Origin: Fidelibacterota bacterium
GTDB taxonomy: Bacteria; Fidelibacterota; Marinisomatia; SCGC-AAA003-L08; D37C17
Assembly: GCA_030748955.1 (NCBI GenBank)
Contig: JASMKZ010000003.1
Location: forward strand, 1 to 64,000
Direction of reading: 5' to 3'
DNA: 64,000 bases
The stretch's first letter is position 1. Each line of letters opens with the position of its first letter. Of this stretch, positions 1 through 64,000 are shown piece by piece. Under the pieces are notes generated by a model that saw only the letters and a program-made list of their open reading frames with translations, made no database searches and was not told where the DNA came from. The translations under genes were made by a program, and so were the position numbers.

Positions 1-1
1 G

Positions 2-313
2 AAAATCCAGGCACGAATAAAAAATCTCATTCGTGCTTCCCGATTAAAAGCAAAACCAAAAAAAGTGGAAGCGCCGAAAGAAGTGGAAACAGTGGTCCAA
101 GCTACTGAAGAAGCAATAAAACCAACTGAGGTTAAAAAATCTCCAGCTAAAAAGCCTGCTGCCAAGAAAAAGGCTCCGGCTAAAAAGCCTGCTGCAAAGA
201 AAAAAGCCCCAGCTAAAAAGTCTGCTGCCAAGAAAAAGGCCCCGGCTAAAAAGCCTGCTGCCAAGAAAAAGGCCCCGGCTAAAAAGCCTGCTGCCAAGAA
301 AAAGGCTGAGTAA
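2..313 (+). CDS. 3' end of a Lys/Ala-rich basic protein (5' end outside window)
   Basis: The reading frame is open to the left edge, so the true start lies outside the window; the GTG at 65 is only an internal Val codon. The visible part begins with a basic segment (KIQARIKNLIRAS) and a short acidic/basic linker. It ends in about 50 residues built from repeats of an 11-residue Lys/Ala/Pro unit of the type AKKPAAKKKAP. Such tails occur in histone H1-like proteins, in extended ribosomal proteins and in the C-termini of some nucleic-acid-binding enzymes, where they bind DNA or RNA non-specifically. The visible N-terminal part is too short for me to choose a family. The tail is encoded by 33-bp tandem repeats. 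Confidence 0.6.
   Translation, partial: KIQARIKNLIRASRLKAKPKKVEAPKEVETVVQATEEAIKPTEVKKSPAKKPAAKKKAPAKKPAAKKKAPAKKSAAKKKAPAKKPAAKKKAPAKKPAAKKKAE
143..307 (+). repeat. 33-bp tandem repeat, five copies, coding for a Lys/Ala-rich tail
   Basis: Five consecutive 33-bp units encode the AKKPAAKKKAP-type repeat. The copies at 238-270 and 271-303 look identical and the others differ by a few bases. Such arrays change copy number by slippage, so tail length may vary between strains. Confidence 0.8.
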
Positions 314-329
314 AAAGTTTATTGAAAAT

Positions 330-404
330 CGAGGTGTAGCGTAGTCCGGTCAGCGCACCTGCTTTGGGAGCAGGGGGTCGCAGGTTCGAATCCTGCCACC
401 TCGA
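330..404 (+). tRNA. tRNA-Pro (anticodon TGG)
   Basis: The sequence folds as a full cloverleaf. A 7-bp acceptor stem pairs CGAGGTG (330-336) with CACCTCG (397-403). The anticodon stem CCTGC/GCAGG (358-362, 370-374) carries a 7-base loop TTTGGGA, with anticodon TGG at 365-367. The T arm has GGTTCGAATCC. Base 404 is the discriminator and CCA is not encoded. A terminator follows at once, and a broken integrase gene lies 175 bp downstream, which makes this tRNA a likely former integration site. Confidence 0.95.
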
Positions 405-411
405 CATAGAA

Positions 412-447
412 AAAGCCTTTAGAGTAATCAACTCTAGAGGTTTTTTT
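412..447 (+). terminator. Rho-independent terminator after tRNA-Pro
   Basis: A 10-bp stem (416-425 with 431-440, one T-G wobble) with a 5-base loop is followed by seven T residues (441-447). It ends the tRNA transcript. Confidence 0.85.
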
Positions 448-578
448 GTCCTCGGAAAATTCCCATATTGTTCAGTTAGTAACCTAATCAATAATCAAAA
501 TCGTGATGCGTATTTTGTCAGTTCATTTTTACGTAGAACTGACATAATAGGTGACACGAACAGACATAGGAGAAGAAA

Positions 579-1043
579 ATGGATAATATGAGAAAAATAA
601 AGAATACTTATTACTCTGACTTTTTAAACAGTCAAGGTAAGCGTGTACGTAAAAGCTTGGGCAAGAAATTAGCTGAAGCTAAAATCAAGTTGGCTCAACT
701 ACAGGCTGATGTTGATATTGACAGTATAGCAAAGGATGAAGCTATGCCATCTCAGGGTAAGGTATTTAAGACTGCCTTGAATGAATTTATCTCTAGTGTA
801 TTTTCTAAGCATAAAATAGAAAATGCTTACGAGATCAAGAAAGGTGGCTGGAACTTAAAAACCCATAGACAACCCCAAGTAATAACCTCAACCCTTAAAA
901 ACTTTGAAGCTCATTCTGGTATTAAGAATGTTAAGGATGCTACCTTGCCCCAGATGTTAAAGTTTATAGCTGATGGTTCTAAACAGCATCTATCTGGCAC
1001 AGTTAATAAACACGGGCGATGGCAGTCTATCTTATTCATTTAA
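579..1043 (+). pseudogene. Truncated tyrosine recombinase/integrase (N-terminal part only)
   Basis: The 154-residue product has a short beta-strand-rich arm-binding segment at its start (YYSDFLNSQGKRVRKSLG), a coiled Lys-rich stretch, and then a SAM-like core-binding domain (about residues 60-150). The catalytic domain with the R...HxxR...Y residues is missing, whereas whole integrases are usually 300-400 residues. The frame stops at 1041-1043, inside the 3' end of the convergent glutamate synthase gene, so the integrase was probably cut by deletion there. A strong ribosome site (AGGAGAAG) precedes the ATG at 579. Its place beside tRNA-Pro fits a tRNA-targeting mobile element that has been lost. 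The family call rests on pattern recognition of a divergent N-terminus. Confidence 0.65.
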
Positions 1044-4000
1044 CAAAACTCCCATTCGATAGGATGCCTGTTGGTTATATATTTTATCTAGGTTTATGAT
1101 TTCCATGGCCTTAGGCACTATCTTGGAAAAATGAACTTTCTCCTTCTTCCATTTGGTAATAATATCTTCCGCAATATGCGATCCGGTATGAAAGCGGTGA
1201 CTTCTCAAAATACGTAAAATTAATAATTCATCGTCTTCATGTAGTTCTGTCGTTTTCACATAATTCTTATTTAAATTATCTAAATTACTTTTGGTTTTAG
1301 AATATAAAAAGGCAATACCTCCCGTCATCCCTGCACCAAAATTCTGCCCGATGCTATCCAGAACGATGATGGTCCCACGAGTCATGTACTCACATCCATG
1401 ATTACCAATTCCTTCAACCACCGCCGTTGCTCCGCTGTTACGAACAGCAAAACGTTCCCCTGCCCTGCCTGCAATATGAATTCTTCCACCTGTGGCACCA
1501 TATAAGGCAGTATTGCCAATAATAGTCATATTCTTACGCTTTTCCCGTACCTGTTTATCCAAACGGATGGTGATCAATCCGCCATTCATCCCTTTGCCTA
1601 CATAATCATTAGCGATCCCCTTTAGTCTAAGCTCAATACCATCCACCAAATAAGCCCCCATACTCTGCCCTGCAACTCCCGTCATTCGGTACTGAATATT
1701 CCCTTTAAATAACCCCTGCCCATGCAATTGAGATAATTCACCGGAGAGACGGGTGCCAATTGCGCGGTCGGTATTATTAACTACCCTTCGGAATACCGCT
1801 CTACCATGGGTCATAATTTCCAAGCGGTGCTCCTGAATTATGCGGTCATCTAACTGAGACTCCATTCGGCTTTTTACTAATTTGACTTTTACTGTGGAAG
1901 ACGGTTTGAGTTCATTGCGGTCACTGTGTATTAGAAACTGATTTAAGAGTACACGGTTGTTACAGGCTGATTTCTTGTATTTTGGGCTTAGTTCCAGTAA
2001 ATCCATCCTTCCCACAATATCACCCAATGAATGAATGCCGTTTTCTGCCAGGGTTTCCCGCACACCACTTGCAATATTATTCAGGTAATTGGCAATGTTT
2101 TCAGGAGTTCCTTTAAAACGCTGAATTAGGTCTAAATCCTGAGTTGCAATGCCTGTCGGACAGGTATTTTTCTGGCACTGCCGGACCATAATACAACCGA
2201 TGGCAATGAGAGCCGATGTACCAAAATCATATTCCTCCGCTCCAAGCAAAGAAGCAATAATTATATCATTGGGATATTTTATACCGCCATCAACTCTTAA
2301 TATCACCCTGTCTCTCAGGCCAGACTCCAAAAGGGTACTATGTACTTCTTTTAACCCAAATTCCCAGGGCATGCCCGTATGCTTGAGAGATCCCAGCGGA
2401 CTGGACCCAGTGCCACCTTCACCACCAGCTACTAAAATGATATCTGCTCCCGCTTTTACAACTCCACAGGCAATGATACCAATTCCAGGCTGTGCCACTA
2501 GTTTTACAGATACTGCTGATTTAGGATTTATCTGTTTTAAATCATAAATAAGCTGGGCTAAATCTTCAATACTATAAATGTCATGATGAGGCGGTGGTGA
2601 AATAAGAGGTACCCCCGGGGTGGTTCCCCGAGCATTTGCAATATATAGTGTGACCTTATTACCCGGCAGTTGCCCACCCTCTCCAGGTTTGGCTCCCTGT
2701 GCAATTTTTATCTGGATTTCCCTTGCTGCAGTGAGATAATCAGGAGTCACACCAAAGCGCCCGCTAGCCACCTGCTTTATATAGCAGTTTTCAGATTTAT
2801 CTGGATTTTGATGGGCAAAACGATCCGTGTGTTCTCCCCCTTCTCCACTATTGCTGCGAGCACCAACTAAATTAGCACCCTTGGCCAGAGTTCGATGGGC
2901 CTGTTCAGAAATTGCACCAAAAGACATGGCACCAAGTCCAACCCGCTTTAGAATTTTCCTAGAGCTTTCCACCTTTTCAATCGGCACACGTCCTTGTTTT
3001 TTTATCTGAAAATAATCCCGAATCATGATAGGCTGATAATCTTGAAATTCCAAGGCAGATAGATTATCAGCCAGGTTCTGTATTTTTTTAAAGTGCACCG
3101 GAGAATTGGCGTGCAATTCTCCATTTTTACGGTACTGAAAACGTCCATAAGAAGGAAGTTTGGTATCGATATTTCCAAATGCCAATGCATTTGCTTTTAA
3201 CTGTAGATTGTGCAGTGTTTTTATATTTGTGGTACCGGGAATGTTGATAATATAGGGGAAATATTTTTTCTGCAGCTGTTTAGATAATCCAATGCTATTA
3301 AAGAGCATACTGCCGTTATAACTGCTGAAGGTTGAAATACCCATTTTAGCCATGATTTTCAGTAGACCCTTTTCTACTGCATACCGGTAATTGGACATAT
3401 GGATAGCCCATTTTTCATTTTGGAATCTGTGGCGGATAATATCATAAGCTAAGTACGGGTAAACAGCACTAGCACCCATACCAAGCAGACAGGAAATTTG
3501 ATGTTCATCTACGACATCGGCAGTTATGGGAATAATGGAAACCCTGCTTCTATATTTTTTTTCAGCCAGATAATAATGCACAGCTGATACTACCAGCAAC
3601 ATGGGCACTGGGAGAAGATCTTGATTTAAATCTTCATCACTTAGAAATAAAATTCTGGTACCGTTTTTTACTGCCTTTTCACATTCTATGATAATTTCTT
3701 TTACTCTTTGTTCCAGTGAAATACTTTTTTCATACAAACAAGAAATCATCCGGTGATTAAATCTCCTGTGCTGCTTTTTCAATCGTTTTATATCAAGGGG
3801 AGACAAGATTGGGCTGGTGATACGAATTACACCTGAAAACCGGATTTCATCAGCCAGAATATTTTCTTCACTACCCAAGTATTTACATAAATTTGTTACC
3901 AATTTCTCCCGGATAGGATCAATGGGAGGATTGGTCACCTGTGCGAATGCCTGTTTGAAATAATCATATAGTTTTCGATTCACGGTTGACATTACTGCAG

Positions 4001-5507
4001 GCGGGGTATCATCCCCCATTGAACCGATAGGTTCTCTACCGCTATTTGCCATTGGGATGAGTACCTTCTGAATGGATTCTTCATCAAAACCAAAAGCAAT
4101 GGCCAGATGCTGAAAATATTTTTGCGGTGATTTTGACCAAGGCATAAATTCGTCTTCTGCCTTACTACGTTTAATTTTTATCATATTTTTTCTAATAAAA
4201 TCTGAATAAGGATAAGATTGCGCTATCTTTTGCTTAATCTCATCATTTTCAAATATGCCACTACCATCCAATGCCAAACTAAAAACCTCACCAGCGCTCA
4301 TATGGCGATGCTGTGCCAAGTCCTTTGGCTTGATATCAACCACCCCAGCTTCGGAGGCCATTATAACCAACCCATCTCTGCTAACAGTGTAACGAAGAGG
4401 TCGCAAACCATTCCGATCCAACTTGGCGCAAACATGATCTCCATCGGTGAAAACAAGTGCTGCAGGGCCATCCCAGGGTTCCATGAGATTCTCATGATAA
4501 ATGAAAAATCCCTTTAGGGATCGGGGCATTTTTGTATGATACTTGTAAGGATCAGGTATAAGCATCATGATGGCCTCTAACACGGTTCTTCCACTACGAG
4601 TGAGAAACTCCAGCACATTATCAAGGCTGAAAGAATCACTACCACCCATCCTGATAATGGGGTAAAGAGATTTTAAATCATTTTTCCAAAAAGAAGATTT
4701 GAGATTTTTCTCCCGAGCTTTCATCCACAGACGGTTGCCTTTAATCGTATTAATTTCTCCATTATGCGCCAGAAATCTGAAGGGCTGTGCCATCCACCAA
4801 TTGGAGACTGTATTGGTAGAAAAACGTTCATGAAAGATTGCAACACGTACCTTAAAATCAGAGTGGTTCAGATCATCATAAAACCTGTCCAATTGGTTTG
4901 CCCTCATAAGCCCCTTATACACAATTGTTTTAGATGAAAGTGAACAGAAGTGTATTTTTTCATGCCTATTATTTAATTTGTTCTCAATGCGTTTTCTGAT
5001 AAGATACAGCCGGGATTCTACTTTTTTAATCTTCCCTAGCTTAAGGCTGAAAAAATACTGTAAAATCGTTGGGCATGTTTCCAGAGCAGTTGGGCCTAGA
5101 CTAGAATTGTTTACTGGAACCTTTCTTTTTCCAATGTAATTGATTTTAAGCTTCTGACAGGAATTTTTTATTTCTTCTTCTGTGGTTGTTTGAAAATGTT
5201 TTGGGACAAACACCATTCCAATACCAAGAATTTCATCAGGCTTCAATTGAACATTAAATTTATCTTTTACTAAACCTGTAAAAAAAGGTACTGGAATATC
5301 TACAAGTACTCCTACACCATCACCAGTTTCTTCATCAGCACCAATAGCGCCCCTGTGTTGCATATTCTGCAATGCTTTAAATGAAAGCTCCAATACCCTT
5401 CTAGATGGATTTCCACTGGATTCAGCAATAAAACCAATACCACAGGCATCATGAAATTGATCTATTTTCGATAGTGAAAATTGGTTTTCTGATTCCATCT
5501 TATTCAT
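1032..5507 (-). CDS. gltB: Glutamate synthase, large (alpha) subunit
   Basis: It makes two glutamates from glutamine and 2-oxoglutarate in the cytoplasm. At 1491 residues it is close to the usual length of about 1480-1520. Cys22 (DACGIGF) is the expected N-terminal nucleophile of the glutaminase domain after removal of a 21-residue propeptide. The middle carries the glutamate synthase FMN barrel (GEGGEHTDRF, KPGEGGQLPG), followed by the 3Fe-4S motif C-x5-C-x4-C (CIMVRQCQKNTC). The C-terminus is the Gly-rich GXGXG helix domain. No small subunit (gltD) lies nearby, so I cannot tell whether NAD(P)H or ferredoxin is the electron donor. It is separated from ilvE by 190 bp and may have its own promoter. 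Its end overlaps the broken integrase by 12 bp. Confidence 0.97.
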   Translation of the reverse strand: MNKMESENQFSLSKIDQFHDACGIGFIAESSGNPSRRVLELSFKALQNMQHRGAIGADEETGDGVGVLVDIPVPFFTGLVKDKFNVQLKPDEILGIGMVFVPKHFQTTTEEEIKNSCQKLKINYIGKRKVPVNNSSLGPTALETCPTILQYFFSLKLGKIKKVESRLYLIRKRIENKLNNRHEKIHFCSLSSKTIVYKGLMRANQLDRFYDDLNHSDFKVRVAIFHERFSTNTVSNWWMAQPFRFLAHNGEINTIKGNRLWMKAREKNLKSSFWKNDLKSLYPIIRMGGSDSFSLDNVLEFLTRSGRTVLEAIMMLIPDPYKYHTKMPRSLKGFFIYHENLMEPWDGPAALVFTDGDHVCAKLDRNGLRPLRYTVSRDGLVIMASEAGVVDIKPKDLAQHRHMSAGEVFSLALDGSGIFENDEIKQKIAQSYPYSDFIRKNMIKIKRSKAEDEFMPWSKSPQKYFQHLAIAFGFDEESIQKVLIPMANSGREPIGSMGDDTPPAVMSTVNRKLYDYFKQAFAQVTNPPIDPIREKLVTNLCKYLGSEENILADEIRFSGVIRITSPILSPLDIKRLKKQHRRFNHRMISCLYEKSISLEQRVKEIIIECEKAVKNGTRILFLSDEDLNQDLLPVPMLLVVSAVHYYLAEKKYRSRVSIIPITADVVDEHQISCLLGMGASAVYPYLAYDIIRHRFQNEKWAIHMSNYRYAVEKGLLKIMAKMGISTFSSYNGSMLFNSIGLSKQLQKKYFPYIINIPGTTNIKTLHNLQLKANALAFGNIDTKLPSYGRFQYRKNGELHANSPVHFKKIQNLADNLSALEFQDYQPIMIRDYFQIKKQGRVPIEKVESSRKILKRVGLGAMSFGAISEQAHRTLAKGANLVGARSNSGEGGEHTDRFAHQNPDKSENCYIKQVASGRFGVTPDYLTAAREIQIKIAQGAKPGEGGQLPGNKVTLYIANARGTTPGVPLISPPPHHDIYSIEDLAQLIYDLKQINPKSAVSVKLVAQPGIGIIACGVVKAGADIILVAGGEGGTGSSPLGSLKHTGMPWEFGLKEVHSTLLESGLRDRVILRVDGGIKYPNDIIIASLLGAEEYDFGTSALIAIGCIMVRQCQKNTCPTGIATQDLDLIQRFKGTPENIANYLNNIASGVRETLAENGIHSLGDIVGRMDLLELSPKYKKSACNNRVLLNQFLIHSDRNELKPSSTVKVKLVKSRMESQLDDRIIQEHRLEIMTHGRAVFRRVVNNTDRAIGTRLSGELSQLHGQGLFKGNIQYRMTGVAGQSMGAYLVDGIELRLKGIANDYVGKGMNGGLITIRLDKQVREKRKNMTIIGNTALYGATGGRIHIAGRAGERFAVRNSGATAVVEGIGNHGCEYMTRGTIIVLDSIGQNFGAGMTGGIAFLYSKTKSNLDNLNKNYVKTTELHEDDELLILRILRSHRFHTGSHIAEDIITKWKKEKVHFSKIVPKAMEIINLDKIYNQQASYRMGVLLNE

Positions 5508-5550
5508 ATATTACATTAGTTGTAGATCTTGTTAAAAGCATCCTTTTCAA

Positions 5551-5634
5551 TTAAACTAGATAAGTCATAAGGATAGAGGGAGAATTATAAAGAAACCTTT
5601 GGAGGAGCTGATAATAATACGCAAGGCAATCCAT
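5551..5634 (-). CDS. Possible 27-codon small ORF upstream of gltB
   Basis: In the 190-bp gap between ilvE and gltB, the minus strand has a good ribosome site (AAAGGAG) nine bases before an ATG at 5634. A 27-codon frame follows and ends with TAA at 5551-5553, 43 bases before the gltB start. The predicted peptide is hydrophobic, with three Tyr in a row near its start. gltB itself has no clear ribosome site. It could be a leader peptide, a small protein or chance; I do not recognise it. Confidence 0.22.
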   Translation of the reverse strand: MDCLAYYYQLLQRFLYNSPSILMTYLV

Positions 5635-5697
5635 CCCCCCCAATCTCCTTTTGACTTAACATAAATGTTTACTTTCTCTTTTTTTATTTTTTTTAAA

Positions 5698-6666
5698 TTA
5701 TATATCATAAATTTTTAATTCCTTAGATTTTGAACAATGATTATTATAAGAAGTATATGTTAGCCAATTATTATATATTTTTATCTTTCCATGTACAATA
5801 TCTAAATATAGCCTTTGCAATTTTTTAGTTAAAGGACCAGGCTTACCATTGTTAATTATGAGTCCATCTACAATACTGATTGGCGTAACTTCGCTTGCAG
5901 TTCCAGTAAAAAATGCTTCATCTGCATTAAATAGTTGTTCTAAAGATAATCGGCATATATTGACATTAATATCATTATTTTTAGCTAATTGAATAATTGT
6001 ATCTCTGGTAATACCCATCAAGATACTAGAATCTTCAGTATTGGTAAAAAGCTCACCATCTTTTACTAAAAATATATTTTGACCTGCACCTTCAGCGATT
6101 GTACCCTCTTGGTTGAGTAGCAATGCTTCATCATACCCTTTATCCTTTGCATCACGCACTGCCAAAAGGGAGTTCAGATATTGCCCACAGGCTTTGGCTG
6201 TTGTCGGAAATGAAGATGAATGAAACTTTTTCCATGGAGAGATAGTCACGCTTATACCATTTTTCAATGCATCCTGCCCTAAATATGCACCCCAGTAAAA
6301 TGCTGCTATGGATACAGTAATAGGACATTCTTTAGGATGTATAGCTAGAGAATCATAGCTATAAAAAGCAATTGGACGAATATATCCATTATCAATATTA
6401 TTATGCTGGACCAGATCCAAACAGCCTTGTTTAATCTCTTCGAAAGAGTAAGGTATATCTATTTTATATACTTCTGCTGATGCATATAATCGGTTTATAT
6501 GACTATCTAGTTTGAATAAAGCAGGACCCGAGTGCGTTTTGTAACATTTAATCCCTTCGAAAACACCACTTCCATAATGAAGGGCATGAGACATTACATT
6601 AGTTGTAGCCTTATTGAAAGGCATAATTTCTCCATTGAACCAGGTTAAATCACAATGATTAGACAT
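5698..6666 (-). CDS. ilvE: Branched-chain amino acid aminotransferase
   Basis: This fold-type IV PLP enzyme transfers the amino group from glutamate to the keto acids of Val, Leu and Ile, the last step of the pathway. At 322 residues it is slightly longer than the usual 300-310. Visible signatures are HYGSGVFEGIK near the N-terminus, the Lys in ATAKACGQYLNSLLA that should bind PLP, and the substrate/cofactor segment EGAGQNIFLV. The start overlaps the end of cimA by 8 bp, so the two are probably translationally coupled. It is the last gene of the 11-gene operon and uses the glutamate that the next gene, gltB, makes. Confidence 0.95.
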   Translation of the reverse strand: MSNHCDLTWFNGEIMPFNKATTNVMSHALHYGSGVFEGIKCYKTHSGPALFKLDSHINRLYASAEVYKIDIPYSFEEIKQGCLDLVQHNNIDNGYIRPIAFYSYDSLAIHPKECPITVSIAAFYWGAYLGQDALKNGISVTISPWKKFHSSSFPTTAKACGQYLNSLLAVRDAKDKGYDEALLLNQEGTIAEGAGQNIFLVKDGELFTNTEDSSILMGITRDTIIQLAKNNDINVNICRLSLEQLFNADEAFFTGTASEVTPISIVDGLIINNGKPGPLTKKLQRLYLDIVHGKIKIYNNWLTYTSYNNHCSKSKELKIYDI

Positions 6667-8290
6667 AATTCTTTATTTTTTCATTTTTGTTGGCTGATTG
6701 AATTATTTGTTGAGATTTTAATAATTTATAATTAAAACTATCTTGTAAAGCTTGCCAACTTGCCTCAATTATATTTTCGGAGACACCAACTGTTGACCAG
6801 CTATTAAGTCCATCAGAACTCTCTATTAGAACTCTAACTTTAGATTCCGTGCCATGTTGTCCATTAAGCACTCTTACTTTATAATCAGTCAATTTCACAT
6901 CTTTTAATTCAGGATAAAACCGCTGTAATGACTTTCTAAGGGCGCAACTAAGGGCATTAACAGGTCCGTTGCCATCTGCAATAGTATGCTCTATTTCATC
7001 ATTAACCTTAATTTTTAACATCGCATCTGCCTGACGATGACCAAATTGATCATAATTTATATTGATACGAGAATCAATTACCTCAAAATACGGAGTGAAT
7101 CTTTCTAATGCTTCCAGCATCATTAATTCAAAAGATGCATCAGCAGCTTCATATTGATACCCTTCATTTTCAAGCATTTTTATTTTCTGCGCCAATTGTC
7201 TTGGTAATGTTTTATCGTTTCCTAGAGCAATGTTTAATTCAGCAGCTTTATAACTAATATTACTTTGTCCTGAAAGATCAGATACCAGTACACGCTGTTT
7301 GTTACCTACCAACATAGGATCAATATGCTCATACATTGTACTATTTTTCATTACAGCACTAACATGAATCCCCCCTTTATGTGCAAATGCTGATTTGCCT
7401 ACAAAAGGTGCCTGGTCATCTGCATGCATATTCATGGTTTCATATATAAAATGGGTAAGAGAAACTAAATTTTCAAGTTTTAAAGAAGTCTTAGTTTCCC
7501 GCTTCATTTTCAATAGCAGGTTTGGAATTACAGTTCCCAGACTTACATTGCCACAGCGTTCACCTACCCCATTAAAGGTACCCTGGACATGGGAAGCCCC
7601 AGCATTAACAGCTGCCAGCGTATTGGCAACAGCCAAGCCACCATCATTATGTGCATGTATACCTACCTGTGTTTTAAATTTATCTATAATGCATTTTGTG
7701 GCGTTACTAATATTATGTGGTAAAGAGCCCCCATTGGTATCACACAAGACAATTGTCTCTGCACCACCTTCAATTGCAGCTTGTATCATCATTAAGGCAA
7801 ATTCAGGGGATTCATTATAGCCATCATAAAAATGTTCTGCATCAAAAATCACCCTTCTTCCAGCTTTTGCTAATAACTCTACCGATCTGAAAATAACCTC
7901 AGCATTTTCATCTGCTGATAATCCCAGACCTTTCTGAGAATGCAATGACCATGCTTTACCAAAAATAGTGACAATTTCAGTTTCAGCTTTCAGAAGTTCC
8001 TTAAGATTAGAATCTGTAGCTACAGTTTTAGGGGATCGTGCCGTTGACCCAAATGCTGCGATACATGCCTGTTTTAGTGTTAGTTCATTTTTTGAACGTT
8101 TAAAAAACTCCATATCTCGGGGATTGCTTCCAGGCCATCCTCCCTCAATAATATTAATGCCAAATTCAGCTAAACGGGCGGCAATATTCAGTTTATCATC
8201 TACAGATAAATTTACACCTTCACCTTGGGTACCATCTCGCAAGGTCGTATCAAACAGTTCAATTGATTTAAGTATTTTTCGCTGTGTCAT
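6659..8290 (-). CDS. cimA: Citramalate synthase
   Basis: It condenses pyruvate with acetyl-CoA to (R)-citramalate, the first step of the threonine-independent route to isoleucine. The 543 residues match the long CimA type. The catalytic barrel shows [13 protein letters not shown] near residue 14 and the metal-binding [13 protein letters not shown]. The C-terminal third is the LeuA-type allosteric dimer domain. [11 protein letters not shown] and [15 protein letters not shown] favour citramalate synthase over isopropylmalate or homocitrate synthase. A real leuA lies four genes upstream and no threonine deaminase gene is present, which fits this route. It overlaps leuD by 4 bp. Confidence 0.93.
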
Positions 8291-8931
8291 AATGATCTAA
8301 ATAACCAGGGATTTGCATCCCTATGTTTTTTCTCAAATTTTTTAATAATATCTGTATGGGTAAGGGTCTGTCCAATTTCATCTAAACCTCCCAGCAGTGC
8401 ATCTTTACGAAATTTTTCAATTTCAAAATATATCCTTGTATCCAATGGATCTGCAATAATCTGCGCTTCAAGGTCAACCGTCAGCGTATATCCGGGTTTT
8501 GCCAAAGTTAGTTCAAAAAGTGAATTAATGATCCCTTCTGTTAAACAAATTGGGAGGATCCCATTTTTAAAACAATTATTGTAAAATATATCAGCATAAC
8601 TCTCCGCAATAATTACTCTGAATCCATAATTATCCAATGCCCAAGGTGCATGCTCACGACTTGAACCACAGCCAAAATTTGAACGGGTAAGAAGAATCCC
8701 TGAATTCATATATCTTTTCTGATTCAGGACAAAATCAAGATTCAACGGCCGGTTACTGCAATCCTGCCCCGGCTCACCATGATCTAAATACCGCCATTCA
8801 TCGAACAAATTATCACCAAACCCACTACGGTTTATTGACTTTAAGAACTGCTTCGGAATGATGGCATCTGTATCTACATTATCCCGGTTTAACGGTGCTA
8901 TAACTCCAGTAAATGTTTTAAATCTGTCCAT
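8287..8931 (-). CDS. leuD: 3-isopropylmalate dehydratase, small subunit
   Basis: This is the swivelling small subunit of the LeuCD isomerase that converts 2- to 3-isopropylmalate. LeuCD also processes citramalate in organisms using the CimA route. Its 214 residues are typical. Motifs seen are [13 protein letters not shown] near the N-terminus and the substrate loop [15 protein letters not shown]. It starts 2 bp after leuC ends and overlaps cimA by 4 bp. Confidence 0.96.
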
Positions 8932-8933
8932 AA

Positions 8934-10334
8934 TTAATTATCCAAATATTTTGATACATTTGTGAAGTGTCCCTCTATAGCTGCTGCCGCTGCCATGATA
9001 GGGCTTACTAGATGTGTACGCCCGCCTTGACCTTGACGTCCTTCAAAATTTCGGTTTGATGTTGATGCACAGCGTTCACCCGGTTCTAAATAATCCGCAT
9101 TCATGGCAAGACACATGGAACAACCTGGTTCTCGCCATTCAAATCCAGAATCAATAAATATTTTATCTAACCCTTCTTCTTCTGCTTGTTTCTTTACCGG
9201 TCCAGATCCTGGAACAACAAGGGCCAACTTAATACTATCTGCTATCTGCTGTCCTTTAAGTATATTTGCAGCCAACCGAAGATCTTCAATCCGTGAGTTT
9301 GTGCAGGATCCAATAAATATTTTATCTAGATGTATATCTTTAATTGCGGTGCCTGAAGTTAAACCCATATAATCCAATGCTGCATCAATTGTGCTAGAGT
9401 TTCTATTATCAGAAATAGGTATTGTACCGCTTACTTCCGTAACCATTTCGGGTGATGTCCCCCAGGTAACCATGGAGTTAATTGATGAAGCATCAATCTG
9501 AATTACTTTATCAAATATTGCGTCACTATCACTTTTCAGATTTTTCCATGATGAAACTGCTTTTTCCCATTCATTTGCAGTAGGTGAAAATGGTCGACCT
9601 TTAATATAATCTATTGTGACTTGATCGACAGCTATCATTCCCGATCGGGCACCTGCTTCAATAGCCATATTACAGATTGTCATTCGACTTTCCATGCTCA
9701 GGTTTTGAATAGCTTCACCAGAAAATTCAATGGAAAATCCTGTGCCACCTGCTGTTCCGATTTGTCCTATAATATACAGTATCATATCTTTTGCTGTCAC
9801 ACCTATATTGAGTTTTCCATTTACAGAGATGAGCATGTTTTTTGATTTTTTCTGTATCAGGCATTGAGTAGCTAAAACATGTTCTACTTCAGAGGTTCCG
9901 ATCCCAAAGGCTAAAGCTCCCAAAGCACCATGAGTGGAGGTGTGGGAATCTCCACAAACTATAGTCATACCAGGAAGGGTCAAGCCTTGTTCAGGTCCTA
10001 TCACATGAACGATCCCTTGATTGGGATCTGACATAGAAAACTCTTTAATACCAAAATCAGCGCAATTTTCTGAAAGCGTATCCACTTGTACATTTGAAAC
10101 AGGGTCTGTAATACCTAAATGTCGATCCTTTGTTGGGATATTGTGATCCGGAACCGCTACATTAGCTGATTGTCGCCAGCTCTTACGTCCTTCTAAACGT
10201 AATCCCTCAAAGGCTTGTGGTGATGTTACTTCATGAATAAGCTGTCTATCAATGTAAATTAAGCTGGTACCTGAAGTGTCTTCACGTACAAGGTGAGAAT
10301 CCCATAATTTGTCGTATAATGTTTTCCCTGCCAT
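8934..10334 (-). CDS. leuC: 3-isopropylmalate dehydratase, large subunit
   Basis: This aconitase-family subunit carries a 4Fe-4S cluster and works with LeuD. It has 466 residues, the usual length. The cluster ligands are visible in IGSCTNSR and in the [10 protein letters not shown] pair. [20 protein letters not shown] is a further family signature. The ATG at 10334 has an AAGGAAA ribosome site. It lies between leuA (12-bp gap) and leuD (2-bp gap). Confidence 0.97.
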
Positions 10335-10346
10335 ATTTGTATTTCC

Positions 10347-11921
10347 TTATGCTGCTGAGATATTTTCAAAAAGTGTACCAACATCCTGTACGTACACATA
10401 ATTATTTAGTGCCTGGAGGTAGGCTAGGACACTAGCTTCAATAGTATCGGTTGATATCCCTCTTCCAGTATAGGTTCCAGTTTCAGAGCGAAGTCGTACC
10501 GTTACCTCACCTTGAGCATCTTTACCTCCAGTAACAGAGCGAACCTGGTAATGTTCCATGGTCAGTGAATCCTTCAGGTTTATACTGCGTTTAATTGCAC
10601 GTATACATGCTGCCACTGGACCATCACCTGTAGATGATTCTTCTACTATTTGCCCGTCAAATGCAATCCGTACTGATGCTGTGGGGATGACACTGGTCCC
10701 AATATTAACATGTAAATATTCTAGAGTAAAATAACCGTTTTGATTTTTACTATCATCGCCCATGAGAATGCGCAAGTCCTCATCAAAAACTTCTTTCTTT
10801 TTATCTGCCAGTTCCAGAAAACGATGATATATATTATCCATTTGTTCGTCAGAAAGAATATATCCCAACATTTCTAATCTTGAAGTCAAACCGTGACGAC
10901 CTGAATGACGACCCAATACAATTTTATTTTGGGTAATCCCTACTGATGCTGGGGTCATAATTTCATAGGTATCCCTTTTCTTGAGAACGCCGTCCTGATG
11001 TATGCCAGATTCATGTGCAAAGGCATTTTCACCCACAATTGCTTTATTGGGTTGTATCAACATTCCTGTGAAACCGGTTACCATTTGACTGGTATTATAT
11101 AATTGCTCAGTATTAATATCAGTATAATAATCCCAGTAATCAGAGCGTACTTTTAAAGCCATGACAATTTCTTCAAGGGATGCATTCCCAGCACGTTCAC
11201 CAATTCCATTAATGGTACATTCTATCTGGCGTGCACCGACACTTATTGCACTAAGTGAGTTGGCAACTGCCAAGCCCAGATCATTATGGCAATGAACACT
11301 GATCACCGCCTGATCAATATTGCTTACACGTTGTTTAATTTCACCGATCTTCTTGCTAAATTCCTGAGGAATAGTATAACCCGTTGTATCTGGAATATTT
11401 ATTGTTGTGGCACCAGCTTCAATGACAGCTTCAGTAATTTCTGATAAAAAACCAATATCTGTACGACCGGCATCTTCTGGAGAAAATTCAATATCATCAG
11501 TAAAAGATTTAGCATAGGTAACAGCTTCACAGGCCATTTGCATAATAGTAGACTGCTTTTCTTTGAGATTATATCCATATCGAGAGTCGCCGAATTTTCC
11601 AGTAATATGAATATCAGAAGTGCCTATAAAGATATGAATGCGTTTACGGGGAGCATTCATCAGAGCCTCACCAGCTGCTTTTATATCATTATCAATGGAA
11701 CGGGCCAAACCGGTAATAATAGCATCAACAGAATCAGCAATTTGTTGAACCGCATCGAATTGCGCCTGTGATGAAACAGGGAATCCAGCTTCAATTACAT
11801 CTACATTCAAATTAGCCAGTTGATGGGCGATCTCCACCTTTTCAAATACATTTAAAGAAGCTCCAGGAGATTGCTCTCCATCGCGCAGTGTGGTATCAAA
11901 AATTATTATTTTTTCACTCAT
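10347..11921 (-). CDS. leuA: 2-isopropylmalate synthase
   Basis: It condenses 2-ketoisovalerate with acetyl-CoA, the committed step to leucine. The 524 residues include the catalytic barrel with [15 protein letters not shown] at the N-terminus and [15 protein letters not shown] for metal binding. The C-terminal regulatory domain (from about residue 390) normally senses leucine. The start codon shares one base with the stop of cysH (TAATG), which indicates translational coupling. Confidence 0.97.
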
Positions 11922-12655
11922 TAGTTTCCATTCAATCCATTAATTCCTATACTATCACTCGTGTGAAGTCCACATTCAGTTTTATCCGATTCCTTCCAAC
12001 GCCCAGAACGATCATCACCACCAGGACAAACAGGACTGGTGCACTGTTTACAGCCAATACTGGGATAGCTATTGTCATGTAGAGGGTTGTATGGTAGATT
12101 ATATTTTTTTATGTAGTTCCAAACTTCATCATGAGACCAGTTGATAAGAGGATTAATCTTAATTACTTCAAAACGGGATTCAAACTCAATAAGATCTGAT
12201 TGATTTCGAATCTTCGTCTGTTTCTTCCGAATACCGGTAATCCAAAAATTATATTTTTTCAGTGCATTTTTTAGTGGAATCACTTTTCTTATACTGCAAC
12301 AGCTATCTGGATTTTTTTTCCATAGTTTTTCACCATAGATTTCTGCCTGATTTTCAGGGGTTAATTCTGTTGAAAATCGTAAGAATTCAAATCCATATTT
12401 TTTCTGTAGTTTATCTCTTAGTTCATATGTTTGATCAAATAAAAAACCAGTATCAATATAAAATACAGAAATATCACGGGTTTCCCTCAATAGCATATCA
12501 AGTAGGACAATCCCTGGAGGACCAAACCCTGTTCCCATTACTATTTTATTAACTGGTAAGTTCTTCTTTATCCACCTCAATAAGGCTGCAGGATTATTCC
12601 TGCAACTATTTATTTCATTAGTTTGCACTTGATGAAATGCATGTTTAAGTTCCAT
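11921..12655 (-). CDS. cysH: Assimilatory adenylylsulfate (APS) reductase, CysH family
   Basis: It reduces activated sulfate to sulfite using thioredoxin. The paired motifs DSCCSIRKV and IGCKQCTSP supply the four Cys that bind a 4Fe-4S cluster in APS-using reductases; PAPS-specific enzymes lack them. The catalytic ECGLH motif is near the C-terminus. A longer frame starts at a GTG (12673). I prefer the ATG at 12655 because GGAGGAAGG sits just upstream of it. It is unusual to find this sulfur gene inside the leucine operon: it follows leuB by 85 bp from the preferred start and overlaps leuA by one base. No other sulfate-assimilation gene is in the window. Confidence 0.92.
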   Translation of the reverse strand: MELKHAFHQVQTNEINSCRNNPAALLRWIKKNLPVNKIVMGTGFGPPGIVLLDMLLRETRDISVFYIDTGFLFDQTYELRDKLQKKYGFEFLRFSTELTPENQAEIYGEKLWKKNPDSCCSIRKVIPLKNALKKYNFWITGIRKKQTKIRNQSDLIEFESRFEVIKINPLINWSHDEVWNYIKKYNLPYNPLHDNSYPSIGCKQCTSPVCPGGDDRSGRWKESDKTECGLHTSDSIGINGLNGN

Positions 12656-12740
12656 ATATTTTCCTTCCTCCACCCCTTTATAATTTTTCCCTTAATATAT
12701 TTATGAAATTGTTATCATATGATAGATCTTTGCATTTACT

Positions 12741-13850
12741 CTATGCATTAATGAATTCCGTTTCATCAACTTTCTTATTTTCTATCTTCATGGATTCGAT
12801 AATTTTCGCAGTCATCTCTGTAGTTGATAAAATATTATCTTCTATTTTGGCTACTTCTGCAGTGCGGTAACCCGATGCTAATACAGATTCTATTCCTGTT
12901 TTTACAGACTGAGCAGCATGAGAATGTTTACAAGTTATCTCCAATAGCATAGCAACAGAGGCAATCATAGCAATAGGGTTGGCAATATTTTGACCTGCAA
13001 TCTCCGGTGCAGTTCCGTGAACTGGCTCATATAGCGCGTACTTTTCACCCACTGATGCTGAAGGGAGCATCCCTAAACTACCTGTTATCATGGCCGTTAT
13101 ATCACTGAGAATATCACCAAACATATTTTGGGTAACAATTATGTCAAATTGTTTGGGATCACGCACTAACTGCATTGCCGCATTATCCACATACATTTCA
13201 TCCAGCATTACATCAGAGTAAGTCTTATGAACATCTGCAACTACATTTTTCCAGAATTGTGAACTCTCCAACACATTAGCTTTATGCACGGAGGTAACCT
13301 TACCGTCCCTTAGCCTGGCTAATTCAAAAGCCGTTTTTGCAATACGTTCAACTTCTGTGCGAGTATAACGTAGTGTATTCCAACCTTCATTATCATCTAT
13401 TCCCCGAGGGGATCCAAAGTAAATACCCCCAGTAAGTTCGCGAACAACCATGATATCTGCACCTTGGATCACTTCTGGTTTCAAAGATGATGCATCTACT
13501 AAGCTGGGATAGATAGTAGCTGGTCTCAAATTTGAATAAAGCTCTAGGGCTTCGCGGAGTTGCAATAATCCTTTTTCAGGCTTCTGATCCTGAGGAAGAC
13601 TGTCCCATTTTGGACCACCAACGGCACCTAAAAGTACTGCATCAGAATCTTTGCAGGCTGCTATCACCTCATCAGTAATTGGTGAACCAGATTCATCAAT
13701 GGATGAGCCACCTACTAAATAAGAATCGTATTGAAATGACAAATTATATTCTTGACCAACAGTTTCGAGTACTGACAGTGCAGATTTCATTACTTCAGGG
13801 CCAATTCCATCTCCGGGAAGTATAGATAGTTTATAGGATTCGGTCACCAT
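12741..13850 (-). CDS. leuB: 3-isopropylmalate dehydrogenase
   Basis: This NAD-dependent oxidative decarboxylase is the third leucine-pathway enzyme, and in the citramalate route it can also act on methylmalate. It has 369 residues, the usual size. Signatures are LPGDGIGPEV at the start, VRELTGGIYFG, the HKANVL segment and the NMFGDILSD and GSLGMLPSAS metal/NAD regions. The ATG directly follows the ilvC stop (TAAATG). Confidence 0.97.
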   Translation of the reverse strand: MVTESYKLSILPGDGIGPEVMKSALSVLETVGQEYNLSFQYDSYLVGGSSIDESGSPITDEVIAACKDSDAVLLGAVGGPKWDSLPQDQKPEKGLLQLREALELYSNLRPATIYPSLVDASSLKPEVIQGADIMVVRELTGGIYFGSPRGIDDNEGWNTLRYTRTEVERIAKTAFELARLRDGKVTSVHKANVLESSQFWKNVVADVHKTYSDVMLDEMYVDNAAMQLVRDPKQFDIIVTQNMFGDILSDITAMITGSLGMLPSASVGEKYALYEPVHGTAPEIAGQNIANPIAMIASVAMLLEITCKHSHAAQSVKTGIESVLASGYRTAEVAKIEDNILSTTEMTAKIIESMKIENKKVDETEFINA

Positions 13851-14894
13851 TTATAGATTCTCCGGACGTAATTTGCGAAGTTGCTGTCCAGCAATCCACA
13901 TCTCCTGATTTTTCACTTCCTCTAATTCAACTTCTAAATTTTCTCGATAATCAATCTTTGAATTAGACTCTATAGATATTTTAGCTTCATTTCCATTGAG
14001 GACATTTTGATAACAGTCTTCAATAACCGGTTTTAAGGCTTTATGAAATTTCGGCGCCCAATCAAGTGCACCTCGTTGCGCTGTGGTTGAGCAATTTGCA
14101 TACATCCAATCCATTCCATTTTCTGAAACCAAAGGATATAAACTTTGTAATGCTTCCTCAATAGTTTCATTATATGCTTCAGAAGGTGAATGCCCATGTT
14201 CACGTAAAACCTCAAATTGAGCAAGAAATGCGCCTTGAAGCAACCCCATGAGCACACATCGCTCACCAGTGAGGTCACTGTGAACTTCTTTTTCAAATGT
14301 TGTCTCAAATAGGTGTCCAGATCCGATAGCAAACGCAGTAGCGATACAACGATCTCGAGCATTACCAGTATAATCCTGATGAACTGCAAATGATGAATTT
14401 ATACCTCTACCTGCTTGAAAGTGAGTTCGTACAGTTAATCCACTCCCCTTTGGTGCAACTAAGATAACATCAATATCTTCTGGGGGTTCAATTTTTGTTT
14501 GCTCATTAAAAACAATTCCAAATCCATGTGAAAAATACAATGCATTACCCGGAGACAAATTTTCCTTCACCGTTTGCCAAGCGTGTATTTGGCCTGCATC
14601 AGAAAGCAAGAATTGAATTATAGTTCCTCTTTTTACTGCTTCTTCTATTTCAAAAAGATTTTCACCAACTACCCAACCATCAGATAATGCTTTTTCCCAA
14701 CTACTACCTTTGCGAAGTCCCAAAATAACATTAAACCCCTGATCTCGCATATTAAGGCTTTGGCCACTTCCCTGTGGCCCATAACCCAAGATTGCAGTAA
14801 CTTCCTTAGCTAAGATATCTCTACACCTTTCGAGAGGATAATCGGACCTTTCTATTATGTCTTCTAAATAACCATTAATGTTAATCTTTTTCAT
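13851..14894 (-). CDS. ilvC: Ketol-acid reductoisomerase
   Basis: It isomerises and reduces acetolactate or acetohydroxybutyrate, using NADPH and Mg. At 347 residues it is a class I (short) enzyme. The Rossmann motif is GYGPQGSGQSLNMRDQG near residue 37. The catalytic His is likely in YFSHGFGI, and the metal ligands lie in the C-terminal helical knot (SDLTGERCVL, NCSTTAQRG). A GGGGAAAG ribosome site precedes the ATG. It sits between ilvN (12-bp gap) and leuB (no gap). Confidence 0.96.
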   Translation of the reverse strand: MKKININGYLEDIIERSDYPLERCRDILAKEVTAILGYGPQGSGQSLNMRDQGFNVILGLRKGSSWEKALSDGWVVGENLFEIEEAVKRGTIIQFLLSDAGQIHAWQTVKENLSPGNALYFSHGFGIVFNEQTKIEPPEDIDVILVAPKGSGLTVRTHFQAGRGINSSFAVHQDYTGNARDRCIATAFAIGSGHLFETTFEKEVHSDLTGERCVLMGLLQGAFLAQFEVLREHGHSPSEAYNETIEEALQSLYPLVSENGMDWMYANCSTTAQRGALDWAPKFHKALKPVIEDCYQNVLNGNEAKISIESNSKIDYRENLEVELEEVKNQEMWIAGQQLRKLRPENL

Positions 14895-14906
14895 CTTTCC
14901 CCTTTC

Positions 14907-15473
14907 CTACGAGTTAAAATAGCTAATTATTTTTTTTTCAGCCCAATGGGCAGCATCTTCTTGACTTTCACTAACAATATTATCAGAATCTTGGGATACC
15001 CCAATTCGCATTGCTATTTTTCCTGTTCTCATGATCTCTTTGATGTTAAATTGACTCAAGTTTTCAATAAGTTCTGTTATAGCTTTTTCTTCTCCTGCAG
15101 CTTCTATAATTACAGAGCCTTTCCCCATATCTACAATTCGTGCACCATTGTTTTTAGTCACTTCACCAATGGAACTCCACTTTCCAGAACCAGCATGAAT
15201 TTTAATGAGAACATACTCTCTGTTAATACAGGGAAGACTTGTTATATCCTCAACGGAGATTACATTGACCAAATTTAATAAATTAAAATATATATTCCCG
15301 CGTTTGGTAGAATCTGGTTCATTTGCAACAATAGTCATCCTGCTGATTCCAGGCGTTTCACTAGATCCCACAACTAAACTTTCAATATTAAAGTTTCGCC
15401 GTCTAAACATACTTGATATACGGTTGAGTATACCCGGTTTGTCATCAACCAGGACCACGAGTGTTTGCTTCAT
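14907..15473 (-). CDS. ilvN: Acetolactate synthase, small regulatory subunit
   Basis: It binds the large subunit, activates it and gives feedback control by valine. The 188-residue protein starts with an ACT domain (VDDKPGILNRISSMFRRRNFNIESL) and has the usual second C-terminal domain. The first base of its ATG lies inside the last codons of ilvB (4-bp ATGA overlap), which keeps the two subunits in balance. Confidence 0.95.
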   Translation of the reverse strand: MKQTLVVLVDDKPGILNRISSMFRRRNFNIESLVVGSSETPGISRMTIVANEPDSTKRGNIYFNLLNLVNVISVEDITSLPCINREYVLIKIHAGSGKWSSIGEVTKNNGARIVDMGKGSVIIEAAGEEKAITELIENLSQFNIKEIMRTGKIAMRIGVSQDSDNIVSESQEDAAHWAEKKIISYFNS

Positions 15474-17224
15474 TTAACTGCCTCCTCTTTAACTTGTTTT
15501 AATATATCGGAATTATTGTTATATGGTCGGTATATCATCTGATGCAGATCTGCACCAGATGGAACCATTGGATATACCATATCATGCTGTTCTACAACAA
15601 ATTCTATAAGTGATGGGCCATTAACATGCTGTGCTTGTTTCATAGCTGGTAATATTTCATCTATATGGGTTACTCTTTGCCCTGAAAGACCATAGGCTTC
15701 AGAAACTTTTACATAATCAGGACTGGAAATTGGTGTTTCAGCATAACGGGCATCGTAGAACATTTGCTGCCATTGACGGACCATTCCAAGATAACCATTA
15801 TTTATAATTGCAATGTTTATATTTACATGCTCTTGAACGGCTGTGGCCAGTTCCATAATGGTCATTTGTATGCTTCCATCACCAACAATTATCCACACTT
15901 CCTTGTCTGAACCGTAAAAACTGGCGCCTATACCTGCAGGAAGGCTGAACCCCATTGTGCCAAGGCCTCCTGAGGTAATTAGCGTTCGAGGTTTTTCATG
16001 ATTAAAATACTGTGCTTCCAACATTTGGTGCTGTCCAACATCTGTAACTACAATGGCATCACCTTTGGTACCTTCCCATATCTTACGTATAACTTGTGCA
16101 CCCATCAGAGTTGTAGAACCTGTTTTGATTATGTCTCTTTGATGCGAATCCTGTTGCCAGATTGATATACTCTTAAGCCAACTCCTATGATTGTTTTCCC
16201 GAATTTGTGGATTTAGTGCTTTTAAAAATATTTTAACATCACAATGGACCGGCAGATCAACATGTACATTTTTATTAAATTCTGATAAATCAATATCGAT
16301 ATGGATTTTCTTGGAATGAGGGGAATAAGTCTTCAAATTACCTGTAACCCTATCATCAAATCTCATGCCACAGGCAATAATAAGATCGGCTTCCTGAATG
16401 GCTCGATTTACCCATGCTTCACCATGCATGCCCATCATACCTAAAACTAAAGGGTGGCTATCTGGAACACTCCCAATTCCAAGGAGTGTTGTTGCAATTG
16501 GAACCCCACTTTTTTCAGATAATTCAATAATTTCAGAAGAGGCGCCGGAAAGCAGTACGCCATGACCAGCAAAAATGATTGGTTTTTTTGCATCATCAAT
16601 CAGTTCAACTGCCGACTTAACTTGGTTTTCCAGTGGAGACTGTGGTAAATAATAACCAGGCAATTCAATTCTGGATGTGGGATATACGAATTCTATAGAT
16701 TCATTTTGAACATCTTTTGGTATGTCAATAAGAACAGGTCCAGGGCGCCCGGTTTTAGCTACATAAAATGCCTCATGAATCGTTGATGCCAATTCTCTAA
16801 TGTCCATAATCAGATAACTATGTTTTGTAATTGGCATGGCGATACCACTTATATCTATCTCCTGAAACGCATCAGAACCAATAACAGATCTTGAAACTTG
16901 ACCTGTTATACAGACAATAGGGGAAGAGTCCATCATAGCTGTGGCTAAGCCTGTAATCATATTTGTAGCGCCAGGTCCAGATGTCGCTATGGCTACCCCC
17001 ACTTTTCCACTGGCTCGAGCATATCCATCAGCCATATGTGTTGCTCCCTGTTCATGACGAGTAAGTACATGATGAATTTGATCTTTATATTTAGTGAGCG
17101 CATCATATGCCGGTAAAATGGCCCCGCCCGGATATCCAAATACAACAGACACTTTTTCTTGTAAAAGGCATTCCCAAATAATTTCTGCCCCAGTTAATAC
17201 TTTTTTTGAAGTAGAATTACCCAC
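15470..17224 (-). CDS. ilvB: Acetolactate synthase, large catalytic subunit
   Basis: This thiamine-diphosphate enzyme joins two pyruvates, or pyruvate and 2-ketobutyrate. Of its 584 residues, the N-terminal domain holds FGYPGGAILPAYDAL and the catalytic Glu in RHEQGATHMADGYARA. The C-terminal domain holds the ThDP motif starting GDGSIQMTIMELATA and ending in INNGYLGM. The start is a GTG at 17224 that shares one base with the ilvD stop (TAGTG). It is the second gene of the operon. Confidence 0.97.
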   Translation of the reverse strand: MGNSTSKKVLTGAEIIWECLLQEKVSVVFGYPGGAILPAYDALTKYKDQIHHVLTRHEQGATHMADGYARASGKVGVAIATSGPGATNMITGLATAMMDSSPIVCITGQVSRSVIGSDAFQEIDISGIAMPITKHSYLIMDIRELASTIHEAFYVAKTGRPGPVLIDIPKDVQNESIEFVYPTSRIELPGYYLPQSPLENQVKSAVELIDDAKKPIIFAGHGVLLSGASSEIIELSEKSGVPIATTLLGIGSVPDSHPLVLGMMGMHGEAWVNRAIQEADLIIACGMRFDDRVTGNLKTYSPHSKKIHIDIDLSEFNKNVHVDLPVHCDVKIFLKALNPQIRENNHRSWLKSISIWQQDSHQRDIIKTGSTTLMGAQVIRKIWEGTKGDAIVVTDVGQHQMLEAQYFNHEKPRTLITSGGLGTMGFSLPAGIGASFYGSDKEVWIIVGDGSIQMTIMELATAVQEHVNINIAIINNGYLGMVRQWQQMFYDARYAETPISSPDYVKVSEAYGLSGQRVTHIDEILPAMKQAQHVNGPSLIEFVVEQHDMVYPMVPSGADLHQMIYRPYNNNSDILKQVKEEAVK

Positions 17225-18897
17225 TATTGAAGTACGGCTCCTGAATTTGCTGAAGTTACCATGCGAGTATAGCGTCCCAAATAGCCATGTTTAATTTTTT
17301 GCTTAAATGGTTTTAGATCTTTCATTCGTTTGCTAAACTCATTTTCGCTTATATTTAATTCGATTGTCCGATTAGGGATGTCGATTGATATCGAGTCACC
17401 TTCTTGAACGATAGCGATGGGACCTCCTGCAGCAGCTTCCGGTGAAATATGTCCCACACAGGCCCCCCGTGTCCCTCCAGAAAAACGTCCATCGGTAATA
17501 AGGGCGACAGAATCACCTAAACCCATGCCCATAATATTGCTGGTTGGAGCCAGCATTTCAGGCATGCCCGGTCCACCTTTAGGGCCCTCATATCGTATTA
17601 CAACTATATCACCTGGCTGAACCTTTTCACCTAGAATACCTTTTGCTGCATCTTCCTGGGATTCATAAATACGTGCAGGACCGGTATGGACTTTCATATT
17701 TTCACATACTGCCGCAGTTTTGACAACTGAACCCTGCGGGGCAATATTGCCAAAAAGAACTGCCAAGCCGCCCTCTTTTGAAAAAGGGTTATCTACAGAT
17801 CTAATAATTTCTGGTGAGAGATTCTTAGCCTCTGCAATTACTTCACCCAGATTAAAGCCCGAAACAGTTGGACGACTGAGATCTAACACATCTTGTTTAA
17901 CTGAAAGTTCTTTTAAGATAGCTGATATACCACCAGCATTATTCACATCTTCCATATGGACAAATTTAGTAGCTGGACTAACTTTGCAGAGATAAGGTGT
18001 CTTGCAACTAATTTCATTAAGGTCCGCTAAATCAAATTTGATTTTAGCTTCATTGGCCACAGCTAAAGTATGCAGAACAGTATTGCTACTGCCACCCATA
18101 GCCATATCAAGGGCAAAGGCATTTAGTATGGATTCCTTGGTGACAATATCACGTGGCTTTAAATCATCATGAATCAGACGAACAATCGCTTCACCTGCTT
18201 TTTTTACTAAATCTAATCTCTTGGGATCTACGGCTAAAATTGAACCATTTCCAGGCAACGCCATACCTAATACTTCTAACAGGCAATTCATGGAATTGGC
18301 GGTAAACATTCCAGAACATGACCCGCAAGTTGGGCAGGCATTTTCTTCGAGTTCTTTTAACTCATCCGCTTTAATTTTTCCAGCCTGATGTTGGCCAACC
18401 CCTTCAAATACAGAGATCAAGTCCACCTTTTTGCCGCTACTTGTTACCCCGGCTTTCATAGGTCCACCGGATACAAAAATAGTTGGGATATTTATGCGCA
18501 TTGCTGCCATAAGCATTCCAGGAACAATTTTATCACAATTAGATATACAAACTAGCCCATCAAGGCAATGGGCTTCAGCCACCGTTTCAATACTGTCAGC
18601 GATCAGCTCACGACTAGCCAATGAATAACGCATTCCGATATGACCCATGGCAATACCATCATCAACACCAATTGTATTGAATTCAAATGGTAGACCACCT
18701 GCTTCACGAATTGACTCTTTTGCGACTGTTCCAAATTTCTGAAGATGAACATGCCCAGGAATTAAATCAATATATGAATTGGCGACACCAATAAAAGGTA
18801 GGTCAAAATCTGAATCTTTACGAATAATTCCCGTTGCATGCAAAAGACTGCGGTGCGGTGCTCGTTCTATTCCTTTTTTTATTTGATCAGATCTCAT
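17224..18897 (-). CDS. ilvD: Dihydroxy-acid dehydratase
   Basis: This Fe-S enzyme dehydrates the dihydroxy acids to the keto acids of valine and isoleucine. It has 557 residues, the usual length. Signatures are the start [19 protein letters not shown], the [11 protein letters not shown] cluster region near residue 121 and [16 protein letters not shown] near 188-203. [16 protein letters not shown] lies near the C-terminus. It is the first gene of the 11-gene branched-chain operon. The 287-bp leader upstream carries a compound inverted repeat that could control the whole operon. Confidence 0.97.
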
Positions 18898-18985
18898 TTA
18901 TCTCTACATAACTCATTCAATGACAAAAATACAGTATCTATCTAAGTCAGTGATTGCATCTTGAATCAGGTATTAATATTTATTG

Positions 18986-19065
18986 GGTGAAATGTGAGTT
19001 TCACCTTGCCTAACACCTGATTTAAATATGCTTCTAAATAATCAGGTGATCGGCAAGGTGATCAC
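18986..19065 (-). promoter_or_regulatory. Compound inverted repeats in the leader between fba and ilvD
   Basis: CACCTTGCC (19002-19010) pairs perfectly with GGCAAGGTG (19052-19060). Nested inside it, CACCTGATT (19014-19022) pairs with AATCAGGTG (19040-19048). A further GTGA/TCAC pair (18994-18997, 19062-19065) extends the base. A competing hairpin GGTGAAA/TTTCACC (18986-18992, 18999-19005) uses bases that belong to the left arm of the large one, so the two folds exclude each other. No T-run follows on the minus strand. It may be an attenuator or riboregulator for the ilv-leu operon, a 3' stabilising structure for fba mRNA, or a small palindromic element. Confidence 0.5.
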
Positions 19066-19184
19066 TAGAATCAGTACGATTATAATAATCGAATACAAAC
19101 TAGGAGATAACAGACTTACATATTGCAATATATTAATATTTCGATTATCGTAATGCATGCTTTATATATATTATTTCCATTATC

Positions 19185-20345
19185 TTAAGAAGCAGCATGA
19201 ATAACTTCACCTACTCCCTGATTAAGGTTAAATTTAAATTTTTCTACATTAATCTTAGGCTCATGCCAAACACCATAATTCCCAGACATAATTAGTTTCT
19301 GAATATAGCTCTGAGTAAGTGCATCTGTAGAAATATTATCATAATATCTAATATCAATTTTGGCACCATTTCCTGTTATTGCACCTAATAATGCTGAAAG
19401 GAACGTTTGCCTATTTTCAGTATCAGTATTTATTTTACAGAAACCAGCCTCAATTAAACTCTCTATCTGGTCCCAGTCCGTACCTACGAATTCCTGCCAT
19501 TTTGTAATTACACCGTTGGTATTTTTTAACATTTTTAATTTATCAACAGCATATTCTACAATATTTGGATAAAGTGTTGATGCACCGTGAGCAACAAAAA
19601 CCAGCTCATCATTTATTTTATTTGCTAAACCAAGTAGTTCATGTGCAAGCGCAATATTCAGTTTAACTTTTTGACCGGGTTTCCCTTTATTAGGTCCATG
19701 CATCGTACCAATTGTTGGTGCTAACATAAGCACTCCAGTTTCATTCAAAAATTGCTCCAGTTCATCGGCGTTGGTATATGTTGAAAATTCAGACTTTGTA
19801 TCTTCATCTTCTTCACCTGCCAACACTCCCAATTCACCTTCTACTGATAATCCCAATGGGTGAGCCATATTGACAACCTCACGTGTTAGATCGATATTGT
19901 CTTTTAATGGCATGGCTCTTTTATTGATGTGGTCGGTAGAGTTATCAGCCATAACACTTGTTAAATATCTTATGGAAGATTGCAAAACTTTTCGACCCGG
20001 CTCTGTGATATAATCACCATGATCCAAATGAGTTGCTATCTTTACCGATGTTCGGTGTGCTTTTTTCTCAATATATCCGGAAAGTAGTTCTAATGCAAAA
20101 GTCTGATCACCATCACCAATATGTTTAAGAGCAGAGTTTGAAAATGCTAGCAATCCTGAAGATCCTAATAATTCGCAGGCTTTGATCACAGCATTTATTC
20201 CTTGAAATGTAGTTACATTAAAAGCTGGAACAGCATAACGTGTAGATTTTGAATTTCCCTTTTCACCCCTTTTTGCTTTCAACAATAAGGTATGGGCATT
20301 GACCATATTGTCAGGAAATTTTCTATCTTTATTTAATATTATCAT
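19185..20345 (-). CDS. fba: Fructose-bisphosphate aldolase, class II
   Basis: This zinc-dependent aldolase interconverts fructose-1,6-bisphosphate and two triose phosphates. Motifs seen are AVPAFNVTTFQGI, ATHLDHGD with the catalytic Asp108 and zinc-binding His109, VEGELGVLAGEED, TMHGPNKG with a second metal His, and VAHGAST with a third. The 386 residues fit the longer class II-A form. Family members often begin near the Met at residue 14 (MVNAHTLLLKA), which could be the real start, since neither site has a strong ribosome binding sequence. AT-rich DNA of 180 bp separates it from ppc. Confidence 0.9.
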   Translation of the reverse strand: MIILNKDRKFPDNMVNAHTLLLKAKRGEKGNSKSTRYAVPAFNVTTFQGINAVIKACELLGSSGLLAFSNSALKHIGDGDQTFALELLSGYIEKKAHRTSVKIATHLDHGDYITEPGRKVLQSSIRYLTSVMADNSTDHINKRAMPLKDNIDLTREVVNMAHPLGLSVEGELGVLAGEEDEDTKSEFSTYTNADELEQFLNETGVLMLAPTIGTMHGPNKGKPGQKVKLNIALAHELLGLANKINDELVFVAHGASTLYPNIVEYAVDKLKMLKNTNGVITKWQEFVGTDWDQIESLIEAGFCKINTDTENRQTFLSALLGAITGNGAKIDIRYYDNISTDALTQSYIQKLIMSGNYGVWHEPKINVEKFKFNLNQGVGEVIHAAS

Positions 20346-20479
20346 AATTGTAATTATATTGCACTTCTCTGCAATTAATTTACATATTATACATATATTA
20401 AAACAAGCATAATTTCGTTATCACAATATCATACTTCACAATATATATTAAAAGTATATTGTATATAAATACATATATT

Positions 20480-20496
20480 ATGCAAATAGTTTGCAT
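20480..20496 (-). terminator. Weak AT-rich hairpin downstream of ppc
   Basis: ATGCAAA (20480-20486) and TTTGCAT (20490-20496) form a 7-bp stem with a 3-base loop in the 180-bp ppc-fba gap. It has few G-C pairs, so its role as a terminator is doubtful. Confidence 0.2.
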
Positions 20497-20525
20497 TTTT
20501 ATATATTATTTATTATGAGTTTATT

Positions 20526-23315
20526 TCAGCCAGTGGTTTGCATTGCAGCTGCAATAGCATTAATGCTGAGGAAAATAGACTGCTGGAGGCTTTCTTTTTT
20601 CTTTGATTCGTTTTGTGAACGTTCAAGAAGCTCCACTTGGATCAAGTTAAGGACATCAGTAAAGGGATTTCGAAAACTGATAGATCGTTCTATGACCGGA
20701 TTACGTTGCAAGAGTGCTTCATGTTCTGAAATTTTCAGATAAGCATCTTCAACCTTTTTGAATTCAATTTCTATGGTTTTAAAGAAATGATTCTCTCGGT
20801 TTAATTCATTATAACAATGGGATATTTGCAATCGACACCGCGCCATCTCAAAAGTAATATTCCTTAATAGTAATTGGAAAAAAGTAGAATGATTATATAA
20901 TTTTCTTAATTGTATTAGCCCCTCATCCTTTTCTAACCAACATTCCAATGCTGATCCCATGCCGAACCAACCGGTAATATTTGTTCGAGTCTGAACCCAT
21001 GAAAACACCCAAGGTATTGCACGTAGACTATCAAAATCAACTTCGGAATTATTATTGAGTTTTTTTCGAGATACAGGACGTGATGCCAATGGCAAATTTG
21101 ATATATGATGGATCGGAGTACAATCAATAAAGAAATTCCAACAGGAATCAGAGAACACTTTGTCCCTGTAAACGGACATGGAATGGGCTGTGAGTTTCTT
21201 AATAATTTCCAACTCTTCTTTTGAATCATCTAGATTAGATTCAGCTAGTCCCACCAAAACCGCATTAGTAATCTGCTCTAAGTGGCGTTTGGCAATCCTA
21301 TCCAAGGCATACCTATAGGAGATAACTTCGCCTTGTTCAGTCATGCGAATACGACCGTTACGACAACTCGCGGGATGAGCCAATATGGCCTTGTTAGAAC
21401 GACCTCCTCCTCGGCTAACGGAGCCTCCCCGTCCATGGAACAGTCGAAAGTCCACACCATGATTTTCAAGTATTTTAGAAATTTTTCGTTGAGCAGATTG
21501 TAATGCCCAGTTGGCCATGCCAATACCACCATCCTTATTACTGTCTGAGTACCCTAACATGATCTCCTGAAATTCTCCCCGTGATTTAATATGGGCACGG
21601 ATCAAGGGATTGGTCATAATATTTTCCATAAGCATGTTAACATTTTCAAGATCTTCTATAGTTTCAAACAAGGGAACCACATCTAAGGGTAAATGAACCT
21701 CGTCTTTAACAGTGGATAGTAGCCCAGTTTCAAAGGCTAGATAGAACACCTCCAAAATATCACTTTCAGAATGCGTCATACTAATAATGTATGATTGAAT
21801 CGACTGAGAATCAATAAATAGCTCCGTGGCAATAGCTCGAAAGGTATGGATGAGCTCTTGTGTTTTATCAGAATATACCATCAAATCCTCATCAATATGT
21901 TTCTTACCGTCCTGAATTAGATATGTTAAGGCATTACACCTTTCCTCTTCATCTAATTCAAGATAGTCTATGGCAAGTGATGAGATGTTTAATATTTCAC
22001 TAATGGCTCCTTCATGGATATCTGAATGCTGACGTATATCCATAGTCATTAAAGAGAAACCAAATGTACGAGCCTGAATAATAAGATTGTCCAAAACCGT
22101 GCTGTAAATTTGCGTATTACCAATAGATTCTATCGCCGTTTTAATTAACTCCAAATCGATGATAAATGCCTCTGCTGAATACTGCATATTTTTATTGATG
22201 GAGAGTGCATTTTGTGAAAGTTTTAGCTTTTCCTGAATGCAGATCACTTTTAGACGAAAAGGTTCCAATTGGCTTGTTAATTGTTGTACTTCATCCAATT
22301 CAATAAGTGTAAGATCATCTTGGATAGATGATAATAGTTCAGCAGGTATTATTGATTTACGGGCAGAAATACTCAACTCTTCTCGAAGCTCCTCTAATGC
22401 TGAAAAATATTTACGGAAAACACCTCTTCGCTGAATTCGAAATGCTTCCTGAGTGATATCTGAAGTTACAGAAGGATTACCGTCACGATCACCGCCAATC
22501 CAGGTTCTATATCTTAGAAATGTTGGGATATGAGGCACTTCCCCATAATACATCTGGAAGGCTGTTTTAAAATCACGATACAATGTAGGTATTGCATTCC
22601 AAATAGTTTCCTGACAGAAGTAAAGTCCATAGCGAACTTCATCTAGCACAGTAATTCGTTCAGTGCGTATTTCATCAGTTAGCAGCAGTAAATTTAATTG
22701 CTGTTTCATTTGTATTTTAACATCTTCCCGTTCACGGTTTCCCAATGTGCCGAAGAGGTATTTTTCCATTAGTTGAGTAATCAATTTCTGCTTATTCATT
22801 ACCGACCGCCGCCGAGCCTCTGTTGGATGGGCAGTGAGAGTAGGTTGAATATCAAGCCGGTTCAAAAATGCAACAGCATCAGAATATGAAAAACCATCTT
22901 CAGCAAGTTTTTTCACTGCTTCAAAAATGGAATCTGGGCGAGGCATGGCTTTGGTGGCATCATTCCCACGGATGCGGTTGATCCGTGAAATCTCTAATAG
23001 TTCAGCCTGATTTAGCAGATGGAAGAAAATTGTGAGAATTTTTAAGACTTGGTCCAGCTCTTCTTGTTCCCAGAGGGTAAAATATTTTCGAGCATGGTCA
23101 GGATCAAAATCATCAGCATTAGTTTGGATTAATTCTGATAAAATAGGAATTAGTTTCGGAAATGCAGTATATTCATCACAATCTAACACTTCATCCATTA
23201 ATTCAGCAATGCAGGTGACTGAAGTAGCCATAGATTGTGATAATTGGCATTCTTCAGAAAATGTGTGGACTAATTTTGCAAAGGTCATATTTTTAGCAAC
23301 ACCTGTCAAGATCAT
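20526..23315 (-). CDS. ppc: Phosphoenolpyruvate carboxylase
   Basis: It fixes bicarbonate onto PEP to give oxaloacetate, refilling the TCA cycle and supplying the aspartate family made by the two genes upstream. Of its 929 residues, the catalytic His163 is in LTAHPTEARRR, the second loop is FHGRGGSVSRGGG, and GYSDSNKDGGIGMANWALQ is the phosphate and substrate region. The C-terminus ends in Thr-Gly as usual. The start could also be the Met at residue 10 (23288), which has an AGGTG upstream, whereas the first ATG has no visible ribosome site. Confidence 0.96.
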   Translation of the reverse strand: MILTGVAKNMTFAKLVHTFSEECQLSQSMATSVTCIAELMDEVLDCDEYTAFPKLIPILSELIQTNADDFDPDHARKYFTLWEQEELDQVLKILTIFFHLLNQAELLEISRINRIRGNDATKAMPRPDSIFEAVKKLAEDGFSYSDAVAFLNRLDIQPTLTAHPTEARRRSVMNKQKLITQLMEKYLFGTLGNREREDVKIQMKQQLNLLLLTDEIRTERITVLDEVRYGLYFCQETIWNAIPTLYRDFKTAFQMYYGEVPHIPTFLRYRTWIGGDRDGNPSVTSDITQEAFRIQRRGVFRKYFSALEELREELSISARKSIIPAELLSSIQDDLTLIELDEVQQLTSQLEPFRLKVICIQEKLKLSQNALSINKNMQYSAEAFIIDLELIKTAIESIGNTQIYSTVLDNLIIQARTFGFSLMTMDIRQHSDIHEGAISEILNISSLAIDYLELDEEERCNALTYLIQDGKKHIDEDLMVYSDKTQELIHTFRAIATELFIDSQSIQSYIISMTHSESDILEVFYLAFETGLLSTVKDEVHLPLDVVPLFETIEDLENVNMLMENIMTNPLIRAHIKSRGEFQEIMLGYSDSNKDGGIGMANWALQSAQRKISKILENHGVDFRLFHGRGGSVSRGGGRSNKAILAHPASCRNGRIRMTEQGEVISYRYALDRIAKRHLEQITNAVLVGLAESNLDDSKEELEIIKKLTAHSMSVYRDKVFSDSCWNFFIDCTPIHHISNLPLASRPVSRKKLNNNSEVDFDSLRAIPWVFSWVQTRTNITGWFGMGSALECWLEKDEGLIQLRKLYNHSTFFQLLLRNITFEMARCRLQISHCYNELNRENHFFKTIEIEFKKVEDAYLKISEHEALLQRNPVIERSISFRNPFTDVLNLIQVELLERSQNESKKKESLQQSIFLSINAIAAAMQTTG

Positions 23316-23392
23316 TAATAATAAATATCACAAGCACTAATAATTTGGCTTGGCTTAAGAAATTAGAATTGCGTGTAAGGTTCATATCCATA

Positions 23393-24499
23393 CTACAAAT
23401 GTATATATCCCTTATGAACTAGAAGTTCAGCAGTTAATATGGCACCGCCAGCAGCACCTCTTATAGTATTGTGGGAAAGCGCAACATAACGAATATCAAA
23501 GAACTTATCTTCAGCCAAACGGCCAACTGAAATAGCCATTCCCTTTCCCAAATTACAATCCATTCTGGGCTGCGGCCGGTTCTCTTCTTCAAAATAATAA
23601 ATGGGGACTTCTGGAGCCATGGGGAATTGTTCAATCTGAGGAATTGATTTAAAGTTTTTCCAGATAGATTTAATCATATCTAATGATGGCTTCTTATTTT
23701 TAAAATTAATACTAACAACAGCAGTATGCCCATCAACCACAGGTACGCGTGTACAGATTGATGATATTTCTATTCTATCTGTATTCTCAATCCCTGATTC
23801 TGTTATTCTACCTAATATTTTTAATGGCTCTTTCTCTGTTTTTTCTTCTTCTCCACTAATAAATGGAATTACATTTTCTTTAAATTCCTGAGCTATCAAG
23901 ACTTTTTTTCCTCCGCCGGAAAGGGCTTGGAGTGTTGTTACATGTACTTGGTCTACTGGAAATCCTGCTTCCTCCAAGGCCGTTAATGTAACTAAATATG
24001 TCTGAAGTGAGCAATTTGGTTTTACTGCAACAAAACCATTTTTGGGAAGACCTCGATTAGTTTGTTGGATCGGTATTATGTCAGCATGATCTGCATTAAT
24101 TTCCGGGATAATCATCGGGACATCACTTGTCCAACGATTGGCAGAGCTATTACTGATAACAGGATAACCTTTTCCAGCATATTCAAATTCCAGATTACTC
24201 GTGTCATTTTTTATCGGCAAATCCATTGCTGAAAATATGCACTGAATGCCTACGGGGAATTCATCAAGATTTTGGACATCTCGAACCACCAGATTTTCAA
24301 CAGAAGATGGTATTTTATCCGGCATCAGCCAATTGTCACCTACTGCTTCAATATATCTGTTTCCTGCAGAGCGAGGAGACGCAGCAACATCTACAACATC
24401 AAACCAGGGATGGTTGGATAGTAATCGTATATAATTTTGCCCCACCATTCCGGTGGCGCCTAATACACTTACATTAATATTATTTGTCACTTTATCCAT
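23393..24499 (-). CDS. asd: Aspartate-semialdehyde dehydrogenase (archaeal/fungal type)
   Basis: It reduces aspartyl phosphate to aspartate semialdehyde, the branch point to Met, Thr and Lys. At 368 residues it has VLGATGMVGQNYIRLL for NADP and the catalytic Cys163 in KPNCSLQTYL. The NCSLQ form and the overall pattern match the archaeal/fungal subgroup rather than the usual proteobacterial one. Its start overlaps the end of the aspartokinase gene by 8 bp, so the two consecutive enzymes are translated together. Confidence 0.93.
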   Translation of the reverse strand: MDKVTNNINVSVLGATGMVGQNYIRLLSNHPWFDVVDVAASPRSAGNRYIEAVGDNWLMPDKIPSSVENLVVRDVQNLDEFPVGIQCIFSAMDLPIKNDTSNLEFEYAGKGYPVISNSSANRWTSDVPMIIPEINADHADIIPIQQTNRGLPKNGFVAVKPNCSLQTYLVTLTALEEAGFPVDQVHVTTLQALSGGGKKVLIAQEFKENVIPFISGEEEKTEKEPLKILGRITESGIENTDRIEISSICTRVPVVDGHTAVVSINFKNKKPSLDMIKSIWKNFKSIPQIEQFPMAPEVPIYYFEEENRPQPRMDCNLGKGMAISVGRLAEDKFFDIRYVALSHNTIRGAAGGAILTAELLVHKGYIHL

Positions 24500-26921
24500 C
24501 TACTAGGCATGATTGTATATCATAAAATACACCAGCGGCAGTAACAGATGCGCCAGCTCCATGGCCTTTGATCACCAGAGGCACATCATTATATCTATTG
24601 GATCTTAACACTATAAGATTCTCTCTCCCTTTCTGATTATAGAACGGACTTTCAGTAGAAACTTCTTCTAATCCGACCTTTGCCTTTTTTCCGTCCCAGG
24701 ATCCAATATAACGTAATACTTTCTGCTTTGATCTGGCCTTGTCAAATCGCTTCAGAATAAGCTCATCAAAATCAGCCAATTCATTTATAAATTCATCTAC
24801 CGATAGCTCTAGATTCAATCCATCTGGAATCAAGCTATCTACCGATATATCATTCAATTCTAATTTTACTCCTGCTTCCCGAGCTAATATTAATATTTTT
24901 CTGGCCACATCCATACCGCTTAAATCTTCACGGGGGTCAGGCTCAGTGTACCCTTTTCCCCTGGCATCCTTGATGAGCATACTGAATGGTTTTTTACCAT
25001 CAAAAGTATTAAATAAATAACTCAGCGTTCCTGAAAGAACGCCTTCAATACTTAATATTTTGTCACCTGTTGCAGTAAGTCTCTGCAATGTACTAATTAT
25101 TGGAAGTCCAGCTCCAACATTAGTTTCATATCGAAATTGTACATTATTATTTTGGGCTGTATTCCGAATCGAATGATAATAATCTAGGTCAAGGGTATTT
25201 GCGATTTTATTTGCAGTCACCACTGAAAAACCTCGACTTAAAATATTTACATATTCTTTTGAGATCGATTCACTGGCAGTGCAATCTACAAATATTTTTT
25301 GTTTCGATCCTTGCCCACCATTAGTACTGACAAAATCCTCAAGTTCAAATAGAATACCTGTTTTATTCAAATCATCCTTTGTGGTGACCAAATTTACCCT
25401 ATCATTTCCAATAAGCATTTTTTTACTTGAGCCCAGAGCATGTACAGAAATCCTCTGAGGACTTTCTTTTCTAATAATATCCAGTAATTCACTGCCAACC
25501 GTTCCTACTCCCAACAGATAAATATCAGCAACATTATCATTTTTATCAAAATATTCAGAATGTAATACTTTTAGTGCTTGATTCACATCTTCATCATGCA
25601 CAATAAAAGAGATATTGCGTTCCGATGATCCTTGTGCAATGGCAATTACGTTTATATTATTTTTCCCCAATGTACTAAATACACGGCCAGAAACACCCGA
25701 TGTGTGACGCATCTCTTCACCAACTACGGCTATTAGTGATAGATTATTTTCTACTTTTATTTTATCGATATAATGATTTTTTAATTCAAGGCTAAATTCA
25801 CTTTCAAGTGTCTTTACAGTTTTGGATATCCATTTTGGTTTAATAGCAAAACAAATGGAATGTTCACTAAAAGCTTGAGATACCAGAATGATATTGATAT
25901 TTTCGTTTGCCAGTGAAGAAAATATTCGTCCAATTATACCTTTCATACCCACCATACCAGCACCTTGAAGACGGATCAGTGTTACATTAGACATGGAAGA
26001 AATAGCAACCACACTATTACCTTTTTTTGTTCGATCTTTAGAAATAATAGTACCCGTTTGATCAGGCTTAAATGTGTTCTTTATTACAATAGGTATATTT
26101 TTGTACAGCGCTGGTATCATGGTCGGAGGGAAAATAACTTTGGCTCCAGCGTGTGCTAATTCCATTGCTTCTTCATAGGTCAATTTATGTACAACTTCTG
26201 CTTGGCTAATAATATTAGGGTCAGCAGATAGGATACCATCCACATCTGTCCAGATTTCAATTATTTCAGCATTTAATGCCGCTCCAAATATAGCTGCCGT
26301 ATAATCTGAACCGTTTCTACCTAAAGTTGTAGTTTCTCCAGAAACAGTGGCACCTAGAAAACCGGTTATAATTTGCGTACTTGTTATATTATTAAAATAA
26401 TCGCGAATCTTATCGTATGAATCCTGATAATGCACATAGGCATACCCGAATTGGTCATCAGTTAGAACCACTTTTCTTGAATCTAACTGCTGAGAAGGCA
26501 AACCAATTTGGGATAAATAGCCTGCAAGTATTGTGGTAGATAGTAATTCGCCATAAGAGAGAATTTTATCAAGCAATTGGGTTGTGAGGTGTTTTTCTTT
26601 TGATATAACAGATAAATCGAATTTCAGGCCTCTAAAATACTCATCGATCGTAGATACAATTTCATCTTTATCATTTATTAATAACTTAATTAAACATTTC
26701 TTATGTTTCTTGGTCAAAGCATCAAGGCTGGAATCAAAATGATTCCCTGCAGCTGCTGTTTCAGCCATGGTTTTCAATGAATTTGTAACACCAGATAAAG
26801 CAGACACTACTATACTAACTTCACTGCATTTTCTCGAATCTTTTATGATACTGGATACATGCCGGATTTTATCTGCATCAGCTATAGACGAACCACCAAA
26901 CTTTAATATTTTCATAGACAT
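24492..26921 (-). CDS. thrA: Bifunctional aspartate kinase / homoserine dehydrogenase
   Basis: It carries out the first and third steps of the threonine/methionine branch in one polypeptide of 809 residues. The N-terminal kinase begins KILKFGGSSIADADK. Two ACT domains lie at about residues 310-460 (VGMKGIIGRIFSSL, HTSGVSGRVFSTL), where threonine usually gives feedback control. The dehydrogenase part begins near residue 468 with LLGVGTVGSELLDI and includes EGVLSGTLSYLF and the catalytic segment YTEPDPREDLSGMDVARK. It could be named metL as easily as thrA. A 13-bp hairpin lies 45 bp upstream of the start. Confidence 0.95.
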   Translation of the reverse strand: MSMKILKFGGSSIADADKIRHVSSIIKDSRKCSEVSIVVSALSGVTNSLKTMAETAAAGNHFDSSLDALTKKHKKCLIKLLINDKDEIVSTIDEYFRGLKFDLSVISKEKHLTTQLLDKILSYGELLSTTILAGYLSQIGLPSQQLDSRKVVLTDDQFGYAYVHYQDSYDKIRDYFNNITSTQIITGFLGATVSGETTTLGRNGSDYTAAIFGAALNAEIIEIWTDVDGILSADPNIISQAEVVHKLTYEEAMELAHAGAKVIFPPTMIPALYKNIPIVIKNTFKPDQTGTIISKDRTKKGNSVVAISSMSNVTLIRLQGAGMVGMKGIIGRIFSSLANENINIILVSQAFSEHSICFAIKPKWISKTVKTLESEFSLELKNHYIDKIKVENNLSLIAVVGEEMRHTSGVSGRVFSTLGKNNINVIAIAQGSSERNISFIVHDEDVNQALKVLHSEYFDKNDNVADIYLLGVGTVGSELLDIIRKESPQRISVHALGSSKKMLIGNDRVNLVTTKDDLNKTGILFELEDFVSTNGGQGSKQKIFVDCTASESISKEYVNILSRGFSVVTANKIANTLDLDYYHSIRNTAQNNNVQFRYETNVGAGLPIISTLQRLTATGDKILSIEGVLSGTLSYLFNTFDGKKPFSMLIKDARGKGYTEPDPREDLSGMDVARKILILAREAGVKLELNDISVDSLIPDGLNLELSVDEFINELADFDELILKRFDKARSKQKVLRYIGSWDGKKAKVGLEEVSTESPFYNQKGRENLIVLRSNRYNDVPLVIKGHGAGASVTAAGVFYDIQSCLVDG

Positions 26922-26965
26922 ATAAGAGCTATATTAATACTAATTTCAGATTACATTAATGACAT

Positions 26966-27000
26966 GTACGGGCCTGTGTGTGCTACTCACAGACCCGTAC
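26966..27000 (-). terminator. Strong 13-bp hairpin between glnB and thrA
   Basis: GTACGGG, one wobble pair and CTGTG pair with CACAG and CCCGTAC, giving a 13-bp stem with a 9-base loop. It lies just after the end of glnB and 45 bp before the thrA start. On the minus strand it is not followed by a run of T, so it may be a terminator of the ammonium operon, an mRNA-protecting hairpin, or a leader element for thrA. Confidence 0.55.
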
Positions 27001-27024
27001 TTGGAGAAACCAACATGAAGAACG

Positions 27025-27369
27025 TTATCCTATTGCTTTTGTCCCCGTTTCACCGGATCTAATGCGGATGCATTCGTCTATTGGAAGAACAAATATTTTA
27101 CCGCGGCCTTTGTCACCATCCTTTTTAGCCACTGTAGTAATCGATTCAATTACAGCATCTACAAACTCATCATTAACCGCTATTTCCAGTCGTACCTTAT
27201 TTAGCAATTTAATTTCATGGGCAACCCCTCTGTATACTTCCTGCAAGGGATATTCTACTCCCTGTCCCTTAGCATTGGTTACCGTAAATTTGTAGATTTT
27301 TCTCTTTAAGAGCTCTTCCTTAATTTCTGGAAGCTCTTCTGGTTGAATGACTGCAATAATTAATTTCAT
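27025..27369 (-). CDS. P-II nitrogen regulatory protein (GlnB/GlnK family)
   Basis: This small trimeric signal protein reads 2-oxoglutarate and ATP/ADP and normally plugs the ammonium transporter. It has 114 residues. The core (LLKRKIYKFTVTNAKGQG, YRGVAHEI, GDKGRGKIFVLPIDECIRIR) fits P-II. In the T-loop, aligned to E. coli GlnB, Tyr46 and Arg47 are kept, but the uridylylation Tyr51 is His and the 2-oxoglutarate/Mg ligand Gln39 appears as Glu. It therefore cannot be modified at Tyr51. GGAG lies 6 bases before the ATG. It starts 9 bp after amt, in the usual glnK-amt pairing. Confidence 0.93.
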   Translation of the reverse strand: MKLIIAVIQPEELPEIKEELLKRKIYKFTVTNAKGQGVEYPLQEVYRGVAHEIKLLNKVRLEIAVNDEFVDAVIESITTVAKKDGDKGRGKIFVLPIDECIRIRSGETGTKAIG

Positions 27370-27378
27370 AATTGTCTC

Positions 27379-28677
27379 CTATTCTACTGTAAAGATTTGG
27401 AATCCAGCGTACGATTCTTCATTATGCTCACTAATATCAAGCCCAATTAATTCTTCTTCCTCAGTTACCCGTAATCCCATTACTTGCTTTACGATTTGAA
27501 AAATAATAATTGAACTTATTAAACAGAAAGCACCATATCCCAATACTCCAATTGCTTGGGTTAACACTGATTTCGAACTAAAAATACCAACGGCCAATGT
27601 GCCCCATATCCCGCATATTAAATGAACAGAAATAGCCCCTACTGGATCATCAATTTTAAGTTTATCCAACTGTATTACAGATATTACAACTATAATTCCA
27701 GCAATTAAACCTACTAAAACAGAATACATTGGGCTTATTAAATCAGCACCTGCAGTAATTCCAACTAAACCTGCTAGAGAACCATTTAATATCATGGATA
27801 GATCTGGTTTTTTTGATATAATTGTAGATGTAATCATCGCACCTATTACGCCTGCTGCTGCAGCTAGCGTTGTGGTTACAAATACAAGGGAAACTCCGCC
27901 CGGATCTGCTGAAAGCACAGAGCCACCATTAAACCCATACCAGCCAAACCAAAGTAAAAATACACCAATAGTTGCTAGTGGGAAATTATGTCCAAGAATA
28001 GGATTAATTTTCCCATTCTTCGTATATTTTCCTAAACGTGGCCCTAACGTGTATGCACCTACTAGGGCTGCCCAGCCGCCAACACTGTGCACTAATGTTG
28101 AACCTGCAAAATCATGAAAGCCCATAGCACTTAACCAACCTCCACCCCATTGCCATGATCCTGCAATTGGGTAGATAAGTGCGACATAAATTGTGGAAAA
28201 TACCAAGAAACTATTTAGCTTGATTCTTTCCGCTACTGCACCTGATACAATGGTTGCTGCTGTTGCTGCAAACATGGCTTGGAAAATAAAATCAGTCCAA
28301 TAAGTATAGGCACCGTCTGCATATCCTATTAATCCTGCGGCCCCTTCCGGCGCACTAATTCCGAAACCAGCAAAACCAAAATATCCATTAAAGTCACCCG
28401 GATACATTAGATTGAAGCCACAAGCAGCATACGTCAATATTCCAATAGCAACAATACTAACATTTTTAAACAGAATATTTACAGTGTTTTTTGATCTGGT
28501 AAGACCCGATTCCAGAGCTGCAAACCCCAGATGCATGATAAATACTAGAAAAGCTGATATCAACATCCATGTATTGTTAACAGTAAAAATGGCATCTGCT
28601 GCTGTCGGTCCACCTTCTGCAAAAAGCAGAGAGCCTGACAGGCACATCACCATTAATAATATGTATTTATTTTTCAT
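27379..28677 (-). CDS. amt: Ammonium transporter
   Basis: This inner-membrane Amt/MEP/Rh channel has 432 residues. A cleavable signal (MKNKYILLMVMCLSGSLLFA) precedes about 11 membrane helices. The twin pore His are expected in STLVHSVGGWAALVGA and in the later VHLICGIWGTLAVG. ALESGLTRSKN and WFGWYGFNGGS are family signatures. GGAG lies 9 bases before the ATG. It is the middle gene of a three-gene cluster with an outer-membrane protein upstream and P-II downstream. Confidence 0.96.
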   Translation of the reverse strand: MKNKYILLMVMCLSGSLLFAEGGPTAADAIFTVNNTWMLISAFLVFIMHLGFAALESGLTRSKNTVNILFKNVSIVAIGILTYAACGFNLMYPGDFNGYFGFAGFGISAPEGAAGLIGYADGAYTYWTDFIFQAMFAATAATIVSGAVAERIKLNSFLVFSTIYVALIYPIAGSWQWGGGWLSAMGFHDFAGSTLVHSVGGWAALVGAYTLGPRLGKYTKNGKINPILGHNFPLATIGVFLLWFGWYGFNGGSVLSADPGGVSLVFVTTTLAAAAGVIGAMITSTIISKKPDLSMILNGSLAGLVGITAGADLISPMYSVLVGLIAGIIVVISVIQLDKLKIDDPVGAISVHLICGIWGTLAVGIFSSKSVLTQAIGVLGYGAFCLISSIIIFQIVKQVMGLRVTEEEELIGLDISEHNEESYAGFQIFTVE

Positions 28678-28691
28678 TTTTCAATCTCCTA

Positions 28692-29342
28692 TTAAAAGTT
28701 AACACCAAATACAAGAAATGATGTTTCCTGATTAGGATTTATAATGTATGATGCGGAGAAATTATCTCTGCTGGCAGATACACCAATACTCACGGGGGCA
28801 AATTCACCATCAGTAGAATAGGCGCCATTGCCTAATCCCAATGAAAACGCACCATATGTTAGCTCAAGGTAGGTTGAATTATCATCATCGCCACTCACAT
28901 TAGCTGCCGCTAATACAGAAACAGGTCCTACATCGGCACCAGCACTAAGTTCAATAGTATGTTTATCTACATTCAAGAGTGAATCGGTTCCGGCATAAGC
29001 AGGAAAGAAATAATCTGTCACTGTTAGACCAACAGGGCCCACAGTGGTTGATGCATATAGATCACATTCATTTCCGCTCGCTTCAGTTACCATATTATCA
29101 TCACCTTCATCATTTTGGGTCCCATCGAAATATAGACCTGGACTAATTGACCAAGATCCCCAGGCACCTACAGTAATTGGACCTACTGCTGTTTCAATGC
29201 CCGGCTGCACAGCGGCTGCATTTCCATAATCAGTTCCACGCCACACATAGCGGCTTACCACATCTGCTCCAATGGTCACCTCCCCGTATAACATAGATAA
29301 TACCAATAATGAATACATAATTGATAAGGTAAAAACTCTCAT
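28692..29342 (-). CDS. Outer-membrane beta-barrel protein, TIGR02001-like
   Basis: The 216-residue protein has a signal peptide (cleavage near SMLYG-EV). The mature part is rich in alternating polar/hydrophobic strands and ends in aromatic Phe, as outer-membrane barrels do. The start of the mature part, ADVVSRYVWRGTDYGNAAAVQPG, matches the pattern I know from the TIGR02001 (Gcw_chp) family, whose genes often stand next to glnK-amtB in proteobacteria. I infer a role in letting ammonium or a related solute pass the outer membrane; no function is proven. It has a GGAG site and is 14 bp from amt. Confidence 0.75.
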   Translation of the reverse strand: MRVFTLSIMYSLLVLSMLYGEVTIGADVVSRYVWRGTDYGNAAAVQPGIETAVGPITVGAWGSWSISPGLYFDGTQNDEGDDNMVTEASGNECDLYASTTVGPVGLTVTDYFFPAYAGTDSLLNVDKHTIELSAGADVGPVSVLAAANVSGDDDNSTYLELTYGAFSLGLGNGAYSTDGEFAPVSIGVSASRDNFSASYIINPNQETSFLVFGVNF

Positions 29343-29601
29343 TTTACTATCTCCTTTTATAATTTATGAATTATTTAATTTAGACTATTAACTATTTACA
29401 ATTAATAATCAACTACATTATATTATTAAGCATATCTAATATAATGCAATATATATTTAGATTTATCTATCTATGTCCTTATTATTTTAGTATTATTATC
29501 ATATATGCCTTATTATATTAGTTTGGCTATTTATAGATTTGAGGAGGTGCTTTCAGCGCTAGAAAAAGCAACCGGAAATAGAGGTTTTAAGCTGTTAGAT
29601 T

Positions 29602-29682
29602 AGAATGAGCGTCTAATTATTTACTACTTAAATATATGCAAACTGGGTTAGGAAGGAAAAATTGGAGAGGTGGGTTTAGCTG
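29602..29682 (+). repeat. 81-bp direct repeat, copy 1
   Basis: This stretch aligns without gaps to 30757-30837 with about 12 differences. The shared core includes CTAATTATTTACTAC and GGAAGGAAAAATTGGAGAGG. The copies bracket the small Cys-rich gene and the TetR gene. Confidence 0.75.
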
Positions 29683-29735
29683 CCAAGACAGTAATATCTA
29701 ATAAGTTTTTGTTAATTGATTTAACTGATTATTAG

Positions 29736-29777
29736 ATTAGGAAGGACGAACTGGAGAAGCGGGTTTAAGTGCTGCTC
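29736..29777 (+). repeat. Partial third copy of the repeat
   Basis: TTAGGAAGGA, then TGGAGAAGCGGGTTTA, matches the second half of the 81-bp repeat with a few changes. It overlaps a hairpin TGGAG-A-AGC / GCT-G-CTCCA. Confidence 0.5.
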
Positions 29778-29806
29778 CAAAAGTAGGAGTAGAGTTCAGT
29801 TTGAAG

Positions 29807-30022
29807 CTATCTCGAATTCCTATCTTCATTATTTTTTTCAGATGCAGCCTTTAATGTTTTTCTATCACTACAATGGTCAAGACAATAGCTATGCTTATTG
29901 TTTGTAATTACAGCAGGCTTGTTGCACCGTGAACATGATACGTAAAATTTTCCATTTTTAACTAATCCTTTTTTAACATTTTTACCCTCAATAAAATGGA
30001 AATAGCAGTAGACATAGCTCAC
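29807..30022 (-). CDS. Small Cys-rich protein, possible zinc-ribbon, unknown function
   Basis: The 71-residue product starts at GTG (30022). It has a Cys at residue 6 with a nearby His, a CSRC pair at 30-33 and a C...HC group at 47-51, enough to bind one or two zinc ions. It has no transmembrane segment and a basic, hydrophilic C-terminus. I do not recognise a family. The ribosome site is poor. An 11-bp inverted repeat spans its start, and a perfect 12-bp palindrome lies upstream, between it and the TetR gene. The repressor may therefore control it. Confidence 0.5.
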   Translation of the reverse strand: MSYVYCYFHFIEGKNVKKGLVKNGKFYVSCSRCNKPAVITNNKHSYCLDHCSDRKTLKAASEKNNEDRNSR

Positions 30023-30050
30023 AAAAGAGAGGAGGAGAAGTCTACTGCTA
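30003..30050. repeat. 11-bp perfect inverted repeat over the small gene start
   Basis: TAGCAGTAGAC (30003-30013) and GTCTACTGCTA (30040-30050) are exact reverse complements with 26 bases between them. The hairpin would enclose the GTG start of the Cys-rich gene, so it could hide its translation start or be a protein site. Confidence 0.55.
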
Positions 30051-30113
30051 CAAATGAAAACAAATAACCATTTACCCTAACAGTTAAATAAGTTTTGCTC
30101 TCTAAGGATAAAT

Positions 30114-30125
30114 GTAAGTACTTAC
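30114..30125. promoter_or_regulatory. Candidate TetR-family operator
   Basis: GTAAGTACTTAC is a perfect 12-bp palindrome in the 126-bp gap between the TetR gene and the small Cys-rich gene. Its form resembles many TetR-family sites. A related imperfect site (TTTGTAAATTACTAAA on the minus strand) touches the TetR start codon at 30733-30748, which would suit autorepression. Confidence 0.45.
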
Positions 30126-30148
30126 TAACATACAATGCAATATATTTT

Positions 30149-30733
30149 TTATTTAAGAGACCTTAGAAAATTATCAATACCAATCTCTATGATTTGGTCA
30201 AAATCATATGTTTTAACTTCTCTTAATAGAAATACATTTTGTACAATATTAAAAAAACCAATACTATTTATTAAAAGTTTTACGGTAATATCGCTATTAA
30301 CTTCTTTCCTGTACCCCCAATGCTTCTTACCATAGTCAACTATTTGCTCAATGGGTCCAGCTATTTGGCTCTCATATATAGCAGCATATTTAAAAAAGGT
30401 TTTTTTTCTGTACATCCCTATATATAAGAAAATTTTAAATAGCTTCCTTTGGAGTGGGTCAGATTTGATTGCTTTTGTAAAAAATTTAATTAACTCAGTC
30501 CTAAAATTTTCTTCACTATTAATATTAAGTGATTCAAAGCCAACAATCATTTTGAAAAACTTATCTGTAAGAATATCTAAAAGAGATTCTTTATTAGTGA
30601 AGTGCCTAAATAGAGTGACCTCAGCAACCCCAGATTCTTCTGCAATTTCCTTAGTTGAAATCTGTTGGAATGGCTTTTTATCAATTAAAGAAAGTGTACC
30701 ATCAAGCAACTTATCTTTTGTTTCTTTAGACAT
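30149..30733 (-). CDS. TetR/AcrR family transcriptional regulator
   Basis: The 194-residue protein has the TetR helix-turn-helix at residues 22-50 (ISTKEIAEESGVAEVTLFRHF), followed by NKESLLDILTDKF. The C-terminal ligand domain is not recognisable. Such proteins are usually repressors released by a small ligand. The neighbouring small Cys-rich gene and the operator-like palindromes suggest local control. Both flanks carry copies of an 81-bp repeat, which may mark an inserted or duplicated patch. Confidence 0.9.
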   Translation of the reverse strand: MSKETKDKLLDGTLSLIDKKPFQQISTKEIAEESGVAEVTLFRHFTNKESLLDILTDKFFKMIVGFESLNINSEENFRTELIKFFTKAIKSDPLQRKLFKIFLYIGMYRKKTFFKYAAIYESQIAGPIEQIVDYGKKHWGYRKEVNSDITVKLLINSIGFFNIVQNVFLLREVKTYDFDQIIEIGIDNFLRSLK

Positions 30734-30748
30734 TTAGTAATTTACAAA
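30733..30748. promoter_or_regulatory. Second candidate TetR site at the TetR start codon
   Basis: TTTAGTAATTTACAAA has GTAA/TTAC half sites like the stronger palindrome at 30114-30125, and it abuts the ATG of the repressor gene. Confidence 0.3.
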
Positions 30749-30756
30749 CATCCATC

Positions 30757-30837
30757 AGAATAAGCGCCTAATTATTTACTACTGAGATACATACAAACTG
30801 GATTTGGAAGGAAAAATTGGAGAGGTAGGCTTAACTG
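30757..30837 (+). repeat. 81-bp direct repeat, copy 2
   Basis: It matches 29602-29682 at a constant offset of 1155 bp and about 85 percent identity by eye. Its end runs 7 bp into the 3' end of the GH16 gene. Confidence 0.75.
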
Positions 30838-32234
30838 TTGAGTATGATATTAACTAATACAACAATATCAAGTACATTTAGTTGTCCATCTTCATTTACA
30901 TCACCTGCTACATCGTAGTCATTACTAAGTATCAGGTTTACTGTCATTACTATATCAATAACATTTATTATACCATCAGCATTCACATCACCTAATACGT
31001 TATCAGATTCAGAGAGTTCACATGAACCAAAATAGTAGGGCCCCAAAACCAAATCTGTGTTTGAAAAAGTGAACTGGCGGTCGCTCCATTGGCCAAATCC
31101 ACATTCTGCAGGTAAATCTGGCTCCCAACCTGGACTATCCCAATAATCATAAAATCCATTCCTGAATTTATAGGTATAGGTGCCTGGGGATATTGAAACT
31201 GTTAACGACCAAATACCATTCCCTTGATCTGACATTAATAATCCTGAAGGGCCCGCTAATTGTGAATCTCCACCTGAAACATATACTCCTGTTCCGTCTA
31301 CCTCTTCATATTGCATATCTACCAAGAAGGTAACTGTTGGGTCTATTGGTATATCAACACAATTCCCATTATCACATGTTTGGCCTTCATCACATATTAT
31401 ATCTGCGCATGAATCTTGATATTCATATACTCGCACATAATCAATCTCCATGGGACTTTCAGTGAAACCGGAAGCAATACTTGGCTCTATAGCAATATTT
31501 AATAATAAATACAGTTCGGAATCAAATGGCCATGTATCTGAATTATAATTAGCTGGATCATAGGTGTAATGAATATTTCCATCCACACTAAATATCATTT
31601 CCTGTGCAGACCAATCGATAGTGTATATATGGAATTGACTTGAAGCAGTTGATATATATTGACCTCCTAAATTGATTGTACCCCCGTAACTTGAAGGGGT
31701 ATGAATGGCACTTTGAACATAATTTTGGTTAGATCCCCAGTGTTCCATAATATCTACTTCGCCACAAGCAGGCCAGGGGGTGGTTCCATAACCCTGAGTC
31801 TCCCAATACGCTCCTGGTTCGTTAATATTCTTTCCTAACATCCAAATTGCAGGCCAGGTGCCAAAACCTTGAGGTAGTTTTGCTCTAATTTCCACTTTCC
31901 CATAAGTGAACGCATATTTCGAGTTTAGCCTTGCTGAAGTATATTCTTTTGTGTGCCCCTGATCTGTATAGGTTTCCTTCTTGGCAACAATCTTTAAGGT
32001 GCCATTACTTACATACGAGTTGACTATACGGTCCGTATAATGTTGTACTTCACCATTATACCACCCCCCACCCAATGGTAACTGTGTTTGATGGAACCAA
32101 TTTGCTGAATTAATTGCACCGTTACCGTCAAATTCATCAGACCAGACTAATTGCCAATCCTGAGCGTGTCCGAAACTAATAGCAAGAATAGAAACTAATA
32201 ATGCATAATATTTTATTAAAGTCGTTAAAAACAT
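30831..32234 (-). CDS. Secreted GH16 endo-beta-1,3-glucanase (laminarinase) with CBM-like and dockerin-like domains
   Basis: It should cut laminarin outside the cell. A signal peptide (cleavage after residue 24, GHA-QD) leads into a GH16 domain (26-275), with WSDEFDG near the start and the catalytic motif E159-V-D161-I-M-E164. A short Cys-rich linker (CADIICDEGQTCDNGNC) follows. Next comes a beta-sandwich module (about 298-405; VTFLVDMQ, YTYKFRNG, QWSDRQF) that resembles starch-binding CBM folds. The last 60 residues carry two dockerin-type calcium loops (GDVNADGIINVID, GDVNEDGQLNVLD). The CBM module is nearly the same as the one in the GH16 gene at the right edge. The 467-residue gene is last in a minus-strand run that includes the CotH gene. 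Confidence 0.92.
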   Translation of the reverse strand: MFLTTLIKYYALLVSILAISFGHAQDWQLVWSDEFDGNGAINSANWFHQTQLPLGGGWYNGEVQHYTDRIVNSYVSNGTLKIVAKKETYTDQGHTKEYTSARLNSKYAFTYGKVEIRAKLPQGFGTWPAIWMLGKNINEPGAYWETQGYGTTPWPACGEVDIMEHWGSNQNYVQSAIHTPSSYGGTINLGGQYISTASSQFHIYTIDWSAQEMIFSVDGNIHYTYDPANYNSDTWPFDSELYLLLNIAIEPSIASGFTESPMEIDYVRVYEYQDSCADIICDEGQTCDNGNCVDIPIDPTVTFLVDMQYEEVDGTGVYVSGGDSQLAGPSGLLMSDQGNGIWSLTVSISPGTYTYKFRNGFYDYWDSPGWEPDLPAECGFGQWSDRQFTFSNTDLVLGPYYFGSCELSESDNVLGDVNADGIINVIDIVMTVNLILSNDYDVAGDVNEDGQLNVLDIVVLVNIILNS

Positions 32235-32251
32235 TCAATTCCTGATTTTAA

Positions 32252-32270
32252 ACTTTTTGTAGTAAAAAGT
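32252..32270 (-). terminator. AT-rich hairpin between CotH and GH16 genes
   Basis: ACTTTTT and AAAAAGT form a 7-bp stem with a 5-base loop in the 86-bp gap. It is low in G-C pairs and may be only a weak terminator. Confidence 0.25.
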
Positions 32271-32320
32271 ACTGCTATATACATTTTTATCATATTACCC
32301 TATAAAAAGACTTTATATGT

Positions 32321-35300
32321 TTAGTTACCTAAAATAATGTTAACAAGCTGAACAATATCAAGCACATTTAAAACACCATCCTGATTCATATCTCCAAATA
32401 AAATATAATCATCATCATTTAAAATAGTACTTACAAGGGAAACCACATCCAGAACGTTCAATAAACCATCACTATTCATATCCCCTAGCAGAAATTGCTC
32501 CGATTCTTCATTAGATATGCCTGGAGTTGGGCTTTCAAAAAACTGCCATTCATCCACACCATCTGATACTCTGCCGTAAGAGACATCTTCGGTTTGTGCA
32601 TCAAATGAAAGACCATCTATTAAGTTTCCATATATATCATATAATCCGATATCTTCACCATCACTTGTTAGCTTGAAATTTGTATGAAGCGGACCATCTT
32701 CCTGATCGTTATCTGCCCAGATTAGTAAAAATCCCTCTCCTGATATTTCAATATTTGGGAATATCCACATATAAGGCTCACTCAAATTGTCTGTAAGTGA
32801 ATATCCTGATAAATTTATTGTTTGCTCTGTATTATAATAGAGTTCAATCCAATCTTCATATTGACCCATCTCATCAGCAATAATGGTTCCATTATCAGCT
32901 AATAATTCATTAATTAGTATTATGGGAGGGTTGTTATCTTCAACAAAAACGGCAGTAAAATCTATATTGCTAGATAAAGTTAAAGTAAGCGTGGGCTCAT
33001 ATACAACGCCAGGCCCAGCCCAATGTGAAAAAATATACCCGGAATTTGGAACGGCTGTTAACTCAATTGGGACATCATTAAAATAGGTTGCTTCCCAAGG
33101 GTTTTCAGGAATTTCTTGATCAGAGGTATATATTCTACCTCCACCCTCAGGAGTGGATGAAACTGTTATAGTAGAGGATTCTGATAACCCAAAATATGAA
33201 GATAAATGATTGTATACATAATCATGGCGCAAATTCCCAAATTGTGTTATGGTATTTACATTTTGATACCATTGACTTATACTACCTCCCCATCTATCAA
33301 TATGGTTTGGCATTTCATCTGAAATATTTACGACAGTATTTGCAATATGCTGATTAACATAATCTGGCTTAAAGCGTGTACTTAAATAAAAACAGAAATG
33401 ATTAATAAACTGAATTTGGAACTCCTGGTTCTCCATTAAACTTCTAAATAAAAACGTCGACCAGGGAGGGTTAGGCCACCCCGGTCCATTAGCCTCTAAA
33501 GCAAATTGGAGAGTGTTATGCCCATACCATTCAACAAGCCCAAAACTAAAATCCGTATCATATAATATCCATTTCCACTTGCTGCCGGTAATTTGAGGTC
33601 TCCAAAATTTGATATTATTTCCAGGCCAATCAGTATTTGCAATAAAAATTTGTGCTATATAGTAATCAATGAAGTTGTTTATATCCATTTGTTCTTCAAC
33701 AACCATGTAATTGTCCGGATTACTTAGCGGGTTATGCTCAATAAAACTTATCATATTCAAATAATCTTGATTATCCCCTTCAACAATTCCAGCATTGGCC
33801 TCTAGTTCATCTATCTCATCAGGGTCAACACCAGGATTATTATCAGCTAAAAACTCTTCATTTACTTTCTCTCTAATATTATGAATTCCCCAGTATTCTC
33901 CATTTATATACACTACGGCAGGCTTATATGCTTGATGATCAACCCCCGTATTATCCATTAGTCCAGTTGCCATACCATCTCTAAGCATTGAATTTGAACT
34001 CCAGTTTTCTCCACTATACCAATCATTCCCTGAGTTTCTAAGCACAATTGATTCAAACTCATGGATGTCTTTATCTGGGAATATCTGATAATTAATCTTA
34101 TTTGATCCATATTCTGAGCGAGCGAAAATGGATAGTGATTTCTGAGCCATTGCACGGCTCCAACCACCAAAAATCTTTACTCCCGCATCTTGACTAAACC
34201 CCAACGTTCCATCTGTTTCAAAAAATTCTATATGAATGGGCCGCTCCCAATCTTCCCAGAAATTTGCTCCAAAAAATGGCATATCACTACTTGCATTATC
34301 ACCTAAAACGTAAATCCCAATATCATTATCCCAAAAATTTTCAGGATTAGTTGACAAGGAAACAACTGGAAGATTTACCTCTTCATCAATTAAATATGTT
34401 TGTGTGGTTATTTTATTTTCTATGCAATCGGTGGAAACAGTAGCGGCTCTTAAAACAGCAGTTTGTTCAATCATTATTGGATTTTCATAAATGAATGAAT
34501 CTATCGTTGGCTTAGAGCCGTCTAAAGTATAATATACAGGATGATCAGTAAGACTTGTAGAAATCTGCACCTCTACAGCTGTCAAATAAAACCCTCCATC
34601 ATATGAAAAATCTGGATAATCACAAAATACATTATAACCTTCATCTCCATTTGATTCACCTGGTGTAGGCTCTGAAAAATACACCCAAGTCCCTGAGTCA
34701 CCAAATTGGCGACCATATGAAATATCAGTGGGTATTACAATTGGATCTACAATATCTTCAGTTACACTTTCAATATTTGTTAATAAGATAGATTCACCGG
34801 AGGATGAAATTTTAAAATTTGTATGCAAATTAGATGATCCAAAATTAAGAATCTCTGCCGCTCCCTGAGCATCAACTGGAGCACTACTCATACCTAATGT
34901 TAAAAAGGGAATAAGGCTCATATCAGATGAAATAGCATCATAATTGTGAACCTGCATTGTTAATATATTCTCATCCTCCTGCAGAACATCCAAAAAAGAA
35001 CCTACTTCAAATTTATCCGGCAATCCGCCACTGTAAATCTGGGCTTCATGCCATTCATTAGCACCCGTATTATAATTTGGAACAACCCCCGGTGTTCCAA
35101 TATTAGCCCGTGCTATCTCAACCCCATTTATGTATGCTACAAAGGCATCATCATAATCAACATGTAAAACTATATCAAGTAGATTATCGAGAGATTCAAT
35201 AGTAAAAGTTTTTCTCATAAATACTGACATAACTTGTGGAACCAAAGTTGCATCATCTCCATCTCCATACCCAAACCCGCTTGGACCAACCAACCAAGAT

Positions 35301-35701
35301 GAATCTACAAAATCGATTTCCTTCCAATTACTTGGAGGCTCCTGAGTTCCAATAAAATAACTCCAACTATCACCCCAATCTATGACGGTCTCCCAATGCT
35401 GAATTAAATATTGATCTTCTCCTGAAGCAAAAACAAGTAAATATTCATTTGGATTAATATTAATATTTGGGAATATCCACTTAAATGGTTCCTCAATATC
35501 ATCAGATAAACCATAGCCATCTAAATTAACAATAAAATCGTTAGTATTATATAATTCAATCCAATCAGGTGTATCACCATCTGATGTATAAATTGTATTT
35601 GAATTTGATGACATAATTTCATTAATATGGATCTGCGAAAATAAATCCGTAGAAATTATGATTAAAAATGCAAAAGCTAATATGTAGATATTCCTATTCA
35701 T
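32321..35701 (-). CDS. Secreted CotH-kinase-family protein with lamin-tail and dockerin-like domains
   Basis: The 1126-residue protein has a signal peptide (MNRNIYILAFAFLIIISTDLFS). A lamin-tail domain (HINEIMSSN, DWIELYNT) is interrupted by a jelly-roll insert (about 90-230). A chitobiase-C-like segment (YYTLDGSKPT) lies near 380. The CotH domain spans about 440-860 (SLSIFARSEYG, LRDGMATGLM, the metal motif YDTDFSFG). An InlB-like repeat (FSHWAGPG), a second lamin-tail domain and two dockerin loops follow. CotH of Bacillus spores is an atypical protein kinase. In secreted bacterial proteins of this layout the role is unknown, with surface or polysaccharide attachment usually suggested. Here it stands among laminarinases and ends in the same dockerin type. 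Confidence 0.85.
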   Translation of the reverse strand: MNRNIYILAFAFLIIISTDLFSQIHINEIMSSNSNTIYTSDGDTPDWIELYNTNDFIVNLDGYGLSDDIEEPFKWIFPNININPNEYLLVFASGEDQYLIQHWETVIDWGDSWSYFIGTQEPPSNWKEIDFVDSSWLVGPSGFGYGDGDDATLVPQVMSVFMRKTFTIESLDNLLDIVLHVDYDDAFVAYINGVEIARANIGTPGVVPNYNTGANEWHEAQIYSGGLPDKFEVGSFLDVLQEDENILTMQVHNYDAISSDMSLIPFLTLGMSSAPVDAQGAAEILNFGSSNLHTNFKISSSGESILLTNIESVTEDIVDPIVIPTDISYGRQFGDSGTWVYFSEPTPGESNGDEGYNVFCDYPDFSYDGGFYLTAVEVQISTSLTDHPVYYTLDGSKPTIDSFIYENPIMIEQTAVLRAATVSTDCIENKITTQTYLIDEEVNLPVVSLSTNPENFWDNDIGIYVLGDNASSDMPFFGANFWEDWERPIHIEFFETDGTLGFSQDAGVKIFGGWSRAMAQKSLSIFARSEYGSNKINYQIFPDKDIHEFESIVLRNSGNDWYSGENWSSNSMLRDGMATGLMDNTGVDHQAYKPAVVYINGEYWGIHNIREKVNEEFLADNNPGVDPDEIDELEANAGIVEGDNQDYLNMISFIEHNPLSNPDNYMVVEEQMDINNFIDYYIAQIFIANTDWPGNNIKFWRPQITGSKWKWILYDTDFSFGLVEWYGHNTLQFALEANGPGWPNPPWSTFLFRSLMENQEFQIQFINHFCFYLSTRFKPDYVNQHIANTVVNISDEMPNHIDRWGGSISQWYQNVNTITQFGNLRHDYVYNHLSSYFGLSESSTITVSSTPEGGGRIYTSDQEIPENPWEATYFNDVPIELTAVPNSGYIFSHWAGPGVVYEPTLTLTLSSNIDFTAVFVEDNNPPIILINELLADNGTIIADEMGQYEDWIELYYNTEQTINLSGYSLTDNLSEPYMWIFPNIEISGEGFLLIWADNDQEDGPLHTNFKLTSDGEDIGLYDIYGNLIDGLSFDAQTEDVSYGRVSDGVDEWQFFESPTPGISNEESEQFLLGDMNSDGLLNVLDVVSLVSTILNDDDYILFGDMNQDGVLNVLDIVQLVNIILGN

Positions 35702-35782
35702 TCCTCCAGCATGTACGTATTCATTGTAATTTACACTTATTTACTCTATTATTTAAAGGCACTATTCCTCTTCTTGAAATAG

Positions 35783-35798
35783 TGTGATGCGTATCACA
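35783..35798. promoter_or_regulatory. Perfect CRP/FNR-family-like palindrome upstream of the CotH gene
   Basis: TGTGATGCGTATCACA matches the CRP form TGTGA-N6-TCACA exactly, with perfect half sites. It lies 82 bp before the CotH start codon, in the 185-bp gap behind the lipoprotein GH16 gene. An adjacent 7-bp hairpin (CACTATT/AATAGTG) overlaps its left side. It could switch the CotH-GH16 pair according to carbon status, if a CRP homologue exists in this genome. Confidence 0.5.
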
Positions 35799-35886
35799 AA
35801 AGACACCTAAATGCTTATACGGAAAAAGGCTCTGGAGTGGTTTCCATATTTACTACTCTCAAAGTATGATATTAAGTAAAGCGTAT

Positions 35887-36678
35887 TTATTGGTACACTT
35901 TAATCCAATCAATTATAAATTGAGATTTTCTAAAATCATCCTCCGGATCGCCTGGCCAAAACCCTCCTATAGCTTGATTTATAATTAAAAAATAATTGTT
36001 ATCAAATGGCCATTTATCATCAAAATAATCTTTTTTATCAATTCTATGATATATATTGTTATCAATAAACCAAACCAGTGATTGTGAATTCCACTCCAAT
36101 CCAAATGTATGAAATTCTATATCCATATTATCTATTATCATATTTCCACCTATTTGGGTGTTATTCATATGATTATACTTTTCAGAATGAATTGTACCAT
36201 AGATAATATCTTCATTATTTACATGTTCCATAATATCGATTTCACCACAATTTGGCCAGCCATCAGTGTATATAGTTTCACTGAGCAGCCAGATTGCCGG
36301 CCATAGACCTTTTTGTCTTGGTATCTTTGCCCTAATTTCAAACCTCCCATATTTCCAACGGGACTTTCCGCTTGTATTTATTCTACCTGATGTATAATTA
36401 GCTGTGCCGTAGCTTTCTTTAATTCCCTGAATCACTAAATTATTTTTTTCTATATATATATTATCTTGCTTGTCAGTGTATGCTTGCAATTCATTATTCA
36501 CCCATCCCGGGTCTCTAATTTCTATATTCCATTTATTTGTATCTAGACGACTCTCATTAAATTCCTCACTCCAAATAAGCTGATAATCACTTTTTAATAT
36601 CCCAATATGAGTTAGATTACTTTTATAAGACATACAAGAAAGTAACAATAATAAAATGGAAAGTATTAATATTTTCAT
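35887..36678 (-). CDS. GH16 endo-beta-1,3-glucanase, lipoprotein
   Basis: The 263-residue protein is a bare catalytic domain with a lipoprotein signal: hydrophobic residues 3-14, then LLSC with Cys15 as the lipid site. It is probably anchored in the outer membrane. WSEEFNESRLDTNKW begins the domain and E146-I-D148-I-M-E151 is the active site. WPAIWLL and the C-terminal IDWIKVYQ are also family features. It lacks the CBM and dockerin tail of its neighbours. It follows pyruvate kinase by 57 bp. Confidence 0.92.
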   Translation of the reverse strand: MKILILSILLLLLSCMSYKSNLTHIGILKSDYQLIWSEEFNESRLDTNKWNIEIRDPGWVNNELQAYTDKQDNIYIEKNNLVIQGIKESYGTANYTSGRINTSGKSRWKYGRFEIRAKIPRQKGLWPAIWLLSETIYTDGWPNCGEIDIMEHVNNEDIIYGTIHSEKYNHMNNTQIGGNMIIDNMDIEFHTFGLEWNSQSLVWFIDNNIYHRIDKKDYFDDKWPFDNNYFLIINQAIGGFWPGDPEDDFRKSQFIIDWIKVYQ

Positions 36679-36735
36679 AAGTTCATTTACTATATGTCAA
36701 AGCGATTTTTCATGGCATTATACTGACAGACCTGT

Positions 36736-38145
36736 TTATTCCACTTTATGAATCTTTAGCATATTGGTAGTTCCACTCACGCCGGCAGATACACCAGCTG
36801 TAATAATAAATAAATCTCCTTTATCTACAAACTCTAGATCACTAAGTAAACTGCCCGTATTTTGAATCATTTCTTCAGTAGTGGAATAGGGCTCTACCAA
36901 GACGGGAGTAACTCCCCAGATCAAAGACAGCTGAGAACATACTTTTTCATTTGTGCATAAGGCAAATATTCTGGCTTTAGGCCTATACCGGGCCATTTTC
37001 ATTGCAGTTAAACCCGATTCTGTCATGATAACAATATTATTAATCGACAAGTCATTGGATAAAATCATTGCAGCATGACAAATAGAGCCACGAAAATCTT
37101 GTATACGCCAACGTTCCTGATATATATAACGATTAAAATTTCGAGTATCTAAATCTTTATCTATTGAGCATGCAACTTCATCCATCATTTTTACAGATTC
37201 CACTGCATATTCACCCACTGTGGTTTCACCAGAGAGCATCATTGCATCCGCCCCATCATATATTGCATTGGCAATATCATTCACTTCCGCTCTAGTTGGA
37301 TTTGGGCTATGAATCATTGTATCTAACATTTGTGTTGCAATGATAACCGGTTTTCTTTTCTGCAGACATTCATTTACAATTTTTTTCTGCAGTATAGGTA
37401 GTTCTTTAAGAGGCATCTCAACTCCTAAATCCCCCCGGGCAACCAAAATACCATCAAAAGAATCAATAATTACACCTAAATTATCAATGGCTTCCGGTTT
37501 TTCAATTTTGGCAATTACCGGGATTGATGCCCCCACTCTTTCTAATTCTTTATTTATTGTACCATAATCATTAGCTGATCGAACAAATGACATTGCCAGC
37601 CAATCTGCACCGAGTTCAACCGCCAACTTTAAATCTCTCTTATCTTTCTCAGTCAGTGAGGGCAAATCTAACTTGACACCGGGAAAGTTCACTCCTTTTC
37701 CAGATGAAATCTCTCCTGAATTATGCGCTGAGAGTTTTAAGGTATTATCTTCAACTTCTGCAATATCAAAGGATAAACTTCCATCATTTACCTTCACTGC
37801 TCCACCGGAAGAATGTGAAGTAAAAGACAAATCTATATTTAAAGGAATATCACAATTAGTACCGCCCAAAGTATAATGGTTCCCCTTCTTAATTGTAATA
37901 CTACCATTTTTCAGTTTTCCAACTCTAATCTTAGGTCCACATAAATCAAATAAGATGGCAACAGTCCTACTATATTTCACTGCCTGATCTCTAATAAAAT
38001 GAATATGCTTATCTAAACCAATCTTTTCATTGTAGTGGGACATATTAATCCGGGCAACATCCATTCCATTATCCATCAGCCCTGAAATAGTTTCCTGATT
38101 AAATGAAGAAGGGCCAAGTGTGGCTATAATTTTTGTTTTTCTCAT
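36736..38145 (-). CDS. pyk: Pyruvate kinase
   Basis: The last step of glycolysis: PEP plus ADP gives pyruvate and ATP. It has 469 residues, as usual. Motifs seen are TKIIATLGPSS and RINMSHYN at the start, the active-site VIAKIEKPEAIDNLG, GILVARGDLGVEMPL and ATQMLDTMIHSPNPTRAEVNDIANA. The C-terminal regulatory domain is complete. It is placed within the laminarin region, next to the sugar kinase gene (80-bp gap). Confidence 0.97.
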   Translation of the reverse strand: MRKTKIIATLGPSSFNQETISGLMDNGMDVARINMSHYNEKIGLDKHIHFIRDQAVKYSRTVAILFDLCGPKIRVGKLKNGSITIKKGNHYTLGGTNCDIPLNIDLSFTSHSSGGAVKVNDGSLSFDIAEVEDNTLKLSAHNSGEISSGKGVNFPGVKLDLPSLTEKDKRDLKLAVELGADWLAMSFVRSANDYGTINKELERVGASIPVIAKIEKPEAIDNLGVIIDSFDGILVARGDLGVEMPLKELPILQKKIVNECLQKRKPVIIATQMLDTMIHSPNPTRAEVNDIANAIYDGADAMMLSGETTVGEYAVESVKMMDEVACSIDKDLDTRNFNRYIYQERWRIQDFRGSICHAAMILSNDLSINNIVIMTESGLTAMKMARYRPKARIFALCTNEKVCSQLSLIWGVTPVLVEPYSTTEEMIQNTGSLLSDLEFVDKGDLFIITAGVSAGVSGTTNMLKIHKVE

Positions 38146-38225
38146 TTTTTTCGCTTGACTCCTAATTAATAATTATTATTGATTCCTTATCTGACAATTA
38201 AATGGTTAGTTTATTAATGCTCACT

Positions 38226-39119
38226 TCAATTTTTCTGTTTAATGAACATCGCTGCACCCAGATGTGTAGAATTTAACTGATCTTTACTTGCCTTAATTTT
38301 AATGGAATGGTAGATAAATGATGGGCTGTACTCAGAGAGGACAGCCTCCATTGAACCTTTAAAATACGGAAATGCTCTCGATATCCCCCCACCCAAGGTA
38401 ACAACAGCCGGATCTAGGAGGTTAACCAGATGGCTAATGACTAATCCCAGTTTATGCCCAAACTCTTGCCAGATATTTTGGGCTTTTACATTACCATCTT
38501 CAGCCATTTGAAATAGTTCTTTAGGAGATTTTACCTCTGAAAATTCTATTATTGATAATTTTTCGATGCCCTCTATGGAAATCTCATCTTCCCAGACGCC
38601 CCATTTTACTGGAGAAATACCATATTCAGCTCCCATGCCATGAGAACCGGTAAATACTCTCCCTTCTATGACAACTCCAACTCCTAGTCCCGAACCCAGG
38701 GTCAAGCCAGTAATTACACTTTCTTTGCGGTAATGTCTATACCACTCCCCCCATACAAAGAGATTCGCATCATTTTCTATTTTCACAGGAATACCCAGTT
38801 CAGATTCCATTAACCCCGCCAAATTTGTATTTTGCAGCATGGTTAAATTAGGGGTATCAAGAATCAGTCCTTTCCGGCTGTCCAATGGCCCCGGTGCAGA
38901 TATGCCTAGGCCAACAATCTCATCCATACTGATATTATGTTCACTGTATAGCCTTTTAAGTTGATTGGTAAATCCAGAAATGAGGTCTGGCTTACTACCA
39001 TATTCCTTTATATAAGACTCCATTGACATACCAACTTGATTGAAATCTAAATCAAACAAGGCAGAAGTAAAGGTGGTTCCGCCAATATCCATAGTGATAA
39101 TATATTTTTTCTTATTCAT
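38226..39119 (-). CDS. ROK-family sugar kinase (probable glucokinase)
   Basis: It probably phosphorylates glucose freed from laminarin. The 297-residue protein has the ATP motif DIGGTTFTSALFDLD, the catalytic Asp in ENDANLFVWGEW, GLTLGSGLGVGVV and the second phosphate loop VTLGGGISRAFPYF. The zinc-binding CXCGXXGC motif of most ROK proteins is absent; after GSHGMGAEYGISPV the sequence reads KWGVWEDE. It starts 23 bp after the SurA-like gene. Substrate is inferred from context and not from the sequence. Confidence 0.85.
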   Translation of the reverse strand: MNKKKYIITMDIGGTTFTSALFDLDFNQVGMSMESYIKEYGSKPDLISGFTNQLKRLYSEHNISMDEIVGLGISAPGPLDSRKGLILDTPNLTMLQNTNLAGLMESELGIPVKIENDANLFVWGEWYRHYRKESVITGLTLGSGLGVGVVIEGRVFTGSHGMGAEYGISPVKWGVWEDEISIEGIEKLSIIEFSEVKSPKELFQMAEDGNVKAQNIWQEFGHKLGLVISHLVNLLDPAVVTLGGGISRAFPYFKGSMEAVLSEYSPSFIYHSIKIKASKDQLNSTHLGAAMFIKQKN

Positions 39120-39142
39120 AGTAAGAAAAATCGTAAGAATTA

Positions 39143-40585
39143 TTATCTGCTTTTTCCATAGTCGATAGTATGATTATCAGTTAATATTGGAAATTGTGGT
39201 ATCGGGCTCTGATATGCTGCATTTTGATTTGATACGTGCATAGGTATTGAAGTTAAATTAATCGAATTGAATAATTCAAGATTAATCTGGATGTTATCAC
39301 TGTATTTATTAAATAGTTCCTTTATAATTGGATTTAAATATTCAATATCGCTGGTATTGGAAGATTTCGATTGTAATAATTTAGCACGTACACTAGTGGC
39401 AATAAAATGCTCTTTCCACATATCGACATATTGATTAATATATGGGTCATCATCATAGTTGAGCTCTAATGCTTCTTGTGTTAAGTAATAATTTCTAACC
39501 AGATCTGCAATTGCATTTTTAACTGCATCAGGAAATTCCGCTTTTGAGATTTTCTTTTTTCTAAAAACAAGAGGATGACTGTTTATTAAATTCTGCAAGT
39601 CAGACATTGTCCAATCTTTTCCATCTAGGTTAAATATTATTTCATTTTCATCGATATTCACGGAAGTGTATCCCCCACTTAGCACCAGATTATTTTCAGG
39701 CCAGATGGCTTTTTTGAATAATTCATTTTTTGAATTTTCAAATTGGAGCATCTCATAGTAGAGATTATTAATCAGCTTTGTAAATGAATTCTGACTAAAT
39801 TTTAATGTTTTATTATTCATAACTGCATGTATATAATCTGCATACTGCTCAATATTTCTCAGCTGGGTAAGGTGTTCCTTAACCTTTCTTAGGTATTCTC
39901 GCTGACTGCCCTCGGAGAGTCTTCTTTCTGACCGCCAACCTTCAACACGCATGATGATAGATGTACCATCTTTAATATTCAGAGGGCCAATAATCTCATG
40001 TTTATCTAATCTATTTGAAAAGATTGCCCGGTGTAAACGATAATTATGCTCCGAAAAGAATGAAACATTTCGGCGGACTATTTCTCCGGCATCAAACATA
40101 CTATTTATTATTTCTGCTGAATGGTTAAGATTCAGCAGTGTATCAGACACAACATCATTGGGCAATGTAATAAACGAGAGGTGGTATGTACGTTCAGCTG
40201 TTTTCAGGTAATTGTTTAATTCCTCACTACTTAGTGCATTAGACTGACTCTTAGCAAAGAAGAGCTTTTCCCGCATACTCTGTGTCTTCAGGCCATTAAG
40301 AAAATTGGAGATTGTATGTAGATTGAATAATGGCTCACCTTCAATAGCCAATAGCTTTTCAGCAATAAGAGAGTTTAGAACAATCTGTTTATGCACATTA
40401 TTTCCCTTACTGCAATAATCGGGTCTTAATACATATTCGGCTCTTTGTATAAATTCATTTTTTAATATTATATGATTATCTATTTGGGCAAGAACAGAAT
40501 TTTTAAAAGTAAATGGCTCACTTTTATTTGAAGTACAGCTATGAATAACTATTATAATGATGAGAAGGAGTGACTTATACATCAT
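39143..40585 (-). CDS. SurA/foldase-like lipoprotein, unknown role
   Basis: The 480-residue protein has a lipoprotein signal (VIHSC near residue 17). Its first part (SVLAQIDNHIILKNEFIQRAEYVL and LIAEKLLAIE) resembles the N-terminal helical domain of SurA-type chaperones and peptidyl-prolyl isomerases. I cannot place a clear parvulin domain; a second helical region with a similar pattern (KAEFPDAVKNAIADLVRNYYLTQEAL) appears near residues 345-375. I infer a periplasmic or inner-leaflet chaperone for the outer-membrane proteins encoded just upstream. The PorV-like gene ends 18 bp before it. Confidence 0.6.
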   Translation of the reverse strand: MMYKSLLLIIIIVIHSCTSNKSEPFTFKNSVLAQIDNHIILKNEFIQRAEYVLRPDYCSKGNNVHKQIVLNSLIAEKLLAIEGEPLFNLHTISNFLNGLKTQSMREKLFFAKSQSNALSSEELNNYLKTAERTYHLSFITLPNDVVSDTLLNLNHSAEIINSMFDAGEIVRRNVSFFSEHNYRLHRAIFSNRLDKHEIIGPLNIKDGTSIIMRVEGWRSERRLSEGSQREYLRKVKEHLTQLRNIEQYADYIHAVMNNKTLKFSQNSFTKLINNLYYEMLQFENSKNELFKKAIWPENNLVLSGGYTSVNIDENEIIFNLDGKDWTMSDLQNLINSHPLVFRKKKISKAEFPDAVKNAIADLVRNYYLTQEALELNYDDDPYINQYVDMWKEHFIATSVRAKLLQSKSSNTSDIEYLNPIIKELFNKYSDNIQINLELFNSINLTSIPMHVSNQNAAYQSPIPQFPILTDNHTIDYGKSR

Positions 40586-40603
40586 CCAGGGAATTGATTC
40601 TTA

Positions 40604-41635
40604 TTAAAACGTGAGACTCAGGGTATAATTATGTGTATTATCAAACGTCCAAATGGTTCGATAACAATAATCCAGCTTAATGCCTTCACCACTTTTCAAC
40701 TGATATTTCATACCTGCTCCAAAAGCCGGTCCGAATTCTCCGTCAACCATGAATATACCCTTTAATCCTGAACGCAGGTAAAATTTTGTTCTAGCGCTTG
40801 GAGCAAAGGTAAACTGAGAGCCCAGATTCAAGTACTCACTGTTATTATTTGAATGGATGGCATCCACAGCTAGAATTAATTCCGAAGTCTGGCTAACCCA
40901 TGGTTTAGCTGATAGCCCAATACGGAACAGTAGAGGCAGTTCCCATCCCTGAGTTTTGAACTGACCTTCTACATTGCCATAATTACCATATTCTGAGGAT
41001 ATATCAATGGGGTTTAACAAATCAATTCCGCCATATTTTATTTTAGTGCCATAATTTGAAATGCTCATACCTATTCTAATACCATCTTTCTGGGCATCTG
41101 TCATTGAAAGAAAAGGTGTATTGATAAGAACCCCTAAATCAATGGCTGCAGCACCGGCACTACTATGCCATATTTTCGATGATATGTATTTCACGCTGGT
41201 GCCAAAAGAAAACCAGTTAACAAACTTTTTTGCATATGATAATCCAATAGAATATTCCTTTGGATGATAATATTCTCCAGTTCCATCCTGATTTTCAATG
41301 TTTGTCACTTCAATGCTCCCATAATCTAGATAGTTAAGGCTAATTCCGACGCTATTGGCATTATCAATCTTTATGGCAGATGCAATAATGTACCGATTGG
41401 TTTCTGCTATCCAGGGTTCATGAATTAACAGTAGTTCATTCTGATTGAGGTATACAATATTTGCAGGGTTCCAATAGATGGAGGTTACATCATGGGTCAT
41501 ACATACATAGGCCCCGCCCATGGCAGAAGCAGCACTGCCTACATCGATTTCAATAAAATTTGCAGATGTAGTTCCATTTCTATTCTGAGCAAATAAACTT
41601 GAGAAGATTATTATGGATGTAATAATTCTATACAT
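40604..41635 (-). CDS. PorV/PorQ-like outer-membrane beta-barrel protein
   Basis: The 343-residue protein has a signal peptide (ending SLFAQ) and then FIEIDVGSAASAMGGAYVCMTHDVTSIYWNPAN, the typical start of the PorV/UPF0164 family. It ends in a strand with terminal Phe (YTLSLTF). PorV takes part in type IX secretion by shuttling cargo from the translocon to the surface. This copy lies 9 bp after the gene for a secreted protein with a T9SS-like C-terminus, so it may serve that protein alone. Confidence 0.8.
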   Translation of the reverse strand: MYRIITSIIIFSSLFAQNRNGTTSANFIEIDVGSAASAMGGAYVCMTHDVTSIYWNPANIVYLNQNELLLIHEPWIAETNRYIIASAIKIDNANSVGISLNYLDYGSIEVTNIENQDGTGEYYHPKEYSIGLSYAKKFVNWFSFGTSVKYISSKIWHSSAGAAAIDLGVLINTPFLSMTDAQKDGIRIGMSISNYGTKIKYGGIDLLNPIDISSEYGNYGNVEGQFKTQGWELPLLFRIGLSAKPWVSQTSELILAVDAIHSNNNSEYLNLGSQFTFAPSARTKFYLRSGLKGIFMVDGEFGPAFGAGMKYQLKSGEGIKLDYCYRTIWTFDNTHNYTLSLTF

Positions 41636-41644
41636 ATTAAACTA

Positions 41645-44600
41645 CTACTTTATCACTCCAAACTTACCAACTTTTGACCCTACTGACCCTTCAGTGAAAG
41701 ATTCAACATGGTACACATACATTCCAGCAGAGACTTCCAACCCCTCATTGGTGAGCAGGTCCCAGTATGCAATACCCTTATTTGTAGAATTAAATACATA
41801 TATTTCATCTACTAGAACTCCGCTTATGGTATATATTTTTATCTTACATCTGGCTGGCAAGTGTGTGAACATTAATTTTCTTCGCTGATTAAGATCACTG
41901 TTTAATATTGCCTCTTCAAAGACATTGGTTCCCACGTATGGATTGGGTACAACCCTGATGTCATCTAAAGAATTATTTTCCACTTGAACGTTTATACTGT
42001 CCTGAAACGAGAATGTCTGAAAATGAAGCGTGTCAGTTGACCAGAATGGACGTTTAAACTCAATTGAATATACATCCCCCGGATCGGGGTAAGTACTCTC
42101 CAGTATCCCTCTAAAATCAATAACAAAACTAGTTCCCAGCCACTTTCCGTCATTATCAACCGAGCCCACCAATACAAGATCTTTTAATTTATCATATTCT
42201 CCATTGCCATCCTGATCATGAACAACAAGACTCGCATTGTGATTAAAAGACATATTTTTTACTTTAAAATCAAATATTGAATTCAAGAGTAATGCATTAG
42301 CATTAGGTGTTAGACCATTATGATCATAAATAAAATCAGATTGTAGTACTTTATCTTCAATATAAAGATTATCTGAACTTAAAAATGTAATCTCAAAGTC
42401 CCAAGGGACAATTTTTGATTCCCTGTGATCGATATAAGGGAAAGGTAAAATAATGATTTCTTTATCTGGTGAAAAAACTTCGTACCATCCTTGTGATTTA
42501 ATGACTGCTGACTCAACATCCTGCACAATAGTCAACTGAAGCCCTTCAAAAATGTCTGTGATAATATCTTTTGATGTGTTGAGTGTCCAATAATCACTAC
42601 CTGATTCAAAAATGATATTCTGATTTATGGACTTGGGGTCTCCTGCTTCGCTATACCCTCCTGTTTCACTGTATACAAGACTCAGGCTATCACCTGATCG
42701 GGAAAATATTTCAAATCCACTAGTTACAATCATAAGAGGCAAGGTATTACTATTATTGAACAATGTATCATTTTGGAAGGTGAGATAATAATCCATATTA
42801 TCCTTGATTAAATCTTTAGCCATAATATTTACTGAAATCTCACCCGTTCCCAATAGGTCCTGATTGCTTACATTAATAGTTGGTTCAATAAAACTCGAAG
42901 AAGGTACACGGGGAATGACAACCGCCACATTGGGTCCAGATCCTACAACATATTCATTATCATCCAAATCGATGATCCAATTATTCTCTGAAGGCGGTAT
43001 GCCATAAATCAACTCTTCTGTGGGAGCTAAACCATAATCGTATGCAACTAATGCATAATAATATGTTCTCCCATTTTGCACATCTGTATCAATAAAATGA
43101 TGTTTGAGCCCACTATCATCTCCCATATAGTAACCGGTACCGAATACTGGAGCAAAGTTTGAAAAGCCTGTTACTCCGTCAATCTTATCACACTGAAATA
43201 TTGGCAGATTAAACAGGTCATCTCCAAAACCATCTGTAATTAACTGAGAGTCTTTGAAATATTTATCTGTTGCTTTATATATTTTATAGCCTTCAAAATC
43301 ATACTGAAGTGAATCAGGTAAAAACTGATCTCGTGATGATTCTGCAACATTATTCCATGACAAAATTACCTGACCATCTCCAGCTTCTGCATAGAGAGTG
43401 GGCATTCTAGGCGGTGTTGCAAAACGGTAATCCGTTTCATAAATAAGCTGGACCGTTGTTTTCAGTTGAAATAATGCCGGTGCATCAATTGAAGTCTCTC
43501 CAGGGGATCCTACGAGGGGGTCAAAGCTGTGAAGTTCTGCCATTGAAATACGCTCTGTCTGGCCTGATAAAAGTGAAAATGTGCCGGATGCAAAAAGTTC
43601 AACTAAGTTTGAAGGAGTAGCAGAATATTGAACAAGCACGGTATCTGCCATCATTTCATATAAAAGAGAATCGTTATAAAACCAGACGCCATTATTGCTG
43701 GGTAATTTGCCTCCTTCATCTATGGCAAACAGCTGAAATGTAGTCAAACCAATCATATCTGACTCTGAAATATCAGTTTCTCCAAAATTAGGTTCACATC
43801 CTCGGCCTTCTGCGCAGTCAGGCTCACCATTACATTCGCCTTCATCGGGACCACTGTAATTCAAGTCTCCTGGTCCTATACCATCTAACCCAACGTCATC
43901 ATTAGGATTACATGAACCATCATCATTGATGGTACTACTAGTCCAATCCTGATCCTCATCTCCTGACCAATGAGCTTTAAGGTCCGATTCTTCCAGATTA
44001 TAAAATTCTAAGAACTGATTTACATCAGAAATACCACCAAATGGATTTTCTTCCCAAAAACCTTTGTCGTAGCTCCTGCTTTCATCTACAAGACCATCCT
44101 CATCATTGTCAGTATTATCAGTGGATATACCTGGGCTTTCTAAAAATGCAAAGCCCATAATACCGGGGACAACTGTTCCAAGGCCAACACCATCAATATC
44201 CCATGAATATGATAAATCCAAATAGGTGTCAAAATATCCCACTTCATCTGTATTTCCATCTGATCCAATGGCATTATCCACCCAATATCCAAATGAGACC
44301 TCATTGATATCAAAATCAGATATATTGGTGATATTGTATTCAAAGAACAGTGCATTTTTCACCAGTGGATTATTCCATTGGAATCCACGTGTTTCCACAC
44401 GAATTCCTAGACCACCCCAGGGTAGTCCCGAACCGGCAGAGGCATCACTCTGTATCAATTTACCAGGCCGAGGATAATATTTATAATCAGGCCCCTGAAG
44501 ATTTTCCTGGTCCTGTGCATCGTTGGCAACAAAATAGGTTTCCAGGTCCGCATACTGAACCCCTTTACCAAAGCGTCCATCCCAAACACCTTTCCATTTT

Positions 44601-45145
44601 GTATCATTTCCAGAAGCAGGCCATCCTTGTGTCGGCCAACTACCCGGCTTATCACTCATAGCCGGTTCATCCTGATCCGGATTAAAATATCCAAATGGTG
44701 GATAAAATCCCCAGTCTAATGTATTTGAAGGGTTATGATCCATCTCTTCACGATAACTGGTCTGCAGAAAATAAACTTCATGCTTAGAAATACTTTGGTC
44801 TTCAATCTGCCCTAAATCATCAATAATAACCGTATCCACTGTTGTTGGATTATTATCATCCTGTATATACACCTTGGCTGCAATTAAAAGGCCAATACCA
44901 TCCACCATTCTAGTGCCTGTTCCGTCATCAGGCCAAATGGATACATTGTCCAGTCCTCCAGGTGCCCAGTCTGATAATTCCGTGGTATTCTGGAAGTAGA
45001 GCAAGATTCGATTCCCATCCATATGCGATGCCCTAATTGCACTTGGGTCGCCGGCCAAATCATCTGGACCAGCATAGTCAGATTGACCTGTTAACAGGAT
45101 GAGAAATATTAATAAGCTTACGTATTTACTGAAATATTTTCTCAT
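41645..45145 (-). CDS. Large secreted protein with T9SS-type C-terminal domain
   Basis: The 1166-residue protein has a signal peptide (MRKYFSKYVSLLIFLILLTGQS). The first third is rich in Trp, Asp and Gly. An Asp-rich calcium-binding-like stretch (TDNTDNDEDGLVDESRS) lies near residue 350. A fibronectin-like segment (ILSWNNVAESS) occurs near 590. The end (VVPNPYVG, LPARCKIKIYTISGVLVDE, GMYVYHVES) is a T9SS-type sorting/adhesion domain. I know no function for the main part. It overlaps the TonB receptor gene by 4 bp (ATGA) and occupies the place SusD has in Bacteroidetes loci, so a surface glycan-binding partner is my inference. Confidence 0.7.
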   Translation of the reverse strand: MRKYFSKYVSLLIFLILLTGQSDYAGPDDLAGDPSAIRASHMDGNRILLYFQNTTELSDWAPGGLDNVSIWPDDGTGTRMVDGIGLLIAAKVYIQDDNNPTTVDTVIIDDLGQIEDQSISKHEVYFLQTSYREEMDHNPSNTLDWGFYPPFGYFNPDQDEPAMSDKPGSWPTQGWPASGNDTKWKGVWDGRFGKGVQYADLETYFVANDAQDQENLQGPDYKYYPRPGKLIQSDASAGSGLPWGGLGIRVETRGFQWNNPLVKNALFFEYNITNISDFDINEVSFGYWVDNAIGSDGNTDEVGYFDTYLDLSYSWDIDGVGLGTVVPGIMGFAFLESPGISTDNTDNDEDGLVDESRSYDKGFWEENPFGGISDVNQFLEFYNLEESDLKAHWSGDEDQDWTSSTINDDGSCNPNDDVGLDGIGPGDLNYSGPDEGECNGEPDCAEGRGCEPNFGETDISESDMIGLTTFQLFAIDEGGKLPSNNGVWFYNDSLLYEMMADTVLVQYSATPSNLVELFASGTFSLLSGQTERISMAELHSFDPLVGSPGETSIDAPALFQLKTTVQLIYETDYRFATPPRMPTLYAEAGDGQVILSWNNVAESSRDQFLPDSLQYDFEGYKIYKATDKYFKDSQLITDGFGDDLFNLPIFQCDKIDGVTGFSNFAPVFGTGYYMGDDSGLKHHFIDTDVQNGRTYYYALVAYDYGLAPTEELIYGIPPSENNWIIDLDDNEYVVGSGPNVAVVIPRVPSSSFIEPTINVSNQDLLGTGEISVNIMAKDLIKDNMDYYLTFQNDTLFNNSNTLPLMIVTSGFEIFSRSGDSLSLVYSETGGYSEAGDPKSINQNIIFESGSDYWTLNTSKDIITDIFEGLQLTIVQDVESAVIKSQGWYEVFSPDKEIIILPFPYIDHRESKIVPWDFEITFLSSDNLYIEDKVLQSDFIYDHNGLTPNANALLLNSIFDFKVKNMSFNHNASLVVHDQDGNGEYDKLKDLVLVGSVDNDGKWLGTSFVIDFRGILESTYPDPGDVYSIEFKRPFWSTDTLHFQTFSFQDSINVQVENNSLDDIRVVPNPYVGTNVFEEAILNSDLNQRRKLMFTHLPARCKIKIYTISGVLVDEIYVFNSTNKGIAYWDLLTNEGLEVSAGMYVYHVESFTEGSVGSKVGKFGVIK

Positions 45146-48100
45146 TTATAACTGATAGCTAAATTCAGCTTTATCTGCCTTGGAGCAGAGTACATGGCAG
45201 GATTCTCATATTGATCGTATACATCCGTAAAGGTACTTCTGTACCCCAGAATTTCAGTTGAATTTACAATATTGCTATATGCCCTTCCTGTTTTTGGATA
45301 CACCCAAATATCGTTTAATGTATCAAATAAATTATATATTGAGAATGACAGCCTGGCCTCTAAATCATTATTTTTCCATAAACGATAGTAGCCAGTAACA
45401 TCAACACTGTAGTTGGCAGGCTTGTAATCATTGTTGGGAAGCAGGTTAATAAGTGCAGTGACAGATTGAGAAACGGGTTCAAAAGTATAAGGAGTCCCTG
45501 AATTATAATATGCTGTTGCTGTTAATCCAAAATCATCTCTATTATACGCCAATGTTGTATTAAAAGTATGCCTTTGATCCCAACTCATGGGAATCAGTTT
45601 TGAAACAGGGTCCTTATTCTCACCTTCACGATTAAAGGATTGAAGAGGTGTATCTGCATTCCCCCGAGTGTATTGAAGCGTATAATTGCAATAGATGGCA
45701 AGGGCATTAAAGTTAACATCATACTTTAATTCTAATCCCCTTACATTACCATAGTCTTTATTTGAGTAGAGACCATATTTCACCTGATTGTATGTCTTCA
45801 AAACTTTTGTACCAAGAAGATTATATATATCCCGATAAAACATATTTATTTCTAGCGCCATAAGAGCATTTAGTTTTTGCCATAATCCAATTTCATAGGT
45901 CACTGTTTTTTCAGCTTCAATATTGGGATTTCCCAAAACGGTTTCATAATCACCTGTAGGCACAATCCAGTTGTTATGAGCATACATTGAATACATTGGC
46001 GGCATTTGGAAAAAATGACCATAACTGAAATGAACAATTGCAGCATCAGCTACCTGGTATGCAATCCCCAGTCTGGGGCTCCAAAAGGAAAATTCATTAG
46101 CCACCAAACTATCTGATTGAGAAACATTACTAATGGTATTTGCAGGATTCCTGTAATCAGAAGGATAGTAGCAGTTGGGGTTGAAATAGTCATACCTTAA
46201 GCCCAGATTTATTACCATTTCATCATATTCTGCTTTATCCTGTATAAAAAAAGAAAATTCACTTGGATTAACATCAAAGATGTCATCATCGGGAGATTGA
46301 ATTGAGTCTGGTTGAATATAGGCAGAATAGACCCCAACAAGGCTGGAGTCTGGATTTTCAATAATAAGATACTCTTTGTTATTAATTTTATAATCAGAAT
46401 AGTCAAGACCCGTTTTCAAACTATGGTTCCTATTCAATTGCATATTTAGTTTAATGCTTGATGTATGTTCCGTGGTCGTTCTACGGGTATGAGATTTGTC
46501 CATCCCCCCTGTTGAAAAACCCGGTACACCTGCAGAATAATTATCTGATATATAGCCCGTGCTATAGGGGTTTTTAAATAAGTAGCGCCCATAATAGTTT
46601 GACGTATATGAATGCTTCCCTTCAATAAAAAAAGAGCGGGTGATCATATAGTTCCACTGCATAGCCGTTAAGGAGTTACTGCTTTCACTTTTTGGTAAAC
46701 CAAAAGGATTATATTTATAGTAATGATTATACTCAATCCAATTATTTTTATTCCTTGAATGCAATATGGAAAAACGAAGATCATCAATAATGTGAAATGT
46801 AATTTTGCTAAACAGAGAGGAATTTTTTGTTGCATTCAAGGGTACAAATATGTCTGAAGGAGTTCCAATATGGTATCCAATATCTACACCTGGTATAAAT
46901 ATTGTATTTTTATATGGGTTATTCATATCAGTGGTGTTTTCATAATAATCACCCAGCGCAATGCACTGAGTTTTACTCATTTTTTCTCTGACTGTATAAT
47001 TCTCAATAAATGTTCCACTTAATTCTCTTTCACAATAGAGTTGATTATGGGTTGGAATGATACCTTGATTAAATGAACATACCGACAGTAAAATCTCACA
47101 TTCTCCATATTCATTGACGCATACGGATTCATCAAATATATAATGATTTTCTTCATCCAAAATAGCTACACCCTTGCTACTCATACAGTGGGATTCCATT
47201 TCATGTTCCCCCGTATGTTCAGATAGCCAACTGCTAGATGAGTCGCTGAGATAATTGCTCTTATCGGTTGGATTAAAGTAATGTAGCCCATTTAAGTGAT
47301 TATAGTTATCTTCTAACCTGTAATTAACAAAAAAGTTAACTTTACCTTTGATGATTGGGCCACTGAGCTGAAAACGATAATCTAGGCTTCTATTCTCATC
47401 AAGCTGATCTATTCCCGGAAAAACTTCAACGTTTGACGTAATATAATTTGCATATCCGGATTGCAGAGAGGTCTTAAATTCGTCACCACCAGATTTAGTT
47501 ACCTGGTTAACAACGCCACTCATTGCTTTGCCATACTCTGCATTGAATGTGCCGGTAATTACCTCCAATTCGCTGACTGAGCCAGTTTCAAGCTCTGTCG
47601 TGCTAGATGAACCACCATATACCTCATCAACTTTAATGCCGTCAACAAGGTAGGTAACTTCTGTACTGCGCCCACCCCTGAAATGGCCTGCTACAATACC
47701 CGCCTGCATACCTATAATTTGCCCAATGTTTTCAACTGGCATAATATCAATTTGATCAGAGGATATATTCTTTACTGAACTGGTTTGATCTTTTTTAATT
47801 GAAACCTGGTCTGCCTTTACCACTACCACATCACCTTCCAATACTGATGGAGCCATCTTAAGGGTTAATGGAGTAGTACGGTTAACCGAAACCCGTACTT
47901 CTTCAATCATTGCGTTCTTATACCCAATCATACTTAGAGAAAGATTGTATGAGCCAGGCGGGAGATTAAGAAGAAAAAAATCTCCATTTATATCCGTGGC
48001 TGTCCCCAGATTAGTTCCAAGGAGCATAATATTCACTCCGATTAAAGCCTCTGAAGTTTCCACATCAGATATTTTACCTGTAATCTTGCCAGTAGTCTGA

Positions 48101-48162
48101 GATAGACAAACTGTTGTAATTAGATTACTCAAAAAAAACAATGTTAATATTCTTAATTTCAT
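45142..48162 (-). CDS. TonB-dependent outer-membrane receptor with carboxypeptidase-regulatory domain
   Basis: This active outer-membrane importer is powered by TonB. Of its 1006 residues, a signal peptide (cleaved near CLSQ-TT) precedes a carboxypeptidase-regulatory-like domain (about 24-105; TDINGDFFLLNLPPGSY). The plug follows (about 125-240; GMQAGIVAGHFRGGRSTEVTYLVDG), then a 22-strand-type barrel. A long Cys-containing loop near residues 325-390 is unusual. The start is close to SusC-like proteins, but no SusD gene is nearby. Its position in the laminarin region suggests laminari-oligosaccharide uptake. It follows a GH16 gene by 63 bp and overlaps the next gene. Confidence 0.88.
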   Translation of the reverse strand: MKLRILTLFFLSNLITTVCLSQTTGKITGKISDVETSEALIGVNIMLLGTNLGTATDINGDFFLLNLPPGSYNLSLSMIGYKNAMIEEVRVSVNRTTPLTLKMAPSVLEGDVVVVKADQVSIKKDQTSSVKNISSDQIDIMPVENIGQIIGMQAGIVAGHFRGGRSTEVTYLVDGIKVDEVYGGSSSTTELETGSVSELEVITGTFNAEYGKAMSGVVNQVTKSGGDEFKTSLQSGYANYITSNVEVFPGIDQLDENRSLDYRFQLSGPIIKGKVNFFVNYRLEDNYNHLNGLHYFNPTDKSNYLSDSSSSWLSEHTGEHEMESHCMSSKGVAILDEENHYIFDESVCVNEYGECEILLSVCSFNQGIIPTHNQLYCERELSGTFIENYTVREKMSKTQCIALGDYYENTTDMNNPYKNTIFIPGVDIGYHIGTPSDIFVPLNATKNSSLFSKITFHIIDDLRFSILHSRNKNNWIEYNHYYKYNPFGLPKSESSNSLTAMQWNYMITRSFFIEGKHSYTSNYYGRYLFKNPYSTGYISDNYSAGVPGFSTGGMDKSHTRRTTTEHTSSIKLNMQLNRNHSLKTGLDYSDYKINNKEYLIIENPDSSLVGVYSAYIQPDSIQSPDDDIFDVNPSEFSFFIQDKAEYDEMVINLGLRYDYFNPNCYYPSDYRNPANTISNVSQSDSLVANEFSFWSPRLGIAYQVADAAIVHFSYGHFFQMPPMYSMYAHNNWIVPTGDYETVLGNPNIEAEKTVTYEIGLWQKLNALMALEINMFYRDIYNLLGTKVLKTYNQVKYGLYSNKDYGNVRGLELKYDVNFNALAIYCNYTLQYTRGNADTPLQSFNREGENKDPVSKLIPMSWDQRHTFNTTLAYNRDDFGLTATAYYNSGTPYTFEPVSQSVTALINLLPNNDYKPANYSVDVTGYYRLWKNNDLEARLSFSIYNLFDTLNDIWVYPKTGRAYSNIVNSTEILGYRSTFTDVYDQYENPAMYSAPRQIKLNLAISYK

Positions 48163-48225
48163 TAATCTGAACTCAAATAAATATCATTCTATTCATTATT
48201 ACAATGACTTGCTCATAAAAATACT

Positions 48226-49782
48226 TTAATCACATGGCTGCTTATATACTTTAACATAATCAACAATGAACTCAACGGGGAATATTTCAGGTGATACTGT
48301 TCCTCCCCAGGTGCCCCCAATTGCTAAATTTATCAATAAATTAAATTTCTGATCAAATGGCCACAGTTCAAAGCCAGAGCCAAGATTATCATATGTTAAT
48401 ATTATCTGTCCATCAACAAAAAATATAATTTTGTCTTTCCTCCAAATCATTGAATAGATATGTGAGGTGCTAATATCTCCTACAGTTTTAGATTTTGTCT
48501 GTGACTGCGGCATACCATCATTATCAGGATGATTTGGATCAAAATTTGTATTATAAATAGCATTATGAATAGATGAATGTACATTATTTGGGTCTTTACC
48601 AACATATTCCATAATATCTATTTCCCCGCTTGCAGGCCACTCCCCGTAAATATTTTCAGTAGGCAGCATCCAGATAGCAGGCCAGGTTCCTTCTCCAAGT
48701 GGCAGCTGCGCTTTGACTTCTACTTTAGCATATTGCCAATCTCCTTTATGCTTTGTAGTTATTCTGCCAGAGGTATAAAGTGCATCAGCTACACCATTAT
48801 CATCAGGGTCATATGTTTCTCTGAGTGCTCGAATGTGTAATTTACCATCTGCCAGATAAATATTATCAATTTCATCTGTGTAAGCCTGCTTTTCTTCGTT
48901 AAATGCCCCAGCTGGCCATTTTTCAATATTCCATTTATCAAGATCCAATTCATCACCATCAAATTCGTCTTGCCAGACCAGTTCGTATTCTACATATGAG
49001 TCGCCTCCACACACACCACAATCATCTTCTACAGCACTGCCACCACATTCACCACTACAATCTAAGACTGCATCACCATCACATTCTCCTGTGCAGTCTA
49101 CAATTGCATCACCTCCACACTTGCCCTCACAATCACGACAATCATCCTTGCAATTGTTAGCAACAACCCAGTCACCGCAATTTCCACATACGTCAGTAAT
49201 ATTACTCCCGCCGCACTGCCCTGCACAGTCTTCTCTTCTCCCATCGCAGTCACATCTACCTTCCTGAATACCTGTACAGCCGCATTCATATATTGCCCCT
49301 AGTCCATTGCAAATGCCACATTCATCGAATATTCCCGAAGGGCAGGAGCAACCAAAGAGATCATAAACATTTCCATCACAAATACCACAAATATCCTCAA
49401 CTGCATTGCCACCGCAAACTCCTGAACAATCAAGTCCATTTTCATCTAAATTATTACCAGTTGCTATGCAATTTCCATCACAGTCATAATTACTATCTAA
49501 GATTCCATCATCATCCATATCAAATATGGTCCCATCACACACGCCACATTCATCTACAACAGCAGAGCCGCCGCATTCACCGGCACAATCAACATCAACA
49601 AGGCAGTTATCATCACAGTCATAGTTCTCTTCAGCAAATTCACAGCTATCATCATCCAAATTTGCACTTACATCAAAGTTACATGCCGTTTTTTTTGTAC
49701 ATCCAGGGACTTCACTGATCTGCGGATTGTTACAATAAATACACAGCAGCAGAAAAATGATTATATAGAAGGTTTTATACAT
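48226..49782 (-). CDS. GH16 endo-beta-1,3-glucanase with long Cys-rich repeat stalk, lipoprotein
   Basis: The 518-residue protein begins with a lipoprotein signal (LLLC, Cys14, or CIYC, Cys17). Residues 28-260 hold 37 Cys in short repeats such as CGGSAVVDECGVCDG and CSGECGGSAVEDDCGVCGG. The first module (CTKKTACNFDVSANLDDDSC) is of a kind seen in marine FCB-group surface proteins. The GH16 domain follows (265-518), with WQDEFDGDELDLDKW and the active site E387-I-D389-I-M-E392. The repeats probably form a disulfide-braced stalk that holds the enzyme away from the outer membrane. It is the first gene of the run that leads into the TonB receptor, 63 bp away. Confidence 0.92.
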   Translation of the reverse strand: MYKTFYIIIFLLLCIYCNNPQISEVPGCTKKTACNFDVSANLDDDSCEFAEENYDCDDNCLVDVDCAGECGGSAVVDECGVCDGTIFDMDDDGILDSNYDCDGNCIATGNNLDENGLDCSGVCGGNAVEDICGICDGNVYDLFGCSCPSGIFDECGICNGLGAIYECGCTGIQEGRCDCDGRREDCAGQCGGSNITDVCGNCGDWVVANNCKDDCRDCEGKCGGDAIVDCTGECDGDAVLDCSGECGGSAVEDDCGVCGGDSYVEYELVWQDEFDGDELDLDKWNIEKWPAGAFNEEKQAYTDEIDNIYLADGKLHIRALRETYDPDDNGVADALYTSGRITTKHKGDWQYAKVEVKAQLPLGEGTWPAIWMLPTENIYGEWPASGEIDIMEYVGKDPNNVHSSIHNAIYNTNFDPNHPDNDGMPQSQTKSKTVGDISTSHIYSMIWRKDKIIFFVDGQIILTYDNLGSGFELWPFDQKFNLLINLAIGGTWGGTVSPEIFPVEFIVDYVKVYKQPCD

Positions 49783-49962
49783 TTAGGGGAAGTAATTTAT
49801 TCTCATATAAAATTTTAAACATAAATTAATATTATTATTATCCAAAAAGTACATGTAAAAATAGTAAGGCCAGTCCATACCAATATATTTTTCCGTGGTA
49901 ATTTTAACTTACTAGAACCTAGTATATTAATTATACTACTTTTCAACATTATTGTAGAATTA

Positions 49963-50958
49963 TCATGTGTGCATTAACCGGATAAGATCAACCACCCTGT
50001 TTGAATATCCCCATTCATTGTCATACCAATTTATAGTACGAACATATTTTTCAGAAATAACCTTTGTACATTTACTATCATAGATAGATGAGTAGGGATT
50101 CCCAATAATATCAGATGAAACAATATGGCTGTCTGAATAATAAAGTATATTTTTCATACGTTCGGTTTCAGATGCCACTTTAACTGCATCATGAATGTCT
50201 TGAATAGTTACTTTTTTCTCTAATTCTATAAATAAATCAACGACAGATCCGTCTGGAACTGGTACTCTGGATGCTATACCATCTAGTTTGCCATTTAGCT
50301 GTGGCAAAACCATACCAACGGCTCTGGCTGCACCGGTTGACGTTGGTATAATATTTTCTGCTGCAGCACGGCTTCTCCTTAAGTCTGAATGAGGCACATC
50401 TGCTAAGCGCTGATCATTTGTGTAGGCATGAACTGTATTCATCACTCCCTGCTTAATCCCAAATGATTCATCTAATATTTTTGCCATGGGAGCAAGGCAA
50501 TTGGTTGTACAACTTGCATTTGATACAATCCTATGCTCCTTCTTCAGGGTATCTTCATTTACACCTATAACAACAGTATTGTCTATTGTATCTTTTGCAG
50601 GTACAGTGAGTATTACTTTGCGCGCACCAGCTTTTAAATGAGTTTCCAGTGCAGAGCAACTTCTAAAAACACCCGTTGACTCTATGACTATGTCAATATT
50701 CAAATCTTCCCAAGGCAAATTAGCGGGATCTATTTCACTGAGCATTTGAATAGATTCATTATCTGTATGCAGCATATCCTTTTCAATATTCACATTGCCG
50801 CTGAATCTTCCCATAATGGTATCATATTTCAATAGATATGCTAATGATTCCTGATCACTTAAGTCATTAATTGCAATAACTTCTATATCTTTATTTTGAT
50901 CAAGTATTCGAAATACAGACCGTCCGATTCTTCCAAATCCATTTATAGCTACTCTCAT
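49963..50958 (-). CDS. gap: Glyceraldehyde-3-phosphate dehydrogenase
   Basis: This NAD-dependent glycolytic enzyme has 331 residues, the usual length. It has the Rossmann start INGFGRIGRSVFRIL, the catalytic Cys150 in SNASCTTNCLAPM, His177 in NTVHAYTNDQ, the phosphate-site segments STGAARAVG and ASRVPVPDGS, and the late NWYDNEWGYSNR. It directly follows the paralogue gene with no gap (stop and start adjacent at 50958/50959). Confidence 0.97.
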   Translation of the reverse strand: MRVAINGFGRIGRSVFRILDQNKDIEVIAINDLSDQESLAYLLKYDTIMGRFSGNVNIEKDMLHTDNESIQMLSEIDPANLPWEDLNIDIVIESTGVFRSCSALETHLKAGARKVILTVPAKDTIDNTVVIGVNEDTLKKEHRIVSNASCTTNCLAPMAKILDESFGIKQGVMNTVHAYTNDQRLADVPHSDLRRSRAAAENIIPTSTGAARAVGMVLPQLNGKLDGIASRVPVPDGSVVDLFIELEKKVTIQDIHDAVKVASETERMKNILYYSDSHIVSSDIIGNPYSSIYDSKCTKVISEKYVRTINWYDNEWGYSNRVVDLIRLMHT

Positions 50959-51960
50959 TTATTTAAACCCTTCAAGTTTACTGTATGCTTTGATAACATC
51001 TAATATACGCATGGCATGACAATGCCCATTATCGTACCAGGCTAATACTTTTACAATACTATTTCCACCTTTCATAGTGGCCTTAACATCAAATACCAAA
51101 GATCTTGGGTCTCCAATTATATCACTTGATACAATGGGATCATTGGTTATCCCTATAATATCAGGATATAACTCTGACGCTGCTATAATGGCACTGTTCA
51201 CATCTTCAATGCCAACTTTATCATCCTCAAAAGCAATTGATAAATCCAGCATTGAGCCTTTTTGCACCGGTACGTTTAATGCATTGCAATTGATTTTATC
51301 ATTTAATTCAGAGAATAATTTTATTATCCATTTTTCAGCTTCACTACTATTAGGGATAATATTTTCAGATGCTGATCGACTACATCTAAAATCAGCTCCA
51401 ACAGTATCCTGAAGCGATTGATCACTAGTATATGAGTGAATAGTAGTCATATTGACAGCATTAATGCCAAAAGGTAGTAGTGAATTAAGCAAATGTGCCA
51501 ACGCATTTAATGTTGATGAACCTGCAGATATTTTTCTATCTTGAAGCTTGATAGAGTCTTGGTTTATACCAAAAATAACCAGACGATCAATACTTTCGCT
51601 TGGGAGTGTAGAAACAATGACTCTCTTGGCCCCGGCATTCAGGTGACTATCCAGATATTCAGGACTATTAAATTTCCCCGTTGCATCAACAACAAAATCA
51701 ACATCAAATAAATCCCATGTCATCTCCCCAGGAGTAAATGCACTTAATATGCGGGAACGATAATTATTATTTATTAGATAGTTATTATCTAATGATACAT
51801 TTTTGGTATTTTCAAATTCTGTTTTAAGCAAATATTCAAGTATTTCAGGGTCTCCAATATCACTTATAGCAGAAATTTCGATATCATTATTCTTTAAAGA
51901 TTCACTATATAGTTTTCTCCCAATATTCCCAAATCCCATAAGTCCTAGTTTTATTGTCAT
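50959..51960 (-). CDS. GAPDH-like paralogue lacking the catalytic Cys (probable pseudoenzyme)
   Basis: The 333-residue protein is clearly GAPDH-related: MGFGNIGRKLYSESL for NAD, FVVDATGKFNSPEYLDSHLNAGAKRVIVS, TTIHSYTSDQ with the catalytic His kept, and RCSRSASENIIPNSS. The catalytic segment reads SAGSSTLNALAHL, so the Cys is Ser149. The phosphate sites are also changed: the STGAA loop is SSEAE and the Arg of ASRVP is Asn (ALNVP). WYDNEWGYSNR has become WYDNGHCHAMR. Oxidation of glyceraldehyde-3-phosphate is therefore unlikely. The intact frame and tight coupling to the normal gap gene suggest a regulatory subunit or a new NAD-dependent role. It is divergent from the LacI gene. Confidence 0.88.
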   Translation of the reverse strand: MTIKLGLMGFGNIGRKLYSESLKNNDIEISAISDIGDPEILEYLLKTEFENTKNVSLDNNYLINNNYRSRILSAFTPGEMTWDLFDVDFVVDATGKFNSPEYLDSHLNAGAKRVIVSTLPSESIDRLVIFGINQDSIKLQDRKISAGSSTLNALAHLLNSLLPFGINAVNMTTIHSYTSDQSLQDTVGADFRCSRSASENIIPNSSEAEKWIIKLFSELNDKINCNALNVPVQKGSMLDLSIAFEDDKVGIEDVNSAIIAASELYPDIIGITNDPIVSSDIIGDPRSLVFDVKATMKGGNSIVKVLAWYDNGHCHAMRILDVIKAYSKLEGFK

Positions 51961-52082
51961 ACGTATCCTTTAGCGGTTTTATATAATAATTATTTTCATT
52001 ATATTGAAATTTATTATTATATTATTGATAACGAACCCTTAAATATAATCACAATTAAATATTAAAAACACTAATTAATTAT
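51961..52082. promoter_or_regulatory. Divergent promoter region between the GAPDH pair and the LacI operon
   Basis: The 122-bp AT-rich gap must hold start signals for both directions. TTTCA (51994-51998) and TGAAA (52005-52009) form a 16-bp imperfect palindrome that could bind the LacI protein. GATAACGAA (near 52027) also occurs once upstream of fba. Neither is a classical CG-centred LacI site, so the operator is not settled. Confidence 0.35.
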
Positions 52083-53078
52083 ATGAAATGCACGCTAAAA
52101 GATTTAGCCCGTGAAACAGGATTTTCCGTCTCAACTGTGTCACGCTTTCTCTGTGGTAAAAGGCGTTATTATAATCAAAAAGAAAAGTTGATTTTTGATA
52201 CAGCAAATAAATATAATTACCCATATATTCAAAACTTTTATAATAATGGAATAAAATTAAAAATATCTCTAATAACCACTATTCGAAAGGGTGAATTCTT
52301 TTCAGCATTACTATCAGATTTTCATCTAGCGGCAAAGAAAAGTAATTGTGATATTGAAGTAATAGATATTGAAAAAGATGATTTTATATACAATAAAATA
52401 GGATACTTTGCTGAGAATAAAGATGGATTATGCATATTATTCCCCGATTTAAATAAAGAAGATTGCAACATAATAGAATCCTATACCAATAAGATCCCTA
52501 TTTTATCACTTTCTCCAATTATAGATGCTTCCGTTAATACAATTACTTTTGATAATTATAAAGGTGGTTACCTCGCCGCAAAAAACTTAAAAGAGCTGGG
52601 TTATGAGAATATTGGAATAATTTCAGGCGATGATACTGTATTTGAAGCAGTTCAAAGAAGAAATGGATTTATAGATTATCTCGCATCTAATAACATGAAA
52701 TGTCAATGGGAATTTAAAGGCGACTATTCATTGGAATCAGGCAACAAAGCCTTTATAGATTTCCATAGCAAGAAGTTAAGTAATATAGGTATTTTTGGAG
52801 TGAATGATTATATGTGCTTTGGATTTATGAAATTGGCATTATTATCAGGCATCAATATTCCGGAAAAATTATCAATTATAGGATTTGACAATACGCCATT
52901 TTGCAATAATACAATACCAGAATTATCATCCATATCTACTGACTTTATTGAACTTGGAAAAAGATCCCTATCATCCCTTGAAAAATCTTTTATTAATTAT
53001 AATAAAACCGAACTTTTCACAAATTTAGTCCCAGTGGAACTTATAGAAAGATCCAGCACAAGAGACTTAATAAAATGA
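52083..53078 (+). CDS. LacI-family transcriptional regulator
   Basis: The 331-residue protein has the N-terminal LacI helix-turn-helix (LKDLARETGFSVSTVSRFL, residues 4-22), followed by a periplasmic-binding-protein-like sensor (GYLAAKNLKELGYENIGIISG, IGFDNTPFCNNTIPELSSI). It probably senses a beta-glucan-derived sugar and controls its own operon and perhaps the divergent GAPDH genes. Its stop overlaps the GH17 start by 4 bp (ATGA), so regulator and enzymes are made from one message. Confidence 0.93.
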   Translation: MKCTLKDLARETGFSVSTVSRFLCGKRRYYNQKEKLIFDTANKYNYPYIQNFYNNGIKLKISLITTIRKGEFFSALLSDFHLAAKKSNCDIEVIDIEKDDFIYNKIGYFAENKDGLCILFPDLNKEDCNIIESYTNKIPILSLSPIIDASVNTITFDNYKGGYLAAKNLKELGYENIGIISGDDTVFEAVQRRNGFIDYLASNNMKCQWEFKGDYSLESGNKAFIDFHSKKLSNIGIFGVNDYMCFGFMKLALLSGINIPEKLSIIGFDNTPFCNNTIPELSSISTDFIELGKRSLSSLEKSFINYNKTELFTNLVPVELIERSSTRDLIK

Positions 53079-53989
53079 AAAGCATTCTTTTCATCTTCCT
53101 TTCATGTATTTTTGCAAACCTTCCATATCATAGCAACGCAGTCTGCTATGGCCCTTTTAGAGATGGGCAGAGCCCTGGAGGCATTGACCCAACAGAAAAA
53201 CAATTAACAGAAGATCTTAGAATTTTATCAAAATATTGGTCCGCTTTCAGGATGTACGGCAGCAGAGGAAGCACCGAGAAAGTTCTTAAAATAATAGAAA
53301 GTGAAAAAATAACTATAAAACTATTTTTAGGTGCATGGATAGCCAATGAAACTAAAGACTCAACGGCATCTGTATCCAATATGAAAGAACTTAATAAGAC
53401 AATAGAATTGGCAAATAAATACCCTGAAATTGTTGAGGCAATAATTATTGGCAATGAAACACAGGTTTTCTGGTCATGGAATAGAGTTAACTATAATACA
53501 TTGAAAAAATATATACGATATGTTAAATCAAAAACTAAACAACCAATAACTACGGCAGATGATTTCAATTTCTGGAACAAGCCTGAGGGGTTAGAACTGG
53601 GATCAGAAGTTGACTTTATCATGGTTCATATTCATCCATTGTGGGCAGGTGCTCTGCTGAATGATGCGCTTCCTTTTGTTTCAAGAATTTATGATGAAAT
53701 AAGTGTTCTATACCCTGATAAACAAATAGTAATAGGAGAAACAGGATGGGCTACTTCGGTGCATACTGAAGGCGAGCAGTCAGAGCTAATAAATGGAATC
53801 GCAGGCATCAAAGAGCAATTAATATTTTATAATTCAATAAATGACTGGTCAAGGGAAAACGGTGTCCTGTCATTCTTTTTTGAAGCTTTTGATGAAAAAT
53901 GGAAAGGTGGTGAGCATCCTAATGAAGTAGAAAAACATTGGGGCTTAATTTATTCGGATAGAAAACCAAAGCATAATCTCAAAAAATGA
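53075..53989 (+). CDS. GH17 beta-1,3-glucanase, exported
   Basis: It cuts beta-1,3-glucan or its oligosaccharides. The 304-residue protein has a signal peptide (MKSILFIFLSCIFANLPYHSNA) and then CYGPFRDGQSPGG, the typical family start. The acid/base is Glu128 in IIIGNETQ and the nucleophile is Glu222 in VIGETGWA. There is no extra binding module or sorting domain, which suggests a periplasmic enzyme acting after TonB uptake. A lipoprotein form (Cys11) is possible but less likely. It overlaps both neighbours by 4 bp. GH17 with GH16 is the classic pairing for laminarin in marine Bacteroidetes. Confidence 0.92.
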   Translation: MKSILFIFLSCIFANLPYHSNAVCYGPFRDGQSPGGIDPTEKQLTEDLRILSKYWSAFRMYGSRGSTEKVLKIIESEKITIKLFLGAWIANETKDSTASVSNMKELNKTIELANKYPEIVEAIIIGNETQVFWSWNRVNYNTLKKYIRYVKSKTKQPITTADDFNFWNKPEGLELGSEVDFIMVHIHPLWAGALLNDALPFVSRIYDEISVLYPDKQIVIGETGWATSVHTEGEQSELINGIAGIKEQLIFYNSINDWSRENGVLSFFFEAFDEKWKGGEHPNEVEKHWGLIYSDRKPKHNLKK

Positions 53990-55635
53990 AACTTATTTTC
54001 AAATATATTCCTTATGCTATCGTAGGAATATTTGCTTTTCAACAATGTGCAGACTCTACAACTAAAAAGAACTACAAAGGACTTGTTGTATCACAGGAGC
54101 AACAAGCTTCATGGATCCGGAATTTTAATCCCTTAACCCCCGGGGGATCTGCAAGGTGGCCAACAGCAGCAGGTATCTATGAACCCTTAATGATCTATAA
54201 TTCCATGAAAGGAAAATATATCCCTTGGCTGGCAGTTAAACATGAATGGAATGTAAGAAATGACATATTAATATTGGATATAAGAAAAGATGTCAGCTGG
54301 TCAGATAGTCAACCATTTTCAGGAAAGGATGTTTTATTTACTTTTAATTTGCTTAAGGAATTTCCTGCATTTGATATACGAGCCTTATGGTCATATCTGG
54401 AAAGTGTGAAACTATTAAATGAATACGAAGTGGAATTTACGTTCTCTTCTATTTACGTACCTGGCTTAGATGCCATTGTAGGTCAAACCATTGTTCCAGA
54501 GCATATATGGTCAAAAGTAGAAGATCCAATTAAGTTTACTAACCCAGACCCAGTAGGCACAGGCCCCTATACTGAAATATTAAAGTTTCAAAATCAAGTA
54601 TGGGAACTAGGGAAAAACCCAAATTACTGGCAACCGGGAAAACCCAAAGTAGAAAAACTTACCTTTCCCGCTTTCCCTACTAATGTCCAGGCTACGTATG
54701 CACTAATAAATGGAGAGGTAGACTGGGCTGGTAATTTTATCCCCGCAATTGATCGTATTTTTGTTGATAAGAATCCAGAGAATCATCATTATTGGTTTCC
54801 ACGTTCAGGTGGATCAATATTTTTATATCCAAATACTACAAAAAAACATTTAAACAATAAAGCATTCAGGAAGGCTATCAGCTATTCGATTGATAGAGAG
54901 TTGATTGCTAAAGTCGCCATGTATGATTATACAGTTCCTGCAGATATAACGGCACTGTCTGAAGGGATGTCAAGATGGAGAGAGAATAAAAAACGAAACG
55001 AAAACTGGAATAAATTCAATCGTGATAAAGCAATAAGTCTTTTAGATAGCTTGAAATATTCATTTTCAAAAGATAAAACTTCATATGACAATAATGAACT
55101 AGCTTTTGAGATTATTGTAGTGAGTGGCTGGTCAGATTGGATTCGTGCTGCACAAATAATTTCCAGAAACTTAAAAGCTATTGGAATTAATGCTTCAGTG
55201 CGTACCTATGATTTTGGTACTTGGTTCAGCAAGCTCCAAACAGGAGATTTTGACTTGGCAATTGCATGGGCTGAAAAAGGTAATACTCCTTATAATCTCT
55301 ATAGAGGCCTCATGTCACAAAAATTAGTAAAACCAATTGATGAAACTTCATCTCTCAATTGGCACAGATATGGCAATGCGGAAATAGATGTTTTGTGCCA
55401 GCAATATGAGAAGACATCAGATCCAAAATTGATAAAAAATATTATATTTAAAATGCAGGATATCTTTATTGAAAATCTGCCTGCAATCCCATTATTCTCT
55501 GAACCAAGCTGGGGTGAATACAATACATCTAGGTTTACAAATTTCCCCAATGAGCAAAATCCTTACGCACAGCTTTCTCCGAATAATGTCCCCGAAAATC
55601 TCTTAGTCCTTATCGAACTAGAGCCTGTTAAATGA
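53986..55635 (+). CDS. ABC transporter substrate-binding lipoprotein, family 5
   Basis: The 549-residue protein has a signal ending at FQQC (Cys22), which would be lipidated. The mature part is a family 5 binding protein (LTPGGSARWPTAAGIYEPL, GKDVLFTFNLLKE, PDPVGTGPYTEIL, AFRKAISYSIDRELIAKVA). Family 5 proteins bind peptides, but a known subgroup, for example in Thermotoga beta-glucoside loci, binds cellobiose and laminari-oligosaccharides. The flanking GH17 and GH1 genes favour oligosaccharides here. It overlaps the GH17 and permease genes by 4 bp each. Confidence 0.9.
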   Translation: MKLIFKYIPYAIVGIFAFQQCADSTTKKNYKGLVVSQEQQASWIRNFNPLTPGGSARWPTAAGIYEPLMIYNSMKGKYIPWLAVKHEWNVRNDILILDIRKDVSWSDSQPFSGKDVLFTFNLLKEFPAFDIRALWSYLESVKLLNEYEVEFTFSSIYVPGLDAIVGQTIVPEHIWSKVEDPIKFTNPDPVGTGPYTEILKFQNQVWELGKNPNYWQPGKPKVEKLTFPAFPTNVQATYALINGEVDWAGNFIPAIDRIFVDKNPENHHYWFPRSGGSIFLYPNTTKKHLNNKAFRKAISYSIDRELIAKVAMYDYTVPADITALSEGMSRWRENKKRNENWNKFNRDKAISLLDSLKYSFSKDKTSYDNNELAFEIIVVSGWSDWIRAAQIISRNLKAIGINASVRTYDFGTWFSKLQTGDFDLAIAWAEKGNTPYNLYRGLMSQKLVKPIDETSSLNWHRYGNAEIDVLCQQYEKTSDPKLIKNIIFKMQDIFIENLPAIPLFSEPSWGEYNTSRFTNFPNEQNPYAQLSPNNVPENLLVLIELEPVK

Positions 55636-56618
55636 ACACATCTGTACAATATTTATTAAAAAGACTCGGCATTTATACCATTGCAGGATGGGCTGCAGTT
55701 ACGTTGAATTTTTTCATCCCCCGTATGATGCCGGGCGACCCCGTTTCTGTAATGTTTGCAAGCTTTAGAGGAAAATTAAAACCAGAAGCAATAGAAGCTC
55801 TAAAGCAAACATTTGGCTTTACAGATGAACCACTCCTTAATAAATATATTAATTATTTGAGTCATTTATTGAAAGGGGATCTTGGTATATCGACGGCTTA
55901 TTTCCCTGAAAAGGTTTCATCCATTATATTGTCCGGTTTGGGATGGACACTATTATTAGTGGGTATTTCGCTTATAATATCATTTGTAATTGGCTCATTA
56001 ATAGGTATGATTATTGCATGGAAAAGAGATGGAAAACTAGATTCTATTCTGCCTCCTAGTTTTTCTTTTATTAGTTCATTTCCATATTTTTTTACAGCAA
56101 TGTTATTACTGTATTTTTTGGGCTTTAAATTAGGGTGGTTTCCAATAAGACATGCCTATAACTCAGATTTAATTCCAGGATTTAATATTGAATTTATAGT
56201 AAGCTGCCTACATCATGCTTTACTGCCTGCAAGCACACTGATTTTTATGGGAATAGGCGGCTGGATGCTCCAAATGAGAAATAATATGATAGGGACAATC
56301 TCCACAGACTATATTTCATTTGCCAAATCAAAAGGACTGTCTCAAAAGAGAATAATGATTTGGTATGCAGCTAAAAATGCGATTCTTCCAATTATTACAA
56401 GCTTTGGTATGGCAATAGGTTTTATTCTAAATGGTACGATATTGACAGAAATTATATTTTCATATCCTGGGCAAGGCTACATCCTATTTCAAGCAGTTCA
56501 AGCTCAAGATTTTCAATTAATGCAGGGAATATTTTTAACAATTACATTATCAGTACTTGCGGCTAATTGGTTAATTGATATTTTAGTTTTAATCTTAGAT
56601 CCACGTACAAGAAAATGA
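55632..56618 (+). CDS. ABC transporter permease, DppB/OppB type
   Basis: The 328-residue inner-membrane protein has about six helices. The start (LLKRLGIYTIAGWAAVTLNFFIPRMMPGDP) is typical of DppB-type permeases, and the EAA loop (YISFAKSKGLSQKRIMIWYAAKNAILPI) contacts the ATPase. It pairs with the next permease. It has 4-bp overlaps on both sides. Confidence 0.93.
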   Translation: MNTSVQYLLKRLGIYTIAGWAAVTLNFFIPRMMPGDPVSVMFASFRGKLKPEAIEALKQTFGFTDEPLLNKYINYLSHLLKGDLGISTAYFPEKVSSIILSGLGWTLLLVGISLIISFVIGSLIGMIIAWKRDGKLDSILPPSFSFISSFPYFFTAMLLLYFLGFKLGWFPIRHAYNSDLIPGFNIEFIVSCLHHALLPASTLIFMGIGGWMLQMRNNMIGTISTDYISFAKSKGLSQKRIMIWYAAKNAILPIITSFGMAIGFILNGTILTEIIFSYPGQGYILFQAVQAQDFQLMQGIFLTITLSVLAANWLIDILVLILDPRTRK

Positions 56619-57529
56619 ATAGAACCTGGTATAATAGAATTTGGATTAATAATAAAGCCCGTTTGGGTATTATTATTGTAAGTATTTTCATAATAATTGC
56701 AGCCATAGGCCCTATCTTTTTTGAAGATCCAAACGCATATATTGACACACCATTATTGGAACCTTCATTTGTGCATCTATTTGGAACGACAGGACAGGGT
56801 CAGGATGTATTTGCACAGACTATCGCTGGAGCGAGGTCAACATTATTTATTGGATTTGGCACAGGAATTCTAGTTGTTTTACTTGGCTTAATAGTGGGTT
56901 CACTGTCTGGATATTTTGGAAGAAGAGTTGACAATGTATTATCGCTGATAATTAATATTTTCTTATTGATGCCTGGTTTACCTTTAATGGTCATAATTGC
57001 AGCCTGGCTTCCACCTGGTCCTTTTAGTATAATGGGGGTTTTAGTTTTTACCGGATGGGCATGGAATGCAAGGGTTCTTAGATCGCAGGTTCTTTCATTA
57101 AGAGAAAGGGATTTTGTAAATGCCTCAGTTGTTAGTGGAGAATCAAATATAAAAGTCATCATTTATCAAATATGGCCTCAAATGTTATCGCTAATAATGG
57201 CATCTTTTATCGGAGCTACAGTATATGCTATAGGCGCACAAGTTGGCTTAGAGTTTTTAGGACTAGGTGATGTTGATAAAGTAACCTGGGGCAATAACCT
57301 GTATTGGGCTACAAATGATCTTGCCCTTTTAACTGGTTCCTGGTGGACATTTGTACCAACAGGTTTATGTATTGCCCTGGTCAGTTTTGGACTGACTTTA
57401 ATTAATTATGGGATTGATGAAATTTCTAATCCCCGCTTATTATCAGAAAGAATTGTTAAATCAAGATTGCCTAACTTATTTAATCGAAATGGTTCTACAC
57501 CTGTAGCAAGGAAGCTTTTTGGAAAATAA
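56615..57529 (+). CDS. ABC transporter permease, DppC/OppC type
   Basis: The 304-residue second permease has an N-terminal helix (ARLGIIIVSIFIIIAAIGPIF), the FGTTGQGQDVFAQTIAGARSTL segment and an EAA loop (RERDFVNASVVSGESNIKVIIYQIWPQ). It completes the membrane pore with the DppB-type partner. It overlaps the ATPase gene by 11 bp. Confidence 0.93.
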   Translation: MNRTWYNRIWINNKARLGIIIVSIFIIIAAIGPIFFEDPNAYIDTPLLEPSFVHLFGTTGQGQDVFAQTIAGARSTLFIGFGTGILVVLLGLIVGSLSGYFGRRVDNVLSLIINIFLLMPGLPLMVIIAAWLPPGPFSIMGVLVFTGWAWNARVLRSQVLSLRERDFVNASVVSGESNIKVIIYQIWPQMLSLIMASFIGATVYAIGAQVGLEFLGLGDVDKVTWGNNLYWATNDLALLTGSWWTFVPTGLCIALVSFGLTLINYGIDEISNPRLLSERIVKSRLPNLFNRNGSTPVARKLFGK

Positions 57530-59156
57530 GATTTTAGATATCAATAAATTGAATGTTGATTACCTTACGGAAAGATCATCAATAAATGCGGTAAGAGATT
57601 TTTCCATGCATATTAATGAAAATGAAATTTTTGGACTTGTTGGAGAGTCTGGAAGTGGCAAGTCAACCGTCATCAAATCAATTCTACGCATTTTACCCGC
57701 ACCTGGAGTTATTACCAAAGGAGAAATCAGGTATAATAATCAAGATATTTTAGAATTTGACGAGTCAAAACTATCTTCCTTGCGGTGGAGTCATATTTCA
57801 GTTGTGAAGCAAAAAGCTTTAAACTCACTGAATCCATTATTGAAGATTAAGGAACAGATAATTGACACAATGCAAGCCCATGAACAGATAAGAACCAAGG
57901 ATGCCATACAAAGATGCAATGCGCTTATGGATCTTGTAGAAATTGACAGAAACTATCTTAACAGCTATCCGCATGAATTATCGGGAGGAATGAGGCAGAG
58001 AGTTGTCATTGCCATAGCCCTAGCATTAAAACCTAAATTGATTATTATGGATGAGCCTACCACTGCGTTGGATGTAGTGATTGAAAAAGAGATTATATTA
58101 AAAATATTGGATTTGAAATCTCAATTGGGCTTTTCTCTTCTATTTATAACTCATGATTTAAATCTTATTCTGGGGTTTGCTGATAGGGTTGGTGTGATGC
58201 TAGAGGGAGAATTAGTTGATATAGATTCAGCTGAAATAATAAAATCTGGAGGGAATAATGCGTATACAAAAAAGCTTATCAATTCTATTCCTGACCTTTC
58301 AAACTATAACCAATCCAAGACAAATAAAAATGAACCCGAGCTGATACATGTTAAGAATTTAATAAAATCCTACAGTAGACACTCAAGTATTTTTTCTTCA
58401 GATAAATTCCATGCAGTAGATGGGGTATCATTTAATGTTAATAAGAATGAAATTGTAGGGCTTGTTGGAGAGTCTGGAAGTGGTAAATCAACTATTTCTA
58501 AAATACTGACTAAATTAATTGATTTTGATGGTGGACAACTATTGTTCAATGGAGAGGATGTAAGTGGTATAACAAAAAGTAAAGATCTACTTGCTTATCG
58601 AAAAAAGGTCCAGATGATTTTTCAGGACCCATTTGCATCTTTAAATTCTATACACACTGTATATCACCATCTATCACGTCCTATTCTCATCCATAGACTC
58701 TATAATAAACATTCAAAGAAAGAGCGCGATGAAATGGTTTTAAAAGAGAGTATAGATATTTTAAAAGAAGTGAACCTTTCACCGCCTGAAGAATTTTTAT
58801 ATAAGTTTCCACATGAAATGTCAGGTGGCGAAAGGCAACGCATTGCCCTGGCAAGAGCGCTTCTTGTACAACCCCAAATAATCATTGCCGATGAACCTAC
58901 ATCCATGCTTGATATGTCAATACGTATGGAAATATTAGATTTGTTAAAAAGTCTTCAAGCTAAGAAAGGAATTTCTATACTATTTATAACACATGATATT
59001 GCTTCAGCTTGTTACTTGTCTAACAGATTGATCGTACTAAAAAATGGAAAAATAGTAGATTCCGGAGTTGTGAGTGAAATGATAAATAATCCAAAAGACA
59101 AGTATTCCAAGCTACTTATTGATTCATGTGAATCCGGCTGGTTTATTAATCAATAA
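57519..59156 (+). CDS. Fused double ATPase of the Opp/Dpp-type ABC importer
   Basis: The 545-residue cytoplasmic protein contains two complete ABC domains, equivalent to DppD and DppF, which are usually separate. Walker A is VGESGSGKST at residues 41-50 and again near 315-325. The signatures are LSGGMRQRV and MSGGERQRI, and the Walker B motifs are LIIMDEPTTALD and IIIADEPTSMLD. The start is a TTG at 57519 behind AAGGAAG. The two Walker A coding stretches are almost identical in DNA (near 57634 and 58457). It is the last gene of the operon, and a terminator follows at once. Confidence 0.94.
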   Translation: MENKILDINKLNVDYLTERSSINAVRDFSMHINENEIFGLVGESGSGKSTVIKSILRILPAPGVITKGEIRYNNQDILEFDESKLSSLRWSHISVVKQKALNSLNPLLKIKEQIIDTMQAHEQIRTKDAIQRCNALMDLVEIDRNYLNSYPHELSGGMRQRVVIAIALALKPKLIIMDEPTTALDVVIEKEIILKILDLKSQLGFSLLFITHDLNLILGFADRVGVMLEGELVDIDSAEIIKSGGNNAYTKKLINSIPDLSNYNQSKTNKNEPELIHVKNLIKSYSRHSSIFSSDKFHAVDGVSFNVNKNEIVGLVGESGSGKSTISKILTKLIDFDGGQLLFNGEDVSGITKSKDLLAYRKKVQMIFQDPFASLNSIHTVYHHLSRPILIHRLYNKHSKKERDEMVLKESIDILKEVNLSPPEEFLYKFPHEMSGGERQRIALARALLVQPQIIIADEPTSMLDMSIRMEILDLLKSLQAKKGISILFITHDIASACYLSNRLIVLKNGKIVDSGVVSEMINNPKDKYSKLLIDSCESGWFINQ

Positions 59157-59166
59157 TATGATAATC

Positions 59167-59204
59167 AAAAAAAAGCCCTGCAGATGAAAGTAGGGCTTTT
59201 CTGT
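59167..59204. terminator. Bidirectional terminator between the ABC operon and GH1
   Basis: AAAAGCCCT (59171-59179) and AGGGCTTTT (59192-59200) form a 9-bp stem with a 12-base loop, with A and T runs on either side. It lies between convergent genes and can serve both. Confidence 0.85.
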
Positions 59205-59240
59205 ATTAGATTTATTTAAGGTAAGTTTTTTCAATACATA

Positions 59241-60623
59241 TTATTTTTGGTAAATATTAATTTCATCTTTTAAAAACTTTTGGTACCATTTATATGAGCG
59301 TTTTGGAATTCTCTTTTGGGTATCAAAATCCACATGTATCAATCCAAAGCGATGATTGAGGCCTTCTGCCCATTCAAAATTATCCATCAACGACCAGCAG
59401 AAATATCCCTGTAGAGGCACTCCTTGATCAACAGCTTTTTTACAGGCATGAATGTGTGATTCTAAATATTCAATTCTTTTTACATCATTAATATCTTCCG
59501 TTTCTTGAATATCAGAATCATACGATGCGCCGTTTTCGGTAATAAATATACTTTTTGGCGAATAGTCCTTATTAATTCGGACTAGCAGCTCTTCTAGCCC
59601 CTGTGGGAAGACTTCCCAATCAAATTTTGTTTTCTCCCCTGGAACAATCTCCACAGGTAAATTTTTATGTTTTTCAGTTTTAGAACAACGAATTATTGCA
59701 CGAGAATAATAATTAATTCCAAGAAAATCTGTAGGTTCAGAAATTACCTTAAAATCATCATCCTTGATAAAGTCTAAACCCTGTGTTAACTTGCCCTCAT
59801 TTTTCCATGACTTTATAATATTTTCAGGATATTGATTGCCATACAGGGGTTCAAGGTACCAGGCATTGAAATATTCATCAAACAGCTGTGCAGCTTTTAT
59901 ATCAGCTTCACTTGATGATGCAGGATATGCCGGGTTTAAGTTAAGCGCAATACCCACTTTAGAATCCTTTGAATTTTCTCTAATTATAGGTACTGATAAA
60001 CCATGTGATAAAAGTAAATGATGATTCACAGCAAGTGTTTTTTCAAGAGATTTATGTCCTGGAGCATGTGTACCTTCATTGTATCCTAAATACGCAATAA
60101 TCCATGGTTCATTATGAGTAATCCAGTTTTTCACCCTGTCACCTAAATTATTAGTGATAATATCCACATAATCTAAAAAATACTCTATAGATTCTCTATC
60201 AACCCAACCACCTTTTTCCTGGAATTCTTGAGGAATATCCCAATGATTTAGGGTAACAAATGGATCAATATTTCTTGATAATAAATCATCAACCAACCTA
60301 TCGTAATATTCTATACCCTTTGGGTTTTCTTGTTTCAAATCACTTTGAACCACTCGAGGCCATGATATTGAGAACCTATACGAATTTACTCCCAGCTTTT
60401 CAAGCAGATCAAAATCTTCTTTCCATAGATTATAATGATCACATGCAATCTCAGCATGTTCCGTATCTTTTATTTTTCCAGGAGTTTTAGCGAATCTATC
60501 CCAAATAGATTCGAGTTTACCATCAGCATCAATATTGCCCTCAATTTGAAAACTTGATGTGGCAGTGCCCCATTTGAATCGGGGGTTGAAATCACGTTTT
60601 TTCATATCTTTTATTTTATACAT
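59241..60623 (-). CDS. GH1 beta-glucosidase
   Basis: It hydrolyses short beta-glucosides to glucose. The 460-residue protein has no signal peptide, so it is cytoplasmic. FKWGTATSSFQIEG begins the barrel. The acid/base is Glu172 in THNEPW and the nucleophile is Glu363 in ITENGASYD. SLMDNFEWAEGLNHRFGLIHVD closes the family pattern. It should finish laminari-oligosaccharides delivered by the adjacent ABC importer and hand glucose to the ROK kinase. The real start may be the Met at residue 7. It follows the multi-CBM gene by 15 bp. Confidence 0.95.
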   Translation of the reverse strand: MYKIKDMKKRDFNPRFKWGTATSSFQIEGNIDADGKLESIWDRFAKTPGKIKDTEHAEIACDHYNLWKEDFDLLEKLGVNSYRFSISWPRVVQSDLKQENPKGIEYYDRLVDDLLSRNIDPFVTLNHWDIPQEFQEKGGWVDRESIEYFLDYVDIITNNLGDRVKNWITHNEPWIIAYLGYNEGTHAPGHKSLEKTLAVNHHLLLSHGLSVPIIRENSKDSKVGIALNLNPAYPASSSEADIKAAQLFDEYFNAWYLEPLYGNQYPENIIKSWKNEGKLTQGLDFIKDDDFKVISEPTDFLGINYYSRAIIRCSKTEKHKNLPVEIVPGEKTKFDWEVFPQGLEELLVRINKDYSPKSIFITENGASYDSDIQETEDINDVKRIEYLESHIHACKKAVDQGVPLQGYFCWSLMDNFEWAEGLNHRFGLIHVDFDTQKRIPKRSYKWYQKFLKDEINIYQK

Positions 60624-60638
60624 TAGATAACTTATTAT

Positions 60639-62501
60639 TTATTTGATTAGCATGATCTTTTGATTATAGACTTCCCTTCCAACTTCAGTCTTAATAAAAT
60701 AGATGCCACTAGGGGCATTCGTTCCATTCCATGTAAAACTGTAAGTACCACTTGACATCTGGCCATCTGCAATCACGTCCACCAACTGTCCATTCATATT
60801 GAATACGTTAACAGATACATCTGCAGCTGTAGTAAGTGTGAGTGACATCTGCGTTGTAGGGTTGAATGGATTGGGGTAGGCATCACTGATACTAAAGCTG
60901 GTTGCCAGAGGAAAATCTACTGATACTTCATACTGGGTATTAGCTACAATGATCTCTATTATTTCAAAATCGCCTTCATAGATAAATAGATCTTCTGTTT
61001 CAGGGGTAATGACCAATAAGCGGGTTTCATTACCTGTTGTAAGGTAATCAGCAAGAAGTGCACGATCTGTCATTTCAATAGAGAAATCATCACCGTGTGC
61101 TAGTGTCATCTGTACACCACCAATAAAACCATCTGCCTCAATGGATACCATATTATCCTCTATAATAAGCTTAGAATGGTTGGCATCATCTACTCTGCCA
61201 CCACAGTTATCTGCAAGTACACAGTTGGCTAGTTGAACAATATCTAGCACATTATAAGAGGTATCACCATTCATGTCAGAGGAACAGCCACCTTCAATAC
61301 CACCACAGGTGGATGCCAGTACACAGTTGACTAGGGCTACTATATCCAGCACGTTCCAGCCACCATCACCATTCACGTCGCCAAGGTCTGATGAGCAACC
61401 TTCACATGTTTCACCGCATTCACCTGCACAGTAAGAAACCGTTAAGGTAGTCTCACTACCAATAGTAAAGCCATAATTATTATATTCATCTGTTGGGTCC
61501 CAATCACATTCTGAGCCAAGTGGAGCCCCATATTCTGTTGATGAACCCCAAATATCTTCCCACCAACCATCTATTGATTGATCAACGCATAATATTTTGA
61601 ATTCATGATCCCCAGCAGGTACTTGGGCCTCCATCCCGGTATCAGTGGTTGCACCCCAGCCTGACCAGTTATCAAACGAGCCAGTTACACTTACAAAATC
61701 ACAATCAGCAACACCATCAAGATCAAAGGTTACTGTAGACGTACTTCCACCACCATCACCACAATCACCATCCGAACAACAACCAAATGCCGTAACATCT
61801 AAAATTAAATTCCCGCCGGATAAACTAAAACCATAATTCGCATATTCATCACCTGGTACGAAATCACAAGATGAATTTAAGGGAGCAAAGCCTTGGAGCC
61901 CTTCCCAGCCATTTGTTGTGTAAATATATTCGTATGATGGACTCTCAGGTAAACTTATTGTCAATGTGTAAATACCATCTCCAGTTGCATCTGACATTGG
62001 GTTGCATATTCCACACCACCCATTAAATGATCCCTGCAGATACACACCATCAGCTGGGTTAAAACCATCTACATCGTTCATATCTACCTGAAAAGTAACA
62101 TCATAATTGGTAATGGTAATACATTCACTGGTACAACTGCTAAAACACACCGTTTCAAGTACCATATCGGCCGCGCCTACAATAACCTCTCTATCGCTCC
62201 ACTGACCAACAGCACAATCCTGTCCTAATAAACTTTCCCATCCACTTCCAGTATCCCACTCCTGCCAGGCACCATTTCTATATTTAAAGGTATATGTTGC
62301 AGGATCTAAATCTAAGGTAATAGACCAGACACCGTCTCCATCTGGGTCTGTCATGGCAAAACCTGGGTCAGGATAATAAGCTCCCATCCAAAGGGTGGGA
62401 TACTCTTCACCTACATCCTCCTGCGACATGTCCACATTAAATGTAACATATGAGGGAAAAGCCATTGCGGTTAATATTAAAAATACAATTATTTTATTCA
62501 C
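60639..62501 (-). CDS. Secreted multi-CBM protein with dockerin-like, cohesin-like and T9SS sorting domains
   Basis: The 620-residue protein has no recognisable catalytic domain. After a signal peptide (about 1-17) come three related beta-sandwich modules (18-123, 134-241, 256-359; VTFNVDM, VTFQVDM, VTFDLDG), like those on the GH16 enzymes. Two dockerin loops follow (373-433; LGDVNGDGGWNVLDIV, SDMNGDTSYNVLDIV). A segment at 444-530 (ADGFIGGVQMTLAHG) recalls a cohesin sandwich, though this is a weak call. The T9SS type A domain is at 536-620 (SISDAYPNPFNPTTQ, MNGQLVDVI, APSGIYFIK). It starts at GTG behind GGAG. I infer a surface glucan-binding or scaffold protein. Confidence 0.78.
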   Translation of the reverse strand: MNKIIVFLILTAMAFPSYVTFNVDMSQEDVGEEYPTLWMGAYYPDPGFAMTDPDGDGVWSITLDLDPATYTFKYRNGAWQEWDTGSGWESLLGQDCAVGQWSDREVIVGAADMVLETVCFSSCTSECITITNYDVTFQVDMNDVDGFNPADGVYLQGSFNGWCGICNPMSDATGDGIYTLTISLPESPSYEYIYTTNGWEGLQGFAPLNSSCDFVPGDEYANYGFSLSGGNLILDVTAFGCCSDGDCGDGGGSTSTVTFDLDGVADCDFVSVTGSFDNWSGWGATTDTGMEAQVPAGDHEFKILCVDQSIDGWWEDIWGSSTEYGAPLGSECDWDPTDEYNNYGFTIGSETTLTVSYCAGECGETCEGCSSDLGDVNGDGGWNVLDIVALVNCVLASTCGGIEGGCSSDMNGDTSYNVLDIVQLANCVLADNCGGRVDDANHSKLIIEDNMVSIEADGFIGGVQMTLAHGDDFSIEMTDRALLADYLTTGNETRLLVITPETEDLFIYEGDFEIIEIIVANTQYEVSVDFPLATSFSISDAYPNPFNPTTQMSLTLTTAADVSVNVFNMNGQLVDVIADGQMSSGTYSFTWNGTNAPSGIYFIKTEVGREVYNQKIMLIK

Positions 62502-62535
62502 TTTATCTCCTTAATCTTCTTATTATTGATTCTTA

Positions 62536-64000
62536 TTAACTTTCTAATATTGCTGAAACCAACGACACTAAATCTAAGATATTTGTTATTCCATCCTGGT
62601 TAAAATCACTGCAGGGATCACTCATTTCATCTGACAAGATTATATTTATAATGGTTACTATATCCAATATATTTAATACATCATCATTATTTACATCACC
62701 CAAGGTATCACAAGAGTTTTCATTTTCACAGGGTTCACATGAACTGAAGCAGTATGGCCCGACTACAAAATCTTCATCTGAAACTGTGATCTGCCTGTCA
62801 TTCCACTCTCCAACGCCGCAATCCTCCAAACTATTAGCGTCTTCCCAGCCAGGACCATCCCAGTAATTATAATAACCGTTCCTGAATTTATAAGTATATG
62901 TGCCAGGCTCTAATGGAATCGTAACCGACCAGATATTATCATTATCTGAGTCTGACATGAATATTCCTGCAGGCCCTGCTAACTGCGAATCTCCCCCTGA
63001 AACATAAATACCTGATTCATCTATCTGCTCATTTTGCATATCAACTAAAAAAGTAACATCTGAACTCCCTGGCTCAGAGCCACCACCACCCTGATATACC
63101 CGAACATATTCAACCTCCATCTGCACTGGGAATATACTATCATCAATGCCCTGCTGGCCACCCCAGGTTCCACCGATAGCAATATTAAGAATTATAAAGA
63201 AATCATGATTATAAGGCCATGTAGACCAACTAGAAGTGTTTGAATAGGTGTAGTATAGTGTCTCATCAACGAACCATTTTAAACTACTTTCAGTCCACTC
63301 TAATGTATACGTATGGAAATTTTCATCAAAATCATTTACGTTTAACTCTCCTCCTGGTGGCGGTATACCATCATACCAATTATAGGTATCATTATGACAG
63401 GTAGCATGTATAGTCCCTGGATCAAAACCAACATGTTCCATAATATCTATTTCACCACTATCTGGCCAGCCACCATATTCAGAATCAGTAGGCATCATCC
63501 AAATCGCAGGCCATGTACCAGTACCAGCCGGCAGTTTTGCCCTTATTTCAAATCGCCCATAGGTCCAGTCGCCTTTATTTTTTGTCACCATTCGGGCAGA
63601 AGTATAATCGGAACCTGCATAATACTGGCGTATTGCCTTAATAATTAATTTTCCGTCTTCAATAAAGGAATTATTAGAATTATCCGTATAATATTGTGCT
63701 TCGCCATTCCCCCAACCCCAATTACCAGTACCCACTTCGTAGCTCCATTTATTCATATCTATTTCTGGCGCATCAAATTCATCAGACCAGACCAGAACCC
63801 AATCGGCATTATCTTCACCATCTTCAGATATATCACAACTAGCATAGTAATATGTTTCCAAACTCAAGCTTTCATTGAGAGTACTTAAGAATCTATTTGT
63901 ATATCCATAGTTGGTGACAGTACACGTCCCCTCAGGAGGTAAATTTTCTAATTGCCATCCACAGATCCCAAATTTGAATTCGTAATAGCTATTAGGGTTA
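62536..64000 (-). CDS. GH16 endo-beta-1,3-glucanase with CBM-like and dockerin-like domains (5' end outside window)
   Basis: The frame stays open to the right edge, so the start lies beyond 64000; the TTG at 63867 is internal. The first 44 visible residues (YYEFKFGICGW, NLPPEGTCTVTN, YGYTNRFLS) look like the end of a carbohydrate-binding module. The GH16 domain begins with WSDEFDAPEIDMNKW. Counting from the Leu encoded at 63867, the active site is E139-I-D141-I-M-E144. A second module (VTFLVDMQ, SGGDSQLAGPAG, YTYKFRNG) is nearly the same as in the GH16 gene at 30831-32234. Two dockerin loops end the protein (GDVNNDDVLNILDIV, DFNQDGITNILDLV). It lies 34 bp upstream of the multi-CBM gene. Confidence 0.92.
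   Translation of the reverse strand, partial: NPNSYYEFKFGICGWQLENLPPEGTCTVTNYGYTNRFLSTLNESLSLETYYYASCDISEDGEDNADWVLVWSDEFDAPEIDMNKWSYEVGTGNWGWGNGEAQYYTDNSNNSFIEDGKLIIKAIRQYYAGSDYTSARMVTKNKGDWTYGRFEIRAKLPAGTGTWPAIWMMPTDSEYGGWPDSGEIDIMEHVGFDPGTIHATCHNDTYNWYDGIPPPGGELNVNDFDENFHTYTLEWTESSLKWFVDETLYYTYSNTSSWSTWPYNHDFFIILNIAIGGTWGGQQGIDDSIFPVQMEVEYVRVYQGGGGSEPGSSDVTFLVDMQNEQIDESGIYVSGGDSQLAGPAGIFMSDSDNDNIWSVTIPLEPGTYTYKFRNGYYNYWDGPGWEDANSLEDCGVGEWNDRQITVSDEDFVVGPYCFSSCEPCENENSCDTLGDVNNDDVLNILDIVTIINIILSDEMSDPCSDFNQDGITNILDLVSLVSAILES

Follow-up and report, generated by a model that had tools for sequence, protein, structure and literature searches.

A CotH-domain protein with lamin-tail domains and its association with beta-glucan enzyme genes in Neomarinimicrobiota

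What would a CotH kinase domain, best matched in structure by a spore coat kinase of Bacillus, be doing among genes for polysaccharide degradation? The question is raised by one gene in a 64-kb stretch of DNA (the window, by which we mean the whole stretch analysed) from a source genome of 1.79 Mb in 355 contigs. Judging from its gene content, with four GH16 genes, a GH17, a GH1, a TonB-dependent receptor and an ABC importer, the window reads as a laminarin locus. The gene in question (32321-35701, minus strand) has as its upstream neighbour a laminarinase-type GH16 (35887-36678, minus) and as its downstream neighbour a GH16 with a dockerin tail (30831-32234, minus), both with an intact ExDxxE motif. 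Beyond these, Pfam identifies on the minus strand a ROK sugar kinase (38226-39119), a PorV-like outer-membrane protein (40604-41635), the TonB-dependent receptor (45142-48162) and a further GH16 (48226-49782), followed on the plus strand by a LacI-type regulator (52083-53078), the GH17 (53075-53989) and the ABC importer with a family-5 solute-binding protein (53986-59156), and again on the minus strand by the GH1 beta-glucosidase (59241-60623) and a GH16 with dockerin that extends beyond the window end (62536-63999). No SusD-type Pfam match was found among those window proteins that were scanned, and at 2-313 on the plus strand the window cuts into a Lys/Ala/Pro-rich protein made of repeated AKKPAAKKKAP units, of which it includes the C-terminal part.

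The gene is one intact frame with an ATG start, encoding 1126 amino acids in a succession of domains. Residues 1-22 (35636-35701) form a hydrophobic, signal-peptide-like N-terminus, modelled as a helix at residues 2-19, and the lamin-tail (LTD) profile then matches two stretches of the protein (82.4 bits, E 3.8e-23). The first half of lamin-tail domain 1 lies at 35402-35632 (profile positions 6-73 at 35414-35638) and its second half, placed by alignment and model, would lie at 34649-34876; between them the structure model has a beta-sandwich insert of about 175 residues (residues ~101-275, 34877-35401, edges drawn by eye), strongly conserved among orthologs. There follow a chitobiase C-terminal/Fn3-associated domain (CHB_HEX_C_1/Fn3_assoc, residues 368-436, 34394-34600), the CotH kinase domain (PF08757, residues 508-829, 33215-34180; 184.8 bits, E 3.7e-54, cut-off 23.8), an InlB-like repeat (Flg_new_2, residues 846-921, 32939-33166), lamin-tail domain 2 (32606-32920) and a dockerin-like C-terminal tail of two F-hand repeats (32330-32488), all on the minus strand. 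The tail scores low against PF00404 (17.0 bits, E 0.007 by hmmscan, and 22.6-23 bits in a genome scan, the cut-off being 22.9), and the DxNxDGxxNxxD calcium pattern is kept in both repeats (residues 1072-1124). An earlier note on this DNA had described a secreted CotH kinase with an intact DTDFSFG metal motif between two laminarinases, and this description holds well: the domain and motif are there, the N-terminus is signal-like and both flanking genes are GH16 by Pfam. Its two lamin-tail domains are likewise both present, the first being split around the insert rather than continuous, and its dockerin tail is borne out by the two calcium-pattern repeats and weakened by the Pfam score.

The gene may also be regulated in its own right. 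A perfect CRP-like palindrome, TGTGATACGCATCACA (35783-35798; TGTGAN6TCACA), stands 82 nt upstream of the start codon, and the source genome holds 13 such perfect sites against none for the reversed control, of which 11 are intergenic and 4 precede dockerin genes. Most of the 13 sites lie 5' of genes whose products have a signal-like N-terminus, and one HTH_Crp_2 protein was found in the genome. Matches to consensus promoters and terminators near the CotH gene were no more frequent than chance, and a perfect site precedes the CotH ortholog in the source genome and in one other genome (G107) only. The palindrome suggests that the CotH gene may have a CRP-type-controlled promoter of its own, apart from the upstream GH16.

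Is the kinase fold really there, and is its active site preserved? An AlphaFold2 model built from a 40-sequence alignment has a mean pLDDT of 83, falling below 50 in the dockerin tail, and its top Foldseek matches in the PDB are the Bacillus cereus CotH kinase structures 5jd9 and 5jda (E 4.8e-14, TM 0.75 by target, 15% identity). GH2 enzymes are also among the matches; these were hits of the whole model given without residue ranges, and because of them we offer, tentatively, the reading of the insert in lamin-tail domain 1 as possibly a jelly roll of the GH2 N-terminal type. Sequence searches of the PDB for CotH with the protein itself or with a profile of its clade found nothing; a broader CotH profile found 5jd9, and a profile of 22 CotH domains that includes the one in the window matches this entry with E 6.4e-42. 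Aligned by way of 5jd9, D691 (33629-33631, minus) is the equivalent of D228 of Bacillus subtilis CotH, and D715, the first residue of the DTDFSFG motif (residues 715-721, 33539-33559, minus), that of D251; the two align to an Asp pair of 5jd9 that is 23 residues apart (D224 and D247 of the chain, by our own count), the same spacing as D228/D251 in B. subtilis, where the D228Q and D251A mutants are inactive (PMC7821199). In an alignment of 126 CotH domains the D691 position is kept in 94% and the D715 position in 100%. In the tree of these domains the window protein falls within a supported clade (SH-aLRT 98), whose 28 members come from 27 genomes and for the most part share 40-61% identity across nearly their full length; within this clade D691 and D715 are present in every row and E611 and N696 are invariant.

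These residues speak to a first alternative, namely that the protein is a catalytically idle adhesin or scaffold, its CotH fold and lamin-tail domains binding glucan or surface polymers with no phosphotransfer at all. We know of no extracellular source of ATP, the protein carries several beta-sandwich modules, and the KK pair that usually opens the CotH domain has Gln (Q520) for its first Lys and retains K521; a structural role is also among the possibilities raised in a review for cellulosomal CotH (PMC12484212). All of this fits a binder, and yet a mere binder would not need an Asp pair, E611 and N696 that are invariant throughout the clade, and so we regard idleness as rather unlikely. That the domain can still transfer phosphate is, on the strength of its conserved residues, a reading we place a little short of probable, and that its substrate would be a protein, as opposed to anything else, is less likely than that. 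The other substrate to consider is a sugar, of laminarin fragments or of a surface glycan, in the way that Fam20B acts on xylose. The lack of a known ATP source weighs against such a glycan kinase too, and although the neighbourhood is glycan-active, no phosphate-sugar enzyme was noticed beside the gene. CotH is described as a distant relative of Fam20C (PMC7821199), and the family of the latter also contains Fam20B, a kinase of xylose (PMC5865150); the CotH substrates demonstrated in the literature consulted, however, are proteins, and we consider phosphorylation of sugar very unlikely.

If the protein does have to do with beta-glucan, its orthologs should tell. The closest named relatives among the matches listed belong to Candidatus Neomarinimicrobiota, the phylum in which we place the host, and searches with the CotH (PF08757) and GH16 (PF00722) profiles on one set of 150 related genomes found GH16 in 25 of the 27 genomes that carry an ortholog versus 25 of the 123 others (odds ratio 49, p 1.5e-12). 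GH16 lies within 10 kb of 10 of the 28 orthologs, where random placement would expect 0.46, and in 200,000 random placements a count of 10 was never attained, it being understood that the placements ignore phylogeny and that the genomes are related; in four other CotH clades the corresponding counts are 0/19, 1/22, 4/26 and 0/18. Widening the count with catalytic-domain profiles for GH16, GH3, GH5, GH30, GH17 and GH1, and confining it to members with usable flanks (at least two flanking ORFs, many contigs being short), a beta-glucan-type glycoside hydrolase occurs within about 9 kb of 18 of 25 orthologs versus 7 of 74 members of other CotH clades; a Pfam check of representative neighbours of the orthologs returned GH5+CBM6, GH3, GH16 and GH30. 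Within Neomarinimicrobiota, then, the orthologs are distributed in a strongly non-random way with respect to GH16 and other beta-glucan genes, a bias that is not seen in three of the four other CotH clades. As an aside, a protein of about 1584 amino acids with PGA_cap, PKD and dockerin domains (L066:1134-5888 and related, cluster 14) adjoins CotH in several Neomarinimicrobiota.

Outside the phylum the picture is different. Relatives of the protein are widespread, with at least 574 confirmed stretches in Cloacimonadota, KSB1, Calditrichota, Ignavibacteriales, Bacteroidota and others, and GH16 lies within 9 kb of CotH in 3 of 50 genomes versus 0.8 expected (p ~0.045), in a set drawn mostly from other phyla with a few Neomarinimicrobiota and with a rebuilt catalytic-region GH16 profile that may miss distant members. 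An apparent pairing of GH16 with CotH across many phyla was an artefact of whole-protein profiles, produced by shared C-terminal tails, and it shrank to this count with the catalytic-region profiles; one genome (G150) was labelled GH16 by the whole-protein profiles, yet has no GH16 by Pfam. An unbiased Pfam count found no consistent immediate neighbour of CotH outside the phylum, the neighbours being mixed. Because GH16 proximity is weak and the neighbours are mixed there, the basic function of the protein would not be laminarin-specific, and the CotH-GH16 link is mainly a trait of Neomarinimicrobiota. The survey that the earlier note proposed, of whether CotH/lamin-tail genes recur beside GH16 genes, thus comes out non-random within the phylum and weak beyond it.

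Even within the host's family the link is loose. Six genomes (G008, G011, G015, G016, G019 and G022) have GH16 and no CotH by the profile searches, and in G009, the nearest relative with an ortholog, a GH16 pair is adjacent and CotH sits on a separate short contig. Taken together, these cases make the protein optional, and its position between a pair of GH16 genes a peculiarity of the source genome. Ancient synteny of CotH and GH16 had been considered and was rejected because of the arrangement in G009, in which no CotH stands between the paired GH16 genes. This same-family laminarin locus (L268, G009:C8) contains GH1, GAPDH and the two GH16 genes without CotH, and by eye shows MalQ- and glycogen-phosphorylase-like ORFs beyond the pair.

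Such looseness invites another explanation, in which the protein is a general envelope protein without any link to glucan, its neighbourhood being due to shared ancestry or to a clustering of secreted-protein genes. The weak CotH-GH16 link outside the phylum and the same-family genomes with GH16 and no CotH are what one would expect of this. However, gene order around the orthologs varies among families f1, f3, f5, f8 and f13, and clustering with beta-glucan-type genes is little or absent in three of the four other CotH clades (0/18, 1/20 and 0/11 members with usable flanks; the fourth has 6/25), both of which stand against ancestry or general clustering. We judge this explanation unlikely.

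What does the tail of the protein tell us about where it acts? From C-termini that were read, a dockerin tail is present in all 5 same-order orthologs, one of which also has a sorting tail, and a type IX sorting tail is present in all 17 orthologs outside the host's order with a readable C-terminus. The source genome itself has 61 dockerin matches (E <= 0.1), the dockerin repeat forming the extreme C-terminus at 18 of the best 20 loci, as well as 24 type IX sorting tails and a SprA match; in the window the dockerin-matching genes are 30831-32234, 60639-62501 and 62536-63999. It has four cohesin (PF00963) matches, mostly weak, the best (E 2.8e-11) in a 1551-amino-acid protein with a sorting tail; the candidates include this protein (L262) and one of 253 amino acids (L263). 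Among these few candidates no tandem-cohesin scaffoldin was identified. From the sequences, we infer that the CotH protein's tail serves for attachment or sorting and can be exchanged as a module, and the replacement of dockerin by type IX tails lends indirect support to an anchoring role. A protein with a dockerin only may instead be located in the periplasm.

Our preferred reading, which we hold to be somewhat probable, is that the protein is a secreted, multi-domain and optional accessory of beta-glucan (laminarin) use in Neomarinimicrobiota. On this reading Sec would export the protein, the binding of glycan or partner proteins would fall to the lamin-tail and beta-sandwich domains, and the C-terminal tail would put it at the cell surface beside GH16 enzymes with like tails. 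There the CotH domain might phosphorylate a surface partner, most likely on Ser/Thr of a co-localised protein, and this modification could aid assembly of the enzyme layer, comparable to the part played by CotH in the spore coat of Bacillus. A bolder version of the idea has a conserved extracellular CotH kinase phosphorylate the enzymes of the beta-glucan surface apparatus of Neomarinimicrobiota, or their anchoring partners, and thereby regulate or assemble that apparatus. This version seems to us decidedly unlikely, and if true it would make extracellular phosphorylation a part of polysaccharide utilisation. An ortholog group that tracks beta-glucan enzymes and carries an exchangeable tail provides a concrete place to test this, and should the protein turn out to be merely a binder, this would still help to annotate hundreds of such proteins in many phyla.

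How much of this is new? Among the titles and abstracts listed for CotH with laminarin, polysaccharide utilization or the lamin tail domain, none dealt with such a coupling to beta-glucan genes, and the coupling in Neomarinimicrobiota appears to be undescribed in the literature searched. The CotH/lamin-tail/dockerin architecture is not new, because it is known from clostridial cellulosomes: Cthe_0239 of Clostridium thermocellum, a cellulosomal protein of the dockerin-I kind, has the modules LTD, LTD, Fn3 and CotH (PMC6083626). Compared by module list, it shares with the window protein two lamin-tail domains, an Fn3-type domain, CotH and dockerin as well as a glycan-degrading setting, whereas it belongs to a Gram-positive cellulosome and the window protein to a laminarin locus of a bacterium with a type IX system. 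For years dockerin-bearing CotH proteins have figured in inventories of cellulosomes with no clear role attached to them, and the role of cellulosomal CotH is still called unclear (PMC12484212). In Cloacimonadota, dockerin enzymes are accompanied by a cohesin scaffoldin that has a type IX tail (PMC8542988); dockerin-tailed secreted enzymes and cohesin proteins with sorting tails are found there and in the source genome alike, although in the latter no tandem-cohesin scaffoldin was identified. A different association with polysaccharide genes is seen in Pel exopolysaccharide loci, where CotH, polyphosphate polymerase and DUF4956 occur as accessory genes (PMC7112168); the window CotH, unlike the Pel one, stands among degradation genes and has neither VTC nor DUF4956 as a partner. 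The source genome has a second CotH-lamin-tail-dockerin protein (G000:C310, L096; 964 amino acids), and three ORFs beside it cluster with VTC, DUF4956 and DUF2490 proteins of a genome of the same genus (G001, L095), a neighbourhood that resembles the Pel accessory arrangement (PMC7112168). Finally, the Bacillus spore coat kinase (5jd9, 5jda) has its fold and catalytic Asp residues in common with the window protein, but it is a small spore protein of 359 residues, whereas the window protein is predicted to be secreted and carries putative binding modules and a putative anchoring tail.

Follow-up and report, generated by a model that had tools for sequence, protein, structure and literature searches.

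SusD-like lids are taken as the hallmark of the TonB receptors that capture glycans, and metagenomes are commonly assessed for glycan uptake by looking for SusCD pairs. The four-gene module analyzed in this study resembles the SusCD (RagAB) systems of Bacteroidota in that a TonB receptor with a CarboxypepD-like extension is encoded beside a large putative surface partner inside a polysaccharide locus, but it contains neither SusD nor SusC. Unlike SusD, the partner, denoted here the cargo, is a mostly-beta protein of 1166 aa that is not predicted to be a lipoprotein; it ends in a type IX-like domain and comes with a barrel of its own.

The other closely related systems belong to type IX secretion. 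PorZ is anchored at the surface by PorQ and PorU by PorV (PMC5562754), and the C-terminal domains of PorU and PorZ are not removed, being 96-108 aa long compared with 67-88 aa for the cleaved domains (PMC11285876). For type B cargos, secretion and anchoring depend on a cognate PorP/SprF barrel, whose gene often lies downstream (PMC9143113, PMC12618676), and in Flavobacterium johnsoniae one single PorV is common to all type A cargos (PMC12618676). The module would share with the PorZ-PorQ and PorU-PorV pairs a surface protein that retains its C-terminal domain and has a PorV/PorQ-family barrel as its holder (PMC5562754, PMC11285876). However, those pairs are housekeeping secretion parts, whereas the pair in the module is encoded in one operon, occurs in multiple copies, and is associated with a TonB receptor and with glycan enzymes. 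With the type B systems (PMC9143113, PMC12618676) it shares a cargo gene followed by the gene of a proposed dedicated shuttle and anchor barrel, but both the class of the C-terminal domain and the barrel family are different.

The window, that is, the whole 64-kb stretch of DNA analyzed here, is part of a 1.79-Mb genome assembled in 355 contigs. The organism is taken to be a marine member of Neomarinimicrobiota, a largely uncultured phylum also named Marinimicrobia, SAR406, or Fidelibacterota. The list of open reading frames of the window contains four consecutive module genes, all on the minus strand. They encode the TonB-dependent receptor of 1006 aa (45142..48162), the cargo, predicted to be secreted (41645..45145), a PorV/PorQ-family outer-membrane barrel of 343 aa (40604..41635), and a SurA/PrsA-like lipoprotein of 480 aa (39143..40585). 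The receptor and cargo genes overlap by 4 bp, and gaps of 9 bp and 18 bp separate the cargo from the PorV-like gene and the latter from the SurA-like gene, respectively; the initial annotation had described four coupled genes with exactly these coordinates and gaps, and the re-reading of the frames reproduced them.

The module is surrounded by genes of sugar utilization, in agreement with its initial interpretation as glycan-related. A GH16 glucanase with a Cys-rich N-terminus (48226..49782, minus strand) is located 63 bp upstream of the receptor, and a ROK-family sugar kinase (38226..39119, minus strand) 23 bp downstream of the SurA-like gene. Domain matches identify three more GH16 genes on the minus strand, one at 35887..36678 and two with a dockerin-like repeat at 30831..32234 and 62536..63867, as well as a GH1 gene (59241..60623, minus strand). 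The plus-strand region 52083..59156 encodes a LacI-like regulator, recognized by eye from its sequence, a GH17 enzyme, and an SBP_bac_5-type ABC importer. Judging from these predicted functions (four GH16, GH17, GH1, the ROK kinase, and the ABC importer), this is a beta-1,3-glucan (laminarin-type) locus. Glycoside hydrolases, a regulator, and transporters are clustered as in a polysaccharide utilization locus, and the arrangement recurs in other genomes. Several GH16, CotH, and CBM48-type proteins of the window (30831-35701 and 60639-63867) contain dockerin type I-like repeats, and tandem glyceraldehyde-3-phosphate dehydrogenase genes are found beside the locus (49963-51960), a matching pair adjoining the module in another locus (L084).

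Elsewhere, the enzymes encoded around the module include GH16, GH2, GH3, GH5, GH9, GH30, and GH130, and its other neighbors are LacI regulators and sodium:solute symporters or sugar ABC importers. Since the enzymes differ between clades, we suggest that the module provides a general means of uptake, which has been adapted to several different glycans. It might be argued that the unit imports a non-glycan substrate, for instance a vitamin or a metal complex, and that the adjoining glucanases are incidental; indeed, the receptor matches the vitamin B12 receptor model TIGR01779 weakly. Nevertheless, even in unrelated phyla the module is found among genes for glycoside hydrolases, sugar regulators, and sugar importers, and the enzyme sets change from clade to clade, making this explanation very improbable. 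A CBM9 protein of approximately 860 aa with a type A sorting domain is often encoded just upstream of the receptor (30 loci, for example L110:4531-7116); it may be a surface protein and, instead of the cargo, what actually binds the glycan.

The receptor contains the TonB barrel and plug domains and an N-terminal CarboxypepD_reg extension. It scores 62 bits against the SusC/RagA model TIGR04056, compared with a cut-off of 368, and the match is confined to the first 130 residues; thus, by its sequence, it is outside the SusC/RagA family. SusD (PF07980) has no match in the host genome. It was found in 34 of 119 genomes of the phylum, on contigs other than those of the listed module copies with one exception, a contig (G201:C29) that carries both SusD and the module approximately 67 kb apart. 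Among the wider relatives, 8 of 20 genomes contain SusD, counted per genome and not per contig, and none was found among the clustered neighbor families scanned around the module. The module was thus rightly described as SusD-less, as regards both the host genome and the immediate vicinity of the module in its relatives.

Of the 245 genomes searched within the phylum, 223 encode relatives of the cargo, dozens of which are full length at about 50% identity, and the named close relatives come from "Candidatus Neomarinimicrobiota" genomes assembled from metagenomes. Further, in the phylum to which Stygiobacter belongs, cargo relatives occur in 82 of 148 genomes, many of them with several copies; cultured bacteria that carry the module include Stygiobacter electus (L172) and Melioribacter. 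When prokaryotes were scanned with one genome for each species, at least 570 relatives were obtained, and the best 79 of these loci belong to Neomarinimicrobiota, Calditrichota, KSB1, and Melioribacteraceae/Ignavibacteria, as well as to bins labeled by their depositors as Bacteroidetes, Chlorobiota, or Balneolaceae. In these best 79 loci, the receptor directly adjoins the cargo gene in 63 of 68 cases, and a PorV-like gene is at most two genes away in 60 of 67. In the phylum, the receptor, cargo, and PorV-like genes adjoin one another in 25 of 30 loci. The proposed four-gene order, for which recurrence had been the suggested check, is complete in 15 of these loci, and the receptor-cargo-PorV order, in a part of the cases followed by the SurA-like gene, recurs in Neomarinimicrobiota, Calditrichota, KSB1, and Ignavibacteria-type genomes. 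Neither of the two results initially named as refuting, a gene order that does not recur and a SusD homolog next to the receptor in relatives, was seen. The junctions between the module genes are short or overlapping in the relatives as well, and the genes stay associated even when reordered (receptor-PorV-cargo in L133, cargo-receptor-PorV in L137 and L153). Such recurrence in dozens of genomes means that the arrangement is not due to chance. A second set of receptor, cargo-like, and PorV-like genes is present in the host genome (L066, G000:C284, 7218-14660), downstream of a gene for a protein of 1551 aa, a stretch of which resembles GH16.

The cargo has a hydrophobic, signal-peptide-like N-terminus, a conserved and mostly-beta core (approximately residues 30-800) with EF-hand-like acidic motifs, a variable region, and the C-terminal domain; Fn3-like parts and a beta-sandwich architecture can be recognized. 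Taken alone, its sequence has no match in Pfam or in the PDB search, and comparison of the predicted structure gave neither a confident known fold nor a known carbohydrate-binding fold for the core. The only enzyme-like fold matches of the core, GH116 and GH94, have TM-scores of 0.14-0.17 and are too weak to be used. The possibility that the cargo is a SusD homolog was dropped, since neither its sequence nor its fold matches SusD.

The C-terminal domain of the cargo (41648..41953, minus strand; approximately residues 1065-1166) is conserved across the family, beginning with VVPNPY and finishing with GKFxVIK, and its length of about 100 aa is within the range of the PorU and PorZ domains. In family-level library scans, which covered the C-terminal 130 aa, PorZ was matched by 38, PorU by 37, and type A by 24 of 41 C-termini. 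For the domain from the window, the best match is PorZ, a weak one (E 1.5e-5) below the curated cut-off, the PorZ and PorU cut-offs being set for whole proteins and not reached by the isolated domain; the score with the type A model TIGR04183 is 18.4 bits, below the cut-off of 23. Searched against the PDB, a profile built from the domain retrieves PorU and PorZ. Both also rank among the first three hits when the predicted structure of the whole cargo is compared by fold, where the low whole-length TM-scores mean local similarity only. As a control, the type A model gives 46-52 bits for two classical type A domains from the host genome, neither of which matches PorZ; the CBM48/AMPK1_CBM-like protein of the window (60639..62501, minus strand), which carries a classical type A sorting domain, provides an internal control. 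PorZ is also the best match for two other cargo-like proteins of the host genome, each adjoining a PorV-like gene. Hence the domain appears to resemble the non-cleaved PorZ and PorU domains more closely than the cleaved type A domains.

The type IX translocon protein SprA is encoded in the host genome (608 bits summed) and in all 16 genomes tested. The PorU sortase exceeds its curated cut-off in 9 of the 16, the host genome giving weak matches only. The motor protein GldM had no match in the 16 SprA-containing genomes of the phylum, a result made uninformative by the equally silent control genomes; the motor of this phylum may be too divergent or replaced. The presence of SprA together with the type IX-like C-terminus supports the earlier suggestion of a type IX cargo, and we predict that the cargo is very probably exported by this route. 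An export function was considered for the receptor too, as the TonB transporter Oar is reported to help in secreting PopC in Myxococcus (PMC6434023). This precedent and the combination of a CarboxypepD_reg extension with a barrel that is not SusC would be in line with a receptor that assists cargo secretion, but SprA is found in every genome tested, the C-terminus of the cargo is of the type IX kind, and the module lies in a sugar-utilization locus. Such a role of the receptor is therefore hardly to be expected.

The barrel encoded next to the cargo is a member of the PorV/PorQ family, scoring 190 bits with NF033709 (cut-off 90) and matching PorV in the PDB with E 2e-11. It is neither a canonical PorV nor a canonical PorQ, reaching 100 of the 250 bits needed for NF033710 and 95 of the 220 bits needed for NF033711, and it is not of the PorP/SprF family, as the Pfam scan returns PorV. 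The association of such barrels with PorZ-type C-termini, defined as those fitting PorZ better than type A, was analyzed in four genomes (G000, G003, G193, and G218) with approximately 10-19 PorV-family matches in each. A PorV-family gene directly follows 17 of 36 genes with a PorZ-type C-terminus but not one of the 150 genes with the strongest type A domains; the Fisher p of about 2e-14 is a guide only, because paralogs do not count as independent cases and type A genes were listed only down to 35 bits. In the same four genomes, such pairs also involve proteins other than the cargo. A PorZ-type gene followed by a PorV-family gene may represent a general rule beyond the module, the strong type A genes of this four-genome sample never showing this order.

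By analogy with PorZ and PorU, it is probable that the cargo is anchored at the surface by the co-encoded PorV-like barrel, which in the simplest reading is a dedicated collector and permanent surface tether. The pairing is not strictly one-to-one, since three tandem cargo genes share a single PorV-like gene in a few loci (L114 and L119, from KSB1- and Caldithrix-labeled genomes). The cargo had initially been proposed to be exported and then held at the receptor. Retention at the surface agrees with the predicted C-terminal domain, but the same domain, given the PorZ-PorQ and PorU-PorV precedents, makes the PorV-like barrel a likelier holder than the receptor.

The last gene of the module is more variable in its occurrence. 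The SurA-like protein of the window alone matches no Pfam family, but members of its family match the SurA_N_2, SurA_N_3, and Rotamase_2 (PPIase) models, and the family profile matches PrsA and SurA in the PDB (E 3e-7 for PrsA). The predicted structure (pLDDT 83.5) has PrsA, SurA, and a leptospiral relative as fold matches with probabilities of 0.9-1.0 but with E-values above 0.001. The lipid-acceptor Cys17 is nearly invariant across the family. The predicted similarity to the parvulin-type chaperones SurA and PrsA thus concerns the SurA_N and PPIase-type parts; in contrast to these chaperones, the module protein is a lipoprotein with an extra C-terminal helical part, is tied to one operon, and is missing from many versions of that operon. 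While both the PorV-like barrel and the chaperone had been regarded as dedicated to the cargo, for the barrel this is the simplest reading; the SurA-like gene has the character of an accessory, being present in a part of the module family only, mainly in the branch that contains the window.

The distances between cargo, barrel, and receptor sequences are correlated over 51 operons (r 0.91-0.96), the receptor-cargo correlation being the highest of the three, although vertical inheritance alone also produces such values and they cannot separate functional coupling from joint inheritance. One could imagine the cargo as an independent, SusE/F-like glycan-binding surface protein or adhesin that is anchored by the PorV-like barrel and co-expressed with the receptor but forms no complex with it. 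This would account for the beta-sandwich and Fn3-like architecture, for the loci with several cargo genes, and for the PorZ-type/PorV pairs formed with other proteins in the same genomes. It is less compatible with the immediate adjacency of receptor and cargo genes in 63 of 68 cases, with their overlapping junctions, which are reminiscent of susC-susD, and with the rank of the receptor-cargo correlation, and we regard an independent binder as rather unlikely. A role of the cargo in glycan capture for the receptor best explains their tight and nearly universal pairing in glycan loci, and the genomic evidence makes it fairly likely that the two proteins work together in glycan uptake. That the cargo forms a physical SusD-like lid on the receptor is a more doubtful proposal.

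On balance, we favor, with some reserve, the reading of the module as the outer-membrane capture and import unit of the beta-glucan locus, with a type IX-exported surface protein in the place of SusD. Under this scheme, the SurA-like lipoprotein, as a periplasmic chaperone of the operon products, would assist the barrels, the cargo, or both, and the cargo would cross the outer membrane via SprA, using its C-terminal domain. The PorV-like barrel would then collect the cargo at SprA and keep its uncleaved C-terminal domain, thus tethering it to the surface, as suggested by the PorZ-PorQ and PorU-PorV precedents and by the pairing of PorZ-type domains with PorV-family genes. Beside the TonB receptor, the tethered cargo would bind glycan or cover the pore, so that oligosaccharides released by the GH16 enzymes could pass into the periplasm. 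Finally, the ABC transporters or symporters and the intracellular enzymes, whose genes are present, would complete the pathway.

Taken singly, the parts of the module are all of known types, and two housekeeping proteins are already known to be anchored by barrels of the PorV/PorQ family. The new element is the co-operonic, multicopy receptor-cargo-PorV unit standing where SusCD would be expected, and there is a fair chance that it represents a distinct importer class; no description of the module was found in the open-licence papers on Caldithrix, Melioribacter, Marinimicrobia/Fidelibacterota, and type IX systems. More specifically, we tentatively propose a separate class of TonB-dependent glycan importers in which a three-part complex of the receptor, a type IX-exported cargo with an uncleaved PorZ-type C-terminal domain, and the cargo's own tethering PorV-family barrel does the work of SusD, and, jointly with this proposal and equally tentatively, that the class could be widespread in the FCB branches outside Bacteroidia. 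The existing rule of type IX secretion, in which all type A cargos share one PorV and each type B cargo has a PorP/SprF, would then be extended by dedicated PorV-family barrels for PorZ-type cargos. The pairing of a receptor with a large putative surface protein and its proposed anchor, in place of the SusD lid, suggests a so far undescribed mode of capture for polysaccharides, algal laminarin being one example. If lineages of the ocean, sediments, and groundwater use this SusD-free design, their polysaccharide uptake would go unseen.
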